Of a stretch of 64,000 nt of DNA, positions 1-64,000 are shown one piece after another. Location of the stretch: NCBI GenBank assembly GCA_020974905.1, contig CP087563.1, positions 2,418,001-2,482,000 of the forward strand, given 5' to 3'. The notes beneath the pieces are model-generated. The model saw only the letters and a list, made by a program, of their open reading frames with translations. It was not told where the DNA came from and did no database searches. Every line of letters starts with the position of its first letter. Position 1 is the first letter of the stretch. The DNA is from Planctomycetes bacterium syqfu. Lineage in GTDB: Bacteria; Planctomycetota; Phycisphaerae; Phycisphaerales; Phycisphaeraceae. The position numbers were made by a program, and so were the translations under genes.

Positions 1-269
1 CGCAGACACTACACATCAGCAGTTCCCACTTAAGCCGTCTGTTTTCTCAAACCACCGGCATCAGCTTTCGTAGTTGTCTCCTTGAAACTCGTTTGAATGC
101 GGGATTGAATTTGGTTCGACGTTTTCACATCAGTATCACACAAGCAACCGAATTGTTGGGTTATCGTGATCCGAGTATTTACCTGAGATCATTCAAACGC
201 AAAACCGGGATGACCCCCGGACAATTCCAGCGTAAGCATCCACATGATTCAGCATATTTTGAGTCGTAA
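1..269 (+). CDS. AraC-family transcriptional regulator, C-terminal part (cut by window start)
   Basis: Reading from base 3, 88 codons run to a TAA at 267-269. They encode the end of an AraC/XylS double helix-turn-helix: SSHLSRLFSQTTGISF is the first recognition helix, then RLNAGLNLVRR, then a second HTH with ITQATELLGYRDPSIYLRSFKRKTGMTPGQFQ, the classic family ending. The effector-binding N-terminal domain lies outside the window, so the inducer cannot be guessed. It is convergent with the next gene, 46 bases away, and no terminator hairpin is obvious between them. Confidence 0.85.
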   Translation, partial: QTLHISSSHLSRLFSQTTGISFRSCLLETRLNAGLNLVRRFHISITQATELLGYRDPSIYLRSFKRKTGMTPGQFQRKHPHDSAYFES

Positions 270-315
270 AATCTCAATCGCTTCATGGAGCAACAGTCGT
301 TGCATAGATACCAAG

Positions 316-1500
316 TCAAACAGACAGGCGTCCATACCGTTTGCGTGTCATTTGTCGGTACTGGATTGGTGAACAGCCAAAGGCTTTGCCAAAGTGTGTG
401 ATGAAATGTTCGGCATATTCATAGCCGCATCGTATCGCAATCGCATTGACCGTCAGTTGTGTATCCAATAGCAGACTTCTGGCAGTTTCCAGGCGCATGC
501 GACGAATCTCCTGAGCCGGTGTCCGTCCAACAACGCGCCTGAACCGACGTTCAAAGGTTCGGCGTGAAATATCTAATTGTTCCAACACATCTTCGACCTG
601 TATGGGGCGATGGGTGTTATGCCAGATAAACTGAAGTGCTTTGGAGATCACTTCATCTTCCACCGCCAACAGATCGGTCGACTGACGGCTGACAATGCCA
701 ACAGGATTGAGCATGTAAATATCAGGTTTGACAGGTTGTCCCGATTGCATCGCCTGATCCAGTAAACAAGCTGCCTTGTAACCAATCCGATGCCCCCCCA
801 ACTCAATACTGGACATGGGTGGCACCATCAGATTGCAGATTAAATCATCGTTATCCACGCCCAGAACAGCCACATCCTCAGGGATACGCAGCCCGGCCAT
901 CTGACAAGCTTCAATGGCAAGTCGCCCCAAATCATCACTCCAGGCCAACAGTGCAAAAGGACGAGGTGCCTGAGCAACCCATTGCACAATGGCCTGCTGG
1001 CTATGCCCAGCCTGACTGGTGGATTGAACGCGGTTGTCGATTTCCAGCGATAAACAGTCGCCACCGCCACCCTGCTCAACATACCGGGTAAAAAATGCCA
1101 GACGTTCGCGACAGTAAGCCTGGTTGCGCAGCCCGAGAAATCCGAAGTGTTTGAAACCGCGTTGTAAAAAATGATCGGCTGCCAGTCTTGCGATTTTGCT
1201 TGAATCGATCAGTACCGTCGCAAGGACTGATGCATCCATGTATGCGGAAGAGATACTGACAATCGGCACATTGAAAGACTGGTATTGCTTTAATTGTTGA
1301 CGGTTGGCAACCCGCGCGATGATGCCGTTACCTTGCCAATTTTGTGGAATCGCGTGGGCTTCAGCGGTTCCCCACTGTTCAAAGCACAAGCGCCATGTGC
1401 CGTGTTCCTGACAGTACTCCCCCACCCCGCTGATAATGCTCCGTCCCCAACTGCTGGCAGTGTCAAAAAGCAACGCGACCTGAGGTAAATCATGGGACAT
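316..1500 (-). CDS. XylR-type regulator (LacI-like sugar-binding domain plus AraC HTH)
   Basis: About 394 residues. The N-terminal two thirds (PQVALLFDTASSWGRSI onward) is a periplasmic-binding-protein-1 fold as in XylR, with the typical VLGVDNDDLICNLMVPPMSS segment near residue 235. The last ~100 residues are an AraC double HTH ending in a GCSPIQYRQ family motif. Such proteins bind a sugar directly and activate or repress local catabolic promoters. The frame stays open up to 1770, but that would overlap the end of the upstream gene by 148 bases, so the ATG at 1500 beside the start of the conserved domain is chosen; an ATG at 1560 is possible and neither has a good ribosome site. It is the last gene of the minus-strand operon that starts at 9498 and is a close paralogue of the regulator at 14158. 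Confidence 0.85.
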   Translation of the reverse strand: MSHDLPQVALLFDTASSWGRSIISGVGEYCQEHGTWRLCFEQWGTAEAHAIPQNWQGNGIIARVANRQQLKQYQSFNVPIVSISSAYMDASVLATVLIDSSKIARLAADHFLQRGFKHFGFLGLRNQAYCRERLAFFTRYVEQGGGGDCLSLEIDNRVQSTSQAGHSQQAIVQWVAQAPRPFALLAWSDDLGRLAIEACQMAGLRIPEDVAVLGVDNDDLICNLMVPPMSSIELGGHRIGYKAACLLDQAMQSGQPVKPDIYMLNPVGIVSRQSTDLLAVEDEVISKALQFIWHNTHRPIQVEDVLEQLDISRRTFERRFRRVVGRTPAQEIRRMRLETARSLLLDTQLTVNAIAIRCGYEYAEHFITHFGKAFGCSPIQYRQMTRKRYGRLSV

Positions 1501-1622
1501 GTGTGGCGCCTGAGAAGAATCACGATAATTGATCGTGACAGCATACCATCTCGTCATCCAGTTGGCGTAGACAGTCAAACAGAATCGGTACTGAAAACCA
1601 TCTGACTCAATATATCCCGCCA

Positions 1623-2654
1623 TCAGTTCAAGGGAATCTGGAGATTGAAGCTGTGCTGACGTTCCTGTGTAATATCCGCTGCACACAAGAGCATCACTGG
1701 GCGTCCATTTTCCAGATATACCTGCGGGCGTTCGAGCGAGTGCAGTTTTTGTTGTGTACCATCCATCCATTGCACTTGCGGTTTAGAGACCAGCACATTT
1801 TCCGCCAGGTTCCATTGCAGGCCATCGATCGACTCAAACAGCGCCAGTGATTTGCCGGCATTTGTGAAGTACCCTGCCATGTCTTTGACAACTGCCCAAT
1901 AGCGATCATCCTGCCACCAGATACATGGATCTTCAGCGGGAAAATTCACGCCTTCTTTACTGAAGACTGTCTGAGGCTGTTTGATAAATGGACCTGTCGG
2001 ATGATCCGCCAGCGCGACCATATGGACGACCGGTCCATAAAACGGTCCGGGCTTCTGATCGCCCACCGCTTTGTAAATCATCATGTAACGCCCATCAGGT
2101 CGCTTGATCACGGTGGGATTGCTACAGCAGATTGCATCGGGTTCACCGGCTTTTCCCTTGATCAGTGGTGTATCCGTTCGATGCCAGGGACCTGTCGGAT
2201 CGTCTGCCCATGCCACGCCGATGCGTTGGTTGTTGCGGTGTTCCCAACTCAGATGACCGGGCCTGGGTTGACTGGTTCCGGTGGTCCCCATGTAGTACAT
2301 GTAGTATCGCTCTTCAAATCGGCAGACAATTGGATTGTGCGTACACATGCCATCCCAGAATTCATGACTGCGACGCGGCAGCGCAACATTGACATGACGG
2401 TACGGCCCAAACACATCGTCTGACACCGCGTAAGCAACTTGCGAATCACTGACCCAGGCTTCATGTCCCAACTCGCGTGGCCAGCGTGAATAGAACAAGT
2501 GACATTTTCCCGCATCATCACGAACCATCGAACCACACCAGATGTAATAGCGATCATCTGCAAATCGTGCAGTCAACGGTAACGGCTTAAATGCCAATGA
2601 CACGCCCTTGTCAGGTTTGGGCTTTGGTGTCGGAGTGATTATCTGTGAACACAT
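1623..2654 (-). CDS. GH43-like five-bladed beta-propeller glycosidase
   Basis: 343 residues without signal peptide. The protein shows repeated blade-like elements (WCGSMVRDDAGKCHLFYSRW, YYMYYMGTTG, RPDGRYMMIYKAVG, CIWWQDDRYWAVVKDMAG) typical of the GH43/GH32/GH117-like propeller hydrolases and their uncharacterised relatives. Acidic residues lie in the usual loops (GMCTHNPIVCRFEERYY; GEPDAICCSNP; FPAEDPCIWW), but the catalytic triad cannot be assigned with certainty. The start ATG is preceded by AAAGG at 7 bases. It lies 31 bases downstream of the symporter gene and is probably co-transcribed with it, so a cytoplasmic role in trimming imported oligosaccharides is plausible. Substrate unknown. 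Confidence 0.7.
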   Translation of the reverse strand: MCSQIITPTPKPKPDKGVSLAFKPLPLTARFADDRYYIWCGSMVRDDAGKCHLFYSRWPRELGHEAWVSDSQVAYAVSDDVFGPYRHVNVALPRRSHEFWDGMCTHNPIVCRFEERYYMYYMGTTGTSQPRPGHLSWEHRNNQRIGVAWADDPTGPWHRTDTPLIKGKAGEPDAICCSNPTVIKRPDGRYMMIYKAVGDQKPGPFYGPVVHMVALADHPTGPFIKQPQTVFSKEGVNFPAEDPCIWWQDDRYWAVVKDMAGYFTNAGKSLALFESIDGLQWNLAENVLVSKPQVQWMDGTQQKLHSLERPQVYLENGRPVMLLCAADITQERQHSFNLQIPLN

Positions 2655-2685
2655 GGATCAACCTTTATTTTCAGTTACTGATCTT

Positions 2686-4713
2686 TCAAGGCATTGGTGT
2701 GACATCGGGCTTCAGTGAAGTCTGTGCATCAGGAATAACAGGTGGACTGTCACTTACGATCACGTCTCTATCATCATTGTCTTGCATGGCATGGGCGGTG
2801 TTGAGATCACTGAATAGTCGCAACAGATCACGGATGCCGCCGATTAAGAACCAGACCACGGTAATCGAACCGACGGTCAGTCCGAGCATCACGGTAAACC
2901 ACCACCACTGTGCCCATGTATCCACATCGATGCCGAAGATCAGTGCGTAGAGGGTTCCACATGTAAAGGCCAGGAACCAGAATGCCGTCCATGTGAGTTT
3001 GGCGTAATAAATGATTTTGTCACCACGCGTGAATTCTGCGGTGGTCCCCAGGGCCCGCCAACCCGTGGCCGGGATGGTAACGTCACCCGGATGCTCGCCC
3101 TTGAGAGCATACTCTCCACGGTGAAGCATTTGATCGAGATTGTAAGGTTCCTTGCAGGTGAGTAGTGACACACCGACATACCATGCAATGGAAGTCAAGT
3201 AGGAGAGTAGTGCAACCCCCACGCCGTTAACAGGCACCCATGCCGGGACGCGTGCCTGGAGCCATGTGAATGACTGAGGCCAGAAGACCTGGATACTGAT
3301 ACCGGTGATGGCAATGATCCACCCGTTGGTCATTGCCGCCCATGCTCCCTGCACGGTGGCACGTTTCCAATACAATCCGCCGATGATCACAGCACCTGAA
3401 CCGCCAAGATAGATCGTCCCGGTCACCAGAAAAAACATGAACAGGTAATCGTGCAACGGGAAGAAAAGACTGAAAAATAAGGCAAAAACAGCTACCCCAA
3501 CAATGGAGCATTGCAATAATCGTAGATGCTGCTTTTCACTGAGCGGTTTTTTGCGAAACGGTAGCACGACATCCTGAATGAAAATACTACCCCACGAATG
3601 AAGGTTTGAGTCATCCGTGGAAATGGCGGCCGCAATCATTGCAGCAACGAACAAACCCACCACACCAACGGGCAACACCTGCCCCAATGCCAAAGGCACC
3701 ACCATCTGATGACGCGCCTGCTCATCGGACATGTTGGCCAACTGCTCATTGATGATTGCAGCCTCTTGCTCATGACCTTGCCCATGCATGAGCACATACG
3801 CACAAATCGGCATGAGTAACAGCAGCAGATACGTGACACCATTACGCCACTCCGCCAACACACTGGCCATCTTGGCTTCATGCGGTGTGCGTGCCGAACA
3901 GTTATATCCCTGGATGCCCTGCCAACCCAGGCGATTGTAAAACGCCTTGAACGCAAAGATCATAAAGAAGACAACATTGAAGTCTTTGACACCTGCCTGA
4001 TCAAACGGATCAAGCATGGATTTACCTTGCGGAGCCTGCTTGAGTGTGTCGATGATGTCGCCCCATGAAAAATGCAGCAGCAGAATCGCCAGAATCAGCA
4101 TGAATGCGATATTGGTGAACTGGGCTTGCAGGAAGTCGGTCACCATCACCGCGATCATCCCGCCGCAGAGCGTGAACCAGACTGCAATGATCATCATCAC
4201 TGCCATCACCACAGGAAACGTCCAGATGGCAATTCCAAACACCGAAAAGTGTTGTGGCAGACCACAGAAGTAAATTAGAAAATAGGCTAAAACAGATGGG
4301 AATATGCCATAATTGATGATGCCCGACAACCAACCGAGTATGCCGGTGTAGATTCGAAAATTCCGGCTGTAACGCATTTCGAAAAACTCGGCCATGGTCA
4401 TCGCACGTGTCTCGCGGTAGCGGTAGAGTACCCACCCGGAGACTGCGGCAATCAACCCGACAGGCAAGAGCATGAAGCCCCACCAACTGGCAGCAAAACC
4501 CGCGTTGTAAAATTTCTCGAAGTTGGCCACCACGGCCGCAGCACCCAATGCTGCCATGCCTTCTGACATGGTCAGCAGATAACGTCCTGCACAACGGTTG
4601 GCTGCCAGAAAATCACTGACATTCCGCGTGTAACGCCGGGTGTAACGCGCAACTGCAGCCAAGCCCAGCACGAAACCCACAACGATCAACCAATCAATAC
4701 CTGTAAGGTTCAT
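2686..4713 (-). CDS. sodium:solute symporter (SSS family)
   Basis: 675 residues with about 14 hydrophobic segments spread over the whole length, opening with GIDWLIVVGFVLGLAAVARYT and followed by the ANRCAGRYLLTMSEGMAALG segment usual for SSS transporters. The conserved Na+-site region around AMIAAAISTDDSNLHSWGSI is present (near residue 370). The family couples sodium influx to uptake of sugars, sialic acid and similar solutes across the inner membrane. Its place between a large secreted protein and a GH43-like enzyme suggests it imports the oligosaccharide or monosaccharide product of this operon; the exact substrate cannot be read from sequence. Ribosome site AGGAAG precedes the ATG; the gap to the upstream gene is 11 bases. 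Confidence 0.9.
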   Translation of the reverse strand: MNLTGIDWLIVVGFVLGLAAVARYTRRYTRNVSDFLAANRCAGRYLLTMSEGMAALGAAAVVANFEKFYNAGFAASWWGFMLLPVGLIAAVSGWVLYRYRETRAMTMAEFFEMRYSRNFRIYTGILGWLSGIINYGIFPSVLAYFLIYFCGLPQHFSVFGIAIWTFPVVMAVMMIIAVWFTLCGGMIAVMVTDFLQAQFTNIAFMLILAILLLHFSWGDIIDTLKQAPQGKSMLDPFDQAGVKDFNVVFFMIFAFKAFYNRLGWQGIQGYNCSARTPHEAKMASVLAEWRNGVTYLLLLLMPICAYVLMHGQGHEQEAAIINEQLANMSDEQARHQMVVPLALGQVLPVGVVGLFVAAMIAAAISTDDSNLHSWGSIFIQDVVLPFRKKPLSEKQHLRLLQCSIVGVAVFALFFSLFFPLHDYLFMFFLVTGTIYLGGSGAVIIGGLYWKRATVQGAWAAMTNGWIIAITGISIQVFWPQSFTWLQARVPAWVPVNGVGVALLSYLTSIAWYVGVSLLTCKEPYNLDQMLHRGEYALKGEHPGDVTIPATGWRALGTTAEFTRGDKIIYYAKLTWTAFWFLAFTCGTLYALIFGIDVDTWAQWWWFTVMLGLTVGSITVVWFLIGGIRDLLRLFSDLNTAHAMQDNDDRDVIVSDSPPVIPDAQTSLKPDVTPMP

Positions 4714-4724
4714 ATCACTTCCTG

Positions 4725-7700
4725 TTACTCAGTCGAACCTGGCAGCACGACACGCGAGCTTTCGACCACTTGATCGTCAGGGCCGATGCCCACAAAGGTA
4801 AAGGCCATGGGTTGATCCATCGACCAGGGATACACTGACATTTCATAGGGATACTCACGTACTTCACGGCGCAGATAAGCATGGTTTTCCAGGTGAATCT
4901 GTGCACGTGATCCGGCAGGTGGTCGGCCAGTGGTCACGACGTATAACGAATCCTTCCCAAATGGACTGCGAATACGAAAGGCATGCAGATCACCCCAGGG
5001 GTCGGGCAATTTCTGCACCACGTGTGAATTGTCAGGCAGTGTCGGGATGGTTTCTGGCATCTGCTTGTGTGCCGGGAGAGCTACCGCGATGAGTCCTCTT
5101 CCGGGGATGGTGATCTGTGTTTGATTGATGGGTGTCGGGTGTTTGTCTGATGAACCATCCGCGTTAAACAGCATCCATGATGTATTGGGATCGCTTTGTG
5201 CCAGTTGATGATTGATCCCCATTTCAATGGTGATGGGTTTATCGATCTCGTTCATCAGGACGACCCAGAGTTTGTCCTGCCCACGCGCTGTAAGGTAATT
5301 GACATTGATGTCCTTGAGGTCAACAAGGTCGGGATTGAACCACAGATTGGCAGTGTCGTCACCGAAAATGGTTCCTGGAGCTGCGCCGTAAATGCGGTTG
5401 GTGAACTGGGCATATCCTTCCTGAGTTTCCCAGGGGAAAGCGATGCGATGCCCAGAGCGGTTTTCCATTTCAGCAACGAGAAAATCCAGCGTTAAAGCCA
5501 GGTGAACCGGAAGTTGATGGTAATACATCCGTGTGACATCCGGTCCTTTGGACGGATACTCGGGGTCATGAAACAGATCGGTATATCCGTTGAGATAGTA
5601 ACCAGGCCAATTGGACCAGCGTCCCATGATGCTGTTGCGGGCATAGGTTCGGAAGATTTCCTTGCCGGTGCGGTCCGCCATTCGTAACAGATGTCCGGCC
5701 CAGGACACCATGAACACCTGGTGCATGTTGCCGTCCGAAGCATACAGGGTTCCAGGTTGTTCAAGTCCCAGCCCGACCTGCGAAACCAACCATGCTGGAA
5801 CAAGATGAGCTGGCGTATCCCCAGGTTTACGTGGGTACCCGGTGGCATACTTGTCCCAACCTTTCCAGATCAATGACGTGGAGATGGCACCTTTGAATTG
5901 CCCATCAGGATGGATCATGATCTCTCGATCAGGAATGGGTGGTTGTGACCAGATACCGGCAATGGTATGCCAGGCAGCATCTTCTGAAGCTTTGAGATAT
6001 TTGGGATCATTAGTGCGATCGTACATATCCAACAGTGTCCACCAATGCGGGTGCATGGTGACGTTGTAATGCGGCTGGATACCGCGAACAGTGGTATCTC
6101 TGCCATAGACTTTGGCTTCAATAAATTGATCAGTAGATGCTAGAGATTCGTCTCGTGTGTAACGTTCTGTATCCAGTTGCCATACCGCCCAATCCTGTTG
6201 GAATTTTGGATAAGCATTGGAGATATAGCGTGGTTTACCATCTTCAAACGCTAGTGTTTTGATCCATGGATTGTGCTTGCCCAACAAGTTGTGCATGCCT
6301 AACCAGACGTTACTGCCAAAGCGTCTGCAAGGTACGTGCATTTGTGTTTCGGATTCGGCCAATGGCGATCTATCACGTTTGGGAATCTGCACAGTAAAAT
6401 GAAAACTGTCTCGCGAAAGCAAATACTCGAGTGTGGGTAAGGCACGTTCCCAGTAAAAATTTTCATCGCGCGTGAGCTTTGCGGTAGCCATGACCATCAG
6501 CGGTGAAGCTTGTGTCACACCTCCGGGCATTTCGATGTTATAGAAGCCCTTGAGTTGATCATCCCAACCGCTGTGCAATGGATCACGCATCAGCTTGATC
6601 ATGCGCAAAGCCGCATCTGTGAGTGATGCACGATAAGGTTTGCGGTAGTCGGTAACCTGCATGATGTGATCGGAACTGTATGCCAGCGCATCCCCCCAGT
6701 TACCCGGATACGCCAGCAGCCGCCAACTCATTTTCAATTCATCACCGGCTTTAAACTTGCTGTCCTGCATGCCCAACACCGGACCGAACGCCACCGGCTG
6801 GACTTGATTCTGATCATTGAGAAGCGTAAAGCCGTATCGTGCGTTGTCACTGCGTGCCCACTCAAAGGGCAGGCGTTGCGGATCTGCCACCACTGCATAA
6901 CTCACAGGTGTGTCGACATGATTGATCGGCACAGTCACCATGGCCAGCGGATGCGGGGTCACGCAACTGAGCACCATCTGCGCCTGGTTGGGGACACGCT
7001 GCATCTGAAACACCGGGGGCAACTGTACCGCGCTGATAGCGTTGCGATTAAAACCATCAAACGCTGCAAATCCCATGGAATATGAGCCTGCCTGTTTGAC
7101 CTGCATCACCACAGAGAAACTCGCGTCACGACGATCCGCCGTCATATGCCAGGTCCCTTGAACCTGTTGGCCGTCGGCTGTTTCATACCCCAGTACCACT
7201 TGACCATCCGAAACGGAAATCACTTTGCGCGGAATCAAGAGCCTGGTTTTCCCAGCCAAATAGGGATTGCGTGGTTCACCTGCGACATCATATTTTTTAC
7301 CCTCAACCTGAATCGTCACCTTTGAATTCTCGCTGTCCCAGCTTGGGTAAAACGTCGAAAGGTTGATATTGGCATGTGGATCAAATTGCACAAAAAGCTT
7401 TTCACCCTCTGGTAACAATGGCAGTACAACCGTCTTGCCATCGATATTCAACAACGTCTGTCTGCGAATCACCGGTTTGCCCTGCGCATCCTGCGATTGG
7501 TAGAAAACCAACGTGACATCCTTGCCACGTAGCTGAGCAATCTGTGGGTCGTCGGGTTGCAACTTGATACCGGGCATTTGCAGCGATGTTTGCTTGGGCA
7601 TGGTTGCCTGAACTTTAATGGGCTCAATCGTGTAAGACTTGAGCGATTCCATCGTCTGGCTATTGGGGTCCATCGATGTACTGGTCAGCAGAATGGCATC

Positions 7701-8723
7701 ACAGCGTGCGTAAAAATGTGCTGTGTCTTTCAGTGATAAAACATGTTGGCCTGCGGATAGTTCACGCGTACCGACTTTTTCCCATTTCATGCCGACGTGG
7801 CCGTGTTTGCCGGAGTGTTGATCCATCGGCTGACCGTCAATGTTGAGCATGTAAAGGCGGGAACTTGGTTGCGTATCGTAGTCGGGACTGCGTGTCCAGA
7901 TGTGATAGCGGTCAGCCCGGGGAATTTGGATTACGGTCAGCGCGTCGTCCACCACCACACCGGGCTCGACAGCCTTGACACCCAGCGGTTTTCCCTGACG
8001 ATGATGGGTCGCATCCCAACCGCCATAGAACTGAAAATCCCTGGCATGGATCATGTAGGCATCGACCTTGGTGGCAGGTTTGGGTGTCGAAACGGCGATA
8101 GGTTTGCCGGTGATGTTCAACTGGAGTTGCGGTCTGGAGGCTTGAGCCTCGCTGCGCTCCGATTCAAACCAGACCATGCCGAAATGATCTTTGGCAAATG
8201 TGCCATTGATGGTCAATATGAATGTGATGGTCTGATCAGATATTTGAAGTTGCTTAATTGCCTCATCAGAAATCGGTATATTGATCGGTAAAGGCGTTGT
8301 GATTTTTGCTGGAATATCAACCGTGCCTGCCAGCACTGCTTTGTGCATCATTTCATCGATACGTCCCCAGAAGGATAACTTGGCGACCGGTTCGGTAACC
8401 AGCCAGATTTCTACGGTCAAATCACTTTTTAGATGACGTGTCTGCGTGGCGGTGAGTTGGAGCGTTGCGTCTTCAAGTTGTGCTGACCGTTCCAATGAAG
8501 ACAGGTCGAATTGCAGCATACTGCGACACTGATCCACTGTTGCATCCCGTACCCGCCCGGCACGCAGATATCTGTCACGCAGCGTCTGCTGTGTGTTGGT
8601 CGAGCGCACTTCCCAAGACAGGAACGTTGGGAACAGTTGCTTGGTACTTTGCGCCCAACTCGTCGTCACACAAGACAGGCATAGGCATATCGTGAGCCTT
8701 AATGAAAAAAACGTCCGTTTCAC
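4725..8723 (-). CDS. very large secreted protein with DNRLRE-like N-terminus and alpha/alpha-toroid-like region, probable polysaccharide-active
   Basis: 1,332 residues from a GTG at 8723, chosen because AGGAG lies 8 bases upstream and it directly precedes a signal peptide (KRTFFSLRLTICLCLSC, cleavage after AWAQS-like residues). A longer upstream frame would overlap the pseudopilin gene. After the signal: a roughly 200-residue beta domain resembling DNRLRE/surface-anchor domains (LRDRYLRAGRV, RSMLQFDLSSL); a second domain near residues 215-350 that looks like a carbohydrate-binding sandwich (FYGGWDATHH, DRYHIWTRSPDYD); further beta domains; and from about residue 700 a helical, Trp/His-rich region (FYNIEMPGGVTQASPLMV, HYNVTMHPHWWTLLDMYDR) like the alpha/alpha toroids of lyases and glycosidases. 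No catalytic residues can be named. Located between a pseudopilin and a symporter gene. Confidence 0.65.
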   Translation of the reverse strand: MKRTFFSLRLTICLCLSCVTTSWAQSTKQLFPTFLSWEVRSTNTQQTLRDRYLRAGRVRDATVDQCRSMLQFDLSSLERSAQLEDATLQLTATQTRHLKSDLTVEIWLVTEPVAKLSFWGRIDEMMHKAVLAGTVDIPAKITTPLPINIPISDEAIKQLQISDQTITFILTINGTFAKDHFGMVWFESERSEAQASRPQLQLNITGKPIAVSTPKPATKVDAYMIHARDFQFYGGWDATHHRQGKPLGVKAVEPGVVVDDALTVIQIPRADRYHIWTRSPDYDTQPSSRLYMLNIDGQPMDQHSGKHGHVGMKWEKVGTRELSAGQHVLSLKDTAHFYARCDAILLTSTSMDPNSQTMESLKSYTIEPIKVQATMPKQTSLQMPGIKLQPDDPQIAQLRGKDVTLVFYQSQDAQGKPVIRRQTLLNIDGKTVVLPLLPEGEKLFVQFDPHANINLSTFYPSWDSENSKVTIQVEGKKYDVAGEPRNPYLAGKTRLLIPRKVISVSDGQVVLGYETADGQQVQGTWHMTADRRDASFSVVMQVKQAGSYSMGFAAFDGFNRNAISAVQLPPVFQMQRVPNQAQMVLSCVTPHPLAMVTVPINHVDTPVSYAVVADPQRLPFEWARSDNARYGFTLLNDQNQVQPVAFGPVLGMQDSKFKAGDELKMSWRLLAYPGNWGDALAYSSDHIMQVTDYRKPYRASLTDAALRMIKLMRDPLHSGWDDQLKGFYNIEMPGGVTQASPLMVMATAKLTRDENFYWERALPTLEYLLSRDSFHFTVQIPKRDRSPLAESETQMHVPCRRFGSNVWLGMHNLLGKHNPWIKTLAFEDGKPRYISNAYPKFQQDWAVWQLDTERYTRDESLASTDQFIEAKVYGRDTTVRGIQPHYNVTMHPHWWTLLDMYDRTNDPKYLKASEDAAWHTIAGIWSQPPIPDREIMIHPDGQFKGAISTSLIWKGWDKYATGYPRKPGDTPAHLVPAWLVSQVGLGLEQPGTLYASDGNMHQVFMVSWAGHLLRMADRTGKEIFRTYARNSIMGRWSNWPGYYLNGYTDLFHDPEYPSKGPDVTRMYYHQLPVHLALTLDFLVAEMENRSGHRIAFPWETQEGYAQFTNRIYGAAPGTIFGDDTANLWFNPDLVDLKDINVNYLTARGQDKLWVVLMNEIDKPITIEMGINHQLAQSDPNTSWMLFNADGSSDKHPTPINQTQITIPGRGLIAVALPAHKQMPETIPTLPDNSHVVQKLPDPWGDLHAFRIRSPFGKDSLYVVTTGRPPAGSRAQIHLENHAYLRREVREYPYEMSVYPWSMDQPMAFTFVGIGPDDQVVESSRVVLPGSTE

Positions 8724-8784
8724 TTTCGACACTCCTGCGGGATATTGTTGATAGTTCTGATCAATGGATGGGGCAATAAACATT

Positions 8785-9498
8785 TCAATCAAAGGTGGCT
8801 CGATCACCCACCTGCGTCTGAATGTCCAAGCGATTGGATTCCATCAACGTGCTGACATGGCCATCCAGATACAGGTCATTGCCAGCTTTGTTATGGAAGA
8901 AGGAATGCCCATTGATGGATGTGGGATCAGTGGTGGTGAATTCACGATTACTGCCAATGCCCGTACCACCGGGATGATTCAATGTGCCTTCGTTGACCAG
9001 GGGTTCAATGGCACCTTTGAGATACGAGCGCTGATGCGGCATGATGCTGCTGCTGCTACCCGGGGCATAGTAGTTAAAGTACCAGTTCAAGGCATAAGTC
9101 CCACGCCCGGCCTGATGCTGCTGTGGCTCGGTTTTGCCCATGGCAGTCGGACACCAGAATAAATTGCGGTACATGCCATTATTCATCTGTTGAGTGGCCA
9201 CACTGGTGTTGGTCGCATGGAAGCTCCGACCAATCAAGATCTCGCCAATGAGCCTGCGCCATGCATAGCCAGTGGATCCTTCGCTATGCAGAATCATGGC
9301 ATCCTTATTGTCGTTGGCATACATATTGATACCCAGTCCGATCTGTCTCAGATTAACCATACATTGTGACCGCCGGGCAGCTTCACGAGCCGAACCTAAC
9401 GCTGGCAAAAGAATGGCAATGAGAAGCGAAACAATTGAAATGACCACAAGTAGCTCAATAAGGGTAAACGCACTGGAACAATGTTGTTTGATTACCAT
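8785..9498 (-). CDS. type II secretion-like pseudopilin (prepilin N-terminal methylation domain)
   Basis: 237 residues. A short positive leader and the prepilin peptidase motif [19 protein letters not shown] give the hydrophobic helix, followed by the [20 protein letters not shown] segment and a globular domain with FWCPTAMGK and the late [10 protein letters not shown], which is the planctomycete H-X9-DG type tail. Proteins of this class are cleaved by a prepilin peptidase and assembled or anchored at the inner membrane; their exact job in these operons is not established. Ribosome site AAGGA at 8 bases. First gene of the operon 9498 to 316, 61 bases before the GTG of the giant secreted protein. 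Two candidate operators lie just upstream (9551-9587 and 9620-9649). Confidence 0.9.
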
Positions 9499-9550
9499 CC
9501 AGCCATTCCTTTCTTACACGACACAATGAACAAAAGGTATCATCCCACAC

Positions 9551-9587
9551 ATGAATGATCATGTAACCTTCTGTGTTGATCATTCAT
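9551..9587. promoter_or_regulatory. perfect 11-bp inverted repeat upstream of the pseudopilin operon
   Basis: ATGAATGATCA at 9551-9561 is exactly mirrored by TGATCATTCAT at 9577-9587 with a 15-base spacer. It lies 53-89 bases before the start codon at 9498. A dimeric repressor site or a leader hairpin are both possible. It has no U-run for a terminator on either strand. Confidence 0.45.
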
Positions 9588-9619
9588 TATTGCGCTGACA
9601 TATGGCAACTCAAGGCACG

Positions 9620-9649
9620 TTTGCGTAATCTGTCTATAGATTTGCGTCA
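9620..9649. promoter_or_regulatory. candidate XylR-type operator: direct repeats TTTGCGTAA / TTTGCGTCA 21 bp apart
   Basis: Two nearly identical half-sites start at 9620 and 9641, exactly 21 bases apart, i.e. two helical turns, which is how AraC/XylR proteins contact DNA. They lie about 120-150 bases upstream of the operon that ends with the XylR-type regulator gene at 316-1500. The same arrangement recurs at 14113-14141 beside the paralogous regulator. Operator function is inferred. Confidence 0.55.
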
Positions 9650-9701
9650 CATGTACATTGCCCTACCGGACACACAAGTCAGCGGATTCATACACGATCT
9701 C

Positions 9702-10829
9702 TCATTGCTGGACGGGTTGATGGTGGATGGATATCAAATGGTTCGTACCCCGATTTGATTCAAAACAATCCTTGTAGCGTTGATACAAATTCATAACCTG
9801 CTCTGAATTCAATGCGATCTGCAATGTGCGAAAACGGGCAATGTCACCTTCGAGCATATTGCGGATTGGTCGGGCATTAACGATGTCCGGATACCAGTCT
9901 GCTTTGCCTAAACAGGCACGTTCAGCCGTCCGAACGCCCAATGCCTCGACCGGTTCGGCGGCAGCTTGACCATTGATGTACAAACGCATGTCACGCCCAT
10001 CCCATGTTGCCACAAGATTGCACCATTGGCCGGGTTGCAAAGGGGTTTCACTGAGCAACGTTTGAATGTAGTGACCACGATCCAAACGCTGAACCGCAAC
10101 GTGCCCTGATTCATCCACATGCACATTCAACACCGGCGGCCAGGAACCGTAAATCGGCATGACCTTGCCAAGGCCTTCAATGCGACACCAAAGATCAACG
10201 GTCATGGGACATGGCGGGCACGTGACGGAACCGAGATTGATTGATTCTTTGCCGGTGAAATGAGCGTACCAGGGGTTGTGGCTTTGATCCTGCTTGATTG
10301 CAGGGAACACCTGCATCGCCGCAGCATCCAGTTGAATGTCACGCCGCAAGGGTCCCTGATCATAGATCACCTTCTGCTGAGTCTGCTGTGGCGAAAACAC
10401 GTAATCCTCGACTGTTTGCGGATCATCCAATGTCGGAGCCTCAACCGTCACCGGTGGCAGATAAGCAAAGGTACTGTCCGTAAATCGCACGACAGCCGAG
10501 TAACGATCCACTTGATTTGCAATGAATCGCTTGGCCCACATGTTGTGAAACTTCATCGGCGTCCACCCCATGCTCTGGCCGTCAAAGTTTTCCATGTAGT
10601 CATTGATGAGTGTTTGCTTGTCCAGTGCGGTATGCAGTGGATTGCCGGCCCGTTCGATGATGGCGCAGGATACATCATCCCAAGGCAAGGAAGTCAAATT
10701 GATTTTGCGTGGGTAAAACCGACCGAGATTGGCATCCACAGTGATGTTGGCTTGAGGTATGTTCCGCAGGCGATGCAGCGGGATGCGAAACCACTTGCGG
10801 ATCACACTTTCCCCATTATCGATGATCAT
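9702..10829 (-). CDS. LamG/concanavalin-like domain protein, possibly the 3-prime half of a broken pseudopilin-LamG gene
   Basis: About 375 residues counted from an ATG at 10829 that overlaps the stop of the preceding frame as ATGA. The C-terminal ~200 residues form a LamG (Laminin_G_3-like) jelly roll: NLGSVTCPPCPMTVDLWCRI, PGQWCNLVATWDGRDMRLYINGQ (split here as two motifs), EGDIARFRTLQIALNSEQV. The N-terminal half is unrecognised. There is no signal peptide, which is odd for a LamG protein, and the open frame extends a little upstream (to a TTG at 10898) with DQGAAPAMIIDNGE, a stretch that looks like the middle of a pseudopilin. The gene may therefore be the separated tail of one fusion gene; see the finding on 9702-11385. 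Confidence 0.55.
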   Translation of the reverse strand: MIIDNGESVIRKWFRIPLHRLRNIPQANITVDANLGRFYPRKINLTSLPWDDVSCAIIERAGNPLHTALDKQTLINDYMENFDGQSMGWTPMKFHNMWAKRFIANQVDRYSAVVRFTDSTFAYLPPVTVEAPTLDDPQTVEDYVFSPQQTQQKVIYDQGPLRRDIQLDAAAMQVFPAIKQDQSHNPWYAHFTGKESINLGSVTCPPCPMTVDLWCRIEGLGKVMPIYGSWPPVLNVHVDESGHVAVQRLDRGHYIQTLLSETPLQPGQWCNLVATWDGRDMRLYINGQAAAEPVEALGVRTAERACLGKADWYPDIVNARPIRNMLEGDIARFRTLQIALNSEQVMNLYQRYKDCFESNRGTNHLISIHHQPVQQ

Positions 10830-11385
10830 CGCCGGGGCAGCACCTTGGTCATATCGACGCTTAATTGTTGGCCAGGCCTGACGGCATAACACTTCCAACC
10901 CGTGCTGGACGCGTATGTCTGAATCAAATCAGTATCCGGGACAATGCCGGCAAACGTGTTGACACCATAACCCACTGATACTTGGCGTACGAGGTCCATG
11001 GTGTGATCTGATCTCGTGTCGGGCACCACAAGGCACCGCGCGTCATGTAGTCCTGCCATTCGTCGCCATTAAAATTTTGCGGTGTCCCTCTGAGTCCGAT
11101 GTAAGGCGCTAGAATCGCCACCCAACGGTTGGCCTGATACGTTGAACTGCCGTCAAACAATGCAGGACAATACATCTGAAAATCATTGGCATAGAGCGAT
11201 TGCCCCAAGTACAAACTCTTGAGATTCACCGCACATATAACTGTCATGGCTGCTTGACGCGCTTTTTTCAAGGCCGGCAACAAAATCGAGATCAGTAATG
11301 CGATGATGGATATCACCACCAATAACTCGATCAATGTAAAGCCTGCGTATCGATTGGCACGGCCATGTCGGAAGGTGATCATCAT
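10826..11385 (-). pseudogene. pseudopilin gene with a one-base frameshift
   Basis: The first frame starts MMITFRHGRANRYAGFTL, has the standard methylation helix, a YANDFQMYCPALFDG segment and WCPTRDQITPWTSYAKY, then degenerates and stops at 10924. In a second frame, overlapping at about 10975, the expected continuation appears (VGYGVNTFAGIVPDTDLIQT) and runs to a TGA at 10826-10828. One missing base near 10975-10980 would join them to give about 185 residues. Even joined it lacks the DGH tail, so the gene may have extended further into the next frame. A sequencing or assembly indel is an alternative to real decay. Ribosome site AAAGG precedes the start; the gene follows the GH16 gene by 142 bases. 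Confidence 0.65.
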
Positions 11386-11527
11386 TCGCTGCCTTTCAAA
11401 AGTAATACAAGTACTGACAAGCTGTATCCTGACTCAAGCATGCCCGTGCGTCGTGTTGCACGCTGACAACCTGCATTTTGAATCATTACCAATACAGGTT
11501 GAAAACCATTTATTCAATAACCGCAGG

Positions 11528-13285
11528 TTATTCATCCACGCCACAAGTCGGTGGTTGGGCCAAAGCAGCGTTTACCGGGATCAATCGCACCACATCTCCA
11601 CGCATGCATGAACCATACTGCGTCTGATCCAAGGGATTGGGCAGTGCAGTTATACGCACACTGGCAACACTGTCAGTCGTAAATGTGTAAGTACCCAGGT
11701 CAACCCACATTCGATCCAAGCCAAAATGATCTACCTCACGTGTGCTGACACCTTGTGCGTGCATCACCTGCAATTGTATATACGCAAGGTTGTTGGAATG
11801 CAGAATGTTGTGAAACAGGACACGGTATTGACCTGCCTCGGTAATCGGTGCGTCCCATTGGGCAGTGGCATGCTCATCCATGCTATAGAAACTCTTCCCC
11901 ATAAAACCCGAGATGGATGAATCAAACCAATTGCCCTGCTTCTGAACTGCTTTGCTATCGATGATGATTTCACCGACATAATTTTGATTGTACAGGGGAT
12001 CTTCCGGAAACCGTGCCAGATCGATGTTGTCATTTCCGTGGCTCATGAACAGTTGCACATCATCAATCTCAAGCCATTGACCGGCATCGGCATCCGAACG
12101 TATCGACACGGTACATTGATGGTTCTGAATATCGATGTCATTGATGACAACTTGTTGCCACGCACTGACAGGTAACGTCAGATCTGTGTGGCGTGCTAAT
12201 GCAATGTTATCCTCGATGCTTAGCTGGGCTTGACGTTGCCCGCCAGAACTTCGAACTTTGGCGGTTAAAGTGTATTGGCCATTGGCAATATATTGCAGAT
12301 TCTGACGAGTGATGACGTGATATGATTTGTCAGATGCATGCCGTAGATAACTGTGGCCATCATTCGCCCCTTGGCAGATATCAACGACCTCGCATGCTTC
12401 GTGATCTGCCTCGACGATCCACGCGACGGGATAATGGGGATCGAGTTGCCCAATATTTTCCAGGTTGTTGATTTTGTTCAATTCAAAATCAGCGTTAGCC
12501 AGCAAGTTAACACCTACCAGATCCCGTGAATAAAAACGGAAGTACTGCCAACTGCTTTTGCCAGGGAGGGTCCAATCCTGAATCTCCCCACCACCTGCAT
12601 AACCATCGGGCGTTGCCAAAGCAGTGAGCCAAACGGGCTGGGGTGCGTAATAGTGTGGGTTCTTATTATGGTAAATCCGCTCGCCGTTGAGATACCAGTT
12701 GATCTGGTTGGGTAACCATTCAAATCCCAAAACGAAGAAGTCTTCGGAGCCATCGATCTGTGGTCGCGGCAGACCTTCGGTCCCACCAAATTCAAATTTC
12801 CTGCCGATGTAATAATGCACATTCGCCCGGAGACTATGAGGATTATGCGAGTCCATTTCATAGCCGTCGATTTCAATGACCTGGTTGTATCGTGGTTGGG
12901 TGACGTTATCACCGTTGCCGCTGCCCATCAACCAGAAGGATGAGTGCAGGCCCGGCCCTGCCCCCCAAAGCCTGGATTTGACTTCGTAGTATCCATACCC
13001 AAAGCAAGGCACACTGATCACACCGCCACAGGTGTACCGATCCTGCCCGTTGATTTGTTTTTTCATTAGGTCGATATGCAGCATTCCGTCATCAACACGA
13101 ACATTTTCCGGCAGGTTCACACCGCCAAACCGTTCTCCGGTGCGGTACTTCCAATGTGACACATCTAATTGATTGCCATCGAACGTATCTTCAAAAAGTA
13201 GCGAATAGTCACCCGAAGGCGGGCCAGCCATACAACATGATCCAAAAAACAACACACAGAGAATGGAAAAAGCAATGCGCATCAT
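11528..13285 (-). CDS. secreted GH16-family beta-glycanase with CBM and golvesin-like domains
   Basis: 585 residues. Signal peptide in the first 20 residues ([20 protein letters not shown]). Residues ~25-260 are a GH16 jelly roll (laminarinase/agarase/carrageenase class) with the active-site motif E138-I-D140-G-Y-E143, matching the family ExDxxE signature; E138 would be the nucleophile and E143 the acid/base. Residues ~265-415 resemble a CBM4/9-type module (NADFELN ... [10 protein letters not shown]). Residues ~440-580 match the golvesin/Xly-type beta domain ([37 protein letters not shown]). It would cut beta-1,3/1,4-linked glucans or galactans outside the cell; which one cannot be told. The start overlaps the pseudopilin stop as ATGA, so translation is coupled. 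Confidence 0.88.
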
Positions 13286-14025
13286 TGAAAATCACTTTCA
13301 TTTTTAATTTGAGGTTCAATATCATCACCCTCTTGGGCATTCAAAGCTCGAACATGCCCATCCACATAGAGTGCATTAGTACTGTCATTCGGATGGTAAT
13401 ACGCTATTCGACCGGTGGCTGTGGAAGTGATACTTGAACGGTTAAAGGTCGGATTTGCTCCCCAGCTAGGATTGTTGTAAACACCAGCAATGTAGGGTTC
13501 AATCTTGCCGGGATTGTTCAGGTCATCGAGCTTACGCCACGGCTTGGCCGGTGATGCCGAAGGCCCCTCAAAATAGGCGTTCAAAGCGTAGTTACCTCGC
13601 CCAGTCCAGTACACAGCCTGACGACCGAACTTCACAACCTGGGTCGGACACCAGAAAATATCGTATGACCGCCCGACTTCCATTCGATCATTCAGTGCCG
13701 AAACATTGGTCGGTGAATCGACTACGGGTATCTGCAGGATCACACTTGCCAAGTAGCGACGCGAACCATAACCGTTGGTGCCATCCCCTTGAGACACCGG
13801 CCCTTTGCCCACAACGGAATAACCATGATTGTCATCGGCATACATCCTTGCCGCCAAGCCTTGTTGCTTGAGGTTGTTCTTGCACTGGATATTCCGAGAC
13901 GATTCCCGCGCTGCCGAGAGTGCTGGCAGGAGGATGGCAATTAGCAAAGCGATGATGGAAATAACGACCAATAGTTCAATCAGGGTAAAACCCGTTTGTT
14001 GCTCATGTCGATAAGTAATCGCCAT
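13282..14025 (-). CDS. type II secretion-like pseudopilin paired with the GH16 gene
   Basis: 247 residues from the ATG at 14025, which has AAAGG 7 bases upstream; the longer open frame to 14157 would run through the divergent promoter. [18 protein letters not shown] leads into the methylation helix, then [46 protein letters not shown] and the late [11 protein letters not shown] tail. The stop overlaps the GH16 start (ATGA), a direct sign that the pseudopilin and the secreted enzyme are made together. First gene of the 14025-to-9702 operon, divergent from the XylR-type regulator. Confidence 0.9.
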
Positions 14026-14112
14026 ATCTTGCCTTTCAATTGGAACTTCGTGACAACCATTCTGTCTTATAACTAGAGCATGATAGCGCGTCGCAGGCGA
14101 ACAGATGTGCAA

Positions 14113-14141
14113 TTTGCGCAAAATAATTATGATTACGCGCA
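14113..14141. promoter_or_regulatory. candidate XylR-type operator: TTTGCGCA / TACGCGCA direct repeats 21 bp apart
   Basis: TTTGCGCA at 14113-14120 recurs as TACGCGCA at 14134-14141, offset 21 bases, within the 132-base divergent promoter between the pseudopilin (14025) and the regulator (14158). Sequence and spacing match the repeats at 9620-9649. Binding by the adjacent XylR-type protein is inferred. The position also argues that the regulator starts at 14158 rather than at the upstream ATG at 14080. Confidence 0.55.
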
Positions 14142-14157
14142 GACACTGCCGTGGCAA

Positions 14158-15396
14158 ATGGATAAACTCAAATTGATGACACTCTTACCCAACATCACCA
14201 TACGCCCAAGCCAATCGCCAGCAACACGTCGCGTGGCGATCCTGGTCGATATTGCCTCGGGCTGGGGACGAAGTATTGTTGAAGGCGTCGGTGATTATTG
14301 CCGGGAAAATCAATGGTGGGAACTGTACCTGAACCTCGGCGGTGAAAGTAATCCCCACGAACTACCTGCCAACTGGCAAGGCGATGGCATCATCGCTCGC
14401 GTCACCAGTCAGGCGCATCGGCAAAAACTCGAAGCCCACAACATCCCACTGGTCAATGTTTCATCAGTGTATGAACACAAGGAAAAACTCGTCACGGTAC
14501 TCCTGGATTCGCAACGCATCGCTGAGATGGCTGTCACACACTTTCAGGAATTGGGGCTACCACACATCGCATACATTGGCGTCGCGCATGCCAATTCATC
14601 GCGATTGCGAAAACGGCAAGTCGCTGAACTGGCTCGAAAAGCCAAACTCAACTTCTCAACCTTTGATTTCACATTGGGGGTATCCACATCCCAGGCAGCT
14701 GCGCAAAGAACTGCACTTTGCCAATGGATTCTCAAGCAACCCAAACCGCTGGGTATCCTGGCATGGAACGACAATCTGGGTAAATTGGCAATCGATGCAG
14801 CCCATCTGTCGGGAGTAAGTCTGCCCGATGAAGTTGCAATCCTGGGTGTCGATAACGATGAATTAATCTGTCACCTAACCATCCCCACCATGTCCAGCAT
14901 CGAAACCGGGGTGCACAGACTTGGCTACACGGCGGCTCAACTGCTACACAACCAGATGACCAACCCCAACAGTGTGCGCCCAGGCATCCGGTTACTTGAT
15001 CCTATTGGTATCATCCCAAGAGAATCCACGGACATGTTGGCCACTGACGATCCCATCGTCAATCAAGCCCTTCGGCAAATCCGCAAGCATATGGATCGAC
15101 CTATCCTCGTAAACGACCTTGCCCTTGCCTTGGGGATATCCAAGCGTAAACTTGAAATGCACTTTGCCGCCGCCATGAACCACTCACCTGCCACCCTTAT
15201 CAAGCGAATCAAGCTGGAAAAAATCCGTTCACTACTCTTGGATTCGGATTTAACAATTGAAGAAATCGCCCAGAAGACAGGCTTTGCATATGTCGAAAAT
15301 ATGATCCCCCTGTTCCGTCGTAAATTCGGTAAGACACCTGCCCAGTACCGGCGCAGCCAGCAACACCACACAACCCACCATACAGACAATGCATGA
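14158..15396 (+). CDS. XylR-type regulator (LacI-like sugar-binding domain plus AraC HTH)
   Basis: 412 residues from the ATG at 14158. [20 protein letters not shown] begins the periplasmic-binding-like ligand domain; [19 protein letters not shown] is the same segment as in the 316-1500 paralogue; residues ~310-405 are the AraC double HTH ([46 protein letters not shown]). Divergent from the pseudopilin/GH16 operon, with phased direct repeats between them, so it most likely activates that operon in response to a sugar released by the GH16 enzyme. An ATG at 14080 would add 26 low-complexity residues and overlap the putative operator, so it was not used; ATG 14176 is also possible. Confidence 0.87.
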
Positions 15397-15504
15397 ATAC
15401 ATCCCATTCATACGTATCGTGAAAGCCGTTAGTCGTTGAATAGGTACAAGTCTATTGTCTTGATCACGCACATTACTGGAAAGTATCCCGAACTTACAAT
15501 CATG

Positions 15505-15662
15505 GACAACATCCGGCATCGCATTAACCGCACCATTGACGTCTAGCCATGCAGGATCGATGTAGAAATTGGTGATTAACTTATCCGGCTGTGCCACAAG
15601 GTATGGACACCGCCGACTGCCAGGTGGGTGCCCAATGTGGTTCGTAGGGCATGGATGTCGAC
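15505..15662 (-). pseudogene. tyrosine recombinase C-terminal relic, copy 1
   Basis: On the minus strand VDIHALRTTLGTHLAVGGVH (HxLR box with the catalytic Arg) is followed, after a lost stretch of about eight codons and a frame change, by LITNFYIDPAWLDVNGAVN, which contains the catalytic-Tyr neighbourhood. Upstream catalytic parts are missing. It aligns with the relics at 15850-16000, 46718-46819 and 59779-60000. Confidence 0.7.
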
Positions 15663-15849
15663 GATTCGACCACGCATGTCTGAACAGTTTACCCCTGCGT
15701 GTTTAATACTTTCATTATGTCAAATATCATGGATTATTCAGAATCCGCTTCACATTCAACATTCACTACCCACCATATTGATGTCAGCGATATCTTGTCC
15801 TGTAACACACGAGCAGGCATTCATTGCATCCAAAGAATTCAGAAAACTC

Positions 15850-16000
15850 ATGCAGGTTGCGATATGCCTTGCTACCCCACCAATCCGGCAGCGCATTGAC
15901 CGCGCCATTGATATCGAGCAACGCTGGATCGGTGTAAAATTCGTCGTCAGTTCGATCCGGTTATGCAGCATGGCGGCTTGGGCCACTCTGGGATGGACTC
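15850..16000 (-). pseudogene. tyrosine recombinase C-terminal relic, copy 2
   Basis: VHPRVAQAAMLHNRIELTTN is readable on the minus strand; a one-base loss at the expected Tyr codon then shifts the frame, after which TDPALLDI and NALPD can still be recognised in another frame. The usual RHS triplet is LHN here. Only the last ~50 residues of the recombinase remain. Confidence 0.7.
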
Positions 16001-16088
16001 ATCCCAGGCCGATGCTTGGCACAACACATCGAGATCTGCTTCGACCATCTCACACAATGGCACCAACTCCCTCCGAATGAATGACGGC

Positions 16089-16129
16089 TACGACACGGCG
16101 TGTCAGTTTCATAACTGACGCGTATCGTA
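16089..16129. repeat. imperfect inverted repeat
   Basis: TACGACACGGCGTGTCAGTT is mirrored across a 4-base loop by AACTGACGCGTATCGTA, with a 3-base bulge and one mismatch. It lies next to the integrase relics and has no U-run. It may be the end of a lost mobile element or a decayed palindrome; function unknown. Confidence 0.4.
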
Positions 16130-16986
16130 TGTTCTGGACCACGTTTGATTCCTTTCCCCTGCCATGAGAAGACCAGCCAACGAGACCACCCCGCCACCTC
16201 GTTGCAAGGGAGCATGCAACAAATGGTACACCTGCAAACAGACTTTGGGAATATATTAAATGAAATAGTATTGCGATACGTTCAAAATGCGATGTCTGTC
16301 ACAATTAGCAATTCAACATGCCGATCTATCATGCTGGCAGAGCATGTTACAAATATTTATCGCAATCGTCCAGGAGACTAGAAACATCCTGTTACACACA
16401 CTATGACCTCACACAAACGGCATATCGCATCAGGATATATACACACTTTATCAATATATCATATTAATAGCTATTAAAACATATATTCATATTGATATTA
16501 TCTACACCCGCCTGTCTATTTGCCCCATTTTTACAGAAGTTTCCTGTGATAACATCCAATCGTGCAACAGCTTCACAACGAGCGCACCGAGCACCCCAAG
16601 GCCATTGAATCCATCGATCTGACATTTCAGGATATTGGGCTTGATGCGCACAAGACAAGCATCAGACCACAACTCGGACGGCACACAGGCATGTAAAACA
16701 CTGCAAGTTAGTGCAAACACACACAATTTTCCAGGCTATTCCCCAACATGAACATTTCTACTTGAACCGATTAAAACGATGCGTGATGATTAAATAGCGT
16801 CTTGCAAATTTTGAGTTAGATACACGCTACCAGCAACAGCAATATGGATTAATAATTCATTGATAATTATTTTTAATCAACAAACCTATTCAGCAATACA
16901 TCCCAATTGGGGCTCATTAAGAAATCTAGTAAAAATCAAAGCAATAATAACCAATACGCCATCACAACTCCCTAATCAACTATATC

Positions 16987-17970
16987 TTATTTTTCTATTT
17001 GATCACATTGAACACGGATGGTATTTAAAATATTTTTTATCTCATCAGTGCGAACTGGCAATAGCTTCCAATAAGTTTTACTTTCTAATGACTGGCCCTT
17101 ATTCAGCATTTTTGTAGGACTCAGTGATTCAACCTCGAGCATATGTGCCTGTGGGTCGACGTAAATTTCTGAGTTTGCACCATCAATATAAAATGAATCC
17201 GAATCATACTTGCCATACTGTATGAACACCTGATCATCGTAGACGGAAGCAAGCCAATCGCCATAGCTTCCGACTTTTGTGCAAATCGAATCGATCCAAT
17301 CAACTTTCAGTGCATGACCATGGTCCATTTCCCGCAAAGTATCGCGCTTGCTAAACGCATCGTGTCCAAGCATAACCTGATATTTCCAGCTTGGATTATC
17401 TTTCAAATCCATCAACATGTATTTAGCTGGGATAGTCTGTGTGATTCGCCACAAATGTACTGGACAATCAATGTCCAGTACGCGTGTCATCTTATCGTGA
17501 ATCGTAACGGTTGAATCATCCTGTGAAAGTACAATCTTGCGTTTTAACTGCAAGCCAGTTTGGGGACTGACATCGCTCTGCATTACCACACTATAATCAT
17601 CTTGGTGCAATAGATTCCATGGTAAACCATCAGCAAAAATGTCCGGTGGATCATGACGATTCAAAACCATCCGCTGTGTGATTCCCTGCGGCAACACCCA
17701 GACACGTGATCCACCGTAGTTGTTCCATCGTAAATCAGCTATTTTGACATCATGCGGATACCAGACGATCCCCTGCCACAAAATATTACTCTTGCCAACG
17801 AGTTGATACCCCATAATCCTGGCACGAATTGGCGAGACATCAACAATGACATGCCCATTGGTTAATTGAATATCCCCACTTAAATCATCTGGCTGCTTCA
17901 CTATCGGTGTCGCACAGCCAATCAGCAAACACTGAAGGGATAATAGAGCTATGATTCTCAAAGACTTCAT
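16987..17970 (-). CDS. lipoprotein with DUF4380-like (mutarotase-fold) domain
   Basis: 327 residues. MKSLRIIALLSLQCLLIGCA is a lipoprotein signal with lipobox LIGC. The mature part begins IQLTNGHVIVDVSPIRARIM, a pattern typical of the DUF4380 family, whose members are predicted to have the aldose-1-epimerase/galactose-mutarotase beta-sandwich fold. Trp- and Asp-rich strands follow (YPHDVKIADLRWNNYGGSRV). Anchored to a membrane facing the periplasm, it may bind or rearrange a sugar. It is the last gene of the operon beginning at 22688, 54 bases after the hydrolase gene. Enzymatic activity is not established for the family. Confidence 0.65.
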   Translation of the reverse strand: MKSLRIIALLSLQCLLIGCATPIVKQPDDLSGDIQLTNGHVIVDVSPIRARIMGYQLVGKSNILWQGIVWYPHDVKIADLRWNNYGGSRVWVLPQGITQRMVLNRHDPPDIFADGLPWNLLHQDDYSVVMQSDVSPQTGLQLKRKIVLSQDDSTVTIHDKMTRVLDIDCPVHLWRITQTIPAKYMLMDLKDNPSWKYQVMLGHDAFSKRDTLREMDHGHALKVDWIDSICTKVGSYGDWLASVYDDQVFIQYGKYDSDSFYIDGANSEIYVDPQAHMLEVESLSPTKMLNKGQSLESKTYWKLLPVRTDEIKNILNTIRVQCDQIEK

Positions 17971-18024
17971 TTACATTCTCTATACAAAAGTTCAATCTGT
18001 TTTGTTTTTTCAACAACCTATCAA

Positions 18025-20745
18025 TTAATTTGACAACTTATTAAATCGCAAAACTGTTATGGAATATGGAGGCAACATATCCATTTCAATACCGGGCGTT
18101 TTACGCGTATCAGTTCGAATCAATCCATAATTTTTATGCGACTTGCAAGTATCTACAGTCACTTTCATATCGTACTCACCAGGCTCAATATTCTGTGGCA
18201 CAACCTGTACGTTCATTGGTAATGGATTGACACTTGTCACGAGGATCACAACCGAACCATCAGGCATACGAGCTTCAATTTGTCGGACACGATGGCCGAT
18301 ACTTGCAGCATAAATACGTGTGCCTTTTCCCATGAGATGCCAAAGCGGAACGACATACTTATCCATGTCCTTGTATTTTCTTTCACCAGCGATTTGCGAA
18401 TTACGCCAGTGAAGCCAGATATCTGGTGTCCATCCCAATGCCATGTCGTAATCACAGAAATTGTGATGCATAAAGGAAAGCGGCAACCACCAGTTGTAAA
18501 GCTGCCCCCACTGCAAATAGGCGGTGTATGCCCTGCCGTAAGCGGCGTGACCTTTAGTTACTTCATTTAAAAACATCCATAGTGAATTTTCAACAACAGC
18601 CGAGTCAATGTCATGATATTCGTCATATCTAGGGATCGCTCGGTTACCAATCACCAATGCACCATCACTGGTCTGGTGGATTTTCTGGTAGAAATATTTC
18701 CCCCATGACAATTCGCGGCTGACGAGTGTTTGGCCGTTGGGCCCAACTATGGTTCCTGACTGCGGAAAGCTATCATAGGCAACACCATTGAGGCCGTATT
18801 GCTTCATATCGCCCGTGATTTTATTAATCACCCATTCATTAGGTTCGGTTTTATATGAGTCAACGGTTTGATAGTTCCCTCCCCAGTGTGCGTGGGGCAG
18901 AAACCAATCCGGATGTAGATCAATCATCGGATCCTTCGGACGACCATTCCATTTTTTATTCAGAAAGCCACGCGGAGAAACCCAATGTACTACTTTCATC
19001 CCGTTCTGGTGAAGCTCGTCAACAAAAGCTTTTGTATTGGGTGGACTTTGATCGTAATCACCACGCCATGAGATGCCATGCGATACATCGTCATAATCCG
19101 AACCGGTAATCACAACGACTCCGACACCACCACGTTTATATCGGTCAATCATTCCGGGTTGACTGCCCACGACCACATGCGTTAACACACTATGGCCAAG
19201 TTTTTCCTTTGCAGGTTCGGGCAGGTCGTAGCCCATGAACAGCATTTTATCCCGGTGCAACACCGTTGATTGACCACTGAGTCTTTGTCCTTCTTCACCG
19301 GTATCCACATGCTTCAAAGGTGGCAGGTGTGGGTAATCCTCAATATCAATCTGCCCTAAAGTTCTCTTTGGATTAATGGCAAACGCAGCGATATTGATCT
19401 TATATTTGAATGCTTGCCCTGCTTGCAATTGCTCATTCACTGGGTTCCACACGCGTGAGCTAAAGCCCAGTTTCTTATCTTCCAACTCATCCCACGTGTT
19501 ACGCGTTTTAACAAAAAACTGCCAACTGCTCAGTGCGTCCTTACCCATCACACTAATTCGCCCCATCACGTTGTACCATGCGGGCATGTAGAATTGCAAT
19601 TCAACATCATCAGTCTTGGATTTAAAGATGACATAAGGAGAATAATCGCCAATTTCCAAAACGTGAGACGCATTACCATCGTAATAGACGGCAGATGAAC
19701 CATCTACTACGCCATCATATTTTACTGCCGCATAATTAAAATTAAGGGATGTTTGCTCGTATTCAACGGGATGATCAGGCGCTTTGATTTCACACTCGAC
19801 GGTCACGCGTGATTCGCCATCAATCGTCACTGTAACTTGTTTGGTCAATCCGTCCTGGCGTGTGAGTAGACTTGAAAGTTTGTCTTGACTCAGCGATTGC
19901 TGTGTCTGCTTCCACTGGGGATCATCTGGATAAATAAGTGAAGTCAGATCAAGTATGGTTTTGTTGTTGTGCGCCAAAGCTAATTTGGGACCGACAAACT
20001 TCACGAAGTGAACCTTCATGGGCGAAGGAATTGTTTGCGATTCTTTGGGCGGTTGCTGTTTGATTGCTGAAGCTTCAATAGGCTGAATCCTGGTCATAAT
20101 CCGGGTTGATTTGGGAATGACCACGCCTGAGATATCCCCATCAATTTCGGCAAGGCGGACAGTTTTATTCTGATGTCCCAAGGAGACAACTCTCAAGTAG
20201 CGAAAACCTTTGACCATTCCTTGAGGAAAGCGCCATGTGATACAGTTGTAATTGCGAACTTTCGGAGCGATCAATTCAACATCAGATTCAGGAATTTTTG
20301 TAAAACTCTTACCATCAAGGGACGTTCCAAGATGTCCGACAAAATTAGGAAGGTGGCCTTGCCAATTGTCATTGAGCCCTTGAATCCAAATTTTCAGTTC
20401 ATTGAGCTGCGTGTCTTGCGTATGACCATCCGGAGCAATATCAAAGGTAATATTAATCGGTCCCTGAGTATGAGGCAGCACGAGACTATTTCCAGTGACA
20501 TTACCTGGGAGAAACTTGCCATCCACCAGACAGGAAGGCAGACGTCCTTCTGGCAGGTTCTTGACATTGATCGTTGGAAAGACGTCATTAAGTGAGTCAG
20601 TGCTAACCATCCCGCCCTGCACATCAATCAACTTTTCAATGGACAGTTTCGAAACTTTGTGTTGAGGCTCAGCAAAGGCCTTTGTGCCAACCAAAGTACA
20701 TGCACTTATAGCTACGATACAGATAATCGCGTTCAGTATCTTCAT
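18025..20745 (-). CDS. secreted TIM-barrel glycoside hydrolase-like protein
   Basis: 906 residues with a signal peptide (MKILNAIICIVAISACTLVG...KAFA). The N-terminal ~200 residues look like a discoidin/NPCBM-type sandwich (GPINITFDIAPDG, NCITWRFPQGMVKGFRYLRV). Around residues 300-500 lie more beta elements, and from ~540 to 820 a barrel resembling clan GH-D/GH31 hydrolases: VVVITGSDYDDVSHGISWRG, MKVVHWVSPRGFLNKKWNG, and YGLNGVAYDSFP, where the Asp in a strand-end position is a candidate nucleophile. The closing beta domain (YAASIGHRVRQIEARMPDGS) fits the same superfamily. I cannot name a GH family or substrate. It follows a pseudopilin gene and precedes the DUF4380-like lipoprotein. Confidence 0.6.
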   Translation of the reverse strand: MKILNAIICIVAISACTLVGTKAFAEPQHKVSKLSIEKLIDVQGGMVSTDSLNDVFPTINVKNLPEGRLPSCLVDGKFLPGNVTGNSLVLPHTQGPINITFDIAPDGHTQDTQLNELKIWIQGLNDNWQGHLPNFVGHLGTSLDGKSFTKIPESDVELIAPKVRNYNCITWRFPQGMVKGFRYLRVVSLGHQNKTVRLAEIDGDISGVVIPKSTRIMTRIQPIEASAIKQQPPKESQTIPSPMKVHFVKFVGPKLALAHNNKTILDLTSLIYPDDPQWKQTQQSLSQDKLSSLLTRQDGLTKQVTVTIDGESRVTVECEIKAPDHPVEYEQTSLNFNYAAVKYDGVVDGSSAVYYDGNASHVLEIGDYSPYVIFKSKTDDVELQFYMPAWYNVMGRISVMGKDALSSWQFFVKTRNTWDELEDKKLGFSSRVWNPVNEQLQAGQAFKYKINIAAFAINPKRTLGQIDIEDYPHLPPLKHVDTGEEGQRLSGQSTVLHRDKMLFMGYDLPEPAKEKLGHSVLTHVVVGSQPGMIDRYKRGGVGVVVITGSDYDDVSHGISWRGDYDQSPPNTKAFVDELHQNGMKVVHWVSPRGFLNKKWNGRPKDPMIDLHPDWFLPHAHWGGNYQTVDSYKTEPNEWVINKITGDMKQYGLNGVAYDSFPQSGTIVGPNGQTLVSRELSWGKYFYQKIHQTSDGALVIGNRAIPRYDEYHDIDSAVVENSLWMFLNEVTKGHAAYGRAYTAYLQWGQLYNWWLPLSFMHHNFCDYDMALGWTPDIWLHWRNSQIAGERKYKDMDKYVVPLWHLMGKGTRIYAASIGHRVRQIEARMPDGSVVILVTSVNPLPMNVQVVPQNIEPGEYDMKVTVDTCKSHKNYGLIRTDTRKTPGIEMDMLPPYSITVLRFNKLSN

Positions 20746-20784
20746 TTGAATGATATTCCCAAAAAAGTTTAACTAATTTACAGA

Positions 20785-21540
20785 TTAAGGTTCTGGATCA
20801 AAGATATGATCTTCGTTATTTGATAGGCTCATGATGTCACGAAAAGCCACATGGCGATCGCTGAACAACACATTGCATCCGCCTTGCGTTTGGACAGGTA
20901 AAGCAAGCGATGGGCCACCACCATGTCGCGGTGCAGGACGATAGCTATATAAAAACGTTCCGTTTTTCGTACCCCGCGAGACCAGAATAGCAGTTTGTCC
21001 CAAAATACTGACATCACCTGCGTCCGTCATCAACATGGTTTTCCCTGGATAGGTAAACGTCCCATCCCTTCGCCATGAGGCATATTGAAACACCAATTCA
21101 TTCTGCGGCGTTGTGTTGATATCTCCCTGCTTAAAGACACCATACCCCCCGCCATTCCAGTAATTCGTTCCCTCACTCACTTCGGGGCAGGTCCAAACAT
21201 CACCATAGGGATACATCATCCCCAAGTTTTCATCGCGCCATTTTTTGACCGGCAAGTAAAATGCCAGCTTATTTGTCCAGTAACGCTTATACGTTGCCCC
21301 CCAACCGGGAGAAGGCCAACTCTCACAATATGCAGGCAAATAATCATCCGAGTCGTTCACATAAAGACTCATGGCAATGCCGATACTTTTCTGATTACTT
21401 GCACACTGAATCGTCTTGGATGATTCGCGTGCTTTGCTCAAAGCCGGCAAAAGGATGGAAATCAGAATTGAAATAATCGAAATAACGACCAATAATTCAA
21501 TCAAAGTAAAACCGGGGTATTGTTGAGATTTGTTTTTCAT
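20785..21540 (-). CDS. type II secretion-like pseudopilin
   Basis: 251 residues from ATG 21540 (GGTGG upstream); the open frame to 21600 adds 20 residues that do not fit a prepilin leader. [16 protein letters not shown] and the helix are typical; [28 protein letters not shown] and a C-terminal [14 protein letters not shown] replace the DGH motif with DRH. It directly precedes the large secreted hydrolase gene (40 bases), as the other pseudopilins do. Downstream of the GntR regulator by 86 bases. Confidence 0.9.
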
Positions 21541-21626
21541 TGTTTGCCACCATTCCATTGATCGAACGTTTACGTTGAAATATACGGCATTTACACTCAT
21601 CGCGCGATCTGCAAATTGTCATACGA

Positions 21627-22688
21627 TTATGCCGTCTTGCTCGGCCCTGTCGATTGTCCTTCAAATAAAGGAACACTTGGGGGTTTAACTAACAGTGAAC
21701 CAATCCATTTCTTTCCCCCGCGTATCATCCAGTCCATGCACACCGACAAATAAGGCATCGCATCGGGCATTTCCAAACAAGTAATGGATGGTCTGACCAG
21801 TTTGCACATTCCCCCATCATTCATTGTTGCAACAGAAACATCTTCGCCTACCTTGTATCCATGATCGATCAAAGCACTGGAGACACTGATGGAAGATTCA
21901 TCTGTCGTCGTCACAATCGCAGTTGAGTTGAATTTTCCTTCATCCAGAATGCGATTCATTTCTTCATAGGCCTTTTGCGTAGCCCATTCATAGGGTTGGA
22001 CATGAAAGTCATACAATTCGCCTTCGAAACCATGTACCGTGCGCCAAAGATTCCATTGCTCAATGCGGCTGAGTGTGGTGTCATCGTGCGGTTGCGCATT
22101 AACAAGAGATATATTTGTGTGGCCAAGCCTTTCAAGGTAATCCAAAATACGATGCATCCACTCCGGCGGGCACAATGTCACGGAAGGAACGCCATACTTG
22201 GACCAATCGCCACATGTCAGAACCAACGGGCAACCCGTATCCCGAAGGCGTTGGATAAAACCTTCTGGCAATGGCTCTGGAATTGGAACGAGAAAGATGC
22301 CATCAAATCCTTCCAGTGCATCGAGAATCACCGGGTCATTCCAGTGGACGTAATAGACGGGTCGCAAGACAGCGTTGTACTTTTGAGCGGTGCGCTGTGC
22401 CGCCAGTTGCCAACGTGCGACATCGTCTGACGGGTAAGCCGGCGCCAGGAAAGCAAACTGCAATCGTTCGTGACCTTTGGAAGATAACTTGGAGACAACC
22501 AGTCTGCCGTTGGGTTTGCGGTCGATAAAACCTTGATCCAGAAGATGCAATAATGCCTGTCGGGCAGTACGTCGGGCGACCCCGACCTGCTCTGCCAGTT
22601 CACGTTCCGTCGGAATGGCTTTGAGATTGTAGTCGCCCCGGTCAATACGCTCTTTGAGTGTATCCGCTATATCAGTATACTTTGCCAT
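21627..22688 (-). CDS. GntR-family regulator with LacI-like ligand domain
   Basis: 353 residues. Residues 1-68 are a winged HTH of the GntR type (IPTERELAEQVGVARRTARQ, LLDQGFIDRKPNGRLVV). From residue 75 a periplasmic-binding-protein-1 domain follows (LQFAFLAPAYPSDDVARWQ; DGIFLVPIPEPLPEG; VSVATMNDGGMCKLVRPSIT), as in AraR. It should sense a sugar and repress the operon it heads: pseudopilin, hydrolase, lipoprotein. A palindromic site sits 4-20 bases upstream of its start codon and overlaps the likely ribosome site, which suggests autoregulation. Confidence 0.88.
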   Translation of the reverse strand: MAKYTDIADTLKERIDRGDYNLKAIPTERELAEQVGVARRTARQALLHLLDQGFIDRKPNGRLVVSKLSSKGHERLQFAFLAPAYPSDDVARWQLAAQRTAQKYNAVLRPVYYVHWNDPVILDALEGFDGIFLVPIPEPLPEGFIQRLRDTGCPLVLTCGDWSKYGVPSVTLCPPEWMHRILDYLERLGHTNISLVNAQPHDDTTLSRIEQWNLWRTVHGFEGELYDFHVQPYEWATQKAYEEMNRILDEGKFNSTAIVTTTDESSISVSSALIDHGYKVGEDVSVATMNDGGMCKLVRPSITCLEMPDAMPYLSVCMDWMIRGGKKWIGSLLVKPPSVPLFEGQSTGPSKTA

Positions 22689-22691
22689 AGG

Positions 22692-22708
22692 TGTACCAGA
22701 TTGGTATA
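22692..22708. promoter_or_regulatory. candidate GntR operator TGTACC-N5-GGTATA
   Basis: Half-sites 22692-22697 and 22703-22708 form an inverted repeat with one mismatch, ending 4 bases before the regulator's ATG. Size and symmetry fit GntR-family operators. Function inferred from position. Confidence 0.5.
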
Positions 22709-22973
22709 GGTTCTACAATAACAATACCCATCAGGATCAAGTAGTCAAGCAATCTGATTTTCAAAAACTGTCTTTTATCACAATCGTACTGGCATCATTG
22801 GGAGATCAATGTTGCCTGGATGTTAATGCGAACCCCAACACACAACCGACCCGTAAAGTCCCTAAGGTAATAAAACAAAACAAATAATAACACACACAAT
22901 CATTTATGAGTTTCGAACTAACAATCTGACTTGACTGTGTATTGGCCATGCCTATTATATATTACAAATATTT

Positions 22974-22989
22974 TTTGTTATGAATATTT
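22974..22989. promoter_or_regulatory. 16-bp sequence shared with the mannosidase operon promoter (site A)
   Basis: The minus-strand reading is AAATATTCATAACAAA, identical over 16 bases to 30534-30549; the following 13 bases match at 10. The site is 80 bases upstream of the sulfatase start. Because the second copy sits against the start of a GntR-type regulator gene, both are candidate operators of that regulator. Confidence 0.5.
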
Positions 22990-23068
22990 TTATCCCCCCG
23001 CCCTGTAATTTGTCAATCCATGTGGAATTCGAGGGTAATCTTGATCCACAGCACGATGGAATCCAACC

Positions 23069-24580
23069 ATGACCAGTCGGCCAAACATTCTCCTGATCAT
23101 CACTGACCAACAACGCTTTGATCAATTAGGTGTCAAAGGTCTGAACGCGATTCCCACGCCTCATCTGGATCGCATGGCACGCGAGGGTGTGCACTTTGAT
23201 CGAGCCTATACGCCCTCGCCCACCTGCACGCCGGCACGTGTCTCCCTGATCACCGGGCAATATCCATCCCGTCATGGTGCATGGTCGCTGGGCATCAGTG
23301 TTGACCAACTTGCCTGTCCAACAATCGCACAACAACTCAAGGATGCTGGCTATCACACATCGCTTTTTGGCAAGACGCATTTCGTCTGCCGTCAGGACGA
23401 AGGCAGTCACCTTGCTGGCGGTTGCGATCAGCCTAAGCCGGACATTGATTTCTACCGCAACTTCACGGGACCCTACCTTGGCTTTGATTATGTTCAGGTT
23501 GGCACGGGGCACACGATCAACAAATATCCCGACATGCACTATCACGTTTTCCTGGAAGATGCAGGTGTCGATTACAAAGCCTGGTTCCCACTGTTTGGTC
23601 CGGAATATGATCACGATTCGTGCGGACCATGGGACATTCCGGTCGAATATCACGACACGACCTGGGTAAGTAACAATGCCATCAAATGGATTCATGATCA
23701 TGCCGACACTCAGAACAACGAACCCTGGTTCTGCATGGCCGCGTTTGAAGATCCGCACGAACCGCTGGTCTGCCCGCGTCCCTGGTATGACAAGGTTGAC
23801 CGCAGCCAATGCGTACCATTTGAAGGCCCCCGTGATGGCGAGTTCGACGATAAGCCGGAATTCTACGGCAAAGCGGCGAAAGGTGATTGGTCAGAATTGG
23901 ATGATGGACATGGCGTTCCAAGTTCCTATTACACGCCGAAAAAAGACGAGCGTGCCATCAATGCATTACAAGCCACGCTGGGTATGGTCGGCCTGATCGA
24001 CGACCGCGTCGGTGCCATGATTCAAGCATTGGAAGAAACGGGACAAGCTGACAACACACTGGTGATCTTCACTTCCGATCATGGCGAATTGCACGGGCAT
24101 CACGGTTTCTGGGGTAAAGGCTTGACCGCCTATGAGGATTGTCAACGCATCCCGATGCTGATCTGGGAACCATCACTGGTCAAGGCTGTCGGCACGACCG
24201 ATGCATTGGCCAGTCTGATTGATTTACCACGTACAATTCTTGAATATGCTGGCGTCGCAATCCCCAACGGCATGCAGGGAACCGACCTGTCTCCGATTCT
24301 TAAAGGTGATGCTAAAACCATTCAGGATCACACCCTCATTGAATGTCGCGCAACGGACAAAATCTATCAGCAAACATTCATCACAGATCAATACAAACTC
24401 ATCGTCTACGAAGCCATGAATGACGGTGAGTTGTATGACCTGCACAACGACCCTGATCAATACATCAATCTCTGGGCCGATCCGGCTTTCACCGAACTCA
24501 AAACCACACTATTGCATCGCATGCTTCAAGCTCAAATGGCCAATGAAGGCACGCGACTACAACGCAAAGCTTTTGCATAA
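23069..24580 (+). CDS. type I sulfatase (formylglycine-dependent)
   Basis: 503 residues. The sulfatase signature C53-T-P-A-R57 (in SPTCTPARVSLITGQYPSRHG) carries the Cys converted to formylglycine; metal-binding residues are in NILLIITDQQRFDQL (Asp) and FTSDHGELHGHHGFWGKG (Asp-His). It hydrolyses sulfate esters, most likely on a sulfated sugar or oligosaccharide. There is no signal peptide, so it appears cytoplasmic, unlike many polysaccharide sulfatases. No maturase (anSME or FGE) gene is in the window. Operon partner is the GH5-like gene 20 bases downstream; the promoter region holds the shared 16-bp site. Confidence 0.93.
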   Translation: MTSRPNILLIITDQQRFDQLGVKGLNAIPTPHLDRMAREGVHFDRAYTPSPTCTPARVSLITGQYPSRHGAWSLGISVDQLACPTIAQQLKDAGYHTSLFGKTHFVCRQDEGSHLAGGCDQPKPDIDFYRNFTGPYLGFDYVQVGTGHTINKYPDMHYHVFLEDAGVDYKAWFPLFGPEYDHDSCGPWDIPVEYHDTTWVSNNAIKWIHDHADTQNNEPWFCMAAFEDPHEPLVCPRPWYDKVDRSQCVPFEGPRDGEFDDKPEFYGKAAKGDWSELDDGHGVPSSYYTPKKDERAINALQATLGMVGLIDDRVGAMIQALEETGQADNTLVIFTSDHGELHGHHGFWGKGLTAYEDCQRIPMLIWEPSLVKAVGTTDALASLIDLPRTILEYAGVAIPNGMQGTDLSPILKGDAKTIQDHTLIECRATDKIYQQTFITDQYKLIVYEAMNDGELYDLHNDPDQYINLWADPAFTELKTTLLHRMLQAQMANEGTRLQRKAFA

Positions 24581-24600
24581 CACAAACGAAGGAAGACAAC

Positions 24601-25572
24601 ATGTTGAAACTCGAAGGCGAATTAGCCAAATACAGCTATATCCGCGGATTTAACTATCAGCCCAGCTACGCAGCGCATGGCGTGATTATCTGGGGTGATC
24701 AATTCGACATAAACAAATTCGATCATGAAATCGGCCTTGGCAAAAAGTATTTCCCACACATCAACACCATCCGCATCTGGCTGTCCCACGAAGCATACCT
24801 GCAAAACCCTAAACAGTTCTGCAAACATGTGGACCAGGTGATCGACCTGTGCGATAAACACGATGTGAAGATGATCATGATGCTCTTCTCCGGCTGGCAT
24901 TCGATCCCGGACTTTGGTGGCCTGTCCATCGACACCTTTGAATATGCCACACGGTCATTCGAATATCTCTGCGAACCCTACATCCGAGATATCGTCGGCA
25001 AACATGCGGATGACTCACGCGTGCTGTTCTGGGATCTGTGCAACGAGCCACTATGCACAGCCAAGCGCCCCGAGGACCATCAGATTGTTTTTGACTGTCT
25101 CAAAAAGGTCTATGACAGTTGCAAGGGACACAAAGCCCAGTCCCCCATCACCGTAGGCACCATTCCCGGGATGTTGGAGCTGGAAATCTTCGAGCCGATC
25201 AGTGATGTGCTGTCAACACATCCGTATTACGCACATAATGCGTGGATCAAAGACGAGGCCTATTTCACTGAGCATCTGGACGAAATGATCGCGTTTGCCC
25301 AGTCGGTCAATAAGCCATTGTTCGTCAGTGAGTGTTGCTGGGGCAGCTATGACGATGCAGACCGTTGCAACAACATCAAGATTGAGTTGACGCAATTCAC
25401 ACAGCGGAACATGGGCTTCCTGCCGCACCTGTTGCATGAAACCTACGTCGCTGACGGGCATCGTCCTGAAATGGCAATGACAGCTCATCCGTTGAAAAAC
25501 GTCGGCTACATGGCCTTTATCAACATGGACGGAACACTTCGTCCCGGCCACGAGATTTACAATCAATTCTGA
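24601..25572 (+). CDS. GH5-like (cellulase superfamily) glycoside hydrolase
   Basis: 323 residues, complete TIM barrel without signal peptide. FNYQPSYAAHG opens the barrel, INTIRIWLSHEAYLQNP follows, the acid/base motif is WDLCNEP with E149, and the nucleophile candidate is E244 in PLFVSECCWG. These are the strand-4 and strand-7 glutamates of clan GH-A. Ribosome site GGAAG lies before the ATG. The cytoplasmic location and the adjacent sulfatase suggest it cuts a short imported oligosaccharide, perhaps after desulfation. The substrate is not predictable; beta-mannosidase or beta-glucosidase type actions are possible. Confidence 0.8.
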   Translation: MLKLEGELAKYSYIRGFNYQPSYAAHGVIIWGDQFDINKFDHEIGLGKKYFPHINTIRIWLSHEAYLQNPKQFCKHVDQVIDLCDKHDVKMIMMLFSGWHSIPDFGGLSIDTFEYATRSFEYLCEPYIRDIVGKHADDSRVLFWDLCNEPLCTAKRPEDHQIVFDCLKKVYDSCKGHKAQSPITVGTIPGMLELEIFEPISDVLSTHPYYAHNAWIKDEAYFTEHLDEMIAFAQSVNKPLFVSECCWGSYDDADRCNNIKIELTQFTQRNMGFLPHLLHETYVADGHRPEMAMTAHPLKNVGYMAFINMDGTLRPGHEIYNQF

Positions 25573-25613
25573 TATTCACAGGGATTCGCACACATCAAAA
25601 CAACTGAGTGATC

Positions 25614-25657
25614 ATGCCCCGCTGATTCGTCGTTCAATCAGCGGGGCATGCTTTTTA
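25614..25657 (+). terminator. strong rho-independent terminator
   Basis: Perfect 14-bp stem, ATGCCCCGCTGATT at 25614-25627 and its complement at 25636-25649, loop CGTCGTTC, followed by a T-rich run on the plus strand (CTTTTTAT). It lies between converging operons; the minus strand lacks a T-run, so it mainly ends the sulfatase/GH5 transcript. Confidence 0.88.
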
Positions 25658-25692
25658 TCACGAACCAGCAAATCAATCGGCGTGATCTGACA

Positions 25693-27834
25693 TCACTGTG
25701 TCCGCGTTAATCGAGATGGCATACCCAGGGTCCAATCCGTCATCAACGGTTTTTGCCAATGTTGAGTTGCGTATTGATCCAAGCGGCCAGACATATCATC
25801 GGAACCTGTCGTAAACCAAAAATGAAAATCATGCGAGCCCTGGTCGGCATAACGTGCCGAAGGGATTTTGCCATCGTGCGGCTCGTGATGGGCCATGATC
25901 GCACCACGTAAAAGCGTCAATCGGACACACTTCGCATCACCATCCAAAGCAAAGACATCCGGGCAGGCAATCGCCAACCGTGAAGAATCCGCCAACACCA
26001 GTTGCAACCAATCCTGCAAGGGACATTCCTTGCCTTCGGGTTGGCGTTGCAATGATCCGCCGGGAATGCCATCGATGCGATACTGGCACACCTCAGGTAA
26101 ATCCCAGACAAGTTTCAACACGCGATGTCTCTCGACCCAATCCACATGCAAGTCCAGCATCACACCCGGATGATTGGCATAGAGACGCCACGTGGCAGTG
26201 AATGGGCTATGCTCAATGCGACCCGTCTGCATGATGGATGCCAGCAGCGGACCTTGAGCTACCAAACGGGTTTGCTCGATGCGAACCGCGTCAATCACCG
26301 GCTCGTCATAACAGGCAATATTGTGCGACCATGTATCCGATGTGTCATGCTGTAACACAAGACGCGGGAAAGAAAACGTCCGGCCATCAAGAATAAACTC
26401 AGCAGACTGACCCAACGCAACGCGATCACCAAGCGCATTGCTAATTGACAACAGGTGTTCCACGGTCACGTTCTGCTTTTGAGGTGACTCCTCCAACGAT
26501 TTGGCAGGATTGGTATTAATGCACGCAACACAAATACCGTGAGGCTCTATCTGACAGGCAAACGTCAAACGCACCATGCCCTGGGTCGGAGCCTCCGCAT
26601 CAATCAGTTGATAATCAATGGGTTCTCCGGCGGGTGTTTCCAACTGCCAATGTTCTCGCCAGCGATTGAATTCCATCCATGGTTCAACTTCGACATAACC
26701 TTCAAAAACAGACTCAGATGGGTTGTAGAGCAAGATGCGTTGCCGCGAATCAGGAGTCAGTGCTTGCGCGTGTGCGATCACCTGATGGCGAAGCAAGCGG
26801 TCTGCTGTTGAACGAGCGGCTCCCAACTGGGCATGGATAATTGGATAAGCTGATGGGATACACGTGCCCCCGAGCGTGTCGTGGAACTGGTGAAAACAGA
26901 CGTGTTCCCATGCCTGCTGCATGGCCGTCTCATCACGTAACGATGTCACCGACTCGGCAGCGCGTAACTCGTATTCGGCCTTGCGCAGCAGCACCTTTGT
27001 CGGGCGATCCACACAGTAACAGCCAATCGCGTGATGCTGCAAATCACCTTGCACCACGGGCAGCTTATCCAAATCATCAGCAATGGCAGCAAAGAATCGC
27101 GACGGTGATGAGAACTCCAACTGAGCCCCATCAAATACATGCGCATTCTCCCGACACCATTGCGTCTGTGCCCGGGATGGACCACCGCCATGATCACCAA
27201 GGCCGATGAAACACATGGTGTGATCAATGCCTTCGGGTAAATGTTCCAGGGATGAACGGATATGCTCAGGGGCAATCTCCGCAAATGAGGTGCAATAGGC
27301 ACTGGCAATCCGGAACGTCGTCACCATCGGGCCATCGGGTTCACCTTGCCAACGAAACAGGCGCGCAGGCAACTGCTTTTCGTGTTCCTGCGGTCGCATC
27401 ATGATGTAATTGCGTTGCCCTGCTTCATGCATCAGGCGTGGCAAGGTTGCAGCATGACCAAATGAATCCACGTTGTAAGCAGTATCGGGGAATTGGCCGA
27501 ACTGCTTTTGAAAATACTCGCGTCCCAATTGGACTTGTTTTTCCAGCCCCCAATCACTTGGCAAATTGCAGTCAGGCTGAACATACCATCCTCCGACAAT
27601 CTCCCAACGGCCATTGGCAATATGTTGGCTGATACGTTCAAAGAGTTTGGGATCGTGCGTTTGAATCTGCTGATAAAACCAACTTTCGCCACGTGTGAAG
27701 ATCAGGTCATCACATTCATCGAGTTGATCACAGACACTTCGTGCAGTGGAGATCGCTTCAGCCAAACCCGCATGCCAGGGCCATAGCCAGATCGGATCAA
27801 GATGCGCGTTGAATATCAAGTGGACTGTTTTCAT
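25693..27834 (-). CDS. GH38 family alpha-mannosidase
   Basis: 713 residues, no signal peptide. The GH38 metal site opens with LIFNAHLDPIWLWPW (His-x-Asp); the nucleophile region is AYNVDSFGHAATLPRLM with the Asp in VDSFGH; further conserved parts are NYIMMRPQEHEKQ and MCFIGLGDHGGGPSRAQ. The mid and C-terminal beta domains follow. The enzyme releases alpha-linked mannose from oligosaccharides or glycans, here in the cytoplasm. Its start overlaps the stop of the SIS isomerase gene (ATGA), making the four-gene operon 30528 to 25693 tightly coupled. Two GH38 genes in one region point to a mannose-rich substrate. Confidence 0.9.
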   Translation of the reverse strand: MKTVHLIFNAHLDPIWLWPWHAGLAEAISTARSVCDQLDECDDLIFTRGESWFYQQIQTHDPKLFERISQHIANGRWEIVGGWYVQPDCNLPSDWGLEKQVQLGREYFQKQFGQFPDTAYNVDSFGHAATLPRLMHEAGQRNYIMMRPQEHEKQLPARLFRWQGEPDGPMVTTFRIASAYCTSFAEIAPEHIRSSLEHLPEGIDHTMCFIGLGDHGGGPSRAQTQWCRENAHVFDGAQLEFSSPSRFFAAIADDLDKLPVVQGDLQHHAIGCYCVDRPTKVLLRKAEYELRAAESVTSLRDETAMQQAWEHVCFHQFHDTLGGTCIPSAYPIIHAQLGAARSTADRLLRHQVIAHAQALTPDSRQRILLYNPSESVFEGYVEVEPWMEFNRWREHWQLETPAGEPIDYQLIDAEAPTQGMVRLTFACQIEPHGICVACINTNPAKSLEESPQKQNVTVEHLLSISNALGDRVALGQSAEFILDGRTFSFPRLVLQHDTSDTWSHNIACYDEPVIDAVRIEQTRLVAQGPLLASIMQTGRIEHSPFTATWRLYANHPGVMLDLHVDWVERHRVLKLVWDLPEVCQYRIDGIPGGSLQRQPEGKECPLQDWLQLVLADSSRLAIACPDVFALDGDAKCVRLTLLRGAIMAHHEPHDGKIPSARYADQGSHDFHFWFTTGSDDMSGRLDQYATQHWQKPLMTDWTLGMPSRLTRTQ

Positions 27835-28511
27835 GATGCAGTTAATTCCGAGTGTTGTGCAAAAAGCTGACTCTCAACCAGCAAACACAGAATGTGATAC
27901 AGCGCCAAGTGATATTCCTGCACGCGATAGGTCTCTAAGGCTGGTGCATGAAAAATAACATCACATAAGTTGTCCATGCGACAGTTTGTTTGGCCGGTCA
28001 AACCAATCGTGTGCATGCCCTTGACTTTGGCAGCCTGCAACGCAGCAACCACGTTGGCTGAATTGCCGGAGGTACTCATCGCAATGAGGATGTCCCCCTG
28101 CTGCCCCAGCGCATACACCTGCTGTGCGTAGGCAAACTCGTAACCGACATCATTGCCCATCGCACTGGTCAAAGCGGACTCTGCGGGCAGACTCACCGCG
28201 CGTAAACCGTAGACCAGATGATTGGAGAGTTTTTGTCCATCTTGATCGAAGGCATCAACAAAGGCCTGTTGATCCTGCTGTGATAATCTGCGAGGTAATA
28301 CAAAACTCTTGACCAATTCCCCAGTGATATGCAGTGCATCGGATGCACTACCACCATTCCCGCAAGTTAGAATCAGGTGCTGATTGTGATAGGCATCACA
28401 AAGCAGGTCACAAGCTGCCAAGATTTGGTCAAGATGGTTTTCCCATTCAGGATTGTCCTTCCCAAAGCATTCAAGTAACTGTTCACTTTGGACTGAAAGT
28501 GCTGATGACAT
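27831..28511 (-). CDS. SIS-domain sugar-phosphate isomerase, GmhA/DiaA-like
   Basis: 226 residues from the ATG at 28511, chosen because GGAGG is 9 bases upstream and the ATG overlaps the kinase stop as TGATG; a start at 28532 would lie inside the kinase gene. Motifs: GNGGSASDALHITGELVKSF (phosphosugar loop), LTSAMGNDVGYEFAYAQQV, LIAMSTSGNSANVVAALQAA. These are typical of phosphoheptose isomerase GmhA, but such proteins in PVC sugar operons often act with a ROK kinase on other phosphosugars. Whether it isomerises or epimerises mannose phosphates here is inference from context. Confidence 0.8.
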   Translation of the reverse strand: MSSALSVQSEQLLECFGKDNPEWENHLDQILAACDLLCDAYHNQHLILTCGNGGSASDALHITGELVKSFVLPRRLSQQDQQAFVDAFDQDGQKLSNHLVYGLRAVSLPAESALTSAMGNDVGYEFAYAQQVYALGQQGDILIAMSTSGNSANVVAALQAAKVKGMHTIGLTGQTNCRMDNLCDVIFHAPALETYRVQEYHLALYHILCLLVESQLFAQHSELTAS

Positions 28512-29449
28512 CAAGAACGTCCTCCATAACAAGCGGTGGCCAAAGCAGCATAATCACCAATTTGCTCCCCCAGACGAGCAGGTAAAATCTCACATACATC
28601 CAGGCTGAGTTTGAGTGCTTGGGCTTTGAGTTCTTTTTCAAGAAGCGGCCGCAGGATCGATTCCTGACGGGTGAAAATACTGCCTAATACGATCTTTTGT
28701 GGATTGAGTAGATCAATCAGAATTGCCAACCCACGTCCAAGTTGCATACCAACCTGCTCAACAAGCTTTTGGCAACGCATATCGCCATCAACTGCATTTT
28801 CGAAAACCTCACGGGCTGAAAATTGCATCCCGTGCATCGCAGCAGCATTGGCCAACCCACCGCCAGAACAAAAGCCTTCGAAGGAACCAGGCTTGTTGTA
28901 GCCTACCAAACCTGTGTCTTCCAAACGGATATGCCCAACTTCGCCAGCCAAATCATTGGTGCCTGCGTACAAGCGTCCGTTGAGAATCAACCCCGCTCCC
29001 ATGCCTGTCCCAAACGTGAGGAACACCATGTTGTCACAACACTCACCAGCCCCCCACGACCATTCAGCCAACGCACAGGCGTTGGCATCGTTCTGCAAAT
29101 AGGTCTGAATACCAAGGGAATTCACAGTCTCTTTGACAATTTCAACTTCATCCCAACCCGGCAAGTTCGGTGGCCCCAGAATCATGCCACGACGACTGTT
29201 CAACGGTCCACCACAACTGATACCGATCGCACTGACGTCCTGTTTTGCAAGACGATGAGTAGCCATCAAATCCTTGGACATTGCCAGTAACTGCTCAATC
29301 GTTTTATCTGGTGTTTGCGTGTCTGCTGTGTCAAAAGCAAGCTTATCGTCAATCATCATCTGTTGATCTTCAACGTGCCCCAAAACCACCGCGCATTTGG
29401 TTCCGCCAATGTCCCATCCCAGATATTGCTTGTTTAATGCACTCATCAA
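28511..29449 (-). CDS. ROK-family sugar kinase
   Basis: 312 residues. Phosphate-binding LGWDIGGTKCAVVLG near the N-terminus, QNDANACALAEWSWGAGE, FLTFGTGMGAGLILNGRLY and LAGEVGHIRLE are all ROK hallmarks (glucokinase, mannokinase, N-acetylmannosamine kinase). The canonical zinc motif CxCGxxGCxE of the family is not present; the region reads NKPGSFEGFCSGGGLAN with a single Cys. The probable substrate is the monosaccharide freed by the GH38 enzyme of the same operon, i.e. mannose, but that is inference. Start overlaps the regulator stop (ATGA), stop overlaps the isomerase start. Confidence 0.88.
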   Translation of the reverse strand: MMSALNKQYLGWDIGGTKCAVVLGHVEDQQMMIDDKLAFDTADTQTPDKTIEQLLAMSKDLMATHRLAKQDVSAIGISCGGPLNSRRGMILGPPNLPGWDEVEIVKETVNSLGIQTYLQNDANACALAEWSWGAGECCDNMVFLTFGTGMGAGLILNGRLYAGTNDLAGEVGHIRLEDTGLVGYNKPGSFEGFCSGGGLANAAAMHGMQFSAREVFENAVDGDMRCQKLVEQVGMQLGRGLAILIDLLNPQKIVLGSIFTRQESILRPLLEKELKAQALKLSLDVCEILPARLGEQIGDYAALATACYGGRS

Positions 29450-30528
29450 ACGGCTCGTGTAGCATCAGCAATCGGCTGACTGGTGGACTGGCCAATACGT
29501 AATTCACTTGGCAAGACAATGCGTGTGATCTCGTCTGAGGCATGGTCGATATGGCTAAGCAGTAATTCGACTGCCCGTTTGGCGATGGCTTCCAATGGCT
29601 GAATGATGCATGTCATAGGTGTCGACGCAATGATCGAATCAAACGTCGCAATGGATAAATCGTCAGGCACGCTTAACCCTAACCGCTGTGTTGCAGCCAA
29701 CAAGGCCTGGCCTAGCGGATCTCCTGCAATGCTCCAGACGGCAGTGGGTTTGTTTTTCTTGATCCAACTGGCAATACGCTTGATGAGTAACTCATGCTCC
29801 ATGCCATGATCAACCGTCAAAACAAGTGATGCTTTAGGGCTGATGTCGGCAGCACGCAGGGCCTGTTCGTAACCACGTGCACGATCCTCAGGTGTACTAC
29901 CATGACGATGACGGATTAATCCAATCCGTTTGTGTCCCAATTCCAAAAGATGATGGGTCAACATCATCGCAGCATGTGCGTTATCCGAAACAACGCTGTT
30001 GACTTCCATCGTCTGCGGATAGCGGTCCACCGCGACGGCTTTCATCCCACTGGCTGCAATCACACTGGCAATCGCCTGGTTGTCATCCACATGTTCCTTG
30101 GATGAAATAGGTGACCAGATCACACCATGTAACCCCATCTTCCGCCAATGTTCGATACAGGCAATGGCCTGCTCACGGGTTTGATGGCACTGAGACAAAA
30201 CCATGCTGTAACCGGCATTGAGTAATGTTTGTTCAATTGTCGGGAGCATGGACAATGTTTCGCTGATCATCACGCCGATCAACTGGTTGCTGTGCTGTTC
30301 GGGTGTGTGCCCCCAAGCAGACTTGTCGGTGACATGGGTTCCAAGACGGCCACGCGATCGGATATACCCCCGCTGGGTCAACTCCCGAAAGACAGCGGCC
30401 AATGTTGCCGGACTGCATTGCAACTCCACAGCCAGATCACGAATGGGCAGCAGGCGCTCTCCTGGCTTGTACCGGCCATTGTGAAATGCTTGAATCAAAT
30501 CATTGAGTATGTCGTCTTGTCGGGTCAT
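29446..30528 (-). CDS. GntR-family regulator with LacI-like ligand domain
   Basis: 360 residues. An N-terminal winged HTH (GERLLPIRDLAVELQCSPAT, LTQRGYIRSRGRLGTHV) precedes a sugar-binding domain (LIGVMISETLSMLPTIEQTL; GHKRIGLIRHRHGSTPEDRA; DDLSIATFDSIIASTPMTC). It heads the kinase/isomerase/mannosidase operon, all genes overlapping by 1-4 bases. The 16-bp site 30534-30549, 5 bases upstream of the start, recurs before the sulfatase gene, so this protein may control both flanking operons. Confidence 0.88.
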   Translation of the reverse strand: MTRQDDILNDLIQAFHNGRYKPGERLLPIRDLAVELQCSPATLAAVFRELTQRGYIRSRGRLGTHVTDKSAWGHTPEQHSNQLIGVMISETLSMLPTIEQTLLNAGYSMVLSQCHQTREQAIACIEHWRKMGLHGVIWSPISSKEHVDDNQAIASVIAASGMKAVAVDRYPQTMEVNSVVSDNAHAAMMLTHHLLELGHKRIGLIRHRHGSTPEDRARGYEQALRAADISPKASLVLTVDHGMEHELLIKRIASWIKKNKPTAVWSIAGDPLGQALLAATQRLGLSVPDDLSIATFDSIIASTPMTCIIQPLEAIAKRAVELLLSHIDHASDEITRIVLPSELRIGQSTSQPIADATRAV

Positions 30529-30533
30529 AGCCT

Positions 30534-30549
30534 AAATATTCATAACAAA
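30534..30549. promoter_or_regulatory. 16-bp sequence shared with the sulfatase promoter (site B)
   Basis: AAATATTCATAACAAA, identical to the minus strand of 22974-22989. It lies between the upstream gene region and the GntR-type regulator start, where binding would block transcription or ribosome loading. Function inferred. Confidence 0.5.
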
Positions 30550-30655
30550 GAATTTTTGATATGATTGGCTATTGTCCAGCAAATGTCAAGTACCACGGGT
30601 TTCAAATCTCAAATTTAACTCACTGCAACTTTTTAACTCAACAATCCGTGACCAG

Positions 30656-31834
30656 TTAACGGTTCAACGGCTTGGATTGCAGAAAACTTGTATCCACTGG
30701 TGTTTGAATACTTTTTCCGCTTTCAGAAATCAGACGAACAACTCGACCATCGTCTATTGGCAAAATTCGACGCACCTTATCAAAACCCGCAGGAGTCGGT
30801 ACGGCTGCCATAATGTAATTCACCACCAACGGGCGTTTAGAAGACATTGTGACACAGGTCGGACTGCCTGCATTGCTGATAACGTTGGGTTTGACCGACT
30901 CGGCCAAGCCGTAATGGAAATAGGACGTCACTTCTTCCAGGCCCATGACGTTAACATGTCTGCCACTCCAAGGCGCATAATGCCGACCGCCGTTGGACAT
31001 CCACATCAGTGTCTGGTGCAAGACCTGCGGATCTTTGAGCGCAAACCACACGTAGCGTTGTCTGGGGAAACTGACCGCGGTCCAGGCAAACGGTTGACAC
31101 GGCTTGGTCACCAGAATGGCAATGTCCTCGTAACCCCGCCTTGCCGGATAACGTGACAGATCGGTGTAGTCGCCTGTTGCTAATTTAACTTTCTTCAAAC
31201 TGCGAAAACGATATCCGGGTGCCAAGGCACAATAGCCTCCTTGCGCGGGGTCTTCCGTAATCACCGGCATGGTCATGCCAAATTCAAACGGGCTGGTGGA
31301 GAGCAGGCCACTGCCTTCCTCGTCAGGGAATTTAAGCGTGGCATGGTGTCCAAAACTCATCTTCCCACGCATTTCTGAAACCACATGTTGACTGTATACC
31401 GCATCATGACCGTCAACGAGCATGATCCGTTTGTCTACATGTCCTTGACGAATCTTTGTCTGCAAGCGCAGATGCAGACAGACACGATGATCATGTTGTG
31501 TGAGACTCTGCAGCTTCCAACCGGCATTGGCAGTCTCGCCATGTGGGGGATATTTTTCGTTGCGATAAACCGTGTCGTTGCCACCAAAAGGCATGCAGAA
31601 AAAATCGCCACGTAATCCCCTTAGCAAGGGTGGTGTATCTTGAGACAGTGATTCATCATGCCAAGGTGCAATGGCCATCGGCTCAATACATCTACCGCAA
31701 CGATCGAAAGTAACAGGCGCCAGTTGACCGGCATTTTGTGTCACATGAGCTTGTACAGTGCTTGAAGTCAATCGCCATGAAGGTTGATCTGCAATCTTCA
31801 CAAGCCTCGCCGAAAGATATTTGGATTCTGCCAT
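30656..31834 (-). CDS. conserved hypothetical protein, mutarotase-like beta-rich fold
   Basis: 392 residues without signal peptide. Not recognised with certainty. It is beta-rich, starts with WRLTSSTVQAHVTQNAGQLA and PVTFDRCGRCIEPMAIAPWH, and has GLRGDFFCMPFGGND and RYPARRGYEDIAILVTKPCQ. The order of elements resembles galactose-mutarotase-superfamily domains (aldose-1-epimerase-like). It sits 28 bases downstream of the second GH38 gene in the same direction, so it probably handles the same sugar. No catalytic residues can be named. The 127 bases to the next start upstream of 30528 hold the shared operator. Confidence 0.5.
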   Translation of the reverse strand: MAESKYLSARLVKIADQPSWRLTSSTVQAHVTQNAGQLAPVTFDRCGRCIEPMAIAPWHDESLSQDTPPLLRGLRGDFFCMPFGGNDTVYRNEKYPPHGETANAGWKLQSLTQHDHRVCLHLRLQTKIRQGHVDKRIMLVDGHDAVYSQHVVSEMRGKMSFGHHATLKFPDEEGSGLLSTSPFEFGMTMPVITEDPAQGGYCALAPGYRFRSLKKVKLATGDYTDLSRYPARRGYEDIAILVTKPCQPFAWTAVSFPRQRYVWFALKDPQVLHQTLMWMSNGGRHYAPWSGRHVNVMGLEEVTSYFHYGLAESVKPNVISNAGSPTCVTMSSKRPLVVNYIMAAVPTPAGFDKVRRILPIDDGRVVRLISESGKSIQTPVDTSFLQSKPLNR

Positions 31835-31862
31835 AGTCTATTCATTACTTTCTGACTGCTTT

Positions 31863-34475
31863 TCAATCACCAATGATACGCTCATGCTCAATAACAATTT
31901 TAACTGTTGTCAGTCCATGTGCTTCGATAGGTACGAAAATACAACTATCTTTTCCTGACAGTTCCTGGATATTGATGCTTTCGAGAAAATCATATAAATA
32001 GAATTTCGCAGGAAGCTTGGTTTGCCAACTGATTATAGCATCGCATGACAAACCCGCAGTTTCCTTAAGTCGCAACACCAAGGTATCCGGCTCATTTTTT
32101 GCTGGTTTAAGGTATTGCACAACGACGTTGTCTGAATTGATATTCAACCATTGATAATCGCCATGCTTCACCGGTGCAACACGCCCTGAAACTGGAACAC
32201 AAAATGTTTGAGCCCAAGGTAAAAGCTGGCTGGCTGAAGCCCTCCCCAAAGAGGGTGCAAAACTGAAATGAAACGACATTCGCCCACCTTGCGATCCCTT
32301 GAAGTTTGTGAAATAGAGATTATTCATGAGCCATGCATGAATGTGCCCTTGTTGCGGATTCAATTGACGCTGCCATTTACCCGTTTGGAAACCACCCAAC
32401 TGAACCAGTGGAGCTTCACGCGTTGCCCAAAGCATGCTTGCTCTTTGATCCGTAACTACCATGCCTGACTGAATGCTGTACCAATCACGACAGGTGTCTG
32501 GCAACTGTTCAATATCCGCGTGATAAGTCGCATTGGCAGTATCAAGCAAAAATTCAGGCTTGTTGATAAGGAATGGAAAGAGAACATGCACGCTTTCCAT
32601 CTCAAAATTATCGACCTTGTCCAGAACCACAGCCACATCAACATCTGGTTTGTCATCACGAAAAGTAAACGTCGTCTCAATGCGCGGCAGGTAAGGCATA
32701 TTCGTCACGGCTGTGACTGTGGTCATGCCGTCCATACTTTTGATTGACAATGGTTGTGTCCCAGTTGCAGGCGTATGTAAAAAGCGTGGCCCCGGAGATT
32801 CTGGCCTGAAGTGGAAGCGGTTTTTTGTACGCGTCGGGTGTGGATCATCAGGATCAGCCTCCTCGTACACCACGCCACCGATACCAGTCAGAGCCGACTC
32901 ATCCACCCACTGACGCTTGAGTTTCTTGTCGTAAAGATGGGTAATCGATCCACTCGCGGCATCGATGATCGCTGTATAGTAAGGCGTTTGAATAGTTGCC
33001 TGCCTCTCCACCATCTGTTCTTGGGGCACTGGCGATGCTTCAATCGGAATGGCTTTGACACCAAACGGCGGAATATCACGCACTAGCCGCTTGATGGTTT
33101 CTTCCTCTTCAAACAAAGTCCGCTCTTCCTGCTGCCCGAGTTGTGGTGGTTTATTGACAGTTACCCAGGCATCACGTTTCGTCCCCAGGGGATTGACCAC
33201 GACAAGTGAAAGATCCTCCGAAGCTGGCAGTGAGTAGACAAGATCCGCGATGGCTTCACGTTCAAGCTCGTGCGCAAGATAGGCTGCGTTATAGGCAAAA
33301 GCTGCCTTCTGGTTCCAGTGTGCCTGTGCAAATAACGTATGCGGTCGATCCACACTTTCGTTGCTGCCCCATGTATGTTCTTCAAAAAGAAGCAGTTGTT
33401 CATAAGCTTTGTCAATGTGCTCCTGCCAATGGGTACCGCTTGGAAATCCTTCATCACCATACCAATGACTCAGGGATGCAAGCGGGGGTTTTCGTGCAGT
33501 CTCAATTTTGCTTTGCACAACACACAACGAACGAGCGGTTTCGGCAGTTCGTAACTGACCTCGCGCGGAGCGAGCAGCAGTAACTTCAAAAGCACTCGAA
33601 CCATGGCCATGCGCCCAGTAATCCGCCCATTCACCACGGTAAGTTGGTAAATTCGCGTCTTTAGCCTGTTGATGCGCCAACGCCATGGCTGTGTCAATGG
33701 TGACGATTCGCATTGGAGGAAAATTACCCTGCGCGTTCCATTCTCTGACTGCTTCGCAGCAAGCGTCATCTGCCAGTCTATTATCCATCCCACTATGAAT
33801 GACTGCAAAATCAAATGGGTAATCATCGCGTTGCTCAAGACGTTGCAACAATTCGCTGATCGGTTTGCCAGCGTCCTTGCTTGTCCCGGTATGGAGTTTG
33901 CACGAAAGATGCCCAAACGAGTAGGTGATATTCAACCAAACCAAGACGCGTGAGCCATCTGGACCTTCCCAATAAAACGCGGTAGGCTGCTCAAAAGGCG
34001 AACGTCCATGATCGGGATTAAGCGTCATGACAAGCGTATCAATTCCTGCTTGGCTCATCAGTTGAACACTGCCCCAACTCAACCCGTTCACATCACCGTG
34101 CTGAACGACGGAAACTGGCAAACCATATCGGTCACGCAAAATTCCAACAGGCTCAAAGAAGCGGACGTATTCCTCCGCCCCGATGAGTTGGGTCATATGC
34201 ATAAATCCGCCCGTCACCGCAATTCGCTGTGCATGCACCAACTCCTGAAAGCGGCAAACTTCATCTCGTGATGCTGATTCAAGAAAACGAATCACCGGAT
34301 AACTGGTCTCACAGGTCCAGCAAAATCCACTGGTCTCATCTGCCAATGACTTCTCACAGAGTTCAATACTTCGAGCGACCGCTTGAATCTGCATATTTAG
34401 TGCAGCCTCCGGCACATGTGTATAGCCCACGTCATGATGCGTCTGTGGAACAATTAAAAGCTGTTGGATTTTCAT
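31863..34475 (-). CDS. GH38-like alpha-mannosidase, divergent long form
   Basis: 870 residues, no signal peptide. The metal site reads LIVPQTHHDVGYTHVP (His-His-Asp), and the segment VVQHGDVNGLSWGSVQLM occupies the position of the nucleophile loop of GH38; VLNPDHGRSP-like residues follow. The C-terminal half has the domain order of the family, with DAASGSITHLYDKKLKRQWV, the marker of GH38 C-terminal domains. The catalytic neighbourhood differs from the enzyme at 25693 (GDVNG instead of VDSFGH), so linkage or substrate may differ. It lies between the ManA-like gene (67 bases upstream) and the mutarotase-like gene, most likely one operon starting at 36450. Confidence 0.8.
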   Translation of the reverse strand: MKIQQLLIVPQTHHDVGYTHVPEAALNMQIQAVARSIELCEKSLADETSGFCWTCETSYPVIRFLESASRDEVCRFQELVHAQRIAVTGGFMHMTQLIGAEEYVRFFEPVGILRDRYGLPVSVVQHGDVNGLSWGSVQLMSQAGIDTLVMTLNPDHGRSPFEQPTAFYWEGPDGSRVLVWLNITYSFGHLSCKLHTGTSKDAGKPISELLQRLEQRDDYPFDFAVIHSGMDNRLADDACCEAVREWNAQGNFPPMRIVTIDTAMALAHQQAKDANLPTYRGEWADYWAHGHGSSAFEVTAARSARGQLRTAETARSLCVVQSKIETARKPPLASLSHWYGDEGFPSGTHWQEHIDKAYEQLLLFEEHTWGSNESVDRPHTLFAQAHWNQKAAFAYNAAYLAHELEREAIADLVYSLPASEDLSLVVVNPLGTKRDAWVTVNKPPQLGQQEERTLFEEEETIKRLVRDIPPFGVKAIPIEASPVPQEQMVERQATIQTPYYTAIIDAASGSITHLYDKKLKRQWVDESALTGIGGVVYEEADPDDPHPTRTKNRFHFRPESPGPRFLHTPATGTQPLSIKSMDGMTTVTAVTNMPYLPRIETTFTFRDDKPDVDVAVVLDKVDNFEMESVHVLFPFLINKPEFLLDTANATYHADIEQLPDTCRDWYSIQSGMVVTDQRASMLWATREAPLVQLGGFQTGKWQRQLNPQQGHIHAWLMNNLYFTNFKGSQGGRMSFHFSFAPSLGRASASQLLPWAQTFCVPVSGRVAPVKHGDYQWLNINSDNVVVQYLKPAKNEPDTLVLRLKETAGLSCDAIISWQTKLPAKFYLYDFLESINIQELSGKDSCIFVPIEAHGLTTVKIVIEHERIIGD

Positions 34476-34542
34476 CTAAAGATCTCTGATAACCAACTAC
34501 AAAATAATACTGAAAACAAAATGAATACAGAGCACACGCTGG

Positions 34543-36450
34543 TTATTCGATCCCCCAGTCACGTTCTTCCTGTGCTTTATCAATATGATCCCTTGGTTCG
34601 GTGATCAAGAACGTCTTGACAATTTCACATCGGCTATCACCAAGATTTTCAATGGCATACGGTCCAAAACAAGCTGGTAAAATAATGCTGTCACAATCTT
34701 CCATGATAAATTCGTTGGAAGGATCACGCTTTGAGTAAACCCTCGCTTGAGTTCCTAGTGTAAGCGAGAGGCAATGAAACATATCATCCGTATCGTCCTC
34801 AATCTGATGATCGAATTCAAATCGATTGACCTGATAAGGCATGTTGTAATGCATCGGGAAAGACATTTCCTTCCAGCCTTCCCCCTTCCGAATACAAACC
34901 GGCTCAGGACGAACTTTTTCGGTCATATACTTCTGTTTCCGGTTTCGACGCATGACTGCCAGACTATGGTCAACACTCAAACGTAACGGCTTGCCAGTCA
35001 AATCATGCTTTTCATAGTTCCAACACGGTCGACAATAGTCATACAAAAAGAATGAATATTCCGTGGATTCCCGACTGGGATTGGTATCTATTTCCAGGAT
35101 CACCTGACGCCCACCCGTTCCATGAACCGTGCCAGGAGGAAGCTGATGCAACTCGCCCGTTTTGCTGGGATGTTCATAGATAAACTTCCGCCAGTCGAAT
35201 TCCTGATGCGTTTTTTCAGACTTGCGAACTTCACGAATATATTCGTCAATGTCTGCATCATCCTTAAAACCATGCATGGTACAAGCACCTTCATCCGCCC
35301 GAACGATGTAATACGTCTCGTAACGTCCGATTGGTTCATTGAAGTTCTCCCGACAATAAGCCGTATCCGGATGAATGTGATTGGGCATATGGGTTCGATG
35401 AAAGTCAGGCTTCTTCGGATCATCAAACCAACCGTCCTGCATGTAAATGGCAATGGGGAAATGATCCGGATAAGTCGCATTGGAATAGGCTCCCAACAAG
35501 CGAAGTGGCTGGCCATAGAGCACATTGTAAAACGGCATCTCCAAAATACGCCCATCACCCACATCCACAAGCATATGGTTATCGCCCACACTGATCTCAT
35601 AGTCCCAACTGTTATTGGGTAATCCTGGGACATTGAACCGTTTCCCAAACTCTGTCCCACCGAACATCCCGGGCATGTAGAAAACTTTAAAAGAAATTGG
35701 CCGTCCAGATAGTTCTGCAATCAATGCGTGATACACATCTGCAGGCACAAGCTTGGGATCCTGTTCTTCAGAAGTATCCAAATACCAATCCATTCGCTTT
35801 AGAAGTTGTTTTCGATGCCGATTGAGCATTGGATATTCAAAATAATAAACGCGTTTGAAGGGATAACCGTTGGGCGTATCCTCACCAACCGGCAGCAACT
35901 CACCGCGTTCAGCTTGGATAATCGTCTGCTCTCGTGTCACATCACACCATGCAACACGATCGAACAGATGCCGCCATGTCTCCAACGCTGCCCCGACGCC
36001 ATAACAAATCACGACTGTTCGCCAACGAGTACCAACACGGATACTTTGCCACTGCTCAATCGTGTCTTGAACTTTCTGGCTATCTGTCAGTTCCTCGATA
36101 TTGCCCGAAAAGACATAGCCAAAATCTGGATCCTCCGGCTTTTCATATGGTTTAGCGATTTCATCAAGCTTTGCTTTGGGATAAAATACATTATTGACAT
36201 TAAATAGCATCACATTGATGTCTGAAGACTCAAGTGAACTGCGTATTCCGTCAAGAATAGAATTGATCCGTGCCCCTTTGTATCCATCCAATGCAAAAAA
36301 GACCGGGCGCGCCAGGCGGTCAACATCTGCCAGCAGTGTTTTTACTATGCATTGATGTATTCCATCAGAACCGTTTAGAATTTGTTTTTGCCATGTTTCG
36401 GGCAATGCTGGACGATTAATGCAGTTATCCGGGGAAGTAAACCATGCCAT
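34543..36450 (-). CDS. ManA-like cupin protein with N-terminal kinase-like extension
   Basis: 635 residues. The C-terminal ~250 residues resemble class I mannose-6-phosphate isomerase: TYPDHFPIAIYMQDGWFDD, HMPNHIHPDTAYCRENFNE, and HQLPPGTVHGTGGRQVILE with metal-binding His residues of the cupin. The N-terminal ~200 residues (RPVFFALDGYKGARINSILD, LFNVNNVFYPKAKLDEIA, VVICYGVGAALETWRHLF) look like a nucleotide-kinase-like fold, but a clear GxxGxGK[ST] loop is not visible. Long forms of this type occur in other bacteria. The probable role is interconversion of mannose and fructose phosphates or a related sugar, fitting the adjacent GH38 gene. First gene of the 36450-30656 operon. Confidence 0.6.
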   Translation of the reverse strand: MAWFTSPDNCINRPALPETWQKQILNGSDGIHQCIVKTLLADVDRLARPVFFALDGYKGARINSILDGIRSSLESSDINVMLFNVNNVFYPKAKLDEIAKPYEKPEDPDFGYVFSGNIEELTDSQKVQDTIEQWQSIRVGTRWRTVVICYGVGAALETWRHLFDRVAWCDVTREQTIIQAERGELLPVGEDTPNGYPFKRVYYFEYPMLNRHRKQLLKRMDWYLDTSEEQDPKLVPADVYHALIAELSGRPISFKVFYMPGMFGGTEFGKRFNVPGLPNNSWDYEISVGDNHMLVDVGDGRILEMPFYNVLYGQPLRLLGAYSNATYPDHFPIAIYMQDGWFDDPKKPDFHRTHMPNHIHPDTAYCRENFNEPIGRYETYYIVRADEGACTMHGFKDDADIDEYIREVRKSEKTHQEFDWRKFIYEHPSKTGELHQLPPGTVHGTGGRQVILEIDTNPSRESTEYSFFLYDYCRPCWNYEKHDLTGKPLRLSVDHSLAVMRRNRKQKYMTEKVRPEPVCIRKGEGWKEMSFPMHYNMPYQVNRFEFDHQIEDDTDDMFHCLSLTLGTQARVYSKRDPSNEFIMEDCDSIILPACFGPYAIENLGDSRCEIVKTFLITEPRDHIDKAQEERDWGIE

Positions 36451-36525
36451 AATGAACTATTACCAATAAAAAATTCAGGATCAATCAAGAACGCAAAATG
36501 CTTACCGTGTAAAACACGAACGGGA

Positions 36526-36726
36526 ACAAGCAAGTAAAAAATGGGGAAATGATTTTGGTCAGGATGTTGACAAGCAAGCCAATTGGCTTTCCGTCATCGT
36601 TGTTTATGACTTACATCACCATTCTCCTGTGAATTTTTTTTGCCCATCTGTTTGCCTCACTGCGAACATGGAACATTACGAATGTGTTAAAATTCACGCA
36701 TCAGCTTTCATCCCCAGAACAAGCAA
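36526..36726. promoter_or_regulatory. three ACAAGCAA direct repeats in a divergent promoter
   Basis: ACAAGCAA occurs at 36526-36533, 36570-36577 and 36719-36726, all on the plus strand in the 307-base intergenic region between the ManA-like gene and an AraC-type regulator. AraC proteins bind direct repeats, so these are candidate sites, but the repeat is short. The rest of the intergenic region shows nothing else I can support. Confidence 0.35.
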
Positions 36727-36757
36727 ACTCACACATTAGGAATATTTTCACCTGTTG

Positions 36758-37627
36758 ATGGACAAATACAATTGGAATGAATTAAAGATTATTGGTAAAA
36801 ATTCAACAGTTATGAAAGCAAGCAATACACAATTCAAATGGCCGATCAAAACCTTCCCCACAATCTGTAGTGCCGGACATTTTCCCTTGTCTGCACATGC
36901 GTTTCGCTTTGCACACCAAAGTCCGACCCATGCCCTGCATCTACACGAGTATGACGGGATTATTGACATGGACGGCAGAAAACGATCATTGCAACCCGGT
37001 ACCGTCACAATTTCACCAGCGAATGGGATCACACGGTACGATCTGCCTCTTCCCGGGCGACACTGGTGTATTCACTTTCATGCTCAACCACTACGTCAAC
37101 CACTGGTGAGTCTGCCGTTGTATGTGAATATGGGAGAAGCACAAAGCGGTTTCGCTGACCGCATAGCCCATATCGCCCAACTACACGCGGTATCCTCTCA
37201 AAGCGACATAGCCCGCACCGCCGCATCATTGGCCTTCCAGGAACTACTGTTGCTGTTAGCTTACAAACAGCAACATACCATGCCGACACACAACCATTTG
37301 CCATCCGAACAGGCCGTGGATCAACTACTGCAAGTGATCCATCGCAACTTGGATCAACCACTACGTGTGAGTGAGTTGGCTGAAGAAGTTCAAATAAGTC
37401 AGAACTACCTTGCGTCCTGCTTCCGTAAACGCATGGGTATGACCATCCCACGTTATATTCTCCAAGCAAGGATTAAGCGAGCCAAACTACTACTAGGCAC
37501 TACGGACCTGCCGGTCAAACAAATTGCTGCCCATGTTGGCATGCCTGATCCACATCATTTCAACAAACAGTTCCACCGGCTGACTGGTATATCCCCCAGT
37601 TCATTCCGTCGATCAAATGTAATTTGA
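36758..37627 (+). CDS. AraC-family transcriptional regulator with cupin-like sensor domain
   Basis: 289 residues from the ATG at 36758 (a TTG three bases earlier gives the same protein plus one). Residues ~20-140 are an AraC-type arabinose-binding/cupin domain (THALHLHEYDGIIDMDGRKR, QPGTVTISPANGITRYDLP). Residues ~185-285 are the double HTH (VSELAEEVQISQNYLASCFR, KQIAAHVGMPDPHHFNKQF, TGISPSSFRR). It is divergent from the ManA/GH38/mutarotase operon and likely activates it when the sugar is present. Downstream lies the IS cluster, 34 bases after the stop. Confidence 0.88.
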   Translation: MDKYNWNELKIIGKNSTVMKASNTQFKWPIKTFPTICSAGHFPLSAHAFRFAHQSPTHALHLHEYDGIIDMDGRKRSLQPGTVTISPANGITRYDLPLPGRHWCIHFHAQPLRQPLVSLPLYVNMGEAQSGFADRIAHIAQLHAVSSQSDIARTAASLAFQELLLLLAYKQQHTMPTHNHLPSEQAVDQLLQVIHRNLDQPLRVSELAEEVQISQNYLASCFRKRMGMTIPRYILQARIKRAKLLLGTTDLPVKQIAAHVGMPDPHHFNKQFHRLTGISPSSFRRSNVI

Positions 37628-37661
37628 TCGATTGATGGTAATGCTCTGTGGCATCAGATAA

Positions 37662-39058
37662 CTAGTACTACAGTTGCGCATTATGATCTGGTTCTCTCGC
37701 CCTGTAGTGGTAATACTTTGCGACGGCTTGGTGGTGTCTTCGCCAAGCCGACCAGGCTAACGCGCGTTCTACGTCGTTGAACCGGGGCCAGACGATTGCC
37801 AGCATCAACCGCCGAATCTCCGGCTCGGTTACCGGGACCAGATCAACGCCCCTTTTTCCGTGGGCTGGTGCACTTGGGATCGCACGACGCTCAAGAACGC
37901 CAACGCCAACATCGACAACGTGACATGGCGATGCCAACCCGTCCACGAGCGCACTTCATAGGCATCGAGTCCGACTTCCTGTTTGGCCGTCTGGAAGCAT
38001 GTTTCAATCGCCCAACGCTGGCCGGCGGCCATCGCCAAGTCCTGCAACGTCGCGTCCAACGGAGCAGCACAAAAATAGTAAGCTCGTTGAGTCGGTTGCT
38101 CCACATTGCGTCGAACAAGTAACCAGTTTTGCAGATCACCGCGCTCGTGTTCGATCGGATCGCCGAACTTGCCGCCGGCCCATTGATACACACGCGACCC
38201 CTTGGCACCTTCGCCGATGCTGTGCGTCTGCCATTGCTCGTCAGGCACATCATCAATGATCGCATCGACACGTTGCCGTTGGAAGTTCACCCACAAGCGC
38301 TGTTGCGAGGTCACCGCCATGACATACGCTTGACCATGATCTTCCAAAAAACGCCTTGTTTTACTGTCTGAACCGTACACTTCATCCGCCAATACCCAAC
38401 GCGGTTCAAGGCCCGCATCCAGCGCTCGACGCAACATCGTCACCGCCAGTTGAGGCTTGGTGGCGAACTTCACTTCCGGGGGAACGCCTGCTTCGGATCG
38501 ACGTGCCTGATCCTCGCACCAATCCTTGGGCAGGTACAACGCCCGATCAATCAACGCCCGACCACGCGACGAAGCCATCGCCAGAAACACACCCACCTGG
38601 CAATTCTCAATTCGACCCGCCGTGCCCGAGTACTGACGTTGCACGCCAACCGACTTGTCGCCCTTTTTCAGAAAGCCCGTCTCATCGACGATCAACACCC
38701 CGCCGGCCGCATCCCCAAGTAAATGATCCACTGCATAGCTTCGCACCTGGTCGCGCAGTTGATGAGCATCCCACGATGCCCGACCCAACAACCGTTGAAA
38801 AGCGTGGGGCGTTTGAAGTCCGACTTGTTCAGCCAGTTGCCAACTGTTCTTGCGATGAACATCACCGAGCAGGCCCTGCACATAAGTCGCCGCCCGAAAT
38901 CGCAAATCCTTGCGAGCAAAACAATCGCCGATCTGCTCCCACATCTCTGAAAAGTCATTGGCCCAATGACTCACCGTTGCAGCATCCATGCCCATCCCTC
39001 CAGTCATATCAAACGACTGATGATATCGGCAATTGTAGATGCGCAACTGTAGTACTAG
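37662..39058 (-). mobile_element. IS701-family insertion sequence with CTAG flanks
   Basis: CTAGTACTACAGTTGCGC at 37662-37679 is the perfect complement of GCGCAACTGTAGTACTAG at 39041-39058. The first four bases, CTAG, fit the YTAR-type 4-bp target duplication known for IS701, so the element itself is 37666-39054 (1,389 bp). One transposase gene fills it. The right CTAG overlaps the left junction of the IS630 element. Confidence 0.85.
37668..38989 (-). pseudogene. IS701-family transposase, frameshifted near the 3-prime end
   Basis: From ATG 38989 (GGAGGG 6 bases upstream) the frame encodes a DDE transposase of the IS701 family: GVLIVDETGFLKKGDKSVGV (first Asp), WVLADEVYGSDSKTRRFLE (second Asp), QRWAIETCFQTAKQEVGLD (Glu). 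It stops at 37829 after TEKGALIWSR. The expected ending, DLVPVTEPEIRRLMLAIVW to REPDHNAQL, continues in a frame shifted by one base at an A5G4 run (37849-37857) and ends in a TAG inside the terminal repeat. Either the element is inactivated or the run supports slippage; the first is more likely. Confidence 0.8.
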
Positions 39059-40097
39059 TGCATCTAACAGTCAGGTCTAGCGTATCCACAGCTTCTGAAA
39101 TAGGCTTGGCATTCATCCACTGTGACACGGCCAAATGCTTCTGCGACCGCTTGGTGGAGTTGCTCAATGGATCGGGCGGCCGCTCGACGCAGCCATGCTT
39201 TGATCTTTGACCACATCTTTTCAATGGGATTGAGGTCCGGCGAATAGGCCGGCAAGTACCATAGATCACAACCTGCAGATTCAATGGCCTGTCGAATGCC
39301 TGTGACCTTGTGAGCTGCCAGGTTGTCCATCACAACGATTTGACCGGGACGCAATGCTGGACACAAACAACGCCGAACATAGCCGTCAAACGTCGCAGCG
39401 TTTATCGTCCCGTCCAACAGCAAGGTGGCAGACGGCAACACGCCTTGATAGCCGATGGCACTGATGAGCGTGCTGGTTTTCCAGTGGCCATGCGGTGCCG
39501 CATCGTGACATCGTTGCGCAGAAAGTGCCCAGCCATAACGGCGCGTCATGTTGGTTTGTGCACCGGATTCATCGAGAAAAACGAATTGTTTAGCATCGAC
39601 GAATTGTCGAGCGATGCGAAAATTCATTCGACGCTCAACGATGTCCGGTCGATCCTGTTCGCTGGCTCGAAGCGTCTTTTTTTAAAAGACCATCCCATGT
39701 TGCTCAACGCGCGATAAATCGTCGTCAGGCCACAACGCACGTGGCCTTGCTTGATGAGTTGTTCCTGAAGTTGAGCCAGTGTGCTGTCGGGGCGTTGCTC
39801 AATGAGGCGACGCAACTGCTTGCGTCCCTGGTCGGTCAATCGACAGTAACGCGATCCACCACCGGGTTGAGCAGCGATCTGCCCGTCTTCCCGTCGGCGT
39901 TGTTTGAGCCGCCTGATCCATGCCGGGCTCACCGCAAACACCCGTGCCACCTGGGTGGTGCCGTGGCCCTGGTCGCACATCGCTAAAACGCGTTGACGCA
40001 GAGCAATTGAATAAGCCTTCATCCAGCAGCCTCCTTGCTCAAGGATAGGGTATCGCAAACATACCCGTGGCGCTAGACCTGAATGAAAAATGCTCTA
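39056..40097 (-). mobile_element. IS630-family insertion sequence
   Basis: Terminal inverted repeats of about 25 bases (39058-39082 and 40071-40095) match at roughly 4 of 5 positions and share CAGGTCTAGCG at their inner end. TA dinucleotides at 39056-39057 and 40096-40097 are the target duplication typical of IS630/Tc1-mariner elements. Element length 1,038 bp. Both junctions read CTAG. Confidence 0.85.
39064..40022 (-). CDS. IS630-family transposase made from two frames by -1 frameshifting
   Basis: The first frame starts at ATG 40022 with a strong AAGGAGG 7 bases upstream: MKAYSIALRQRVLAMCDQGH is the HTH part, ending at 39624. The second frame gives the DDE catalytic half: KQFVFLDESGAQTNMTRRYG (Asp), QIVVMDNLAAHKVTGIRQAI (Asp), YLPAYSPDLNPIEKMWSKI (Glu), ending at 39064. 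A run of seven A on the coding strand (T at 39677-39683) in TTTTAAAAAAAG lies in the overlap; a -1 step there joins MGWSFKKK to TLRASEQDRPDIVERRMNF exactly as in intact IS630 proteins. Frameshifting is known in this family, so the element may be functional. Confidence 0.8.
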
Positions 40098-40098
40098 G

Positions 40099-40797
40099 GT
40101 CTTGTCGTACAAGTCATTCATCAGTGATTTTGAGATAGCGTTGGATGAATGCCATTTTGATCATGCCGCCGAAGTTCTTGGCTGTTTTCTCGTAGCGGGT
40201 GAAGATACGGCGGCATTCCTTGAGCCAACCAATTAACACCGTGTCAAAAACCCAAGCTTCATGCGCTTGGCCCGACGTCAGGTGAAAGTGCAACGGATGT
40301 CCATCGGCATCGCACAACAGGTGGATTTTACAGATTAAACCGCTGCGGCTTCGGCCAAGCGCGTGGTCATCGGGCTCGTGCGGATCTTTTTTCCGCCGCC
40401 CGAGGCACAGTGTGCTGCACGGATGATGGTGCCGTCAATGCACCAGAGTTCCTCGTTGATCACCCCATCGTTGCGCAGACGATCAAGAATCGCAACCAAC
40501 ATGCCCTCAGCGTTGAATCGGTCAAACAAGTCCCAGACGGTTGCCCAAGGACCGAAAGCTTCGGGCAGGTCGCGCAAGGCGAACCGGTGCGCAGAATCCA
40601 GAGAATGCCGTTGATGATCGTACGACGATTCCGCGGCGGTCGGCCCATGCGTTTGGGCGGAGCAAACAAGTCGGCAATCCGTTGCCATTGAGCGTCTGTC
40701 AGTTGATGGCGAAGCATGATGAGCCCTTTCATCAAAACAGGTCCATGCAACTACTTTCGGTTCATTCAACAACATGACCTGACTTGTCCGACAATAA
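40099..40797 (-). mobile_element. IS5-family (IS427-group-like) remnant
   Basis: Ends near 40099 (TTGTCGTACAAGTCA) and 40797 (TGACTTGTCCGACAA) are inverted with one mismatch in 15. The flanks CTAG at 40095-40098 and 40798-40801 fit a YTAR-type target duplication. At ~700 bp it is shorter than usual because the transposase is internally deleted. Confidence 0.75.
40114..40717 (-). pseudogene. IS5-family transposase, frameshifted and internally deleted
   Basis: The start MLRHQLTDAQWQRIADLF and NRRTIINGILWILRTGSP are typical. The next part, RDLPEAFGPWATVWDLFDRF and CIDGTIIRAAHCASGGGKK (first catalytic Asp), is in another frame from about 40590. Then CDADGHPLHFHLTSGQAHEA appears in a third frame, and the region between AWVFDTVL and GWLKECRRIFTRYEKTAKN has lost roughly 60-80 codons, including the second Asp. 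Not functional. Confidence 0.82.
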
Positions 40798-41031
40798 CTA
40801 GCAGAAGGTATGATTCAGTTGTTATTGAATGAGGGCCTATACATCATGATGCATGGGACAACTGTCGATGTGCATTTTTTAACTTCAGGAACAGTGAACC
40901 ATTATTCAACCATGAATGTTTCATAGATGACGTTGAATGTTGGCGCGAACATTTTCACATGAATTAGTATTAAGATGTATTGTTGTCAACTCTTGATTGA
41001 CGTTGGGTATGCAGTTTTATATTGTTAAGTT

Positions 41032-41457
41032 ATGCATCGGAAACGAACACCAATATGCCACGTGACGGTTGTCATGTTATCGCTACTGGCAGTACTGCAT
41101 GCAAGTGTAGGCCAGGTGCTGTGCCTTTGTAATCACGAGCAGCCTGCACTTAAGCCGCTTCATACATCCTCCCAATGTTCAGTAGATGCATGTGGCCAGA
41201 AGCCATTACGTGAATCTGTACCCCATCAGAATTTAAGTGAATCGTGCGTTGATTTGATTGTGCCGTTTTTGACTTATCGTTCAGAGCGTGTCGTTAATCC
41301 ATTGCATGGTGTGTTGACACGTGTATTTGAGATGGTCACCATTGCACTGCGGCCATTGTTTCCTGCTGGTGCGTGCATTGTTAATTTTTTTGGTGATCAT
41401 CATCCTCCCGACTTACAGCGATTCTGTTCATTACGCTCGACCATTCTCAATCTTTAA
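41032..41457 (+). CDS. small secreted Cys/His-containing protein upstream of metal efflux genes
   Basis: 141 residues with an N-terminal hydrophobic signal (ICHVTVVMLSLLAVLHASVG). The mature part has a Cys/His-rich stretch (CLCNHEQPALKPLHTSSQCS, DACGQ, ESCVDLIVPF). Small proteins with this composition often precede czc/cus-type operons in planctomycetes and may bind the metal; this is inference from position. The 231 bases before it, to the IS cluster, are AT-rich and probably carry the promoter, though no clear sites were found. The next gene is 24 bases downstream. Confidence 0.6.
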   Translation: MHRKRTPICHVTVVMLSLLAVLHASVGQVLCLCNHEQPALKPLHTSSQCSVDACGQKPLRESVPHQNLSESCVDLIVPFLTYRSERVVNPLHGVLTRVFEMVTIALRPLFPAGACIVNFFGDHHPPDLQRFCSLRSTILNL

Positions 41458-41481
41458 GCCCAGAACCAGATTTTTGATGTT

Positions 41482-41972
41482 ATGCTGATTGGTTCAGCTG
41501 TTTTCATCTGTCTGCTTGTATCTGGGAATTCAATTTTGAAATTGATCAATCCATCCGCACGGATAGTGGGTTTACTTGTCATGATTTGTGGGTGGCAAAC
41601 TCATCTGCTTTTTGATGTGTCCTCGTCAAGTCAGTTACAGAGTCATGGTACTGTTATTCATAGTGCCCCAGCAGAATCAGCCCCGTATCAGTCAATCCCT
41701 ACCCCCACACCAACTGGCCAACTTACACTGGCGGACGTTCTGTCGTTAGCCGAGTTGCATAGCCCGCGTCTTGCTGCATAGGTAAACGACCGTTTCTGGA
41801 TGTACTGGATACCCAGCGGACCTTATTCGAATTGGAGCATCGTTACATTACAGTTCTAAAAGATTATCACCTTGCCGCTGTTCGAATCGAATCATTGATC
41901 GGCAGTCGGCTTGCTGATTTACCTATCTCTGAAAAACAACAGGAGAACCCTCATGAAATTTCTGAACAATGA
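41482..41972 (+). pseudogene. TolC-family outer-membrane efflux protein (CzcC-like), internally deleted
   Basis: An N-terminal piece of 99 residues (membrane leader, then GQLTLADVLSLAELHSPRLA, the usual start of the TolC/OEP domain) stops at 41779-41781. From 41788 another frame carries the normal end of such proteins: PFLDVLDTQRTLFELEHRYI, LKDYHLAAVRIESLIGSRLA, DLPISE. Roughly 300 codons in between are gone. The C-terminal frame ends at 41972, overlapping the membrane-fusion gene as intact operons often do. A related outer-membrane partner would have to be encoded elsewhere for the pump to work. Confidence 0.82.
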
Positions 41973-43587
41973 AAAACCGTTGAATCTGTTTTCGATCTTG
42001 AGTTTGTGCGTGCTGGTTTTGTCACTGACTGGCTGTGGTGGTGATGAAGATGAGCACGACCACGCACATGGTGACTCACACGCTGACGAACCCAATGCAG
42101 CAGCAATCATGGCGTCTCACAAGCATGAAAATGCCGATGAAACCTGCTTTATGTGTGATCCAGCCAAGCGCGATAAAGGCCGACTCTGGTGCCGGGAGCA
42201 TGTTCGCTATGAAGACCGCTGCTGGCTGTGTCATCCTGAACTGGAAGACAAGGATCGCCTGTATTGCAAGGAACACTACCTTTACGAAGACGAGTGTTTT
42301 CTCTGTCATCCCGAACTCAAAAAGAAGGATGGTTCAGCTTCTGACACCACGACAACCAATGCCCTAGAGCTTGCCGTGAGCGAACGTGGTGGCCAACAAT
42401 CCAATACAACACAAAACGCACAGGCTGGTGGCATATTCTGCAATGAACACCAGGTCTACGAGATTGAATGTGCGATCTGCCAGCCGGACTTAACGACATC
42501 GCTCAAACCCGGTGGCAGTATGAAAATTCGTTTCGCTTCAATCAATTCAGCTGACAAAGCAGGTGTTCGAACGGGTTTGCCTCGTGCGACCCAAGCGACC
42601 CCGAGCATCGAAGCACTTTGCCAGGTCCAGTACAACCACAACACCATGGCCAAGGTTTCGCCCCTGGCAGATGGCGTAATTCGCGCGGTGAAGCATGATG
42701 TCGGAGATCAGGTTCATGCCGGTGATGTGCTGGTGGAATTACATTCTGCACAGGCGGCAACCACCAAGAGTCAATATCTCAGTGCCCTGGTTGAACGTGA
42801 CATCCGCGAGCAAACTTTTACACGGGAAAAACGTCTCTTTGATCAGAAAATCGCAGCAGAAAAAAATTACATCGAAGCACAGGCTTCACATCGAGCTGCA
42901 GAATTAGCGGTCAATAATCTCAGGCAACAACTGATCAATCTCGGCTACACCACAGAGGAAATTCAGCATATCCAGAAGAATCAGGATACTTCTGCGAATC
43001 TGGTCATTCGTGCGCCGTTTGAGGGCACGATTGTTCAGCGCAACGCTGTGATCGGTGAAGCCAAAGCCATCGGCCAGTCGGTCTTTACCATTGCCGATCT
43101 GTCCACGCGATGGTTGGTTCTGTCGGTGCCTTCACGTCACATCGCCCATGTCCAGAAGGGCAAGTCCATCATCGCCACTTTTGAGGAATTACCCGGTTTG
43201 ACCGTCAAAGGAGAAATCACATGGGTGGATACAGCGATCGACTCGCGAAGTAAAATGCTTCAAGCTCGCGCGTTGGTTGAAGATGATCTACAACAGATAA
43301 AAACCGGACTTTTCGGCAAAGCCAACATCATCACCGGTTCGGATCAACCCGTCACGCTGGTGCCTCGCAATTCGGTGCAGCGACATGAAGGTGCAAGCTT
43401 TGTCTTCGTGCGCAATGAGCCGGATTTGTACTCCATTCGCCGTGTGGCTCTGGGGCAGACACGTGGACAATCCGTTGAAATTCTCGATGGGGTAAGTGCC
43501 ACTGATCCTGTCGTGACGGATGGCAGTTTTATTGTGATGTCTGAATTTCTCAAGTCTCGCCTTGGTGCGGGTTGTACGGATCATTAA
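41953..43587 (+). CDS. RND efflux membrane-fusion lipoprotein with Cys-rich metal-binding repeats (CzcB/CusB-like)
   Basis: 544 residues from ATG 41953 with AGGAG 7 bases upstream. Signal with lipobox LTGC, C28. A His/Asp-rich stretch (EDEHDHAHGDSHADE) is followed by a regular repeat: CxxC at 65-68, 90-93, 115-118 and 173-176, alternating with CxEH at 80, 105 and 163, period 25 residues. This unit is unusual and should bind soft metals. From ~210 the normal adaptor follows: barrel-sandwich hybrid (VSPLADGVIRAVKHDVGDQV), alpha hairpin (AEKNYIEAQASHRAAELAVN), then VIRAPFEGTIVQRNAVIGE. It connects the CzcA-type pump with an outer-membrane channel. Confidence 0.92.
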   Translation: MKFLNNEKPLNLFSILSLCVLVLSLTGCGGDEDEHDHAHGDSHADEPNAAAIMASHKHENADETCFMCDPAKRDKGRLWCREHVRYEDRCWLCHPELEDKDRLYCKEHYLYEDECFLCHPELKKKDGSASDTTTTNALELAVSERGGQQSNTTQNAQAGGIFCNEHQVYEIECAICQPDLTTSLKPGGSMKIRFASINSADKAGVRTGLPRATQATPSIEALCQVQYNHNTMAKVSPLADGVIRAVKHDVGDQVHAGDVLVELHSAQAATTKSQYLSALVERDIREQTFTREKRLFDQKIAAEKNYIEAQASHRAAELAVNNLRQQLINLGYTTEEIQHIQKNQDTSANLVIRAPFEGTIVQRNAVIGEAKAIGQSVFTIADLSTRWLVLSVPSRHIAHVQKGKSIIATFEELPGLTVKGEITWVDTAIDSRSKMLQARALVEDDLQQIKTGLFGKANIITGSDQPVTLVPRNSVQRHEGASFVFVRNEPDLYSIRRVALGQTRGQSVEILDGVSATDPVVTDGSFIVMSEFLKSRLGAGCTDH

Positions 43588-43616
43588 TCCTTTGGCGTTG
43601 CCATGGATAGTCTCAT

Positions 43617-46600
43617 ATGCTTGCAAAACTCGTTACATTTTCGCTGAATAATCGCTTGTTGGTTCTGATACTCACCGTGCTGTTATGCGCGTTGGGTGTC
43701 TGGCGGTTAACCATGTTACCGGTGGATGCCTTCCCGGACACCACGCCGGTGCAGGTGCAGATCAACACGGTTGCACCATCACTGAATCCTCAAGAGATTG
43801 AACAACAGATCACGCTGCCGATTGAATTGTCCATCGGCGGTTTACCCGGATTGATCAATGTGCGTTCGGTCTCCAAGTTCGGTTTTTCACAGGTGGTCGC
43901 CACCTTCGATGACGCAACGCAAATCACCGATGCGCGTCAGTATGTCTTTGAACGAATCAATGCGGTGGAACTTCCAGAGGGGATTGATCACCCCCAGCTT
44001 GGCCCGATAGCCACCGGTCTTGGCGAAATATTTCACTATGTCGTGCGCTCGGACGATCCCACGCGGACACTTGAAGAACTGCGGACCCTCCACGATTGGG
44101 TGATCAAACCCGAACTGCGAAAAGTCTCCGGCGTGGCAGAAGTCAACGCATGGGGCGGGCACGTCAAGCAGTATCACATCATTCTCGATCCGCAGGCCTT
44201 GCTCAAATTCGATCTGACTATGGATGATGTCTTTGATGCCATCGGACGTAACAACACCAATGTCGGCGGCGGCTTGATCACACGCAGCGGTGTCTCGCAA
44301 ATGGTGCACGGTATCGGGCGCGTGACCAACATCGAGCAAATCGAAAACATCGTCATTGATGCATACGATGGCAATCCCATTCACGTTCACGATATCGCCC
44401 AGAAAGTCCGTATCGACCATGAAATCCGACGTGGTGCAGTCACCGCCAACGGGCAGGGGGAAGTCGTGCTCGGACTGGCATTCATGCTCATGGGTGAGAA
44501 TGGCAAGATCGTCACCGAAAATCTCAAAAGCCAGCTTGAGCAGGTTAAAGCTGCATTACCTGATGATGTTATCGTCGAAGTGGTCTACGACCGGACCGAG
44601 TTGACGTCTGCTGTGATTCAGACAGTGGAACACAATCTGCTGCTTGGGGCAGTGCTGGTGATCGTGGTGCTCTTTGTTCTGCTGGGCAATATCCGTGCGG
44701 GTTTGCTGGTTGCGTTGGTGATCCCATTAACGATGCTCATGGCCGTGCTTGGTATGTATGAGTTTGCCATTGCTGCAAGCCTGCTGAGTCTGGGGGCCAT
44801 CGACTTTGGCATCATCATTGACGGCTCGGTGGTGATGACCGAAGCGAACCTGCGCAACCTGGCCCAACGTTCGCGCGAACTGGGTCGCAAACTCACTGCC
44901 AAAGAACGCATGGAGATCATCATCCAATCAGGCAGACAGGTGGCAAGACCCATCGGCTTTGGGATCGGCATTATTCTCATCGTATTCCTGCCGGTCCTTA
45001 CGTTGCAGGGCATTGAAGGCAAGATGTTCAAGCCCATGGCATGGACGTTTATCTTCGCATTACTCGGGGCGCTACTCATTGCACTGACGCTTTCGCCGGT
45101 CCTTGGATACTATTTCCTGCCACGTAAACACAAGGCCAAAGAAGGTCTCTTGGATCGCATGGTGACCGGGTTTTACATCATGCTATTAAACTTGGTGATT
45201 AAAATCCGCTGGCTGGTGTTGCTGGGCGTTGTTGGGTTATTGATCTTAACCGGTATGCAGGCAACCAAACTCGGTGGTGAGTTTTTACCACGCTTAAGCG
45301 AAGGCGCCCTGGCTGCCAACACCATCCGACTGGCTGGTATCTCCATCGATCAATCGGTGTCTTGGAACACGCGCATTGAAGCGTTACTCAAAGATGAATT
45401 CCCCGATGAAATCCGCCACATCTGGAGTCGCATCGGAACCGCGGAAGTTGCCACCGACCCCATGGGGACCGAGCTAACGGATATCTTCATGTCGCTTAAA
45501 CCGCGTGACCAGTGGACCAAGGCCAAAAACCAGACGGAGTTGGTGGCCAGGATGCAGGCTGTACTTGCCGACATGCCCGGACTGAACATGGTTTTTACGC
45601 AGCCCATTGAGATGCGTCTGAATGAAATGGTCTCAGGCATTCGGACTGATATCGGCATCAAGATTTATGGGGACGATTTTGACGAACTGGTCCGTATTAG
45701 TGATGACATTCAGCGCGTGCTTTTGCAGATCGAAGGTGCCTCAGATATTGCTGTCGATCAAGTGACCGGTCAACCCTTGCTTCAGGTTCGAGTCGACCAG
45801 CAGGCGATTGCAAGACACGGTGTTCCGGCGCGGCACGTCCTGGAATTTGTCGAAGCAGTCGGCGGTCATCACGTCGGCGAAGTCTTTGAAGGACAGCGGC
45901 ATTTTGAATTGGTGGTGCGTTTGCCCGATACTCATCGCGGTGATCCGGAGGTCTTGGCCGATACGCTTGTCCCCACGCAAACCGGTCAACGTCTGCCTTT
46001 GCGGTCATTGGCAGAGATTCAGCACACCGAAGGTTTGGCCACGATTAATCGTGAATGGGGCAGGCGCTTGATCCGCGTGCAATGCAATGTGGCAGGCCGG
46101 GATGTCACTTCGTTTATCCATGAAGCACAGAAAAAAATCCGCGAGCAGGTATCGCTGCCTGAAGGCTATGTGCTGGAATGGGGAGGGCAGTTTGAGAATT
46201 TACAGCGAGCGCAAACCCGCTTGCTCCTGGTGGTTCCTGCGACGTTGCTATTGGTGTTTTTACTGTTGTATTTCAGCATGAAGAATCTGCGTGATGTCTT
46301 GCTGATTTACACGGGGATTCCCTTCGCCTTGATCGGCGGTGTGTACGCCCTGTGGTGGCGTGGCTATCCGTTTAGTGTCAGTGCGGCAGTTGGGTTTATT
46401 GCACTATCGGGAATTGCGGTACTCAACGGTCAGATCATGGTGACAGCAATCCGTGATTACCTTCAGGACATGCAATCGGTGCGTGATGCTGTTGCCAATG
46501 CAGCCAGACAGCGTTTGCGCCCGGTGCTTGCAACCGCCGTGACCGATGCGGTGGGCTTTTTGCCGATGGCTATTTCAACCGGTGTCGGTGCCGAGGTTCA

Positions 46601-46715
46601 GCAGCCTTTGGCCACCGTGGTCATTGGCGGTGTTGTCACATCGACAGTCCTGACCTTGTTTGTTTTACCGATGCTGTTTTTGATGTACGGGAAAGTAAAA
46701 TCTATCAATTATTAA
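43617..46715 (+). CDS. heavy-metal RND efflux permease (CzcA/CusA family)
   Basis: 1,032 residues, full family length. N-terminal NRLLVLILTVLLCALGVWRL, then VDAFPDTTPVQVQINTVAPS, the marker of metal RND pumps. The TM4 proton-relay region GAIDFGIIIDGSVVMTEA has two Asp; later PVLTLQGIEGKMFKPMAWTF and VGFIALSGIAVLNGQIMV. It exports divalent (Zn, Co, Cd) or monovalent (Cu, Ag) cations with proton influx; the GAIDFG...IDG form is shared by both types, so specificity is not settled. Starts 30 bases after the adaptor gene. An integrase relic begins 3 bases after its stop. Confidence 0.93.
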   Translation: MLAKLVTFSLNNRLLVLILTVLLCALGVWRLTMLPVDAFPDTTPVQVQINTVAPSLNPQEIEQQITLPIELSIGGLPGLINVRSVSKFGFSQVVATFDDATQITDARQYVFERINAVELPEGIDHPQLGPIATGLGEIFHYVVRSDDPTRTLEELRTLHDWVIKPELRKVSGVAEVNAWGGHVKQYHIILDPQALLKFDLTMDDVFDAIGRNNTNVGGGLITRSGVSQMVHGIGRVTNIEQIENIVIDAYDGNPIHVHDIAQKVRIDHEIRRGAVTANGQGEVVLGLAFMLMGENGKIVTENLKSQLEQVKAALPDDVIVEVVYDRTELTSAVIQTVEHNLLLGAVLVIVVLFVLLGNIRAGLLVALVIPLTMLMAVLGMYEFAIAASLLSLGAIDFGIIIDGSVVMTEANLRNLAQRSRELGRKLTAKERMEIIIQSGRQVARPIGFGIGIILIVFLPVLTLQGIEGKMFKPMAWTFIFALLGALLIALTLSPVLGYYFLPRKHKAKEGLLDRMVTGFYIMLLNLVIKIRWLVLLGVVGLLILTGMQATKLGGEFLPRLSEGALAANTIRLAGISIDQSVSWNTRIEALLKDEFPDEIRHIWSRIGTAEVATDPMGTELTDIFMSLKPRDQWTKAKNQTELVARMQAVLADMPGLNMVFTQPIEMRLNEMVSGIRTDIGIKIYGDDFDELVRISDDIQRVLLQIEGASDIAVDQVTGQPLLQVRVDQQAIARHGVPARHVLEFVEAVGGHHVGEVFEGQRHFELVVRLPDTHRGDPEVLADTLVPTQTGQRLPLRSLAEIQHTEGLATINREWGRRLIRVQCNVAGRDVTSFIHEAQKKIREQVSLPEGYVLEWGGQFENLQRAQTRLLLVVPATLLLVFLLLYFSMKNLRDVLLIYTGIPFALIGGVYALWWRGYPFSVSAAVGFIALSGIAVLNGQIMVTAIRDYLQDMQSVRDAVANAARQRLRPVLATAVTDAVGFLPMAISTGVGAEVQQPLATVVIGGVVTSTVLTLFVLPMLFLMYGKVKSINY

Positions 46716-46717
46716 TA

Positions 46718-46819
46718 CACCTTGCCGTGGCCAGTGCCCATCCCCGTGTCGCCCAAGCTGCCATGCGCTACATGATTGGGCGGGGGATACAGGTTGATCC
46801 AGCTTCATTACATCAGTAG
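46718..46819 (+). pseudogene. tyrosine recombinase C-terminal relic, copy 4
   Basis: HLAVASAHPRVAQAAMR is readable immediately after the efflux permease stop and corresponds to the same recombinase segment as the three minus-strand relics; after it the similarity degenerates (YMIGRGIQVDP) and a TAG closes the frame. It is the only copy on the plus strand. Only about 33 codons remain. Confidence 0.65.
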
Positions 46820-46869
46820 GCGTGAATATGATTTGCGGTTTGATTGATCGTCTTGCTTTCACAATTTGT

Positions 46870-48741
46870 TCATTGGTCAGCCGTGGCAATTTGTAATGGC
46901 GTCTGGTTGAGTGTGATGGGAACAACCGTTGGCTTGGTTGGCGCATCGCGCGGTGCATGGGAGGCAGACGTGCCATCAGGACTGCGTAAGCAGATGGCGG
47001 AAGTCGGCGGAGCCGTTGCACGCTTGAAGCGACCGGTCGCCAGACGGAGCATCCAGCCGAATGTGCGGCGGATATTCTGCGTTAAACCGATCATGCCCAC
47101 CAGTTGCATCGCTGCGGGGCGATCTCCCAGCGGGCCTCTGTGGTTCCAGAGGGCACGGGCCAGGTTGATTGGATTGTAGAACATCATGTAAGCCAGCCAG
47201 ATGTTGACCTGTTTGACCCATGGGCGTTTGGCATGGGAGGCGATGACATAGTTGCCATCATGCATCCAGCGCTCGACCGGTCTGCCTGCAACGGCATCAA
47301 ATGCCTGCCCGGAGTCGTAGGTTTCGTTGTAGAGTCCCGAACCCAGTGCCGGAACGAGCATGAGCACTTGAAGTGACATCGCCCCCGCTTTGCGCAGTTG
47401 ACTGACTTGGTTAAGGATGCCGTAGTTGCTGCCACGGGAGTACAGCGGTTGAGAGTCATGGTGCATCATCATGGGATTGGGGCAGATGCCTGCTTCAACC
47501 AGCAGCTTGAATGCCTCAATGGTTTTGTCTTCGCTCTGGCCTTTCTTGACGAGTGTGGCGGTCATGTCTTCCACACCCAACCACAACCCCCGACACCCGG
47601 ACTTGCGAATCAATGGCAGATGATCGCGCATCTTCAGTGTGTCATGCACGGTCACTTCGGTATGCCAGCGAATACGCTGATGCAGTGGCTTGCCATTGTG
47701 GGTCAGATCACTGTCTGCCAGTTGGGTGACGATGTCGAGTGTTCGCTGATGGTCGTTGAAAAAATTGTCATCGGCGCCGAAGTAGTATTTCAAACCATAC
47801 GTCGCATTGAGCCGATGCATTTCCTGGGCAATCCGTTCACCGCTCTTAAGACGATGCTTGCGCTGGTTGTAAGCGGGAATAGGACAGTATTGGCAGGCGA
47901 ACTTACAGCCATACGTCAGCACGATGGAACTGATGGGACTGTACCTGCGGATGCGATTGGCCGGTAGCGCTTGATTAGCGAGCAGTGGACTGCGGCCCGG
48001 TGTTTCCAGTAACGCATATCCCGCGACCGGATCAGGCAGTTCATCCAGATCTCCCAGCAGACGCTGGATGCCGGTATCGATCAACTTCTCGGGAAGTGCG
48101 TTACGATCCAGCATCGGATAAACCAGCCCGGGAATGTCATCCAGCGCGCCTTGGTCACGAGCCCGATAGAATGCCGAGCGCATTGATTCACTTGCCACTT
48201 TCACGCTCAGCACCGCTTCAAGCAGACTGAGCATGACATACTCTTCCCCGGTCACCACGACGTCGGCACTGGCTGGCTGAGTCGGATCATTGCTGAAAAA
48301 ACGGTGTGGTTCGTACACTGCCTGCGATCCGCCGGCAATGATCAACGGGCGCCGGGACGGATCGATTCGACAGGCATCACGGATCATCCGCATGGCCTGT
48401 TGCCCGTGCATGGACATCGATGACACACAAAACAAATCAGGCACGCGACCATCAATTTTCATCCGCGATGCATCAAAGCGCTTGTTCCACTGTTGCAGAA
48501 CAATGCGAACTTTTTCAATGCCGGAGTCAACCAAGGCTGAACCAACGGCACGCACACCGGCCGGTACCATGCGCGTATCGGAAAAAATAAACGGCAGCAT
48601 GCGCGTACGATGGTCAAAGGCACAGGCGACAACTGCACAAAGATCATGCGGTGGCGTCACGTTACGAAGTCGATGGCGAAGATCAAGCATTTCCCCGGGC
48701 TTGAGTAACTCATCGCCACGTGGGCGGGAAGGCAATTCCAT
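46870..48741 (-). CDS. B12-binding-domain radical SAM protein
   Basis: 623 residues; GGAG is 6 bases before the ATG. Residues ~85-195 look like a cobalamin-binding Rossmann domain (SALVDSGIEKVRIVLQQWN, DLFCVSSMSMHGQQAMRM, IIAGGSQAVYEPHRFF). The radical SAM cluster motif is C-x3-C-x2-C in TYGCKFACQYCPIPAYNQR. YFGADDNFFNDHQRTLDI and GLWLGVEDMTATLVKKGQSE are typical barrel strands. Such enzymes methylate or rearrange lipids, tetrapyrroles or other unactivated carbons; the product is not predictable. It is isolated, between an integrase relic and a decayed IS3, with no operon partner. Its ~80 C-terminal residues look extra. Confidence 0.82.
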   Translation of the reverse strand: MELPSRPRGDELLKPGEMLDLRHRLRNVTPPHDLCAVVACAFDHRTRMLPFIFSDTRMVPAGVRAVGSALVDSGIEKVRIVLQQWNKRFDASRMKIDGRVPDLFCVSSMSMHGQQAMRMIRDACRIDPSRRPLIIAGGSQAVYEPHRFFSNDPTQPASADVVVTGEEYVMLSLLEAVLSVKVASESMRSAFYRARDQGALDDIPGLVYPMLDRNALPEKLIDTGIQRLLGDLDELPDPVAGYALLETPGRSPLLANQALPANRIRRYSPISSIVLTYGCKFACQYCPIPAYNQRKHRLKSGERIAQEMHRLNATYGLKYYFGADDNFFNDHQRTLDIVTQLADSDLTHNGKPLHQRIRWHTEVTVHDTLKMRDHLPLIRKSGCRGLWLGVEDMTATLVKKGQSEDKTIEAFKLLVEAGICPNPMMMHHDSQPLYSRGSNYGILNQVSQLRKAGAMSLQVLMLVPALGSGLYNETYDSGQAFDAVAGRPVERWMHDGNYVIASHAKRPWVKQVNIWLAYMMFYNPINLARALWNHRGPLGDRPAAMQLVGMIGLTQNIRRTFGWMLRLATGRFKRATAPPTSAICLRSPDGTSASHAPRDAPTKPTVVPITLNQTPLQIATADQ

Positions 48742-48844
48742 GAAGGCTCCAGGACTGAGGTGTCGACTATTGATGAGTCGATTTACCCAGTATACAGTAG
48801 ATCATGACTGATCCGATGGATAATCATTGTTTAATTACCAAAAG

Positions 48845-49578
48845 TGACCTGCCCCCTCAAACCTAGTCCAAGATTTATGCGAAAATCTCGTGAATCTGGA
48901 CGCATTTTGAAAGCAGGTCAACATGGCCCGAATTCGACATTCTTCAAAACAGATCATTGGCAAGCTCCGCGAAGCGGAGGTTTTGCTTGGCCAAGGCCAG
49001 TCGGTTGCTGATGTTTGCAAACGGCTGGAAGTGACTGAGCAGACGTATTATCGCTGGCGGAAAGAGTACGGCAGAATGAAAACCGAACAAGCCAGGCGGC
49101 TCAAAGAATTGGAGAAAGAGAATGCTCAACTCAAAAGCTGGTGGCTGAATTGAGCTTGGATAAACGGATGCTTCAGGAGATTGTAGAGGGAAAGTTTTAA
49201 GCCCGCGCAAGAAGCGTGAAGCGGTCGATGTGTTGACGGATCAGACCGTGTTGGCGTCAAGACGCTGTACATTGAGCCTGGCAGTCCATGGGAGAATGGC
49301 TACATTGAGTCGTTCAACGGGAAGTTGGCAGACGAACTATTGGAGTGTGAAGTGTTTGATACTTTGCATGAGGTGAAGGTGCTTATTGAACGGTGGCGAA
49401 TCCAGTACAATACGACCCGGCCGCATAGTGCGTTGGGCTATCGACCGCCCGCCCCGAAACCCCCGGAAGCTTGGCTCGTTGTTGAGCCGAACTCCGCTGC
49501 GATCCGTTCGGCTCAATAACCCTATCACACCACCGCAAGACTAACATATACGGTGGTACAACATCCGGGGGCAGGTCA
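48845..49578 (+). mobile_element. IS3-family remnant, copy 1
   Basis: Perfect 12-base inverted ends TGACCTGCCCCC (48845-48856) and GGGGGCAGGTCA (49567-49578) bound about 730 bases of decayed IS3. No matching target duplication is seen next to the ends, as expected after rearrangement or long decay. Confidence 0.8.
48923..49519 (+). pseudogene. IS3-family transposase OrfA/OrfB, frameshifted and deleted
   Basis: OrfA starts at 48923: RIRHSSKQIIGKLREAEVLL, the HTH and leucine-zipper part to ENAQLKS, then a frame change to LVAELSLDKRMLQEIVEGKF. The start of OrfB (PRKKREAVDVLTDQ) is followed directly by its last part, VKTLYIEPGSPWENGYIESF and NGKLADELLE, ending at 49517-49519. About 200 codons containing the first two catalytic Asp residues are missing. 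Related to the copy at 58251. Confidence 0.82.
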
Positions 49579-49711
49579 GGTACTGGAGAACTCACTGACA
49601 ATCGTGTTGAATCGATAATTCTATTGATTGTTTAGATAACGCCCTTATAAAAATTAGCACCTATTGCGTTACGTATAAGCCAATACACAATTTTTGATTA
49701 ATATAACATTG

Positions 49712-51262
49712 CTAGACACTTAAAATTTCACTACATATCACATTACTAAAAGTCACATTGCCCGACTCGACCCAAAAACCCAACTGTTGCTTCTGTATCA
49801 TGTCCATTGAACCCTGAAGCATCAGTTCATCATTGACATAAAATTCATAGCGGGGCTGGCGGACAACAAGTCGAATCGAAAATAGATCACATGTCTCACC
49901 TAAATATTGTCGAATGACTGCAGGATGAAACTTGGGAAGTTTGCTGGCAAAGCATCTTCTGTCAGAATCAATACCCCAAACCAATGGGTAATTATTGATA
50001 TCGGATTGAGCTTGCGGCCTCAATGCAATTCCAGCGGCCTTGCAGGACATCTGAACATTGGCGGTGATCTGAAAGTGATTCAAAAACTGATTGGTCAAGC
50101 CCACCTGATATGCAGATTGGCATTGCCCATGATACTGTCCCTGTTTCATTTCCCAACTGCCAGGTGTAAAACACCAATGCCATTGCGTTGGTACATGCAC
50201 GGTAATTGATGGGAGATCGCTTGAATCCCACAACTGCCGACCTGGACGTTTGTCCTGCAACGGACTGTATCCCAGGAACAGACGGTCTCCATCAAGATCA
50301 ACACGCATTGGCGGTGATAATGTCTCCATACCATCAAATACATTCTGCGTGTAAAGCATCAAACGTTGGTTATCAAAGACAACCGTGCGACAAGAATAAC
50401 CGCAGTCGGCTAAACCGGAGATCAATTCATGCTGGGCATCAATGACTTGAAATGGTCCGTGGGGATGATCGGAGACTGCCCAGATCGTGCCTTCAGTGAC
50501 GGCATTGGCATAGGGACATCGGTTGCCATAACCATGCCCGGTCAGGCAGGTCATGTACCATTTGCCGTTGTGCATCTGAAACACTTCGGGAACTTCCAGC
50601 ACTGAAAATCGGGGCTCAGACATTGCAGGGGGCAAGTGTTCCCAGTGAATCAAGTCATTTGACCTTACCAAAGCCACCACCGCCCCATCGATCATCTCCG
50701 GCGTGTGAACGCGAGCAGCATAGTACCCAAGCCAACTGCCTTTTCGATCAGGATCAGGAATCACAACGATATCCCGACAGTCCACAATAGGAAGCCCGCC
50801 GGAGACAAATGGCTTGTCATGACTGCAATAAGGTGCAACCGGTTCGATGACGGGGTTCCCGTCAAAACGGCGCCAATAGTAAAGATCATCACTGATCGCC
50901 AAACCGGTGCGTTGAATGCGACCATCGTCAGCGGAACTACGCATGGTGTAATACAAATAAAAACGTCCCGCATGCTCGACTGTGCAACCGGTAAACGGTA
51001 ACAGATCGTCCATTGGCGTTCCTGGTGGATTGGGGGAAAGAATCGACTCCTGTTCCTGCCAATGGATCATGTCGGTTGAAGTAGCGTGCCCCAGCGCACA
51101 CGCATTGGGATGGGGTGATGTTGCACCGGGCAATGGTTTTTGCAGATAAAACGCATGGGCTATCCCGTCATGCACGAGATACCAAGTATCCCACATCACA
51201 CGATTGATGGGTCGGTAATCCAACGGTTTGATTGTGGAAATGCTTTGGGCCAACACAGTCAT
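49712..51262 (-). CDS. GH32/GH43-like beta-propeller glycosidase with C-terminal sandwich
   Basis: 516 residues, no signal peptide. INRVMWDTWYLVHDGIAHAF replaces the WMNDPNG-type opening of GH32; further blades show GHATSTDMIHWQEQESILSP, FTGCTVEHAGRFYLYYTMRS, VDCRDIVVIPDPDRKGSWL (RDP-like triad position) and VLEVPEVFQMHNGKWYMTC with the E-V-P/E element. Residues ~360-510 are a beta-sandwich as in GH32/GH68 relatives (DLFSIRLVVRQPRYEFYVND). These enzymes hydrolyse furanosides or similar; the substrate is unknown. Start overlaps the preceding gene stop (ATGA). Last gene of the 57925-49712 operon; the 130 bases beyond are AT-rich without a hairpin. Confidence 0.72.
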   Translation of the reverse strand: MTVLAQSISTIKPLDYRPINRVMWDTWYLVHDGIAHAFYLQKPLPGATSPHPNACALGHATSTDMIHWQEQESILSPNPPGTPMDDLLPFTGCTVEHAGRFYLYYTMRSSADDGRIQRTGLAISDDLYYWRRFDGNPVIEPVAPYCSHDKPFVSGGLPIVDCRDIVVIPDPDRKGSWLGYYAARVHTPEMIDGAVVALVRSNDLIHWEHLPPAMSEPRFSVLEVPEVFQMHNGKWYMTCLTGHGYGNRCPYANAVTEGTIWAVSDHPHGPFQVIDAQHELISGLADCGYSCRTVVFDNQRLMLYTQNVFDGMETLSPPMRVDLDGDRLFLGYSPLQDKRPGRQLWDSSDLPSITVHVPTQWHWCFTPGSWEMKQGQYHGQCQSAYQVGLTNQFLNHFQITANVQMSCKAAGIALRPQAQSDINNYPLVWGIDSDRRCFASKLPKFHPAVIRQYLGETCDLFSIRLVVRQPRYEFYVNDELMLQGSMDMIQKQQLGFWVESGNVTFSNVICSEILSV

Positions 51263-52758
51263 GACATCAACTCAGGCAAAACATGAATCGTTAGATCGCG
51301 GAATCTTGCAACGCCTTGCTGAACGGATAAACCAATACGTCCAGAGACCGGTTGCTCTTGAAAAACGTTGGACAGATACCACCGATCGTTGATGTAGCAG
51401 TCCAGATACTTGCCACGCACGATCATTCGTAATTCAAACGGTTTGTCAACGATTCCATCATGCAACAAACAATTGTCATGCAAGTTTAAACCTAAGCTGT
51501 GAGCAATGGTCCAGACGACGTGGTTATTTTCAACAAGACGTTTATTGGCTTGAATGGAGGCAGCCTTACCTTCAATGGGATCACGATCCATGTGAAACAA
51601 GATAGCTGCATTCTTTGCAGAGCATGCATCAATGGTACATGTCAATTCAAAATCGTGATATGTATCTGCAAACAATATGGACGAGGTGATTGAATTGGAA
51701 TGTCCAACAATCCATCCGTCCGCATCCACTTGCCAATCACCGGTCGAAACATATTTCTGGCAGGTATTCATTGGTATTGAATCAATGCATCTTGTTTCCT
51801 GACGCAACTTTTTCAATCCCGGCCAATAGTTCAAGTGCAGATCGCCTTGTTGATTTTGGTCAATGATTTTAGGCATCGCCCATGCGGGATCGGGCATCCC
51901 CATGTGGTGGTATAACAACCGCTTGCCTTCCCACATCATCGTTCGGCCGACATAGGCTTCCAGCCGCTTGTTACATGAGCCAACCAGAAATGGGTCATCT
52001 GCCAGTTCGTATGGGCCGTCGCGATGTTCCGATCGCATGTACCATGTCCCAATGGGTCGGTAACGCGTGGGTGTATCAAACCGACAAGGTCCACCCCCAT
52101 CAGCAAAGCTGCTGAACAACAGGTAATGCCAATCGCCCAATTGGAAATAGTCCGGTACTTCCGCATTGAAAAAACCTTGGGGAACCGCAATCGGATCCAA
52201 AGCTTGATATTGCTTGAAGTCTGTGGTGTGCAGTTTGGCAATGCATGCACCCGTGGTCTGTGGATCAGGATTCTGTTGCCTTGCACACAACAGGATTTCC
52301 CAGCAATTGAATTCCTCCCGCCAATAGCTTGCTGGATCACGCCAATCGACCAGGCTGATCGGCCCACAATCTGACTTGTGTTGATACGGTGGCATAGGCA
52401 GCAGCACCGGATTATCCGAGCACTTCTCCCAATGCATCAAATCATCACTGACCAACAAACCAATCTTGTTGAGCTTGTCAGTGAGACTGCCATAGAACAT
52501 CCAATAACGACCGTCATGCTTAAACGTGCTACCGGTTAATGACGGACCACTATCCCAGGCAGGTGGATCGGTGCGAAGGACAATGGGATCAAGCTCCTGC
52601 CAATGCACCAGATCATCACTGAGTACATGGCCGATGGAATCCCACTCTCCGGTTTTCGTGGTGTCGGAAACACGAAGATAGAACAGGTGTGCCTGTTGGT
52701 TCTCAACAAAGACCCAGGTATCCCAAAGCTGTGATGGCACGGGGGGATGGTACAACAT
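51259..52758 (-). CDS. GH32/GH43-like beta-propeller glycosidase, paralogue
   Basis: 499 residues from ATG 52758, with GAGGGA 7 bases upstream (a TTG three bases earlier is less likely). SQLWDTWVFVENQQAHLFYL, GHVLSDDLVHWQELDPIVL, LTGSTFKHDGRYWMFYGSL, VDWRDPASYWREEFNCWEI (clear RDP motif) and FNAEVPDYFQLGDWHYLLFS (E-V-P) correspond blade by blade to the next gene, followed by the same sandwich ending in YLDCYINDRWYLSNV. The two probably arose by tandem duplication and act on related links. No signal peptide, so they may work in the cytoplasm on imported pieces. Overlaps the following gene by ATGA. Confidence 0.75.
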   Translation of the reverse strand: MLYHPPVPSQLWDTWVFVENQQAHLFYLRVSDTTKTGEWDSIGHVLSDDLVHWQELDPIVLRTDPPAWDSGPSLTGSTFKHDGRYWMFYGSLTDKLNKIGLLVSDDLMHWEKCSDNPVLLPMPPYQHKSDCGPISLVDWRDPASYWREEFNCWEILLCARQQNPDPQTTGACIAKLHTTDFKQYQALDPIAVPQGFFNAEVPDYFQLGDWHYLLFSSFADGGGPCRFDTPTRYRPIGTWYMRSEHRDGPYELADDPFLVGSCNKRLEAYVGRTMMWEGKRLLYHHMGMPDPAWAMPKIIDQNQQGDLHLNYWPGLKKLRQETRCIDSIPMNTCQKYVSTGDWQVDADGWIVGHSNSITSSILFADTYHDFELTCTIDACSAKNAAILFHMDRDPIEGKAASIQANKRLVENNHVVWTIAHSLGLNLHDNCLLHDGIVDKPFELRMIVRGKYLDCYINDRWYLSNVFQEQPVSGRIGLSVQQGVARFRDLTIHVLPELMS

Positions 52759-52777
52759 CAATCAATCCCTCATTGGA

Positions 52778-55087
52778 TTAGTTGGCTGGAGAAGTGGTTA
52801 GACGCATGGCCTTGATACGAGCTTGACCTTTGTCCGACGAATTTTCAAAGCGAACAAAAACGACCTTGTCGGCATAATCCGATAGATCAACGTCACGCCA
52901 TTTCATTGGGCCACGTCCTTCCAGCAAAACTTTCCAGTCTTTTTGATTGGATGATGCACAGATACGGAATTGTCCGCCATCACCCGGTGCCGGTGAGACC
53001 GAATCGATCAAGCTTTCGAGCTTAGCGTTGGTCTTATCTGTCAGATCAAATTTGAACACCATAAAACCACCGGGATTGACCCAGTGAATATGAATCGAAC
53101 CGCCGAATTCCTTTCGATCCACAATATTCTGGGCCATTTCCCATGTACTCATATGGAAGTATTTGACGTCACCTTTGGCCACTTCACATCGGATGCGCAT
53201 CCTGCCAAAGGACAAGTGATCAGCCTTGCTGCTGATATTGACGCGGTAAGAACCGGGGCTCATATCCGCATCTGCTTTCACGCGAATCGTCACCGGGCGC
53301 GATTCACCGGGTTGCATCTGGATACGAATCTTGCGATCCAGCACTTGAAGGTTCTGACTGTTGGCATAAATGGTCCCGTTAACAGGTTGATCACCATCAT
53401 TGCGAACCGTCAATGTGATCTTCCGCTCTGTTCCCAATGGCAGAGAAAACACTTCCGAACCATCGGGATATTTGAAACCGTACCACAAACCAGAATGCAT
53501 GATCGGTGGGGCCTGGTGAGTCGGTTGTCGTACTGGTTTCAATGACTCGACAAACGATGGATGCACCCCCACCAGATAGACCGGACGACGTGTGGCTTGT
53601 AGTATGACAGTGCCATCATGAGATGACAGTTCATGGGGATTACCCATTGCATCATACAACTGGGCTTGCTCTGTCACTGGGATGTTGGCGACTTTTTGAC
53701 TGCCCTGCTCATCCGTGATCCAAGTTACCAATGTCATCTGACCATCGCGGTCAAATACATAACCATATAAACCCTCTTTACCCTCAGACAGAACCGCAAC
53801 GGGTTTGGCATTGGTCAGTCGTTGCGCGGCGGTGCGATAGGCAATCGCTGACGGCGTCGGCTTATCGTCAAACCACATCCGCAGGTAATGCCCATCCCAA
53901 GTGTATACCGATACCTGCTCAATCCCCATGCCTTTGGCGATCACCAGATGACGTGCCACCATGTCTGCGTAACGATGCGGGACTTCTTCCTGGTTGACCC
54001 AAGGCCCCCACTCGTCATCCCACAAGGCACGTCCTGGTGCGTGACGGTCACGCCACTGGATGATGTTGTTCAGGTCGTTGACCGTGCCCGGGTCCTGCGG
54101 GTAATCCCAACGGTAAGGATGAAACGCGATGATGTCCATGTAATCCACCGCACCAGCATCCTTGAGTCGATCCATATATTCAGTATCAACGCCGACAGTC
54201 GTCGCACCGATGATATTGACTTGAGGCCAGACACGTTTGGCTGCCAAAGCAGAAGCTTTGTGTAAGTCGGCCACTTGTTCAGCACTGCCCTGAATGAATC
54301 CGCCATCTATGTTAGGTTCGTTGTGAACTTCCCAATATTGGATCACATCTTTGTAGTGTGCCACGATACGCTGAACCCAATCAACATACTTGTCCATGAC
54401 GGGATAATTGTTGAGCTTGGTTTCGTTTCCTTTGGCACGTTCCATGCTGGCATAAGGCGGTGTGGATGCAAAGCTCCCGGAAACCATGCCGCCGTTGGCC
54501 CTGACGATTTGGACGATTTCGTCCTGCTCAACTGGGCCGCGCGTGATTTCACCGGTTTCGTGATCCACGGCATCCTGCCAAACAATCCGTTCACGTTCAA
54601 AACGCGAGCCGAACTCTCGGCGCATTTTGTAGTCCCATTCCGTAGGCTTGGCATGACTGACCGTAGCAAAAAACGGTACGTTGGTTTTGACTTCCGGTGG
54701 CTGGGGGCCGCGAATCCAGGATACCTGCATCTTAGCCTGATTCTCTGCATACCATGCAGTCACGTCATAGACACCCGCTTGATTAATTGCCAGATCAACC
54801 GTCACGGTTTGAGATTGATTAACAGCCAATGGCCCTTGTACCTTCATCTTGATCAGAGGCAACTCCTGCTGCTGATACTGATCAAATTGTTTGATGGCAA
54901 TGGGAATGGAATCAATCTGTTGATCCGTGAGATTCGTTACCTTCAACCGCATGATTGGTTTTTTCTCACGAATAAATAAATTGCCCGGTTGATCCGAATC
55001 CAACCACTCCATTCGGATGCCACCAGCCCAGAGAGATTGAGGCAAGATGCAGCCAATCAACAAAGATACAAATAATACATAACGCAC
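52778..55087 (-). CDS. secreted clan GH-A (GH39-like) glycoside hydrolase
   Basis: 769 residues from a GTG at 55087 with AAGGA 7 bases upstream, giving signal peptide RYVLFVSLLIGCILPQSLWA; an ATG at 55111 would add 8 charged residues. Counting from 55111, the acid/base is E265 in YWEVHNEPNIDGG and the nucleophile E367 in ALWDDEWGPWVN, the normal spacing for GH39/GH5-type barrels. Residues ~40-135 form an N-terminal sandwich, ~470-530 a beta domain, and ~545-775 two more modules (TLTVRNDGDQPVNGTIYANS; discoidin-like ending with WRDVDLSDYADKVVFVRF). Likely exo- or endo-glycosidase acting outside the cell. Preceded by its own pseudopilin and followed by the two propeller enzymes. Confidence 0.82.
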   Translation of the reverse strand: MRYVLFVSLLIGCILPQSLWAGGIRMEWLDSDQPGNLFIREKKPIMRLKVTNLTDQQIDSIPIAIKQFDQYQQQELPLIKMKVQGPLAVNQSQTVTVDLAINQAGVYDVTAWYAENQAKMQVSWIRGPQPPEVKTNVPFFATVSHAKPTEWDYKMRREFGSRFERERIVWQDAVDHETGEITRGPVEQDEIVQIVRANGGMVSGSFASTPPYASMERAKGNETKLNNYPVMDKYVDWVQRIVAHYKDVIQYWEVHNEPNIDGGFIQGSAEQVADLHKASALAAKRVWPQVNIIGATTVGVDTEYMDRLKDAGAVDYMDIIAFHPYRWDYPQDPGTVNDLNNIIQWRDRHAPGRALWDDEWGPWVNQEEVPHRYADMVARHLVIAKGMGIEQVSVYTWDGHYLRMWFDDKPTPSAIAYRTAAQRLTNAKPVAVLSEGKEGLYGYVFDRDGQMTLVTWITDEQGSQKVANIPVTEQAQLYDAMGNPHELSSHDGTVILQATRRPVYLVGVHPSFVESLKPVRQPTHQAPPIMHSGLWYGFKYPDGSEVFSLPLGTERKITLTVRNDGDQPVNGTIYANSQNLQVLDRKIRIQMQPGESRPVTIRVKADADMSPGSYRVNISSKADHLSFGRMRIRCEVAKGDVKYFHMSTWEMAQNIVDRKEFGGSIHIHWVNPGGFMVFKFDLTDKTNAKLESLIDSVSPAPGDGGQFRICASSNQKDWKVLLEGRGPMKWRDVDLSDYADKVVFVRFENSSDKGQARIKAMRLTTSPAN

Positions 55088-55159
55088 TTTGAGTTCCTTC
55101 AACAAAGGCATTCATTGGAATACGGTGAGAATATTTAATTTACAAATTGCTGAAATTGA

Positions 55160-55876
55160 TTAGCGTCCGCCTGCTTCGTCAAACTGCATCACATTAACCC
55201 CCCAGGGCCATGTCGGGCCGGGGTTGTACCACGGTTTGAGTTTGGCATGGCCGCCCCAAAACAGTACCGCGGTACTTTCATTGTGAGCTGCTGTCTGATA
55301 GTTTGCCGCAAGGTATTGAATCGTATCCATCGTGGAAACCCAATTGCCCTTGGCATCCGTCAAGCGATTGGCTTGCCCCAGCGGCCAGTTTTCCGTCACC
55401 GGATCACCATTGGAAAATGGGCCAAAGTAGAAATAACTTGATTCATAGGGCGCATTGTCATAAAAATCTGAATTGGGCTTGCTTGGACATCGCAAAGCTG
55501 GACTCTTTTTCAAATCCGGTGAACATACTTTGTTGTTGGTTACACCCAGATAATCATTTTTAAGCAGGCAACCGACCCCACTGGGTTCACCGGCACCACC
55601 ATTGGCATCCCATGCAGTCAACGCCCAAGGGGCACAGCCGTTGGTGTACCAGTAATTTCGCGGGACGATGTCATGAAAGTCCCCAGCATACATCACCAGT
55701 GCCGATCCAATGGTGCGAAGATTGCTTAAGCACTGTGTCGACGCTGCCGCTTTTCGCGCTTTGCCAAGTGCGGGCAATAATATGGATATCAATAGTGAAA
55801 TAATGGAAATCACCACAAGCAATTCAATCAGAGTAAATGCGCGAACGCCTTGATTGTTATCAGTGAATTGTTTCAT
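55160..55876 (-). CDS. type II secretion-like pseudopilin
   Basis: 238 residues. [20 protein letters not shown] is the methylation helix, followed by [20 protein letters not shown] and a globular part with [14 protein letters not shown] and [15 protein letters not shown], where GGH takes the place of the usual DGH. Ribosome site AAGGTGG is 6 bases before the ATG. It immediately precedes the secreted GH39-like gene, repeating the pseudopilin-hydrolase pattern. Upstream, 147 bases separate it from the LamG gene. Confidence 0.9.
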
Positions 55877-56023
55877 CTCGTGCCACCTTCATCTATAAAC
55901 GGTTTAGCAGAGTCGACATCACATGACCATGATGTTCAGCAGCGACATGCCACCTTATCGAAATTAAAAACACACCTACCACCTAAAGCGAACACAGCCC
56001 AAAGTCATTGGTTCATGAATCAT

Positions 56024-56749
56024 TTATTGAACAGGCTCAAGTTCCTTAATCTGTTGAAGCGTCAGGGCCTGATCGTATAAACGTGTTTCCTCAATACGTC
56101 CTGCAAACTTGGGCATTGCGGCAGTCAACGCCAGATTGGGTAATGTGTGTCGCAGGCCCCATACCATGTGAACCTGGTTGCCATCAAATTTCTGCAATTG
56201 CCCCTTGGCTGACTGCATATAGAATTGTTTATCACGATATACCGTGATCGTGTTGTCAGACGTATAAACAAACGCAATCTGAATCAATGTCTTGTAGTCT
56301 GCGTTTTCTTTGATCACATTCGAAGGCATGATCGTCCGGTTAAATCCCTCACTGCCGGCAAGCCATATCCGGGACACTCTCTCACCAAATACCATGCCAT
56401 CAAAACGTGGTGAACCAGAGGAGCGATCCGCAACCAATGAACCAATACTCCCGCCACCGGGCATCAACAGATCATCGATATACACCCATGAAACAAGGGT
56501 TTTTTCGACAATGGGCTCCCCGGTGTACGAACCTGTCATGGCCCAAGTCCCACCTGAGGAAGTATCTCCGCCGTGAAGCAATAACTGACCGCCATCGAGT
56601 CGCGCACCATCAAACATCTTTGTTGGCCCAAAATGTCCTGTCAGATCATCTGCTGTTTCTTCAAACGTCCATTGCCCAATGAGTTCACCACGAGCAACAC
56701 AAGGACAGAGAAACACCCAAAACAATATGACGCTACTAAAATGCTTCAC
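56024..56749 (-). CDS. secreted LamG/concanavalin-like domain protein
   Basis: 241 residues from a GTG at 56749 that gives a signal peptide (KHFSSVILFWVFLCPCVARG) with GGAG 5 bases upstream; starts further up would place charged residues before it. Almost all of the mature protein is one LamG_3-type sandwich: IGQWTFEETADDLTGHFGP, VEKTLVSWVYIDDLLMPGGG, IQIAFVYTSDNTITVYRDKQ, FAGRIEETRLYDQALTLQQI. It would bind a polysaccharide or cover the cell surface; no enzyme part. It lies between the GntR regulator and the pseudopilin of the GH39-like operon. Confidence 0.75.
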   Translation of the reverse strand: MKHFSSVILFWVFLCPCVARGELIGQWTFEETADDLTGHFGPTKMFDGARLDGGQLLLHGGDTSSGGTWAMTGSYTGEPIVEKTLVSWVYIDDLLMPGGGSIGSLVADRSSGSPRFDGMVFGERVSRIWLAGSEGFNRTIMPSNVIKENADYKTLIQIAFVYTSDNTITVYRDKQFYMQSAKGQLQKFDGNQVHMVWGLRHTLPNLALTAAMPKFAGRIEETRLYDQALTLQQIKELEPVQ

Positions 56750-56791
56750 CACATCTCCGTCTTCTAAGCGCGCTTTGACAAGCGTCATTTA

Positions 56792-57925
56792 TTATTTGCA
56801 TTGCGGATCAGTTGAGCCGCGCACGACAACCCTGCCATAACCGAAATGATGTTTGGGTTTTCGTGACTTATTCAGGATGAGGCTTTGAAGCACTTCAAAA
56901 GCTTTGGCGCCAACCCATGCATGATCAAAACCGACAGTCGAAAGCTGGGGTGTGGAAGTGCGGGTAAAAATATCATCCCCGCTACCAATGATGGCAACTT
57001 GCCCTGGCACATCGATACCAGCCTCAAGACAAGCCCTCAGTGCCCCGGATGCCAGATAATCATGCGAAGCATAAATAGCGCGTGGCAATTCTGCACCAGA
57101 CGCGATGAGTTCCCGGACACGCTGATAACCCGCTTCAAACGGATCGGCATTATCACCATATCCCAATTCATGATTCACCATCAAAATACGATTGGATGAC
57201 AAATCAATAAGCCGCGATTGCATCGCTTTTTTCAAGCCTTTAATACGTGGGAATGTGGCTGGGGCAACGTGCATGGATTCTCCAAGAAAAGCAATATCCT
57301 CGTAGCCCATTTCCAACAAGTGCTCGCCAACTATCTGCCCCGTGTGTTCATCGTCGTTACCGACAAAATCCACATCCAACCCAGGAATCCAATTCACAAT
57401 CAACACAAACGGGAAACCACTCCGTTTAAGCTCAGTCAATTGATTGATAATGTCAGGCGTCAACACAGGCGCGATCACAGCACCGGCATAATCCGAACCC
57501 ACCAGCCCGGCGATCTGTTCGCATTCACGTTCCAGATTGTAATCCGCAACCTGCATGTGAACCTTACGCCCACCATCATCCTGGGCACTGCGAATCACAC
57601 CATTGACAATCTGTTGCATGGAGTTGTTATGGCCATGGTCAGGTTGAATCACCATGATAGGCGAAGAGGCTGAGCGTGAATCGCGAGGCAGGACAAACGT
57701 ACCGCGTCCCCGTGTACTGCTTACGAGACCCTCAGACATCAACGCCCCCAATGACTGCCGAATCGTCTGTGGCGTGGTGTCATAATTCTTTGCTAACTCA
57801 ATGTTAGTTGGCAAACGATCATTCTTTGCAAATTCACCGCCTTCAATCCGACCCCGCAAGTGTTCGGCAATTCGGCTATATAACGGCACATTCGCTTCGT
57901 CTTGAATCAGTAACCCATGCTTCAT
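56792..57925 (-). CDS. GntR-family regulator with LacI-like ligand domain
   Basis: 377 residues from ATG 57925, the first ATG of the frame (upstream only a TTG). Residues ~10-80 form the GntR winged HTH (VPLYSRIAEHLRGRIEGGEF, PTNIELAKNYDTTPQTIRQS, SSTRGRGTFV). From ~85 the sugar-binding domain follows (IMVIQPDHGHNNSMQQIVNG, DVDFVGNDDEHTGQIVGEHL, GYEDIAFLGESMHVAP, VAIIGSGDDIFTRTSTPQLS). It heads the operon LamG, pseudopilin, GH39-like, two GH32/43-like genes and is the likely local repressor. The third regulator of this GntR/LacI architecture in the window. Confidence 0.88.
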   Translation of the reverse strand: MKHGLLIQDEANVPLYSRIAEHLRGRIEGGEFAKNDRLPTNIELAKNYDTTPQTIRQSLGALMSEGLVSSTRGRGTFVLPRDSRSASSPIMVIQPDHGHNNSMQQIVNGVIRSAQDDGGRKVHMQVADYNLERECEQIAGLVGSDYAGAVIAPVLTPDIINQLTELKRSGFPFVLIVNWIPGLDVDFVGNDDEHTGQIVGEHLLEMGYEDIAFLGESMHVAPATFPRIKGLKKAMQSRLIDLSSNRILMVNHELGYGDNADPFEAGYQRVRELIASGAELPRAIYASHDYLASGALRACLEAGIDVPGQVAIIGSGDDIFTRTSTPQLSTVGFDHAWVGAKAFEVLQSLILNKSRKPKHHFGYGRVVVRGSTDPQCK

Positions 57926-58250
57926 GATTGAACAATAGATAAGCAACTTGCAAAAGTCAATAGATTGCTTTTTAAAAATTAAACCACTTTTTCAAAAGCC
58001 TTTATTGCAATATAGTTATAAACTATCAATTCAAAAGCACAACGCATGCTGTCAAATGCTATAGATGTCGAAGCTGTCTTGATGATAGCGATTCGTCATT
58101 GGGGTAGACTTCGCCAAAGAGCAAGCATACGGATTCAAACCTGTCGATAAATGCGCTATTTGCCTGCCAAAACGACAAGAGAAACAATGGCCTGAATACC
58201 ATTTCTCAAGAACAAACATCAAGAGAAAAGCATCCGTGAGACATCTCAAA
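57926..58250. other. intergenic promoter region
   Basis: 325 bases between the GntR regulator and the IS3 copy. AT-rich directly upstream of the regulator (runs such as CTTTTTAAAAATTAAACC), probably its promoter. No repeat or hairpin that I can support. Confidence 0.5.
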
Positions 58251-58275
58251 TGACCCCCTCCCGATCTTGTACCAG

Positions 58276-59254
58276 TCAATGTGAGAGAATCGGGTTGTTG
58301 TTTGTCTGCTGAGCCGGAGGGAGGGGCGTAGCCCCGACCGGAGGGTCAGCAGACAAAGCCGGCGGGAACACCCCATCGGCTGGTTGTGACAGACTGGCCG
58401 CATACGATGCAGGCGTCTGCCAATCGATTCCACTGTGTGGACGGCGGTGATTGTAATTCAACCGCCACTCGTCCAATACATATCTTGCTTCGTCGAGCCC
58501 CAGGAACAGCTCACGGTTTAATAGCTCGTCTCGTAATTTGCCGTTGAAGCTTTCCACGTAACCATTCTCCCACACCCGGAAGTAGCACTGGCCTTCTGAA
58601 TATAAAGTGAACGCACCGATGCGAGATTCAACCAGCGTTGAATCTCGCGGGTCACGAACTCCGGCCCGTTGTCGCTACGAATATGCTCTGGTGCGCCGCG
58701 CACTGCAAACAGATATTGCAGCGGCAGCATCACGTCCCGAGCCTTAAATGAACGAGCAGCTTCCACTGCCAGGCATTCGCGTGTGAACTCATCAATTACC
58801 ACCAACAGTTTCAACTGCCGGCCATCTTCCGTACGATCTGTGACGAAGTCATAGCCCCACCCCCGGAAGCATGATTCGGATGCGTGGGCTTGTGACGGAT
58901 ACAACTGTTACTGGATATGCCTGGCAAACGCCGCTTTTTACGCTGTTTTTTAGGCACCTGCATGTGCTCAAGCTTCCAGAGGCGATGGACTCGTTTGAAG
59001 TTCACATGCAAGCCTCTCTGCAACAGCAACTGATGGACACGCTCCGAACCATACCGTGGATACGATTCGACAAGCTGACGCATTTGAGCAATCAACTGCC
59101 GATCCGCATCCGGCTTTTTGCAACGATACCGTTGCGTCGAACGCGGTTGATCCAACGTTCGACGCAGCTTCCGGGGGCGGCGTTCACTGACTTGATCAGG
59201 CCCCAAGCGACGACGAACCGCATCGACGACACGTCGCCGACACTCGGGGTTCAC
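58276..59254 (-). pseudogene. IS3-family transposase OrfB with two frameshifts
   Basis: Frame one: RRVVDAVRRRLGPDQVSERR to KKQRKKRRLPG. Frame two from about 58865: WGYDFVTDRTEDGRQLKLLV (first Asp) and HIRSDNGPEFVTREIQRWL (second Asp), ending in LYIQ. Frame three from about 58590: WENGYVESFNGKLRDELLNR (Glu) to the end at 58276. All DDE residues survive, but in two frames, so the protein cannot be made. OrfB starts within the OrfA stop (ATGA). Confidence 0.83.
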
Positions 59255-59547
59255 AAGTTGTACTGCGTGGCGCTGAAGCGTGGGCGAGCAGCCTCCTTTA
59301 AGATCGCCATATCCAGAGCCTGCTCAGCCACCAACTTCTTGAGCCGGGTATTTTCCTTCTCAAGCTCACGCAACTGCTTGGCGATCTGCGGATCCATCCC
59401 ACCGTATTTCTGTCGCCAGCGGTAATACGTCTGCTCTGAAATGCCCAACTGCTTGCTCGCTTCAGGCACCTTCATGCCCTGGCCAAGCAACACATCCGCA
59501 TCGCGGAGCATCGCAACAATCTGTTCAGCTGAATGTCTCTTCTTCAT
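59251..59547 (-). CDS. IS3-family transposase OrfA
   Basis: 98 residues from ATG 59547 (MKKRHSAEQIVAMLRDADVL; a start at 59562 adds five residues). HTH LGISEQTYYRWRQKYGGMD and leucine zipper KQLRELEKENTRLKKLVAEQ are intact. Normally joined to OrfB by -1 frameshifting. With OrfB broken it is probably a leftover. Confidence 0.85.
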   Translation of the reverse strand: MKKRHSAEQIVAMLRDADVLLGQGMKVPEASKQLGISEQTYYRWRQKYGGMDPQIAKQLRELEKENTRLKKLVAEQALDMAILKEAARPRFSATQYNL

Positions 59548-59778
59548 CGAAAATCCTTTCATGCACCATTCTCGGTGCCAAGGATTCTCTCAACAAGACT
59601 GGTTCAAATTTCAGGGAGGAGGTCAATCTGACCATACAGAATACAGGACAAACGCATGTAGCGTTCTATCAAAATACATATCTATCATTTGTTCAATGAC
59701 CTGAGATTGGGTACCATCCTCCCCCCTCAAGGCATTGCTTGTCAATGTTTTTATCTGCATCAAAAGATTTTTGAAAAC

Positions 59779-60000
59779 TCACGCAGGCTGTTTCCCCGCC
59801 CAATCCGGCAGCGCATTGACCGCTTCATTGACGTCGAGCAAGGCGGGATCGGTGTAGAAGTTGGTGATGAGTTCGATCCGACTATGCCGCATGGCGGCTT
59901 GGGCTACGCGGGGATGGACACCAGCAACGGTCAGGTGAGTGCCGAAGGTGGTTCGAAGCGTGTGGATGTCGAACAACCAGTCGGAGACATCCCCAGCTTG
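59779..60000 (-). pseudogene. tyrosine recombinase C-terminal relic, copy 3 (best preserved)
   Basis: An uninterrupted stretch reads DWLFDIHTLRTTFGTHLTVA, GVHPRVAQAAMRHSRIELIT, NFYTDPALLDVNEAVNALPD. It has the HxLR box, the second His and the Tyr of site-specific recombinases, about the last 70 residues. An in-frame TAA at 60001-60003 precedes it and no catalytic N-terminal part is found. The 146 bases from here to 60147 show no gene. Confidence 0.75.
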
Positions 60001-60146
60001 TTAAGCAGCCAGACCATAACTGTTAAGCACGGTGGTAATCATCCCTGCTCAGTTGATCGAGCCCTTGCGTGTACCGGAATGATGCAAGGCAATTCCCATG
60101 CGTACTTTCATCATGCCTATCATTGTCAAACAAGTCGAGAAAAAGA

Positions 60147-60851
60147 ATGATCCGTCGATCCCAAATCAATCAATGTATCGATCAAGCCCTCACGTTCTTT
60201 GACCAAATGAACTTCCTCTTGCCGGATTGGGCGCAATAGACCGCTGAACAATGGCAAGATGTACTTCCGAACCCAGATTACGAACCGATCATAAACGTCG
60301 GCTTGAGTTGGGATGTCACCGACTTTGGCTCCGGGCAATTAAATCAGATCGGCCGAACCATTTTCACGTTGCGCAATGGCAAATTCGAATACCCTGGCTT
60401 TGACAAACGCTATGCTGAAAAAGTCATGTTTCTTCTACAGGGACAGCGATCGATTATCCACTGCCACAAACAAAAACAGGAAGACATCATCTGCCAAGCC
60501 GGTAGCGGGGTAATGATTCGATTGTGGCAGGTTGCTCATGACGACGGGCTATCCAACGAATCTCTGACTCTTGCCATCGATGGTATCAAGCGTATCGTGA
60601 AAGCTGGCGAAGTGATGAAACTATTACCAGGCCAATCCATTTATGTTCCACCAAAGACCTATCACCAATTCTGGGGATGCGAAGACAAGAAGAATACGCT
60701 TTCCATTGAGGTTTCCAGTACATGTGACGATTGGCATGACAACTTTTTTCTCGATCAAGCAGGCGAACGTTTTCCTGAAATCCACGAAGACGTTGTGGCC
60801 AAATGGCTGTTATGTTCAGAATATCGCAAGCAAAACAACCGGCCTGAATAA
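60147..60851 (+). pseudogene. D-lyxose isomerase-like cupin gene interrupted by an amber codon
   Basis: From ATG 60147 the frame reads MIRRSQINQCIDQALTFFDQ to LPDWAQ, then TAG at 60237-60239 (codon 31), then TAEQWQDVLPNPDYEPII and on without break to 60851, 234 codons in all, the size of the family. The downstream part has WDVTDFGSGQLNQIGRTIFT, metal ligands H-x-H-x5-E in IIHCHKQKQEDIICQ and His in PPKTYHQFWG. The enzyme family interconverts D-lyxose/D-xylulose and D-mannose/D-fructose. A Trp codon TGG is expected where TAG stands. A TTG at 60303 could restart a shorter form lacking the first 52 residues, probably inactive. Confidence 0.78.
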
Positions 60852-61027
60852 GCCATCACGTCTTTGATCTGAGCGTTTCAAATTGATGTTGAGTAACCTG
60901 GTGCCTGCTCGGAATGATACTCGTGCTGACTGATACTACCAGAAGATATCAATAGATGACTTTCGAATTACAACCTGCCAATGAAAACACAAGCATATAC
61001 GCCAAAATAATAACGCCTGTATTTCAA

Positions 61028-62176
61028 TCAATTCGTTATTTGTAATGACGTAATCGGAATGACTGCTAATTCCGCGCTGTTTATGTTCATTCCTTTACGC
61101 CCGCCGTTGTTGGAATAACCGACATACAAATGACCTTCATGTTCAACTGCATATGGATACGAGAGAGCCGCATTGAGGTCAGATTCTCCAGGTCCTTCAG
61201 GAAAATACGCCCGACGAATGGCAAAAACCATCGAGAATATCATTTCACCGGGCCGGGTAACCGCAATGGTTAATGGATGACGTGATTGGTCGCTGTCAGC
61301 TGTCGTGGTGCAAATTAGGTAATGCTGTCCAGTGCTCAATGTGCCTGTGCATGGTTTGGATGTGGTCATGTGCAAATTGCTCGGAGCCGATGGAGTCCAA
61401 GAACGACCACAGTTGATGCTTTGTGCGACAAGGGCTTTGGCCTGCCCTCCCCATCGGGAGATATTGATCACATGGGTTCCTTGAATATAGACAGTCGATT
61501 CACCCCAGATGTTTTCCACTCCCTGCTCGGGCTTAATGGTAATCATATCCCATTGCGTCAGATCATCACCGTGGCTAATGGCTATGGCAGGATCGTTGTT
61601 CTTAAACGCATACCCCTTGGCAACGCGAATACCACTCATGATCCAGTTACCATCAGACATTTTCAACGGTTGCTGCATGGGCCAAAACCCGTCATCAATC
61701 ACGACACCCAATGATTGCCAATGATTGGCGGATTCATCAAGGAAATATGCACGCATGTGTGTGCGTTTGAAATCATCATAGAAAGCGCCATTGAAAGACC
61801 AAAGCCGATCTGAATAAGAGAGCAGGACACCGTGGCTGACCCCCAGATTGCCTTGTCCCGCATCAACAGTGAATTTCTCGCCCCATGTAAAGCCATTATC
61901 GTAACTGATCAAGCCATTGACACACTCGCCTGCAGAATTCTCGATTCCTTGATTGTGCCCAAATGTCGCAAAGAGTTTGCCTTTGTGAAAAGCCAAAGCG
62001 ACCCCATGTAAAAAATCATAGCCATCTATGTCTTTCTCCCACTTCTTGATGACGTAAAATGTCACGTCTTTTAGCTGTGGGATCGATTCACTAATGGGTA
62101 ATACTTCACCGTGCCATAACTTTTTTTCTTTACATAGGTCCGGGATTGGAAGTGTTGTTGGGGGTGTGTAAGTCAT
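61028..62176 (-). CDS. sialidase-like (BNR-repeat beta-propeller) protein
   Basis: 382 residues, AGGAA upstream of the ATG, no signal peptide. Six-bladed sialidase-type propeller: GLISYDNGFTWGEKFTV and QSINCGRSWTPSAPSNL are Asp-box-like motifs (S-x-D-x-G-x-T-W), with KLFATFGHNQGIENSAGE and HLYVGYSNNGGRKGMNINS. Arg-triad positions cannot be fixed. Family members hydrolyse terminal sialic acid or other acidic sugars, but many PVC members are of unknown activity. It follows two DapA/NanA-type genes (86 bases), which would fit catabolism of a sialic-acid-like or sugar-acid product. No terminator hairpin is seen after it. Confidence 0.72.
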   Translation of the reverse strand: MTYTPPTTLPIPDLCKEKKLWHGEVLPISESIPQLKDVTFYVIKKWEKDIDGYDFLHGVALAFHKGKLFATFGHNQGIENSAGECVNGLISYDNGFTWGEKFTVDAGQGNLGVSHGVLLSYSDRLWSFNGAFYDDFKRTHMRAYFLDESANHWQSLGVVIDDGFWPMQQPLKMSDGNWIMSGIRVAKGYAFKNNDPAIAISHGDDLTQWDMITIKPEQGVENIWGESTVYIQGTHVINISRWGGQAKALVAQSINCGRSWTPSAPSNLHMTTSKPCTGTLSTGQHYLICTTTADSDQSRHPLTIAVTRPGEMIFSMVFAIRRAYFPEGPGESDLNAALSYPYAVEHEGHLYVGYSNNGGRKGMNINSAELAVIPITSLQITN

Positions 62177-62262
62177 GATCGTGATTTCCTGGCATCTTGC
62201 ATCGACTTCATATTTCGCAAGAAAAGTAATGATATATTAAAAAATGTTGCATCCACTTCCAA

Positions 62263-63192
62263 TTAGCACACGACCTTCAGGCCGGCGTTTTTCAAGACCA
62301 TGCGCATCTGATCCAACAGTTCTTCATTGGGCATTAATGCGGGCCTGCGAGCAACACCAGCCTGGCGTCCTTGAAGGTTGATCAGGGCTTTAACCTTGGG
62401 CGGATAGGGAGCAGCAAGATAGGTTGCAACAATGGGTGTCAGCATTTTCTGTATCGCAATTGCTTCATCCTGTCGCCCCTCCTGATATGCATTCCACTGC
62501 CTGATGCACAACTCAGGAGCCACTGTAATCATCGCGGATATCGCGCCGCATGCACCGGACACATATGTACCGTAAAGCATCTGATCGCAGGCACAATAGA
62601 CATGGTATTTTCCCGCACAAGCCATTTCTGCCATTTTGACCGGATCGACCTGTTTGATCCCAAGCACCCATTCCAGTTCTGAAAGTCTGTAAAACAAGGC
62701 TGGGGAAATAATGTTGGTCGGAACAACATTGTAGATGACAATCGGCATTCTGACTGTCTCGCTGATCTCTTTGAAGAATTCATAGTTATCGTCTTGAGTT
62801 GCCCCATGATAAAAAACGGGAGTCACCAAAAGTGCGTCTGCACCGATCGATTTGGCTTGGAGTCCCGCGTGGATCACATCACGTGTCGCATTGCGTATGA
62901 TTCCTGCATAAACAGGAATCCTATTGTGATTCTCTTCACGAATCACTTCCAGGCAGCGGCAAAGCTCTTGATCACCGAGTAACGCACCTTCTCCGGTACT
63001 TCCTCCCGAACTGATTCCATGAATCTCAGTGTCCAGCAAAAAACGCACTTCAGAACGTAATGCGCACTCGTCTATGACGCCATCTTTATCAAAAGGCACG
63101 ACAATCGGAGGTATCAAGCCACGAAGCCGATCCCGCTCATTCGTACAACCATGGGATGTATTTAAAATGTCCGTATCCAAATGATTATTCAC
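62263..63192 (-). CDS. DapA/NanA-superfamily aldolase/lyase
   Basis: 309 residues from a GTG at 63192 with AAGG 9 bases upstream; the longer open frame up to 63366 would overlap the neighbouring aldolase gene. Class I Schiff-base barrel motifs: GSTGEGALLG, the Tyr in IVIYNVVPTN, and the catalytic Lys in WVLGIKQVDPVK. The family includes N-acetylneuraminate lyase, dihydrodipicolinate synthase and several sugar-acid aldolases or dehydratases; the sialidase-like neighbour favours a catabolic role. It is clearly different from its neighbour at 63209 in the active-site loops (GST versus GTS), so the two probably act in succession or on different substrates. Confidence 0.85.
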   Translation of the reverse strand: MNNHLDTDILNTSHGCTNERDRLRGLIPPIVVPFDKDGVIDECALRSEVRFLLDTEIHGISSGGSTGEGALLGDQELCRCLEVIREENHNRIPVYAGIIRNATRDVIHAGLQAKSIGADALLVTPVFYHGATQDDNYEFFKEISETVRMPIVIYNVVPTNIISPALFYRLSELEWVLGIKQVDPVKMAEMACAGKYHVYCACDQMLYGTYVSGACGAISAMITVAPELCIRQWNAYQEGRQDEAIAIQKMLTPIVATYLAAPYPPKVKALINLQGRQAGVARRPALMPNEELLDQMRMVLKNAGLKVVC

Positions 63193-63208
63193 GCTCAATA
63201 ACCTTGTA

Positions 63209-64000
63209 TCAGAGTATTTCCAAACGTTCCAAATGACTGCGCATGATATTGATCTCGGCTTGGGTAGCCGGTTCCAACGGGAGGCGTGGTAAACCCACAT
63301 CAAGGCCACATAGATTGATCGCTGCTTTCCAAAGTGGAATCGGATTAAGACGACCATTACTGCCAAAAGCTTTGAACAATGGGTCCAAATCCATGTGTAT
63401 TTTTCTTGCGCCGATCACATCGCCATTCACAAACGCGTTGATCATTTTTCGCATCAACTTGCCAATGACGATCGACCCGCCACTGACCACCCCTGCTGCA
63501 CCTTGCGCAAGGCCGCAAAGAACCATGATGTCATCGCCGTTGTAGATCGTGAAATCATCCGGAACGACTTGCCTGTAATCGCTCATTTGTGTTGGGTTGA
63601 TACCAGCCTCATCCTTGATGGCCACGATATTTTCAAAGTTTTCGACCAAACGCCCCAACGTTTCCTTCTCCAGGTTAAAACCCATGAAAATCGGAATGTT
63701 GTAAAGCATGATTGGCAGGGAAGTGGATTGCGCCACATGAGCAAAATGCAGATAACCCCCCTGTTGTGTCGGTTTGCAGTAACAGGGTCCCAAAGCCATC
63801 ACGGCATCGTAGCCAAGTTTTTCGGCTTCCTGCGCCAGGCGAACGACATTACAGGTTGAATTCGCACACGCACCAGCAACCACTGGCACACGCCCGCCAA
63901 CCGCGTCTTTGGTGACACGATAAAGCTCTAACCGCTCTTGCATACTCATCGCATTGAATTCTCCGGATGTGCCTGAGACAATTAATGAATCGCATTTACC
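63209..64000 (-). CDS. DapA/NanA-superfamily aldolase/lyase (5-prime end beyond the window)
   Basis: The frame is open to the window edge and continues CDSLIVSGTSGEFNAMSMQE upstream of an internal ATG at 63949, so the true start is outside. GTSGE is the family substrate-binding loop, LPIMLYNIPIFMGFN carries the Tyr and NIVAIKDEAG the Schiff-base Lys. At least 263 residues are present. Sixteen bases separate it from the second aldolase; both are read with the sialidase-like gene. The substrate is probably a keto acid derived from an acidic sugar (inference). Confidence 0.85.
   Translation of the reverse strand, partial: GKCDSLIVSGTSGEFNAMSMQERLELYRVTKDAVGGRVPVVAGACANSTCNVVRLAQEAEKLGYDAVMALGPCYCKPTQQGGYLHFAHVAQSTSLPIMLYNIPIFMGFNLEKETLGRLVENFENIVAIKDEAGINPTQMSDYRQVVPDDFTIYNGDDIMVLCGLAQGAAGVVSGGSIVIGKLMRKMINAFVNGDVIGARKIHMDLDPLFKAFGSNGRLNPIPLWKAAINLCGLDVGLPRLPLEPATQAEINIMRSHLERLEIL

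Follow-up and report, generated by a model that had tools for sequence, protein, structure and literature searches.

In Planctomycetes bacterium syqfu, one GntR-type regulator (29446-30528) probably governs two convergent operons through the same predicted operator: its own operon, in which it is followed by genes for a ROK-family kinase, a SIS-domain protein and a GH38 alpha-mannosidase, and a sulfatase/GH5-like gene pair. Judged from sequence comparisons, this reading was given a probability of roughly two in three. Support for control of the regulator's own operon via the predicted operator is firm, and support for control of the sulfatase/GH5-like pair is moderate. The features are listed in Table 1 with their positions in the window, i.e. 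the whole 64,000-nucleotide stretch of contig CP087563.1 that was analysed.

Table 1. Genes, promoter-like sequences and candidate sites of the two convergent operons, in window positions
Feature	Position	Strand	Remark
Second GntR/LacI-type regulator, divergent from sulfatase	21627..22688	-	rival regulator of sulfatase promoter
GT-N5-AC element AGTTTCGAACT above sulfatase promoter (-35)	22909..22919	+	possible site of another regulator
Sulfatase sigma-70-like promoter, TTGACT-N16-TATTAT	22931..22958	+	10/12 positions
Candidate operator, sulfatase side, TATTACAA-N7-TTGTTATG	22960..22982	+	14/16 to palindrome
16-mer copy 1, AAATATTCATAACAAA	22974-22989	-	exact match
S1-type sulfatase with SGSH_C domain	23069..24580	+	
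GH5-like glycosidase	24601..25572	+	nearest solved relatives endo-beta-1,4-mannanases, weakly (E 2.1e-7)
Terminator-like 15-pair stem between convergent operons	25613..25650	+	T-run on + side only
GH38 alpha-mannosidase, last gene of regulator operon	25693..27834	-	domain match
SIS-domain sugar-phosphate isomerase, GmhA-like, under curated cut-offs	27831..28532	-	
ROK-family sugar kinase	28511..29449	-	domain match
Regulator, GntR winged helix and LacI-type sensor	29446..30528	-	domain matches
16-mer copy 2, AAATATTCATAACAAA	30534-30549	+	exact match
Candidate operator, regulator side, CATATCAA-N7-TTGTTATG	30541..30563	-	15/16 to palindrome
Regulator-operon sigma-70-like promoter, TTGACA-N17-AATCAT	30561..30589	-	10/12 positions

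The identical 16-mer that the first-pass annotation had placed before both operons, in inverted orientation, was confirmed at both positions on opposite strands, and its estimate of about 29 similar bases was fair, the ungapped identity around the 16-mer being 23/25, 25/29 and 25/30. Since the sulfatase and regulator genes face each other, the inverted copies have the same orientation relative to their own downstream genes, and both copies, when read in the direction of the gene that follows, give TTTGTTATGAATATTT. The 7.38-Mb genome contains two exact copies, which are those before these two operons, no match with one mismatch and five matches with two mismatches; the reversed-pattern control gave six matches within two mismatches. 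When up to three mismatches were allowed in the window, a third match was found at 24372, inside the sulfatase gene. The 15-mer TTGTTATGAATATTT is found in both promoters of the window and upstream of the regulator orthologue of Phycisphaerales bacterium UBA7800, compared with a longest three-region word of 9 in 2000 simulations. It occurs exactly twice in the window genome, once in UBA7800 and in neither of two further genomes (G001 and G002). A 15-mer with one mismatch upstream of a TonB-dependent receptor gene (361590-361604; left arm 2/8 by eye) was judged to be due to chance, about one such match being expected in the genome by a hand estimate, and the near-matches in UBA7800 (contigs C15, C19 and C88) lie inside open reading frames.

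In UBA7800 the site is a perfect palindrome, CATAACAA-N7-TTGTTATG, as one half of which 15 bases of the 16-mer are kept in order. This palindrome is located directly before the regulator gene, in the same place as in the window, and the first gene to follow the site is that of the regulator in both genomes. The 16-mer is best read as the right half, together with a conserved AATATTT tail, of a 23-bp predicted operator of this form. The candidate operator on the sulfatase side starts one base downstream of the -10-like hexamer and its right half continues as AATATTT to 22989, while that on the regulator side overlaps the -10-like hexamer by three bases and continues as AATATTT to 30534. Counted from the initial T of TTGAC(A/T), the predicted operator starts at 29 bases for the sulfatase, 26 for the regulator and 29 for UBA7800 (the last by hand), within sigma-70-like promoter matches whose number, as noted for the sulfatase promoter, is no higher than in shuffled sequence. 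The sulfatase promoter carries a predicted operator copy that is oriented and arranged like the predicted autoregulatory site, with a -35 spacing three bases off that of the window regulator and equal to that of UBA7800.

When the spacer is set to 7, the left arm agrees with CATAACAA at 6/8 positions for the sulfatase, which has the least palindrome-like of the three sites, at 7/8 for the regulator and at 8/8 for UBA7800; the total of 21/24 was reached in none of 20000 simulations, for arms that were defined after being seen. Palindrome matches within three mismatches are at background in the window genome (22 per strand versus 32 for the reversed control), and at two mismatches the palindrome was also found in G001 (two) and in UBA7800 (one). 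The repeat finder reported this palindrome in UBA7800 only, with no palindrome before the window regulator gene and another inverted repeat before the sulfatase. A third near-perfect palindrome in the genome (2507964-2507986, one mismatch), located at the end of a radical-SAM activase gene, whose stop codon it overlaps, and before an amidohydrolase gene, has no AATATTT tail and was tentatively judged to be due to chance, although a hand estimate puts the expected number of such sites at only about 0.08. As an alternative, the candidate palindrome AAATATTC-N8-GAATATTT agrees at 7/8 in both window sites, versus 6 and 7 for the chosen one, and at 5/8 in UBA7800, versus 8/8, and it is put second.

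The regulator matches PF00392 at residues 6-66 and PF13377 at residues 192-349. The best PDB matches of its helix-turn-helix (HTH) domain (residues 1-75) were Lin1836 and Lmo0741, and the domain is presumably YtrA-like. The sulfatase contains the sequence CTPAR, which we take to be its active-site motif. By eye, no signal peptide is present in the sulfatase, the GH5-like protein or the GH38 enzyme, so that any common pathway would be cytoplasmic. No GH92 match was found among the 20 window proteins scanned. A single-sequence structure model of the GH5-like protein was set aside (mean pLDDT 41.8). The SIS protein is ruled out as the only phosphomannose isomerase of the genome by a PF20511 match above cut-off; the search with PF01238 gave no match. 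The two operons do converge, with the GH5-like and GH38 genes ending at 25572 and 25693, respectively. The single terminator that had been assumed for both holds for the + strand operon, where the stem is accompanied by a T-run, and was absent from the terminator listing for the - strand.

The order of the regulator operon is kept in UBA7800, with identities of 76% for the regulator, 73% for ROK, 67% for SIS and 74% for GH38. Between the window regulator and this orthologue, identity is 67% in residues 1-70 (HTH) and 77% in the rest, and two positions differ in the predicted recognition segment LQCSPATLxAVFRELTxRGYI. Regulator matches at E 1e-25 were obtained in 2 of 51 family genomes, the window's own counted, and in a sample of the class (five candidates scored per genome) in 4 of 397, the two additional matches having 27-29% identity. 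With a close orthologue in one other genome only, one independent promoter is available. In that genome, UBA7800, the best sulfatase match has 35% identity and the match to the GH5-like protein is an ORF of 103 codons; the tie between sulfatase and mannosidase rests on one genome.

A general link between such sulfatases and GH38 or GH5 enzymes receives no general support from the neighbourhood test. Among 23 loci with relatives of the window sulfatase (20 of 30 listed places plus loci of genomes G018, G055 and G002), a GH38 match was present in one, that of G018, which was known beforehand to have GH38, and a GH5-like match in none; the loci were 4.5-19.9 kb long, so that some were too short to show a neighbour. 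The corresponding counts were 0 and 1 in 20 control sulfatase loci, which were hand-picked among the sulfatase matches and half of which (10/20) came from the window's own genome. Near the gene of the nearest sulfatase relative (genome G123, 50% identity), genes for a GH130 enzyme and for a second sulfatase are located, an observation that is suggestive only.

That the regulator at 29446-30528 runs its own operon only, the sulfatase copy being a chance match or a relic and the pair being under the regulator at 21627-22688 or some other protein, is the main alternative but considered unlikely. Repeated 16-mers were common in simulated sequence (0-9, mean 2.8, in 20 Markov sequences of 64 kb, compared with 22, grouped into 7 places, in the real window), so that some repeat in the window is expected and unremarkable by itself; however, none of 3000 simulated pairs of the two intergenic regions (380 and 127 bp) shared 15 bases, the longest common word being 14. 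UBA7800 has the site without a close sulfatase homologue, but the window match follows a -10-like hexamer at one base, like the UBA7800 site, and retains 6/8 positions of the left arm. The second GntR-type regulator, overlooked when control of both operons by one GntR protein was first proposed, is divergent from the sulfatase, and relatives of it occur near other sulfatases in 3 of the 20 control loci (versus 0 of the 23 loci with relatives of the window sulfatase). The GT-N5-AC element AGTTTCGAACT above the sulfatase -35 could serve another protein, but its exact sequence is present only once in the window. What stands of the original proposal is an operator-like site common to the two promoters and present also before the UBA7800 orthologue, while its link between sulfatase and mannosidase comes from a single genome.

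The second regulator might also bind the common site itself, alone or in addition. It has the same domain plan as the regulator at 29446-30528, and, as it is divergent from the sulfatase, the 22974 copy lies in the intergenic region between the two genes, at 286 bases from the start codon of this second regulator. However, its HTH is nearest to YvoA (the AraR DNA-binding domain being among 10 PDB matches at E 0.01) and not to Lin1836/Lmo0741, no further copy within three mismatches lies nearer its own gene in the window, and the site-bearing UBA7800 locus (15 kb) contains no match to it, which makes this quite improbable. Least probable is a conserved promoter or 5'-leader element, e.g. an initial transcribed sequence, and no operator: the location at the expected transcription start and the conservation of the AATATTT tail outside the palindrome fit such an element, but a general one would not be so rare as two exact copies per genome, and the left arm recurs at constant spacing.

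For the reading in which one regulator governs both operons, we infer binding, repression, an inducer and a substrate as follows. The regulator would bind its operator at the expected transcription start of both promoters and, without inducer, block both operons. The inducer would be a sugar, with mannose, a manno-oligosaccharide or a phosphorylated product as the probable candidates, and would bind the LacI-type domain and release the repressor. Both operons would then yield cytoplasmic enzymes that may remove sulfate from an imported mannose-containing oligosaccharide and trim it, and the released mannose would be passed on to central metabolism.

The kind of switch is ordinary. AraR of Bacillus subtilis likewise joins a GntR winged helix to a LacI/GalR-type sensor and, in the available parts of two reports, is described as a local repressor of several sugar operons, whose promoters contain palindromic operators (PMC4218819, PMC4494728). 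Its sensor domain (3tb6) was among the PDB matches of the regulator at 29446-30528, whereas its DNA-binding domain was absent from the 17 PDB matches of the HTH in a test by sequence only (E 1). The sites also differ: in the same parts of these reports AraR reads At(T/A)tGTaCGTAcaa(A/T)T, of 16 bp (PMC4218819, PMC4494728), and the predicted site here has 23 bp, in the order AC-N11-GT in UBA7800 instead of the GT-Nx-AC usual for GntR proteins (consensus from the available part of PMC4494728).

For the enzymes, the GH38/GH5_18 N-glycan locus of Cutibacterium acnes is similar in that a cytoplasmic GH38 alpha-mannosidase and a GH5-type enzyme that is likewise cytoplasmic act on a mannose-containing glycan; unlike here, a sulfatase is not mentioned in the available part of that paper (PMC6160142). 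The C. acnes GH5_18 structure 6GVB was absent from the nine PDB matches of the GH5-like protein (E 0.01). In Polaribacter, as described in the available part of the report, sulfatases of S1_51 and S1_11 and an alpha-mannosidase convert C6-sulfated alpha-mannan to mannose, the mannose-6-sulfate sulfatase being of S1_11, as is 5g2v (PMC13063451); 5g2v was the second-best PDB match of the window sulfatase. That pathway relies on GH195 and GH92, with enzymes that are secreted or periplasmic, in contrast to GH38 and a GH5-like enzyme without signal peptides by eye here, and GH38 and GH5 do not occur in the main text of the paper as available (PMC13063451).

The window genome is rich in sulfatases; a search of it with one sulfatase matched 81 stretches at E 0.001, in places several per gene. 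To our knowledge, the substrates of most sulfatases in such genomes are not known. In the literature covered, mostly outside subscription journals, no Planctomycete regulon or pathway of this kind was found, the only match being a general survey. One switch for the mannosidase operon and the sulfatase pair suggests feeding on a sulfated mannose-containing sugar, and a sulfated mannose-glycan is a plausible putative substrate. The full proposal, in which an operator copy of the repressor in the sulfatase promoter ties a cytoplasmic sulfatase and a GH5-like glycosidase to an alpha-mannoside regulon as a cytoplasmic route for sulfated mannose-glycans, is possible but tentative, with the odds against it. 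If it is true, fragments of diatom C6-sulfated mannan or sulfated N-glycans would be candidate substrates, the route would be unlike those with GH92/GH195, and the repressor would join a YtrA-like HTH to a LacI-type sensor and read an AC-N11-GT operator. The common operator would be evidence of which sulfatase partners which glycosidase, and by this the guess at the substrate becomes testable.

The first-pass annotation had reported two exact copies of the 16-mer AAATATTCATAACAAA on opposite strands, with similarity reaching about 29 bases, and both statements were borne out, the surrounding identity amounting to 23 matches over 25 bases and 25 over 29. Read towards the downstream gene, sulfatase or regulator, each copy is TTTGTTATGAATATTT, and no third exact copy was present in the 7.38-Mb genome. 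Some repeated 16-mer in 64 kb is not remarkable: 22 were counted in the window and 0-9 (mean 2.8) in 20 simulated Markov sequences of 64 kb. For the two upstream regions themselves (380 and 127 bp), none of 3000 simulations gave a common word of at least 15 bases, the longest being 14.

Features of the window, of Phycisphaerales bacterium UBA7800 (apparently G003; loci L001, L067) and of contig C1 of the syqfu genome (G000; loci L054, L068)
Feature	Coordinates	Strand	Remark
16-mer, sulfatase side	22974-22989	-	exact
16-mer, regulator side	30534-30549	+	exact
Sulfatase promoter-like TTGACT-N16-TATTAT	22931-22958	+	operator starts at 22960
Regulator promoter-like TTGACA-N17-AATCAT	30589-30561	-	operator from 30563, three-base overlap
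UBA7800 promoter-like TTGACA-N16-TATAAA			operator one base further on; counted by hand from the sequence
Proposed regulator operator CATATCAA-N7-TTGTTATG			window
Proposed sulfatase operator TATTACAA-N7-TTGTTATG			window
GT-N5-AC element AGTTTCGAACT	22909-22919		above sulfatase -35
Regulator gene	29446-30528	-
Sulfatase gene	23069-24580	+
Second regulator gene	21627-22688	-
Divergent GntR/LacI-type gene, UBA7800	L001:8400-9602	-	faces regulator orthologue
103-codon ORF, UBA7800	L067:8135-8446	-	apparent gene remnant
One-mismatch palindrome	G000:C1:2507964-2507986 (L054:9964-9986)
One-mismatch 15-mer ATGTTATGAATATTT	G000:C1:361590-361604 (L068:11590-11604)	-	left arm absent
Second GH38-like gene	31863-34475	-	in region 30656-36450
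Large flanking ORFs	30656-31834; 34543-36450	-	no Pfam match at E 0.001
Transposase gene, DDE_5	37829-39046
Transposase gene, DDE_3 with HTH_32	39064-40058
21-base inverted repeat	37661-37681 / 39039-39059		in transposase region 37661-40058

The searches gave a single close orthologue of the regulator, in UBA7800 (76% identical), where the operon order is kept (regulator 76, ROK 73, SIS 67 and GH38 74% identity). There, TTGTTATGAATATTT ends seven bases 5' of the regulator start codon; no longer word than this 15-mer is shared by all three upstream regions, and 2000 simulations gave 9 at most. The pairwise word test is weaker than this three-way test, with observed words of 16 (sulfatase-regulator), 16 (regulator-UBA7800) and 15 (sulfatase-UBA7800) against simulated maxima of 14, 14 and 15 in 2000 trials each.

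In UBA7800 a perfect palindrome, CATAACAA-TTAATTC-TTGTTATG, has the 15-mer as its right half, and a 23-bp operator is proposed on this basis. With a spacer of 7 the left arm matches at 8/8 positions in UBA7800, 7/8 at the window regulator and 6/8 at the sulfatase, a sum of 21 reached in 0 of 20,000 simulations, the arms having been defined after they were seen. The repeat finder listed the palindrome in UBA7800 only; it gave none 5' of the window regulator gene, and ahead of the sulfatase it picked out another inverted repeat. An alternative palindrome, AAATATTC-N8-GAATATTT, fits slightly better at both window sites and worse at UBA7800, and the proposed one leaves the conserved AATATTT tail unexplained. 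Genome-wide, hits with up to three mismatches were at background (per strand, 22 versus 32 for the reversed control in G000; 13 versus 20 in G003, and 24 versus 20 and 24 versus 25 in the further compared genomes G001 and G002). Weight is placed only on the best sites, namely the perfect one in UBA7800 and two one-mismatch sites in G000, one being the regulator site. The other, which overlaps a stop codon, falls in the short stretch separating a radical-SAM activase gene from an amidohydrolase gene; GlcNAc-2-epimerase-like and PFL-like genes precede it. That genome has just one copy of the 15-mer with a single mismatch, 169 bases before the gene for a TonB-dependent receptor, which is divergent from DUF3450/ExbB genes; this copy may be due to chance, or possibly mark an importer of the same regulon.

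The promoter-operator arrangement recurs in all three regions, promoter-like matches being no commoner in this stretch than in shuffles (8 versus a mean of 10.2). An operator at the predicted transcription start would be compatible with repression. The regulator combines a GntR winged helix (residues 6-66) with a LacI-type sensor. Its helix-turn-helix part (residues 1-70) is 67% identical to that of UBA7800, versus 77% for the remainder, and its predicted recognition segment, LQCSPATLxAVFRELTxRGYI, has two substitutions between the genomes. In comparison with PDB sequences this part was closest to Lin1836 and Lmo0741, which we take to be YtrA-like; NCBIfam matches included MocR-type PdxR and HutC (7.9e-8). 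According to the review PMC4494728, YtrA-type operators have conserved pairs far from the centre; the proposed 23-bp site is alike in size, with its GT/AC order reversed.

A second regulator gene, absent from the first-pass annotation, is divergent from the sulfatase, and the 22974 copy therefore lies in a region common to both genes, 286 bases from the second start codon. Its HTH was closest to YvoA, with AraR also among the matches. Of 61 genomes searched, 8 contain relatives at E 1e-30 (27-46% identity), the gene's own genome being one of them; at 3 of 20 control loci, relatives were neighbours of other sulfatases. No 16-mer copy within three mismatches was found closer to this gene. The element AGTTTCGAACT may belong to the second or another regulator, and the sulfatase may be under dual control. 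In UBA7800 a divergent regulator gene faces the orthologue, so that the site is located between two divergent regulators there too; that gene did not match the second regulator (E 1e-6).

Reading the shared site as the regulator's operator is probably correct for both promoters. As judged from these comparisons, control of its own operon is firmly indicated, and control of the sulfatase promoter with moderate confidence. UBA7800 keeps the regulator operon and operator, but the closest match there to the sulfatase reaches 35%, and the GH5-like protein is matched by the 103-codon ORF (41% identity to residues 14-91 of the window protein); only one genome thus shows the sulfatase arm. In G002, a GH5-like relative of full length (38-41%) adjoins a melibiase-type gene on a 4.7-kb contig. 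As a rule, relatives of the window sulfatase have neither kind of glycosidase gene as a neighbour: GH38 occurred at 1 of 23 loci (0 of 20 hand-picked controls) and GH5-like genes at 0 of 23 (1 of 20).

In the PDB, the sulfatase best matched 7oz8, an entry named choline-sulfatase, and the GlcNAc-6-sulfatase 5g2v; the GH5-like protein weakly matched endo-beta-1,4-mannanases (E 2.1e-7). In the predicted order, the GH38 alpha-mannosidase would release mannose, the ROK kinase would phosphorylate it and the SIS protein would isomerise the product. The SIS protein is GmhA-like, below curated cut-offs, and may serve another sugar, since a type I phosphomannose isomerase domain is encoded elsewhere in the genome. 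A second GH38-like gene lies upstream of the regulator operon on the same strand, flanked by large ORFs. Elsewhere in the window, transposase genes of two kinds lie next to each other. By eye, no signal peptide was recognised in the five enzymes. The set is closer to a cytoplasmic N-glycan pathway described in Cutibacterium acnes (GH38/GH5_18; PMC6160142) than to the one for sulfated mannan in Polaribacter (PMC13063451). A sulfated mannose-containing glycan is a reasonable hypothesis for the substrate. Systems in which a sugar-responsive local repressor serves two targets are already known.
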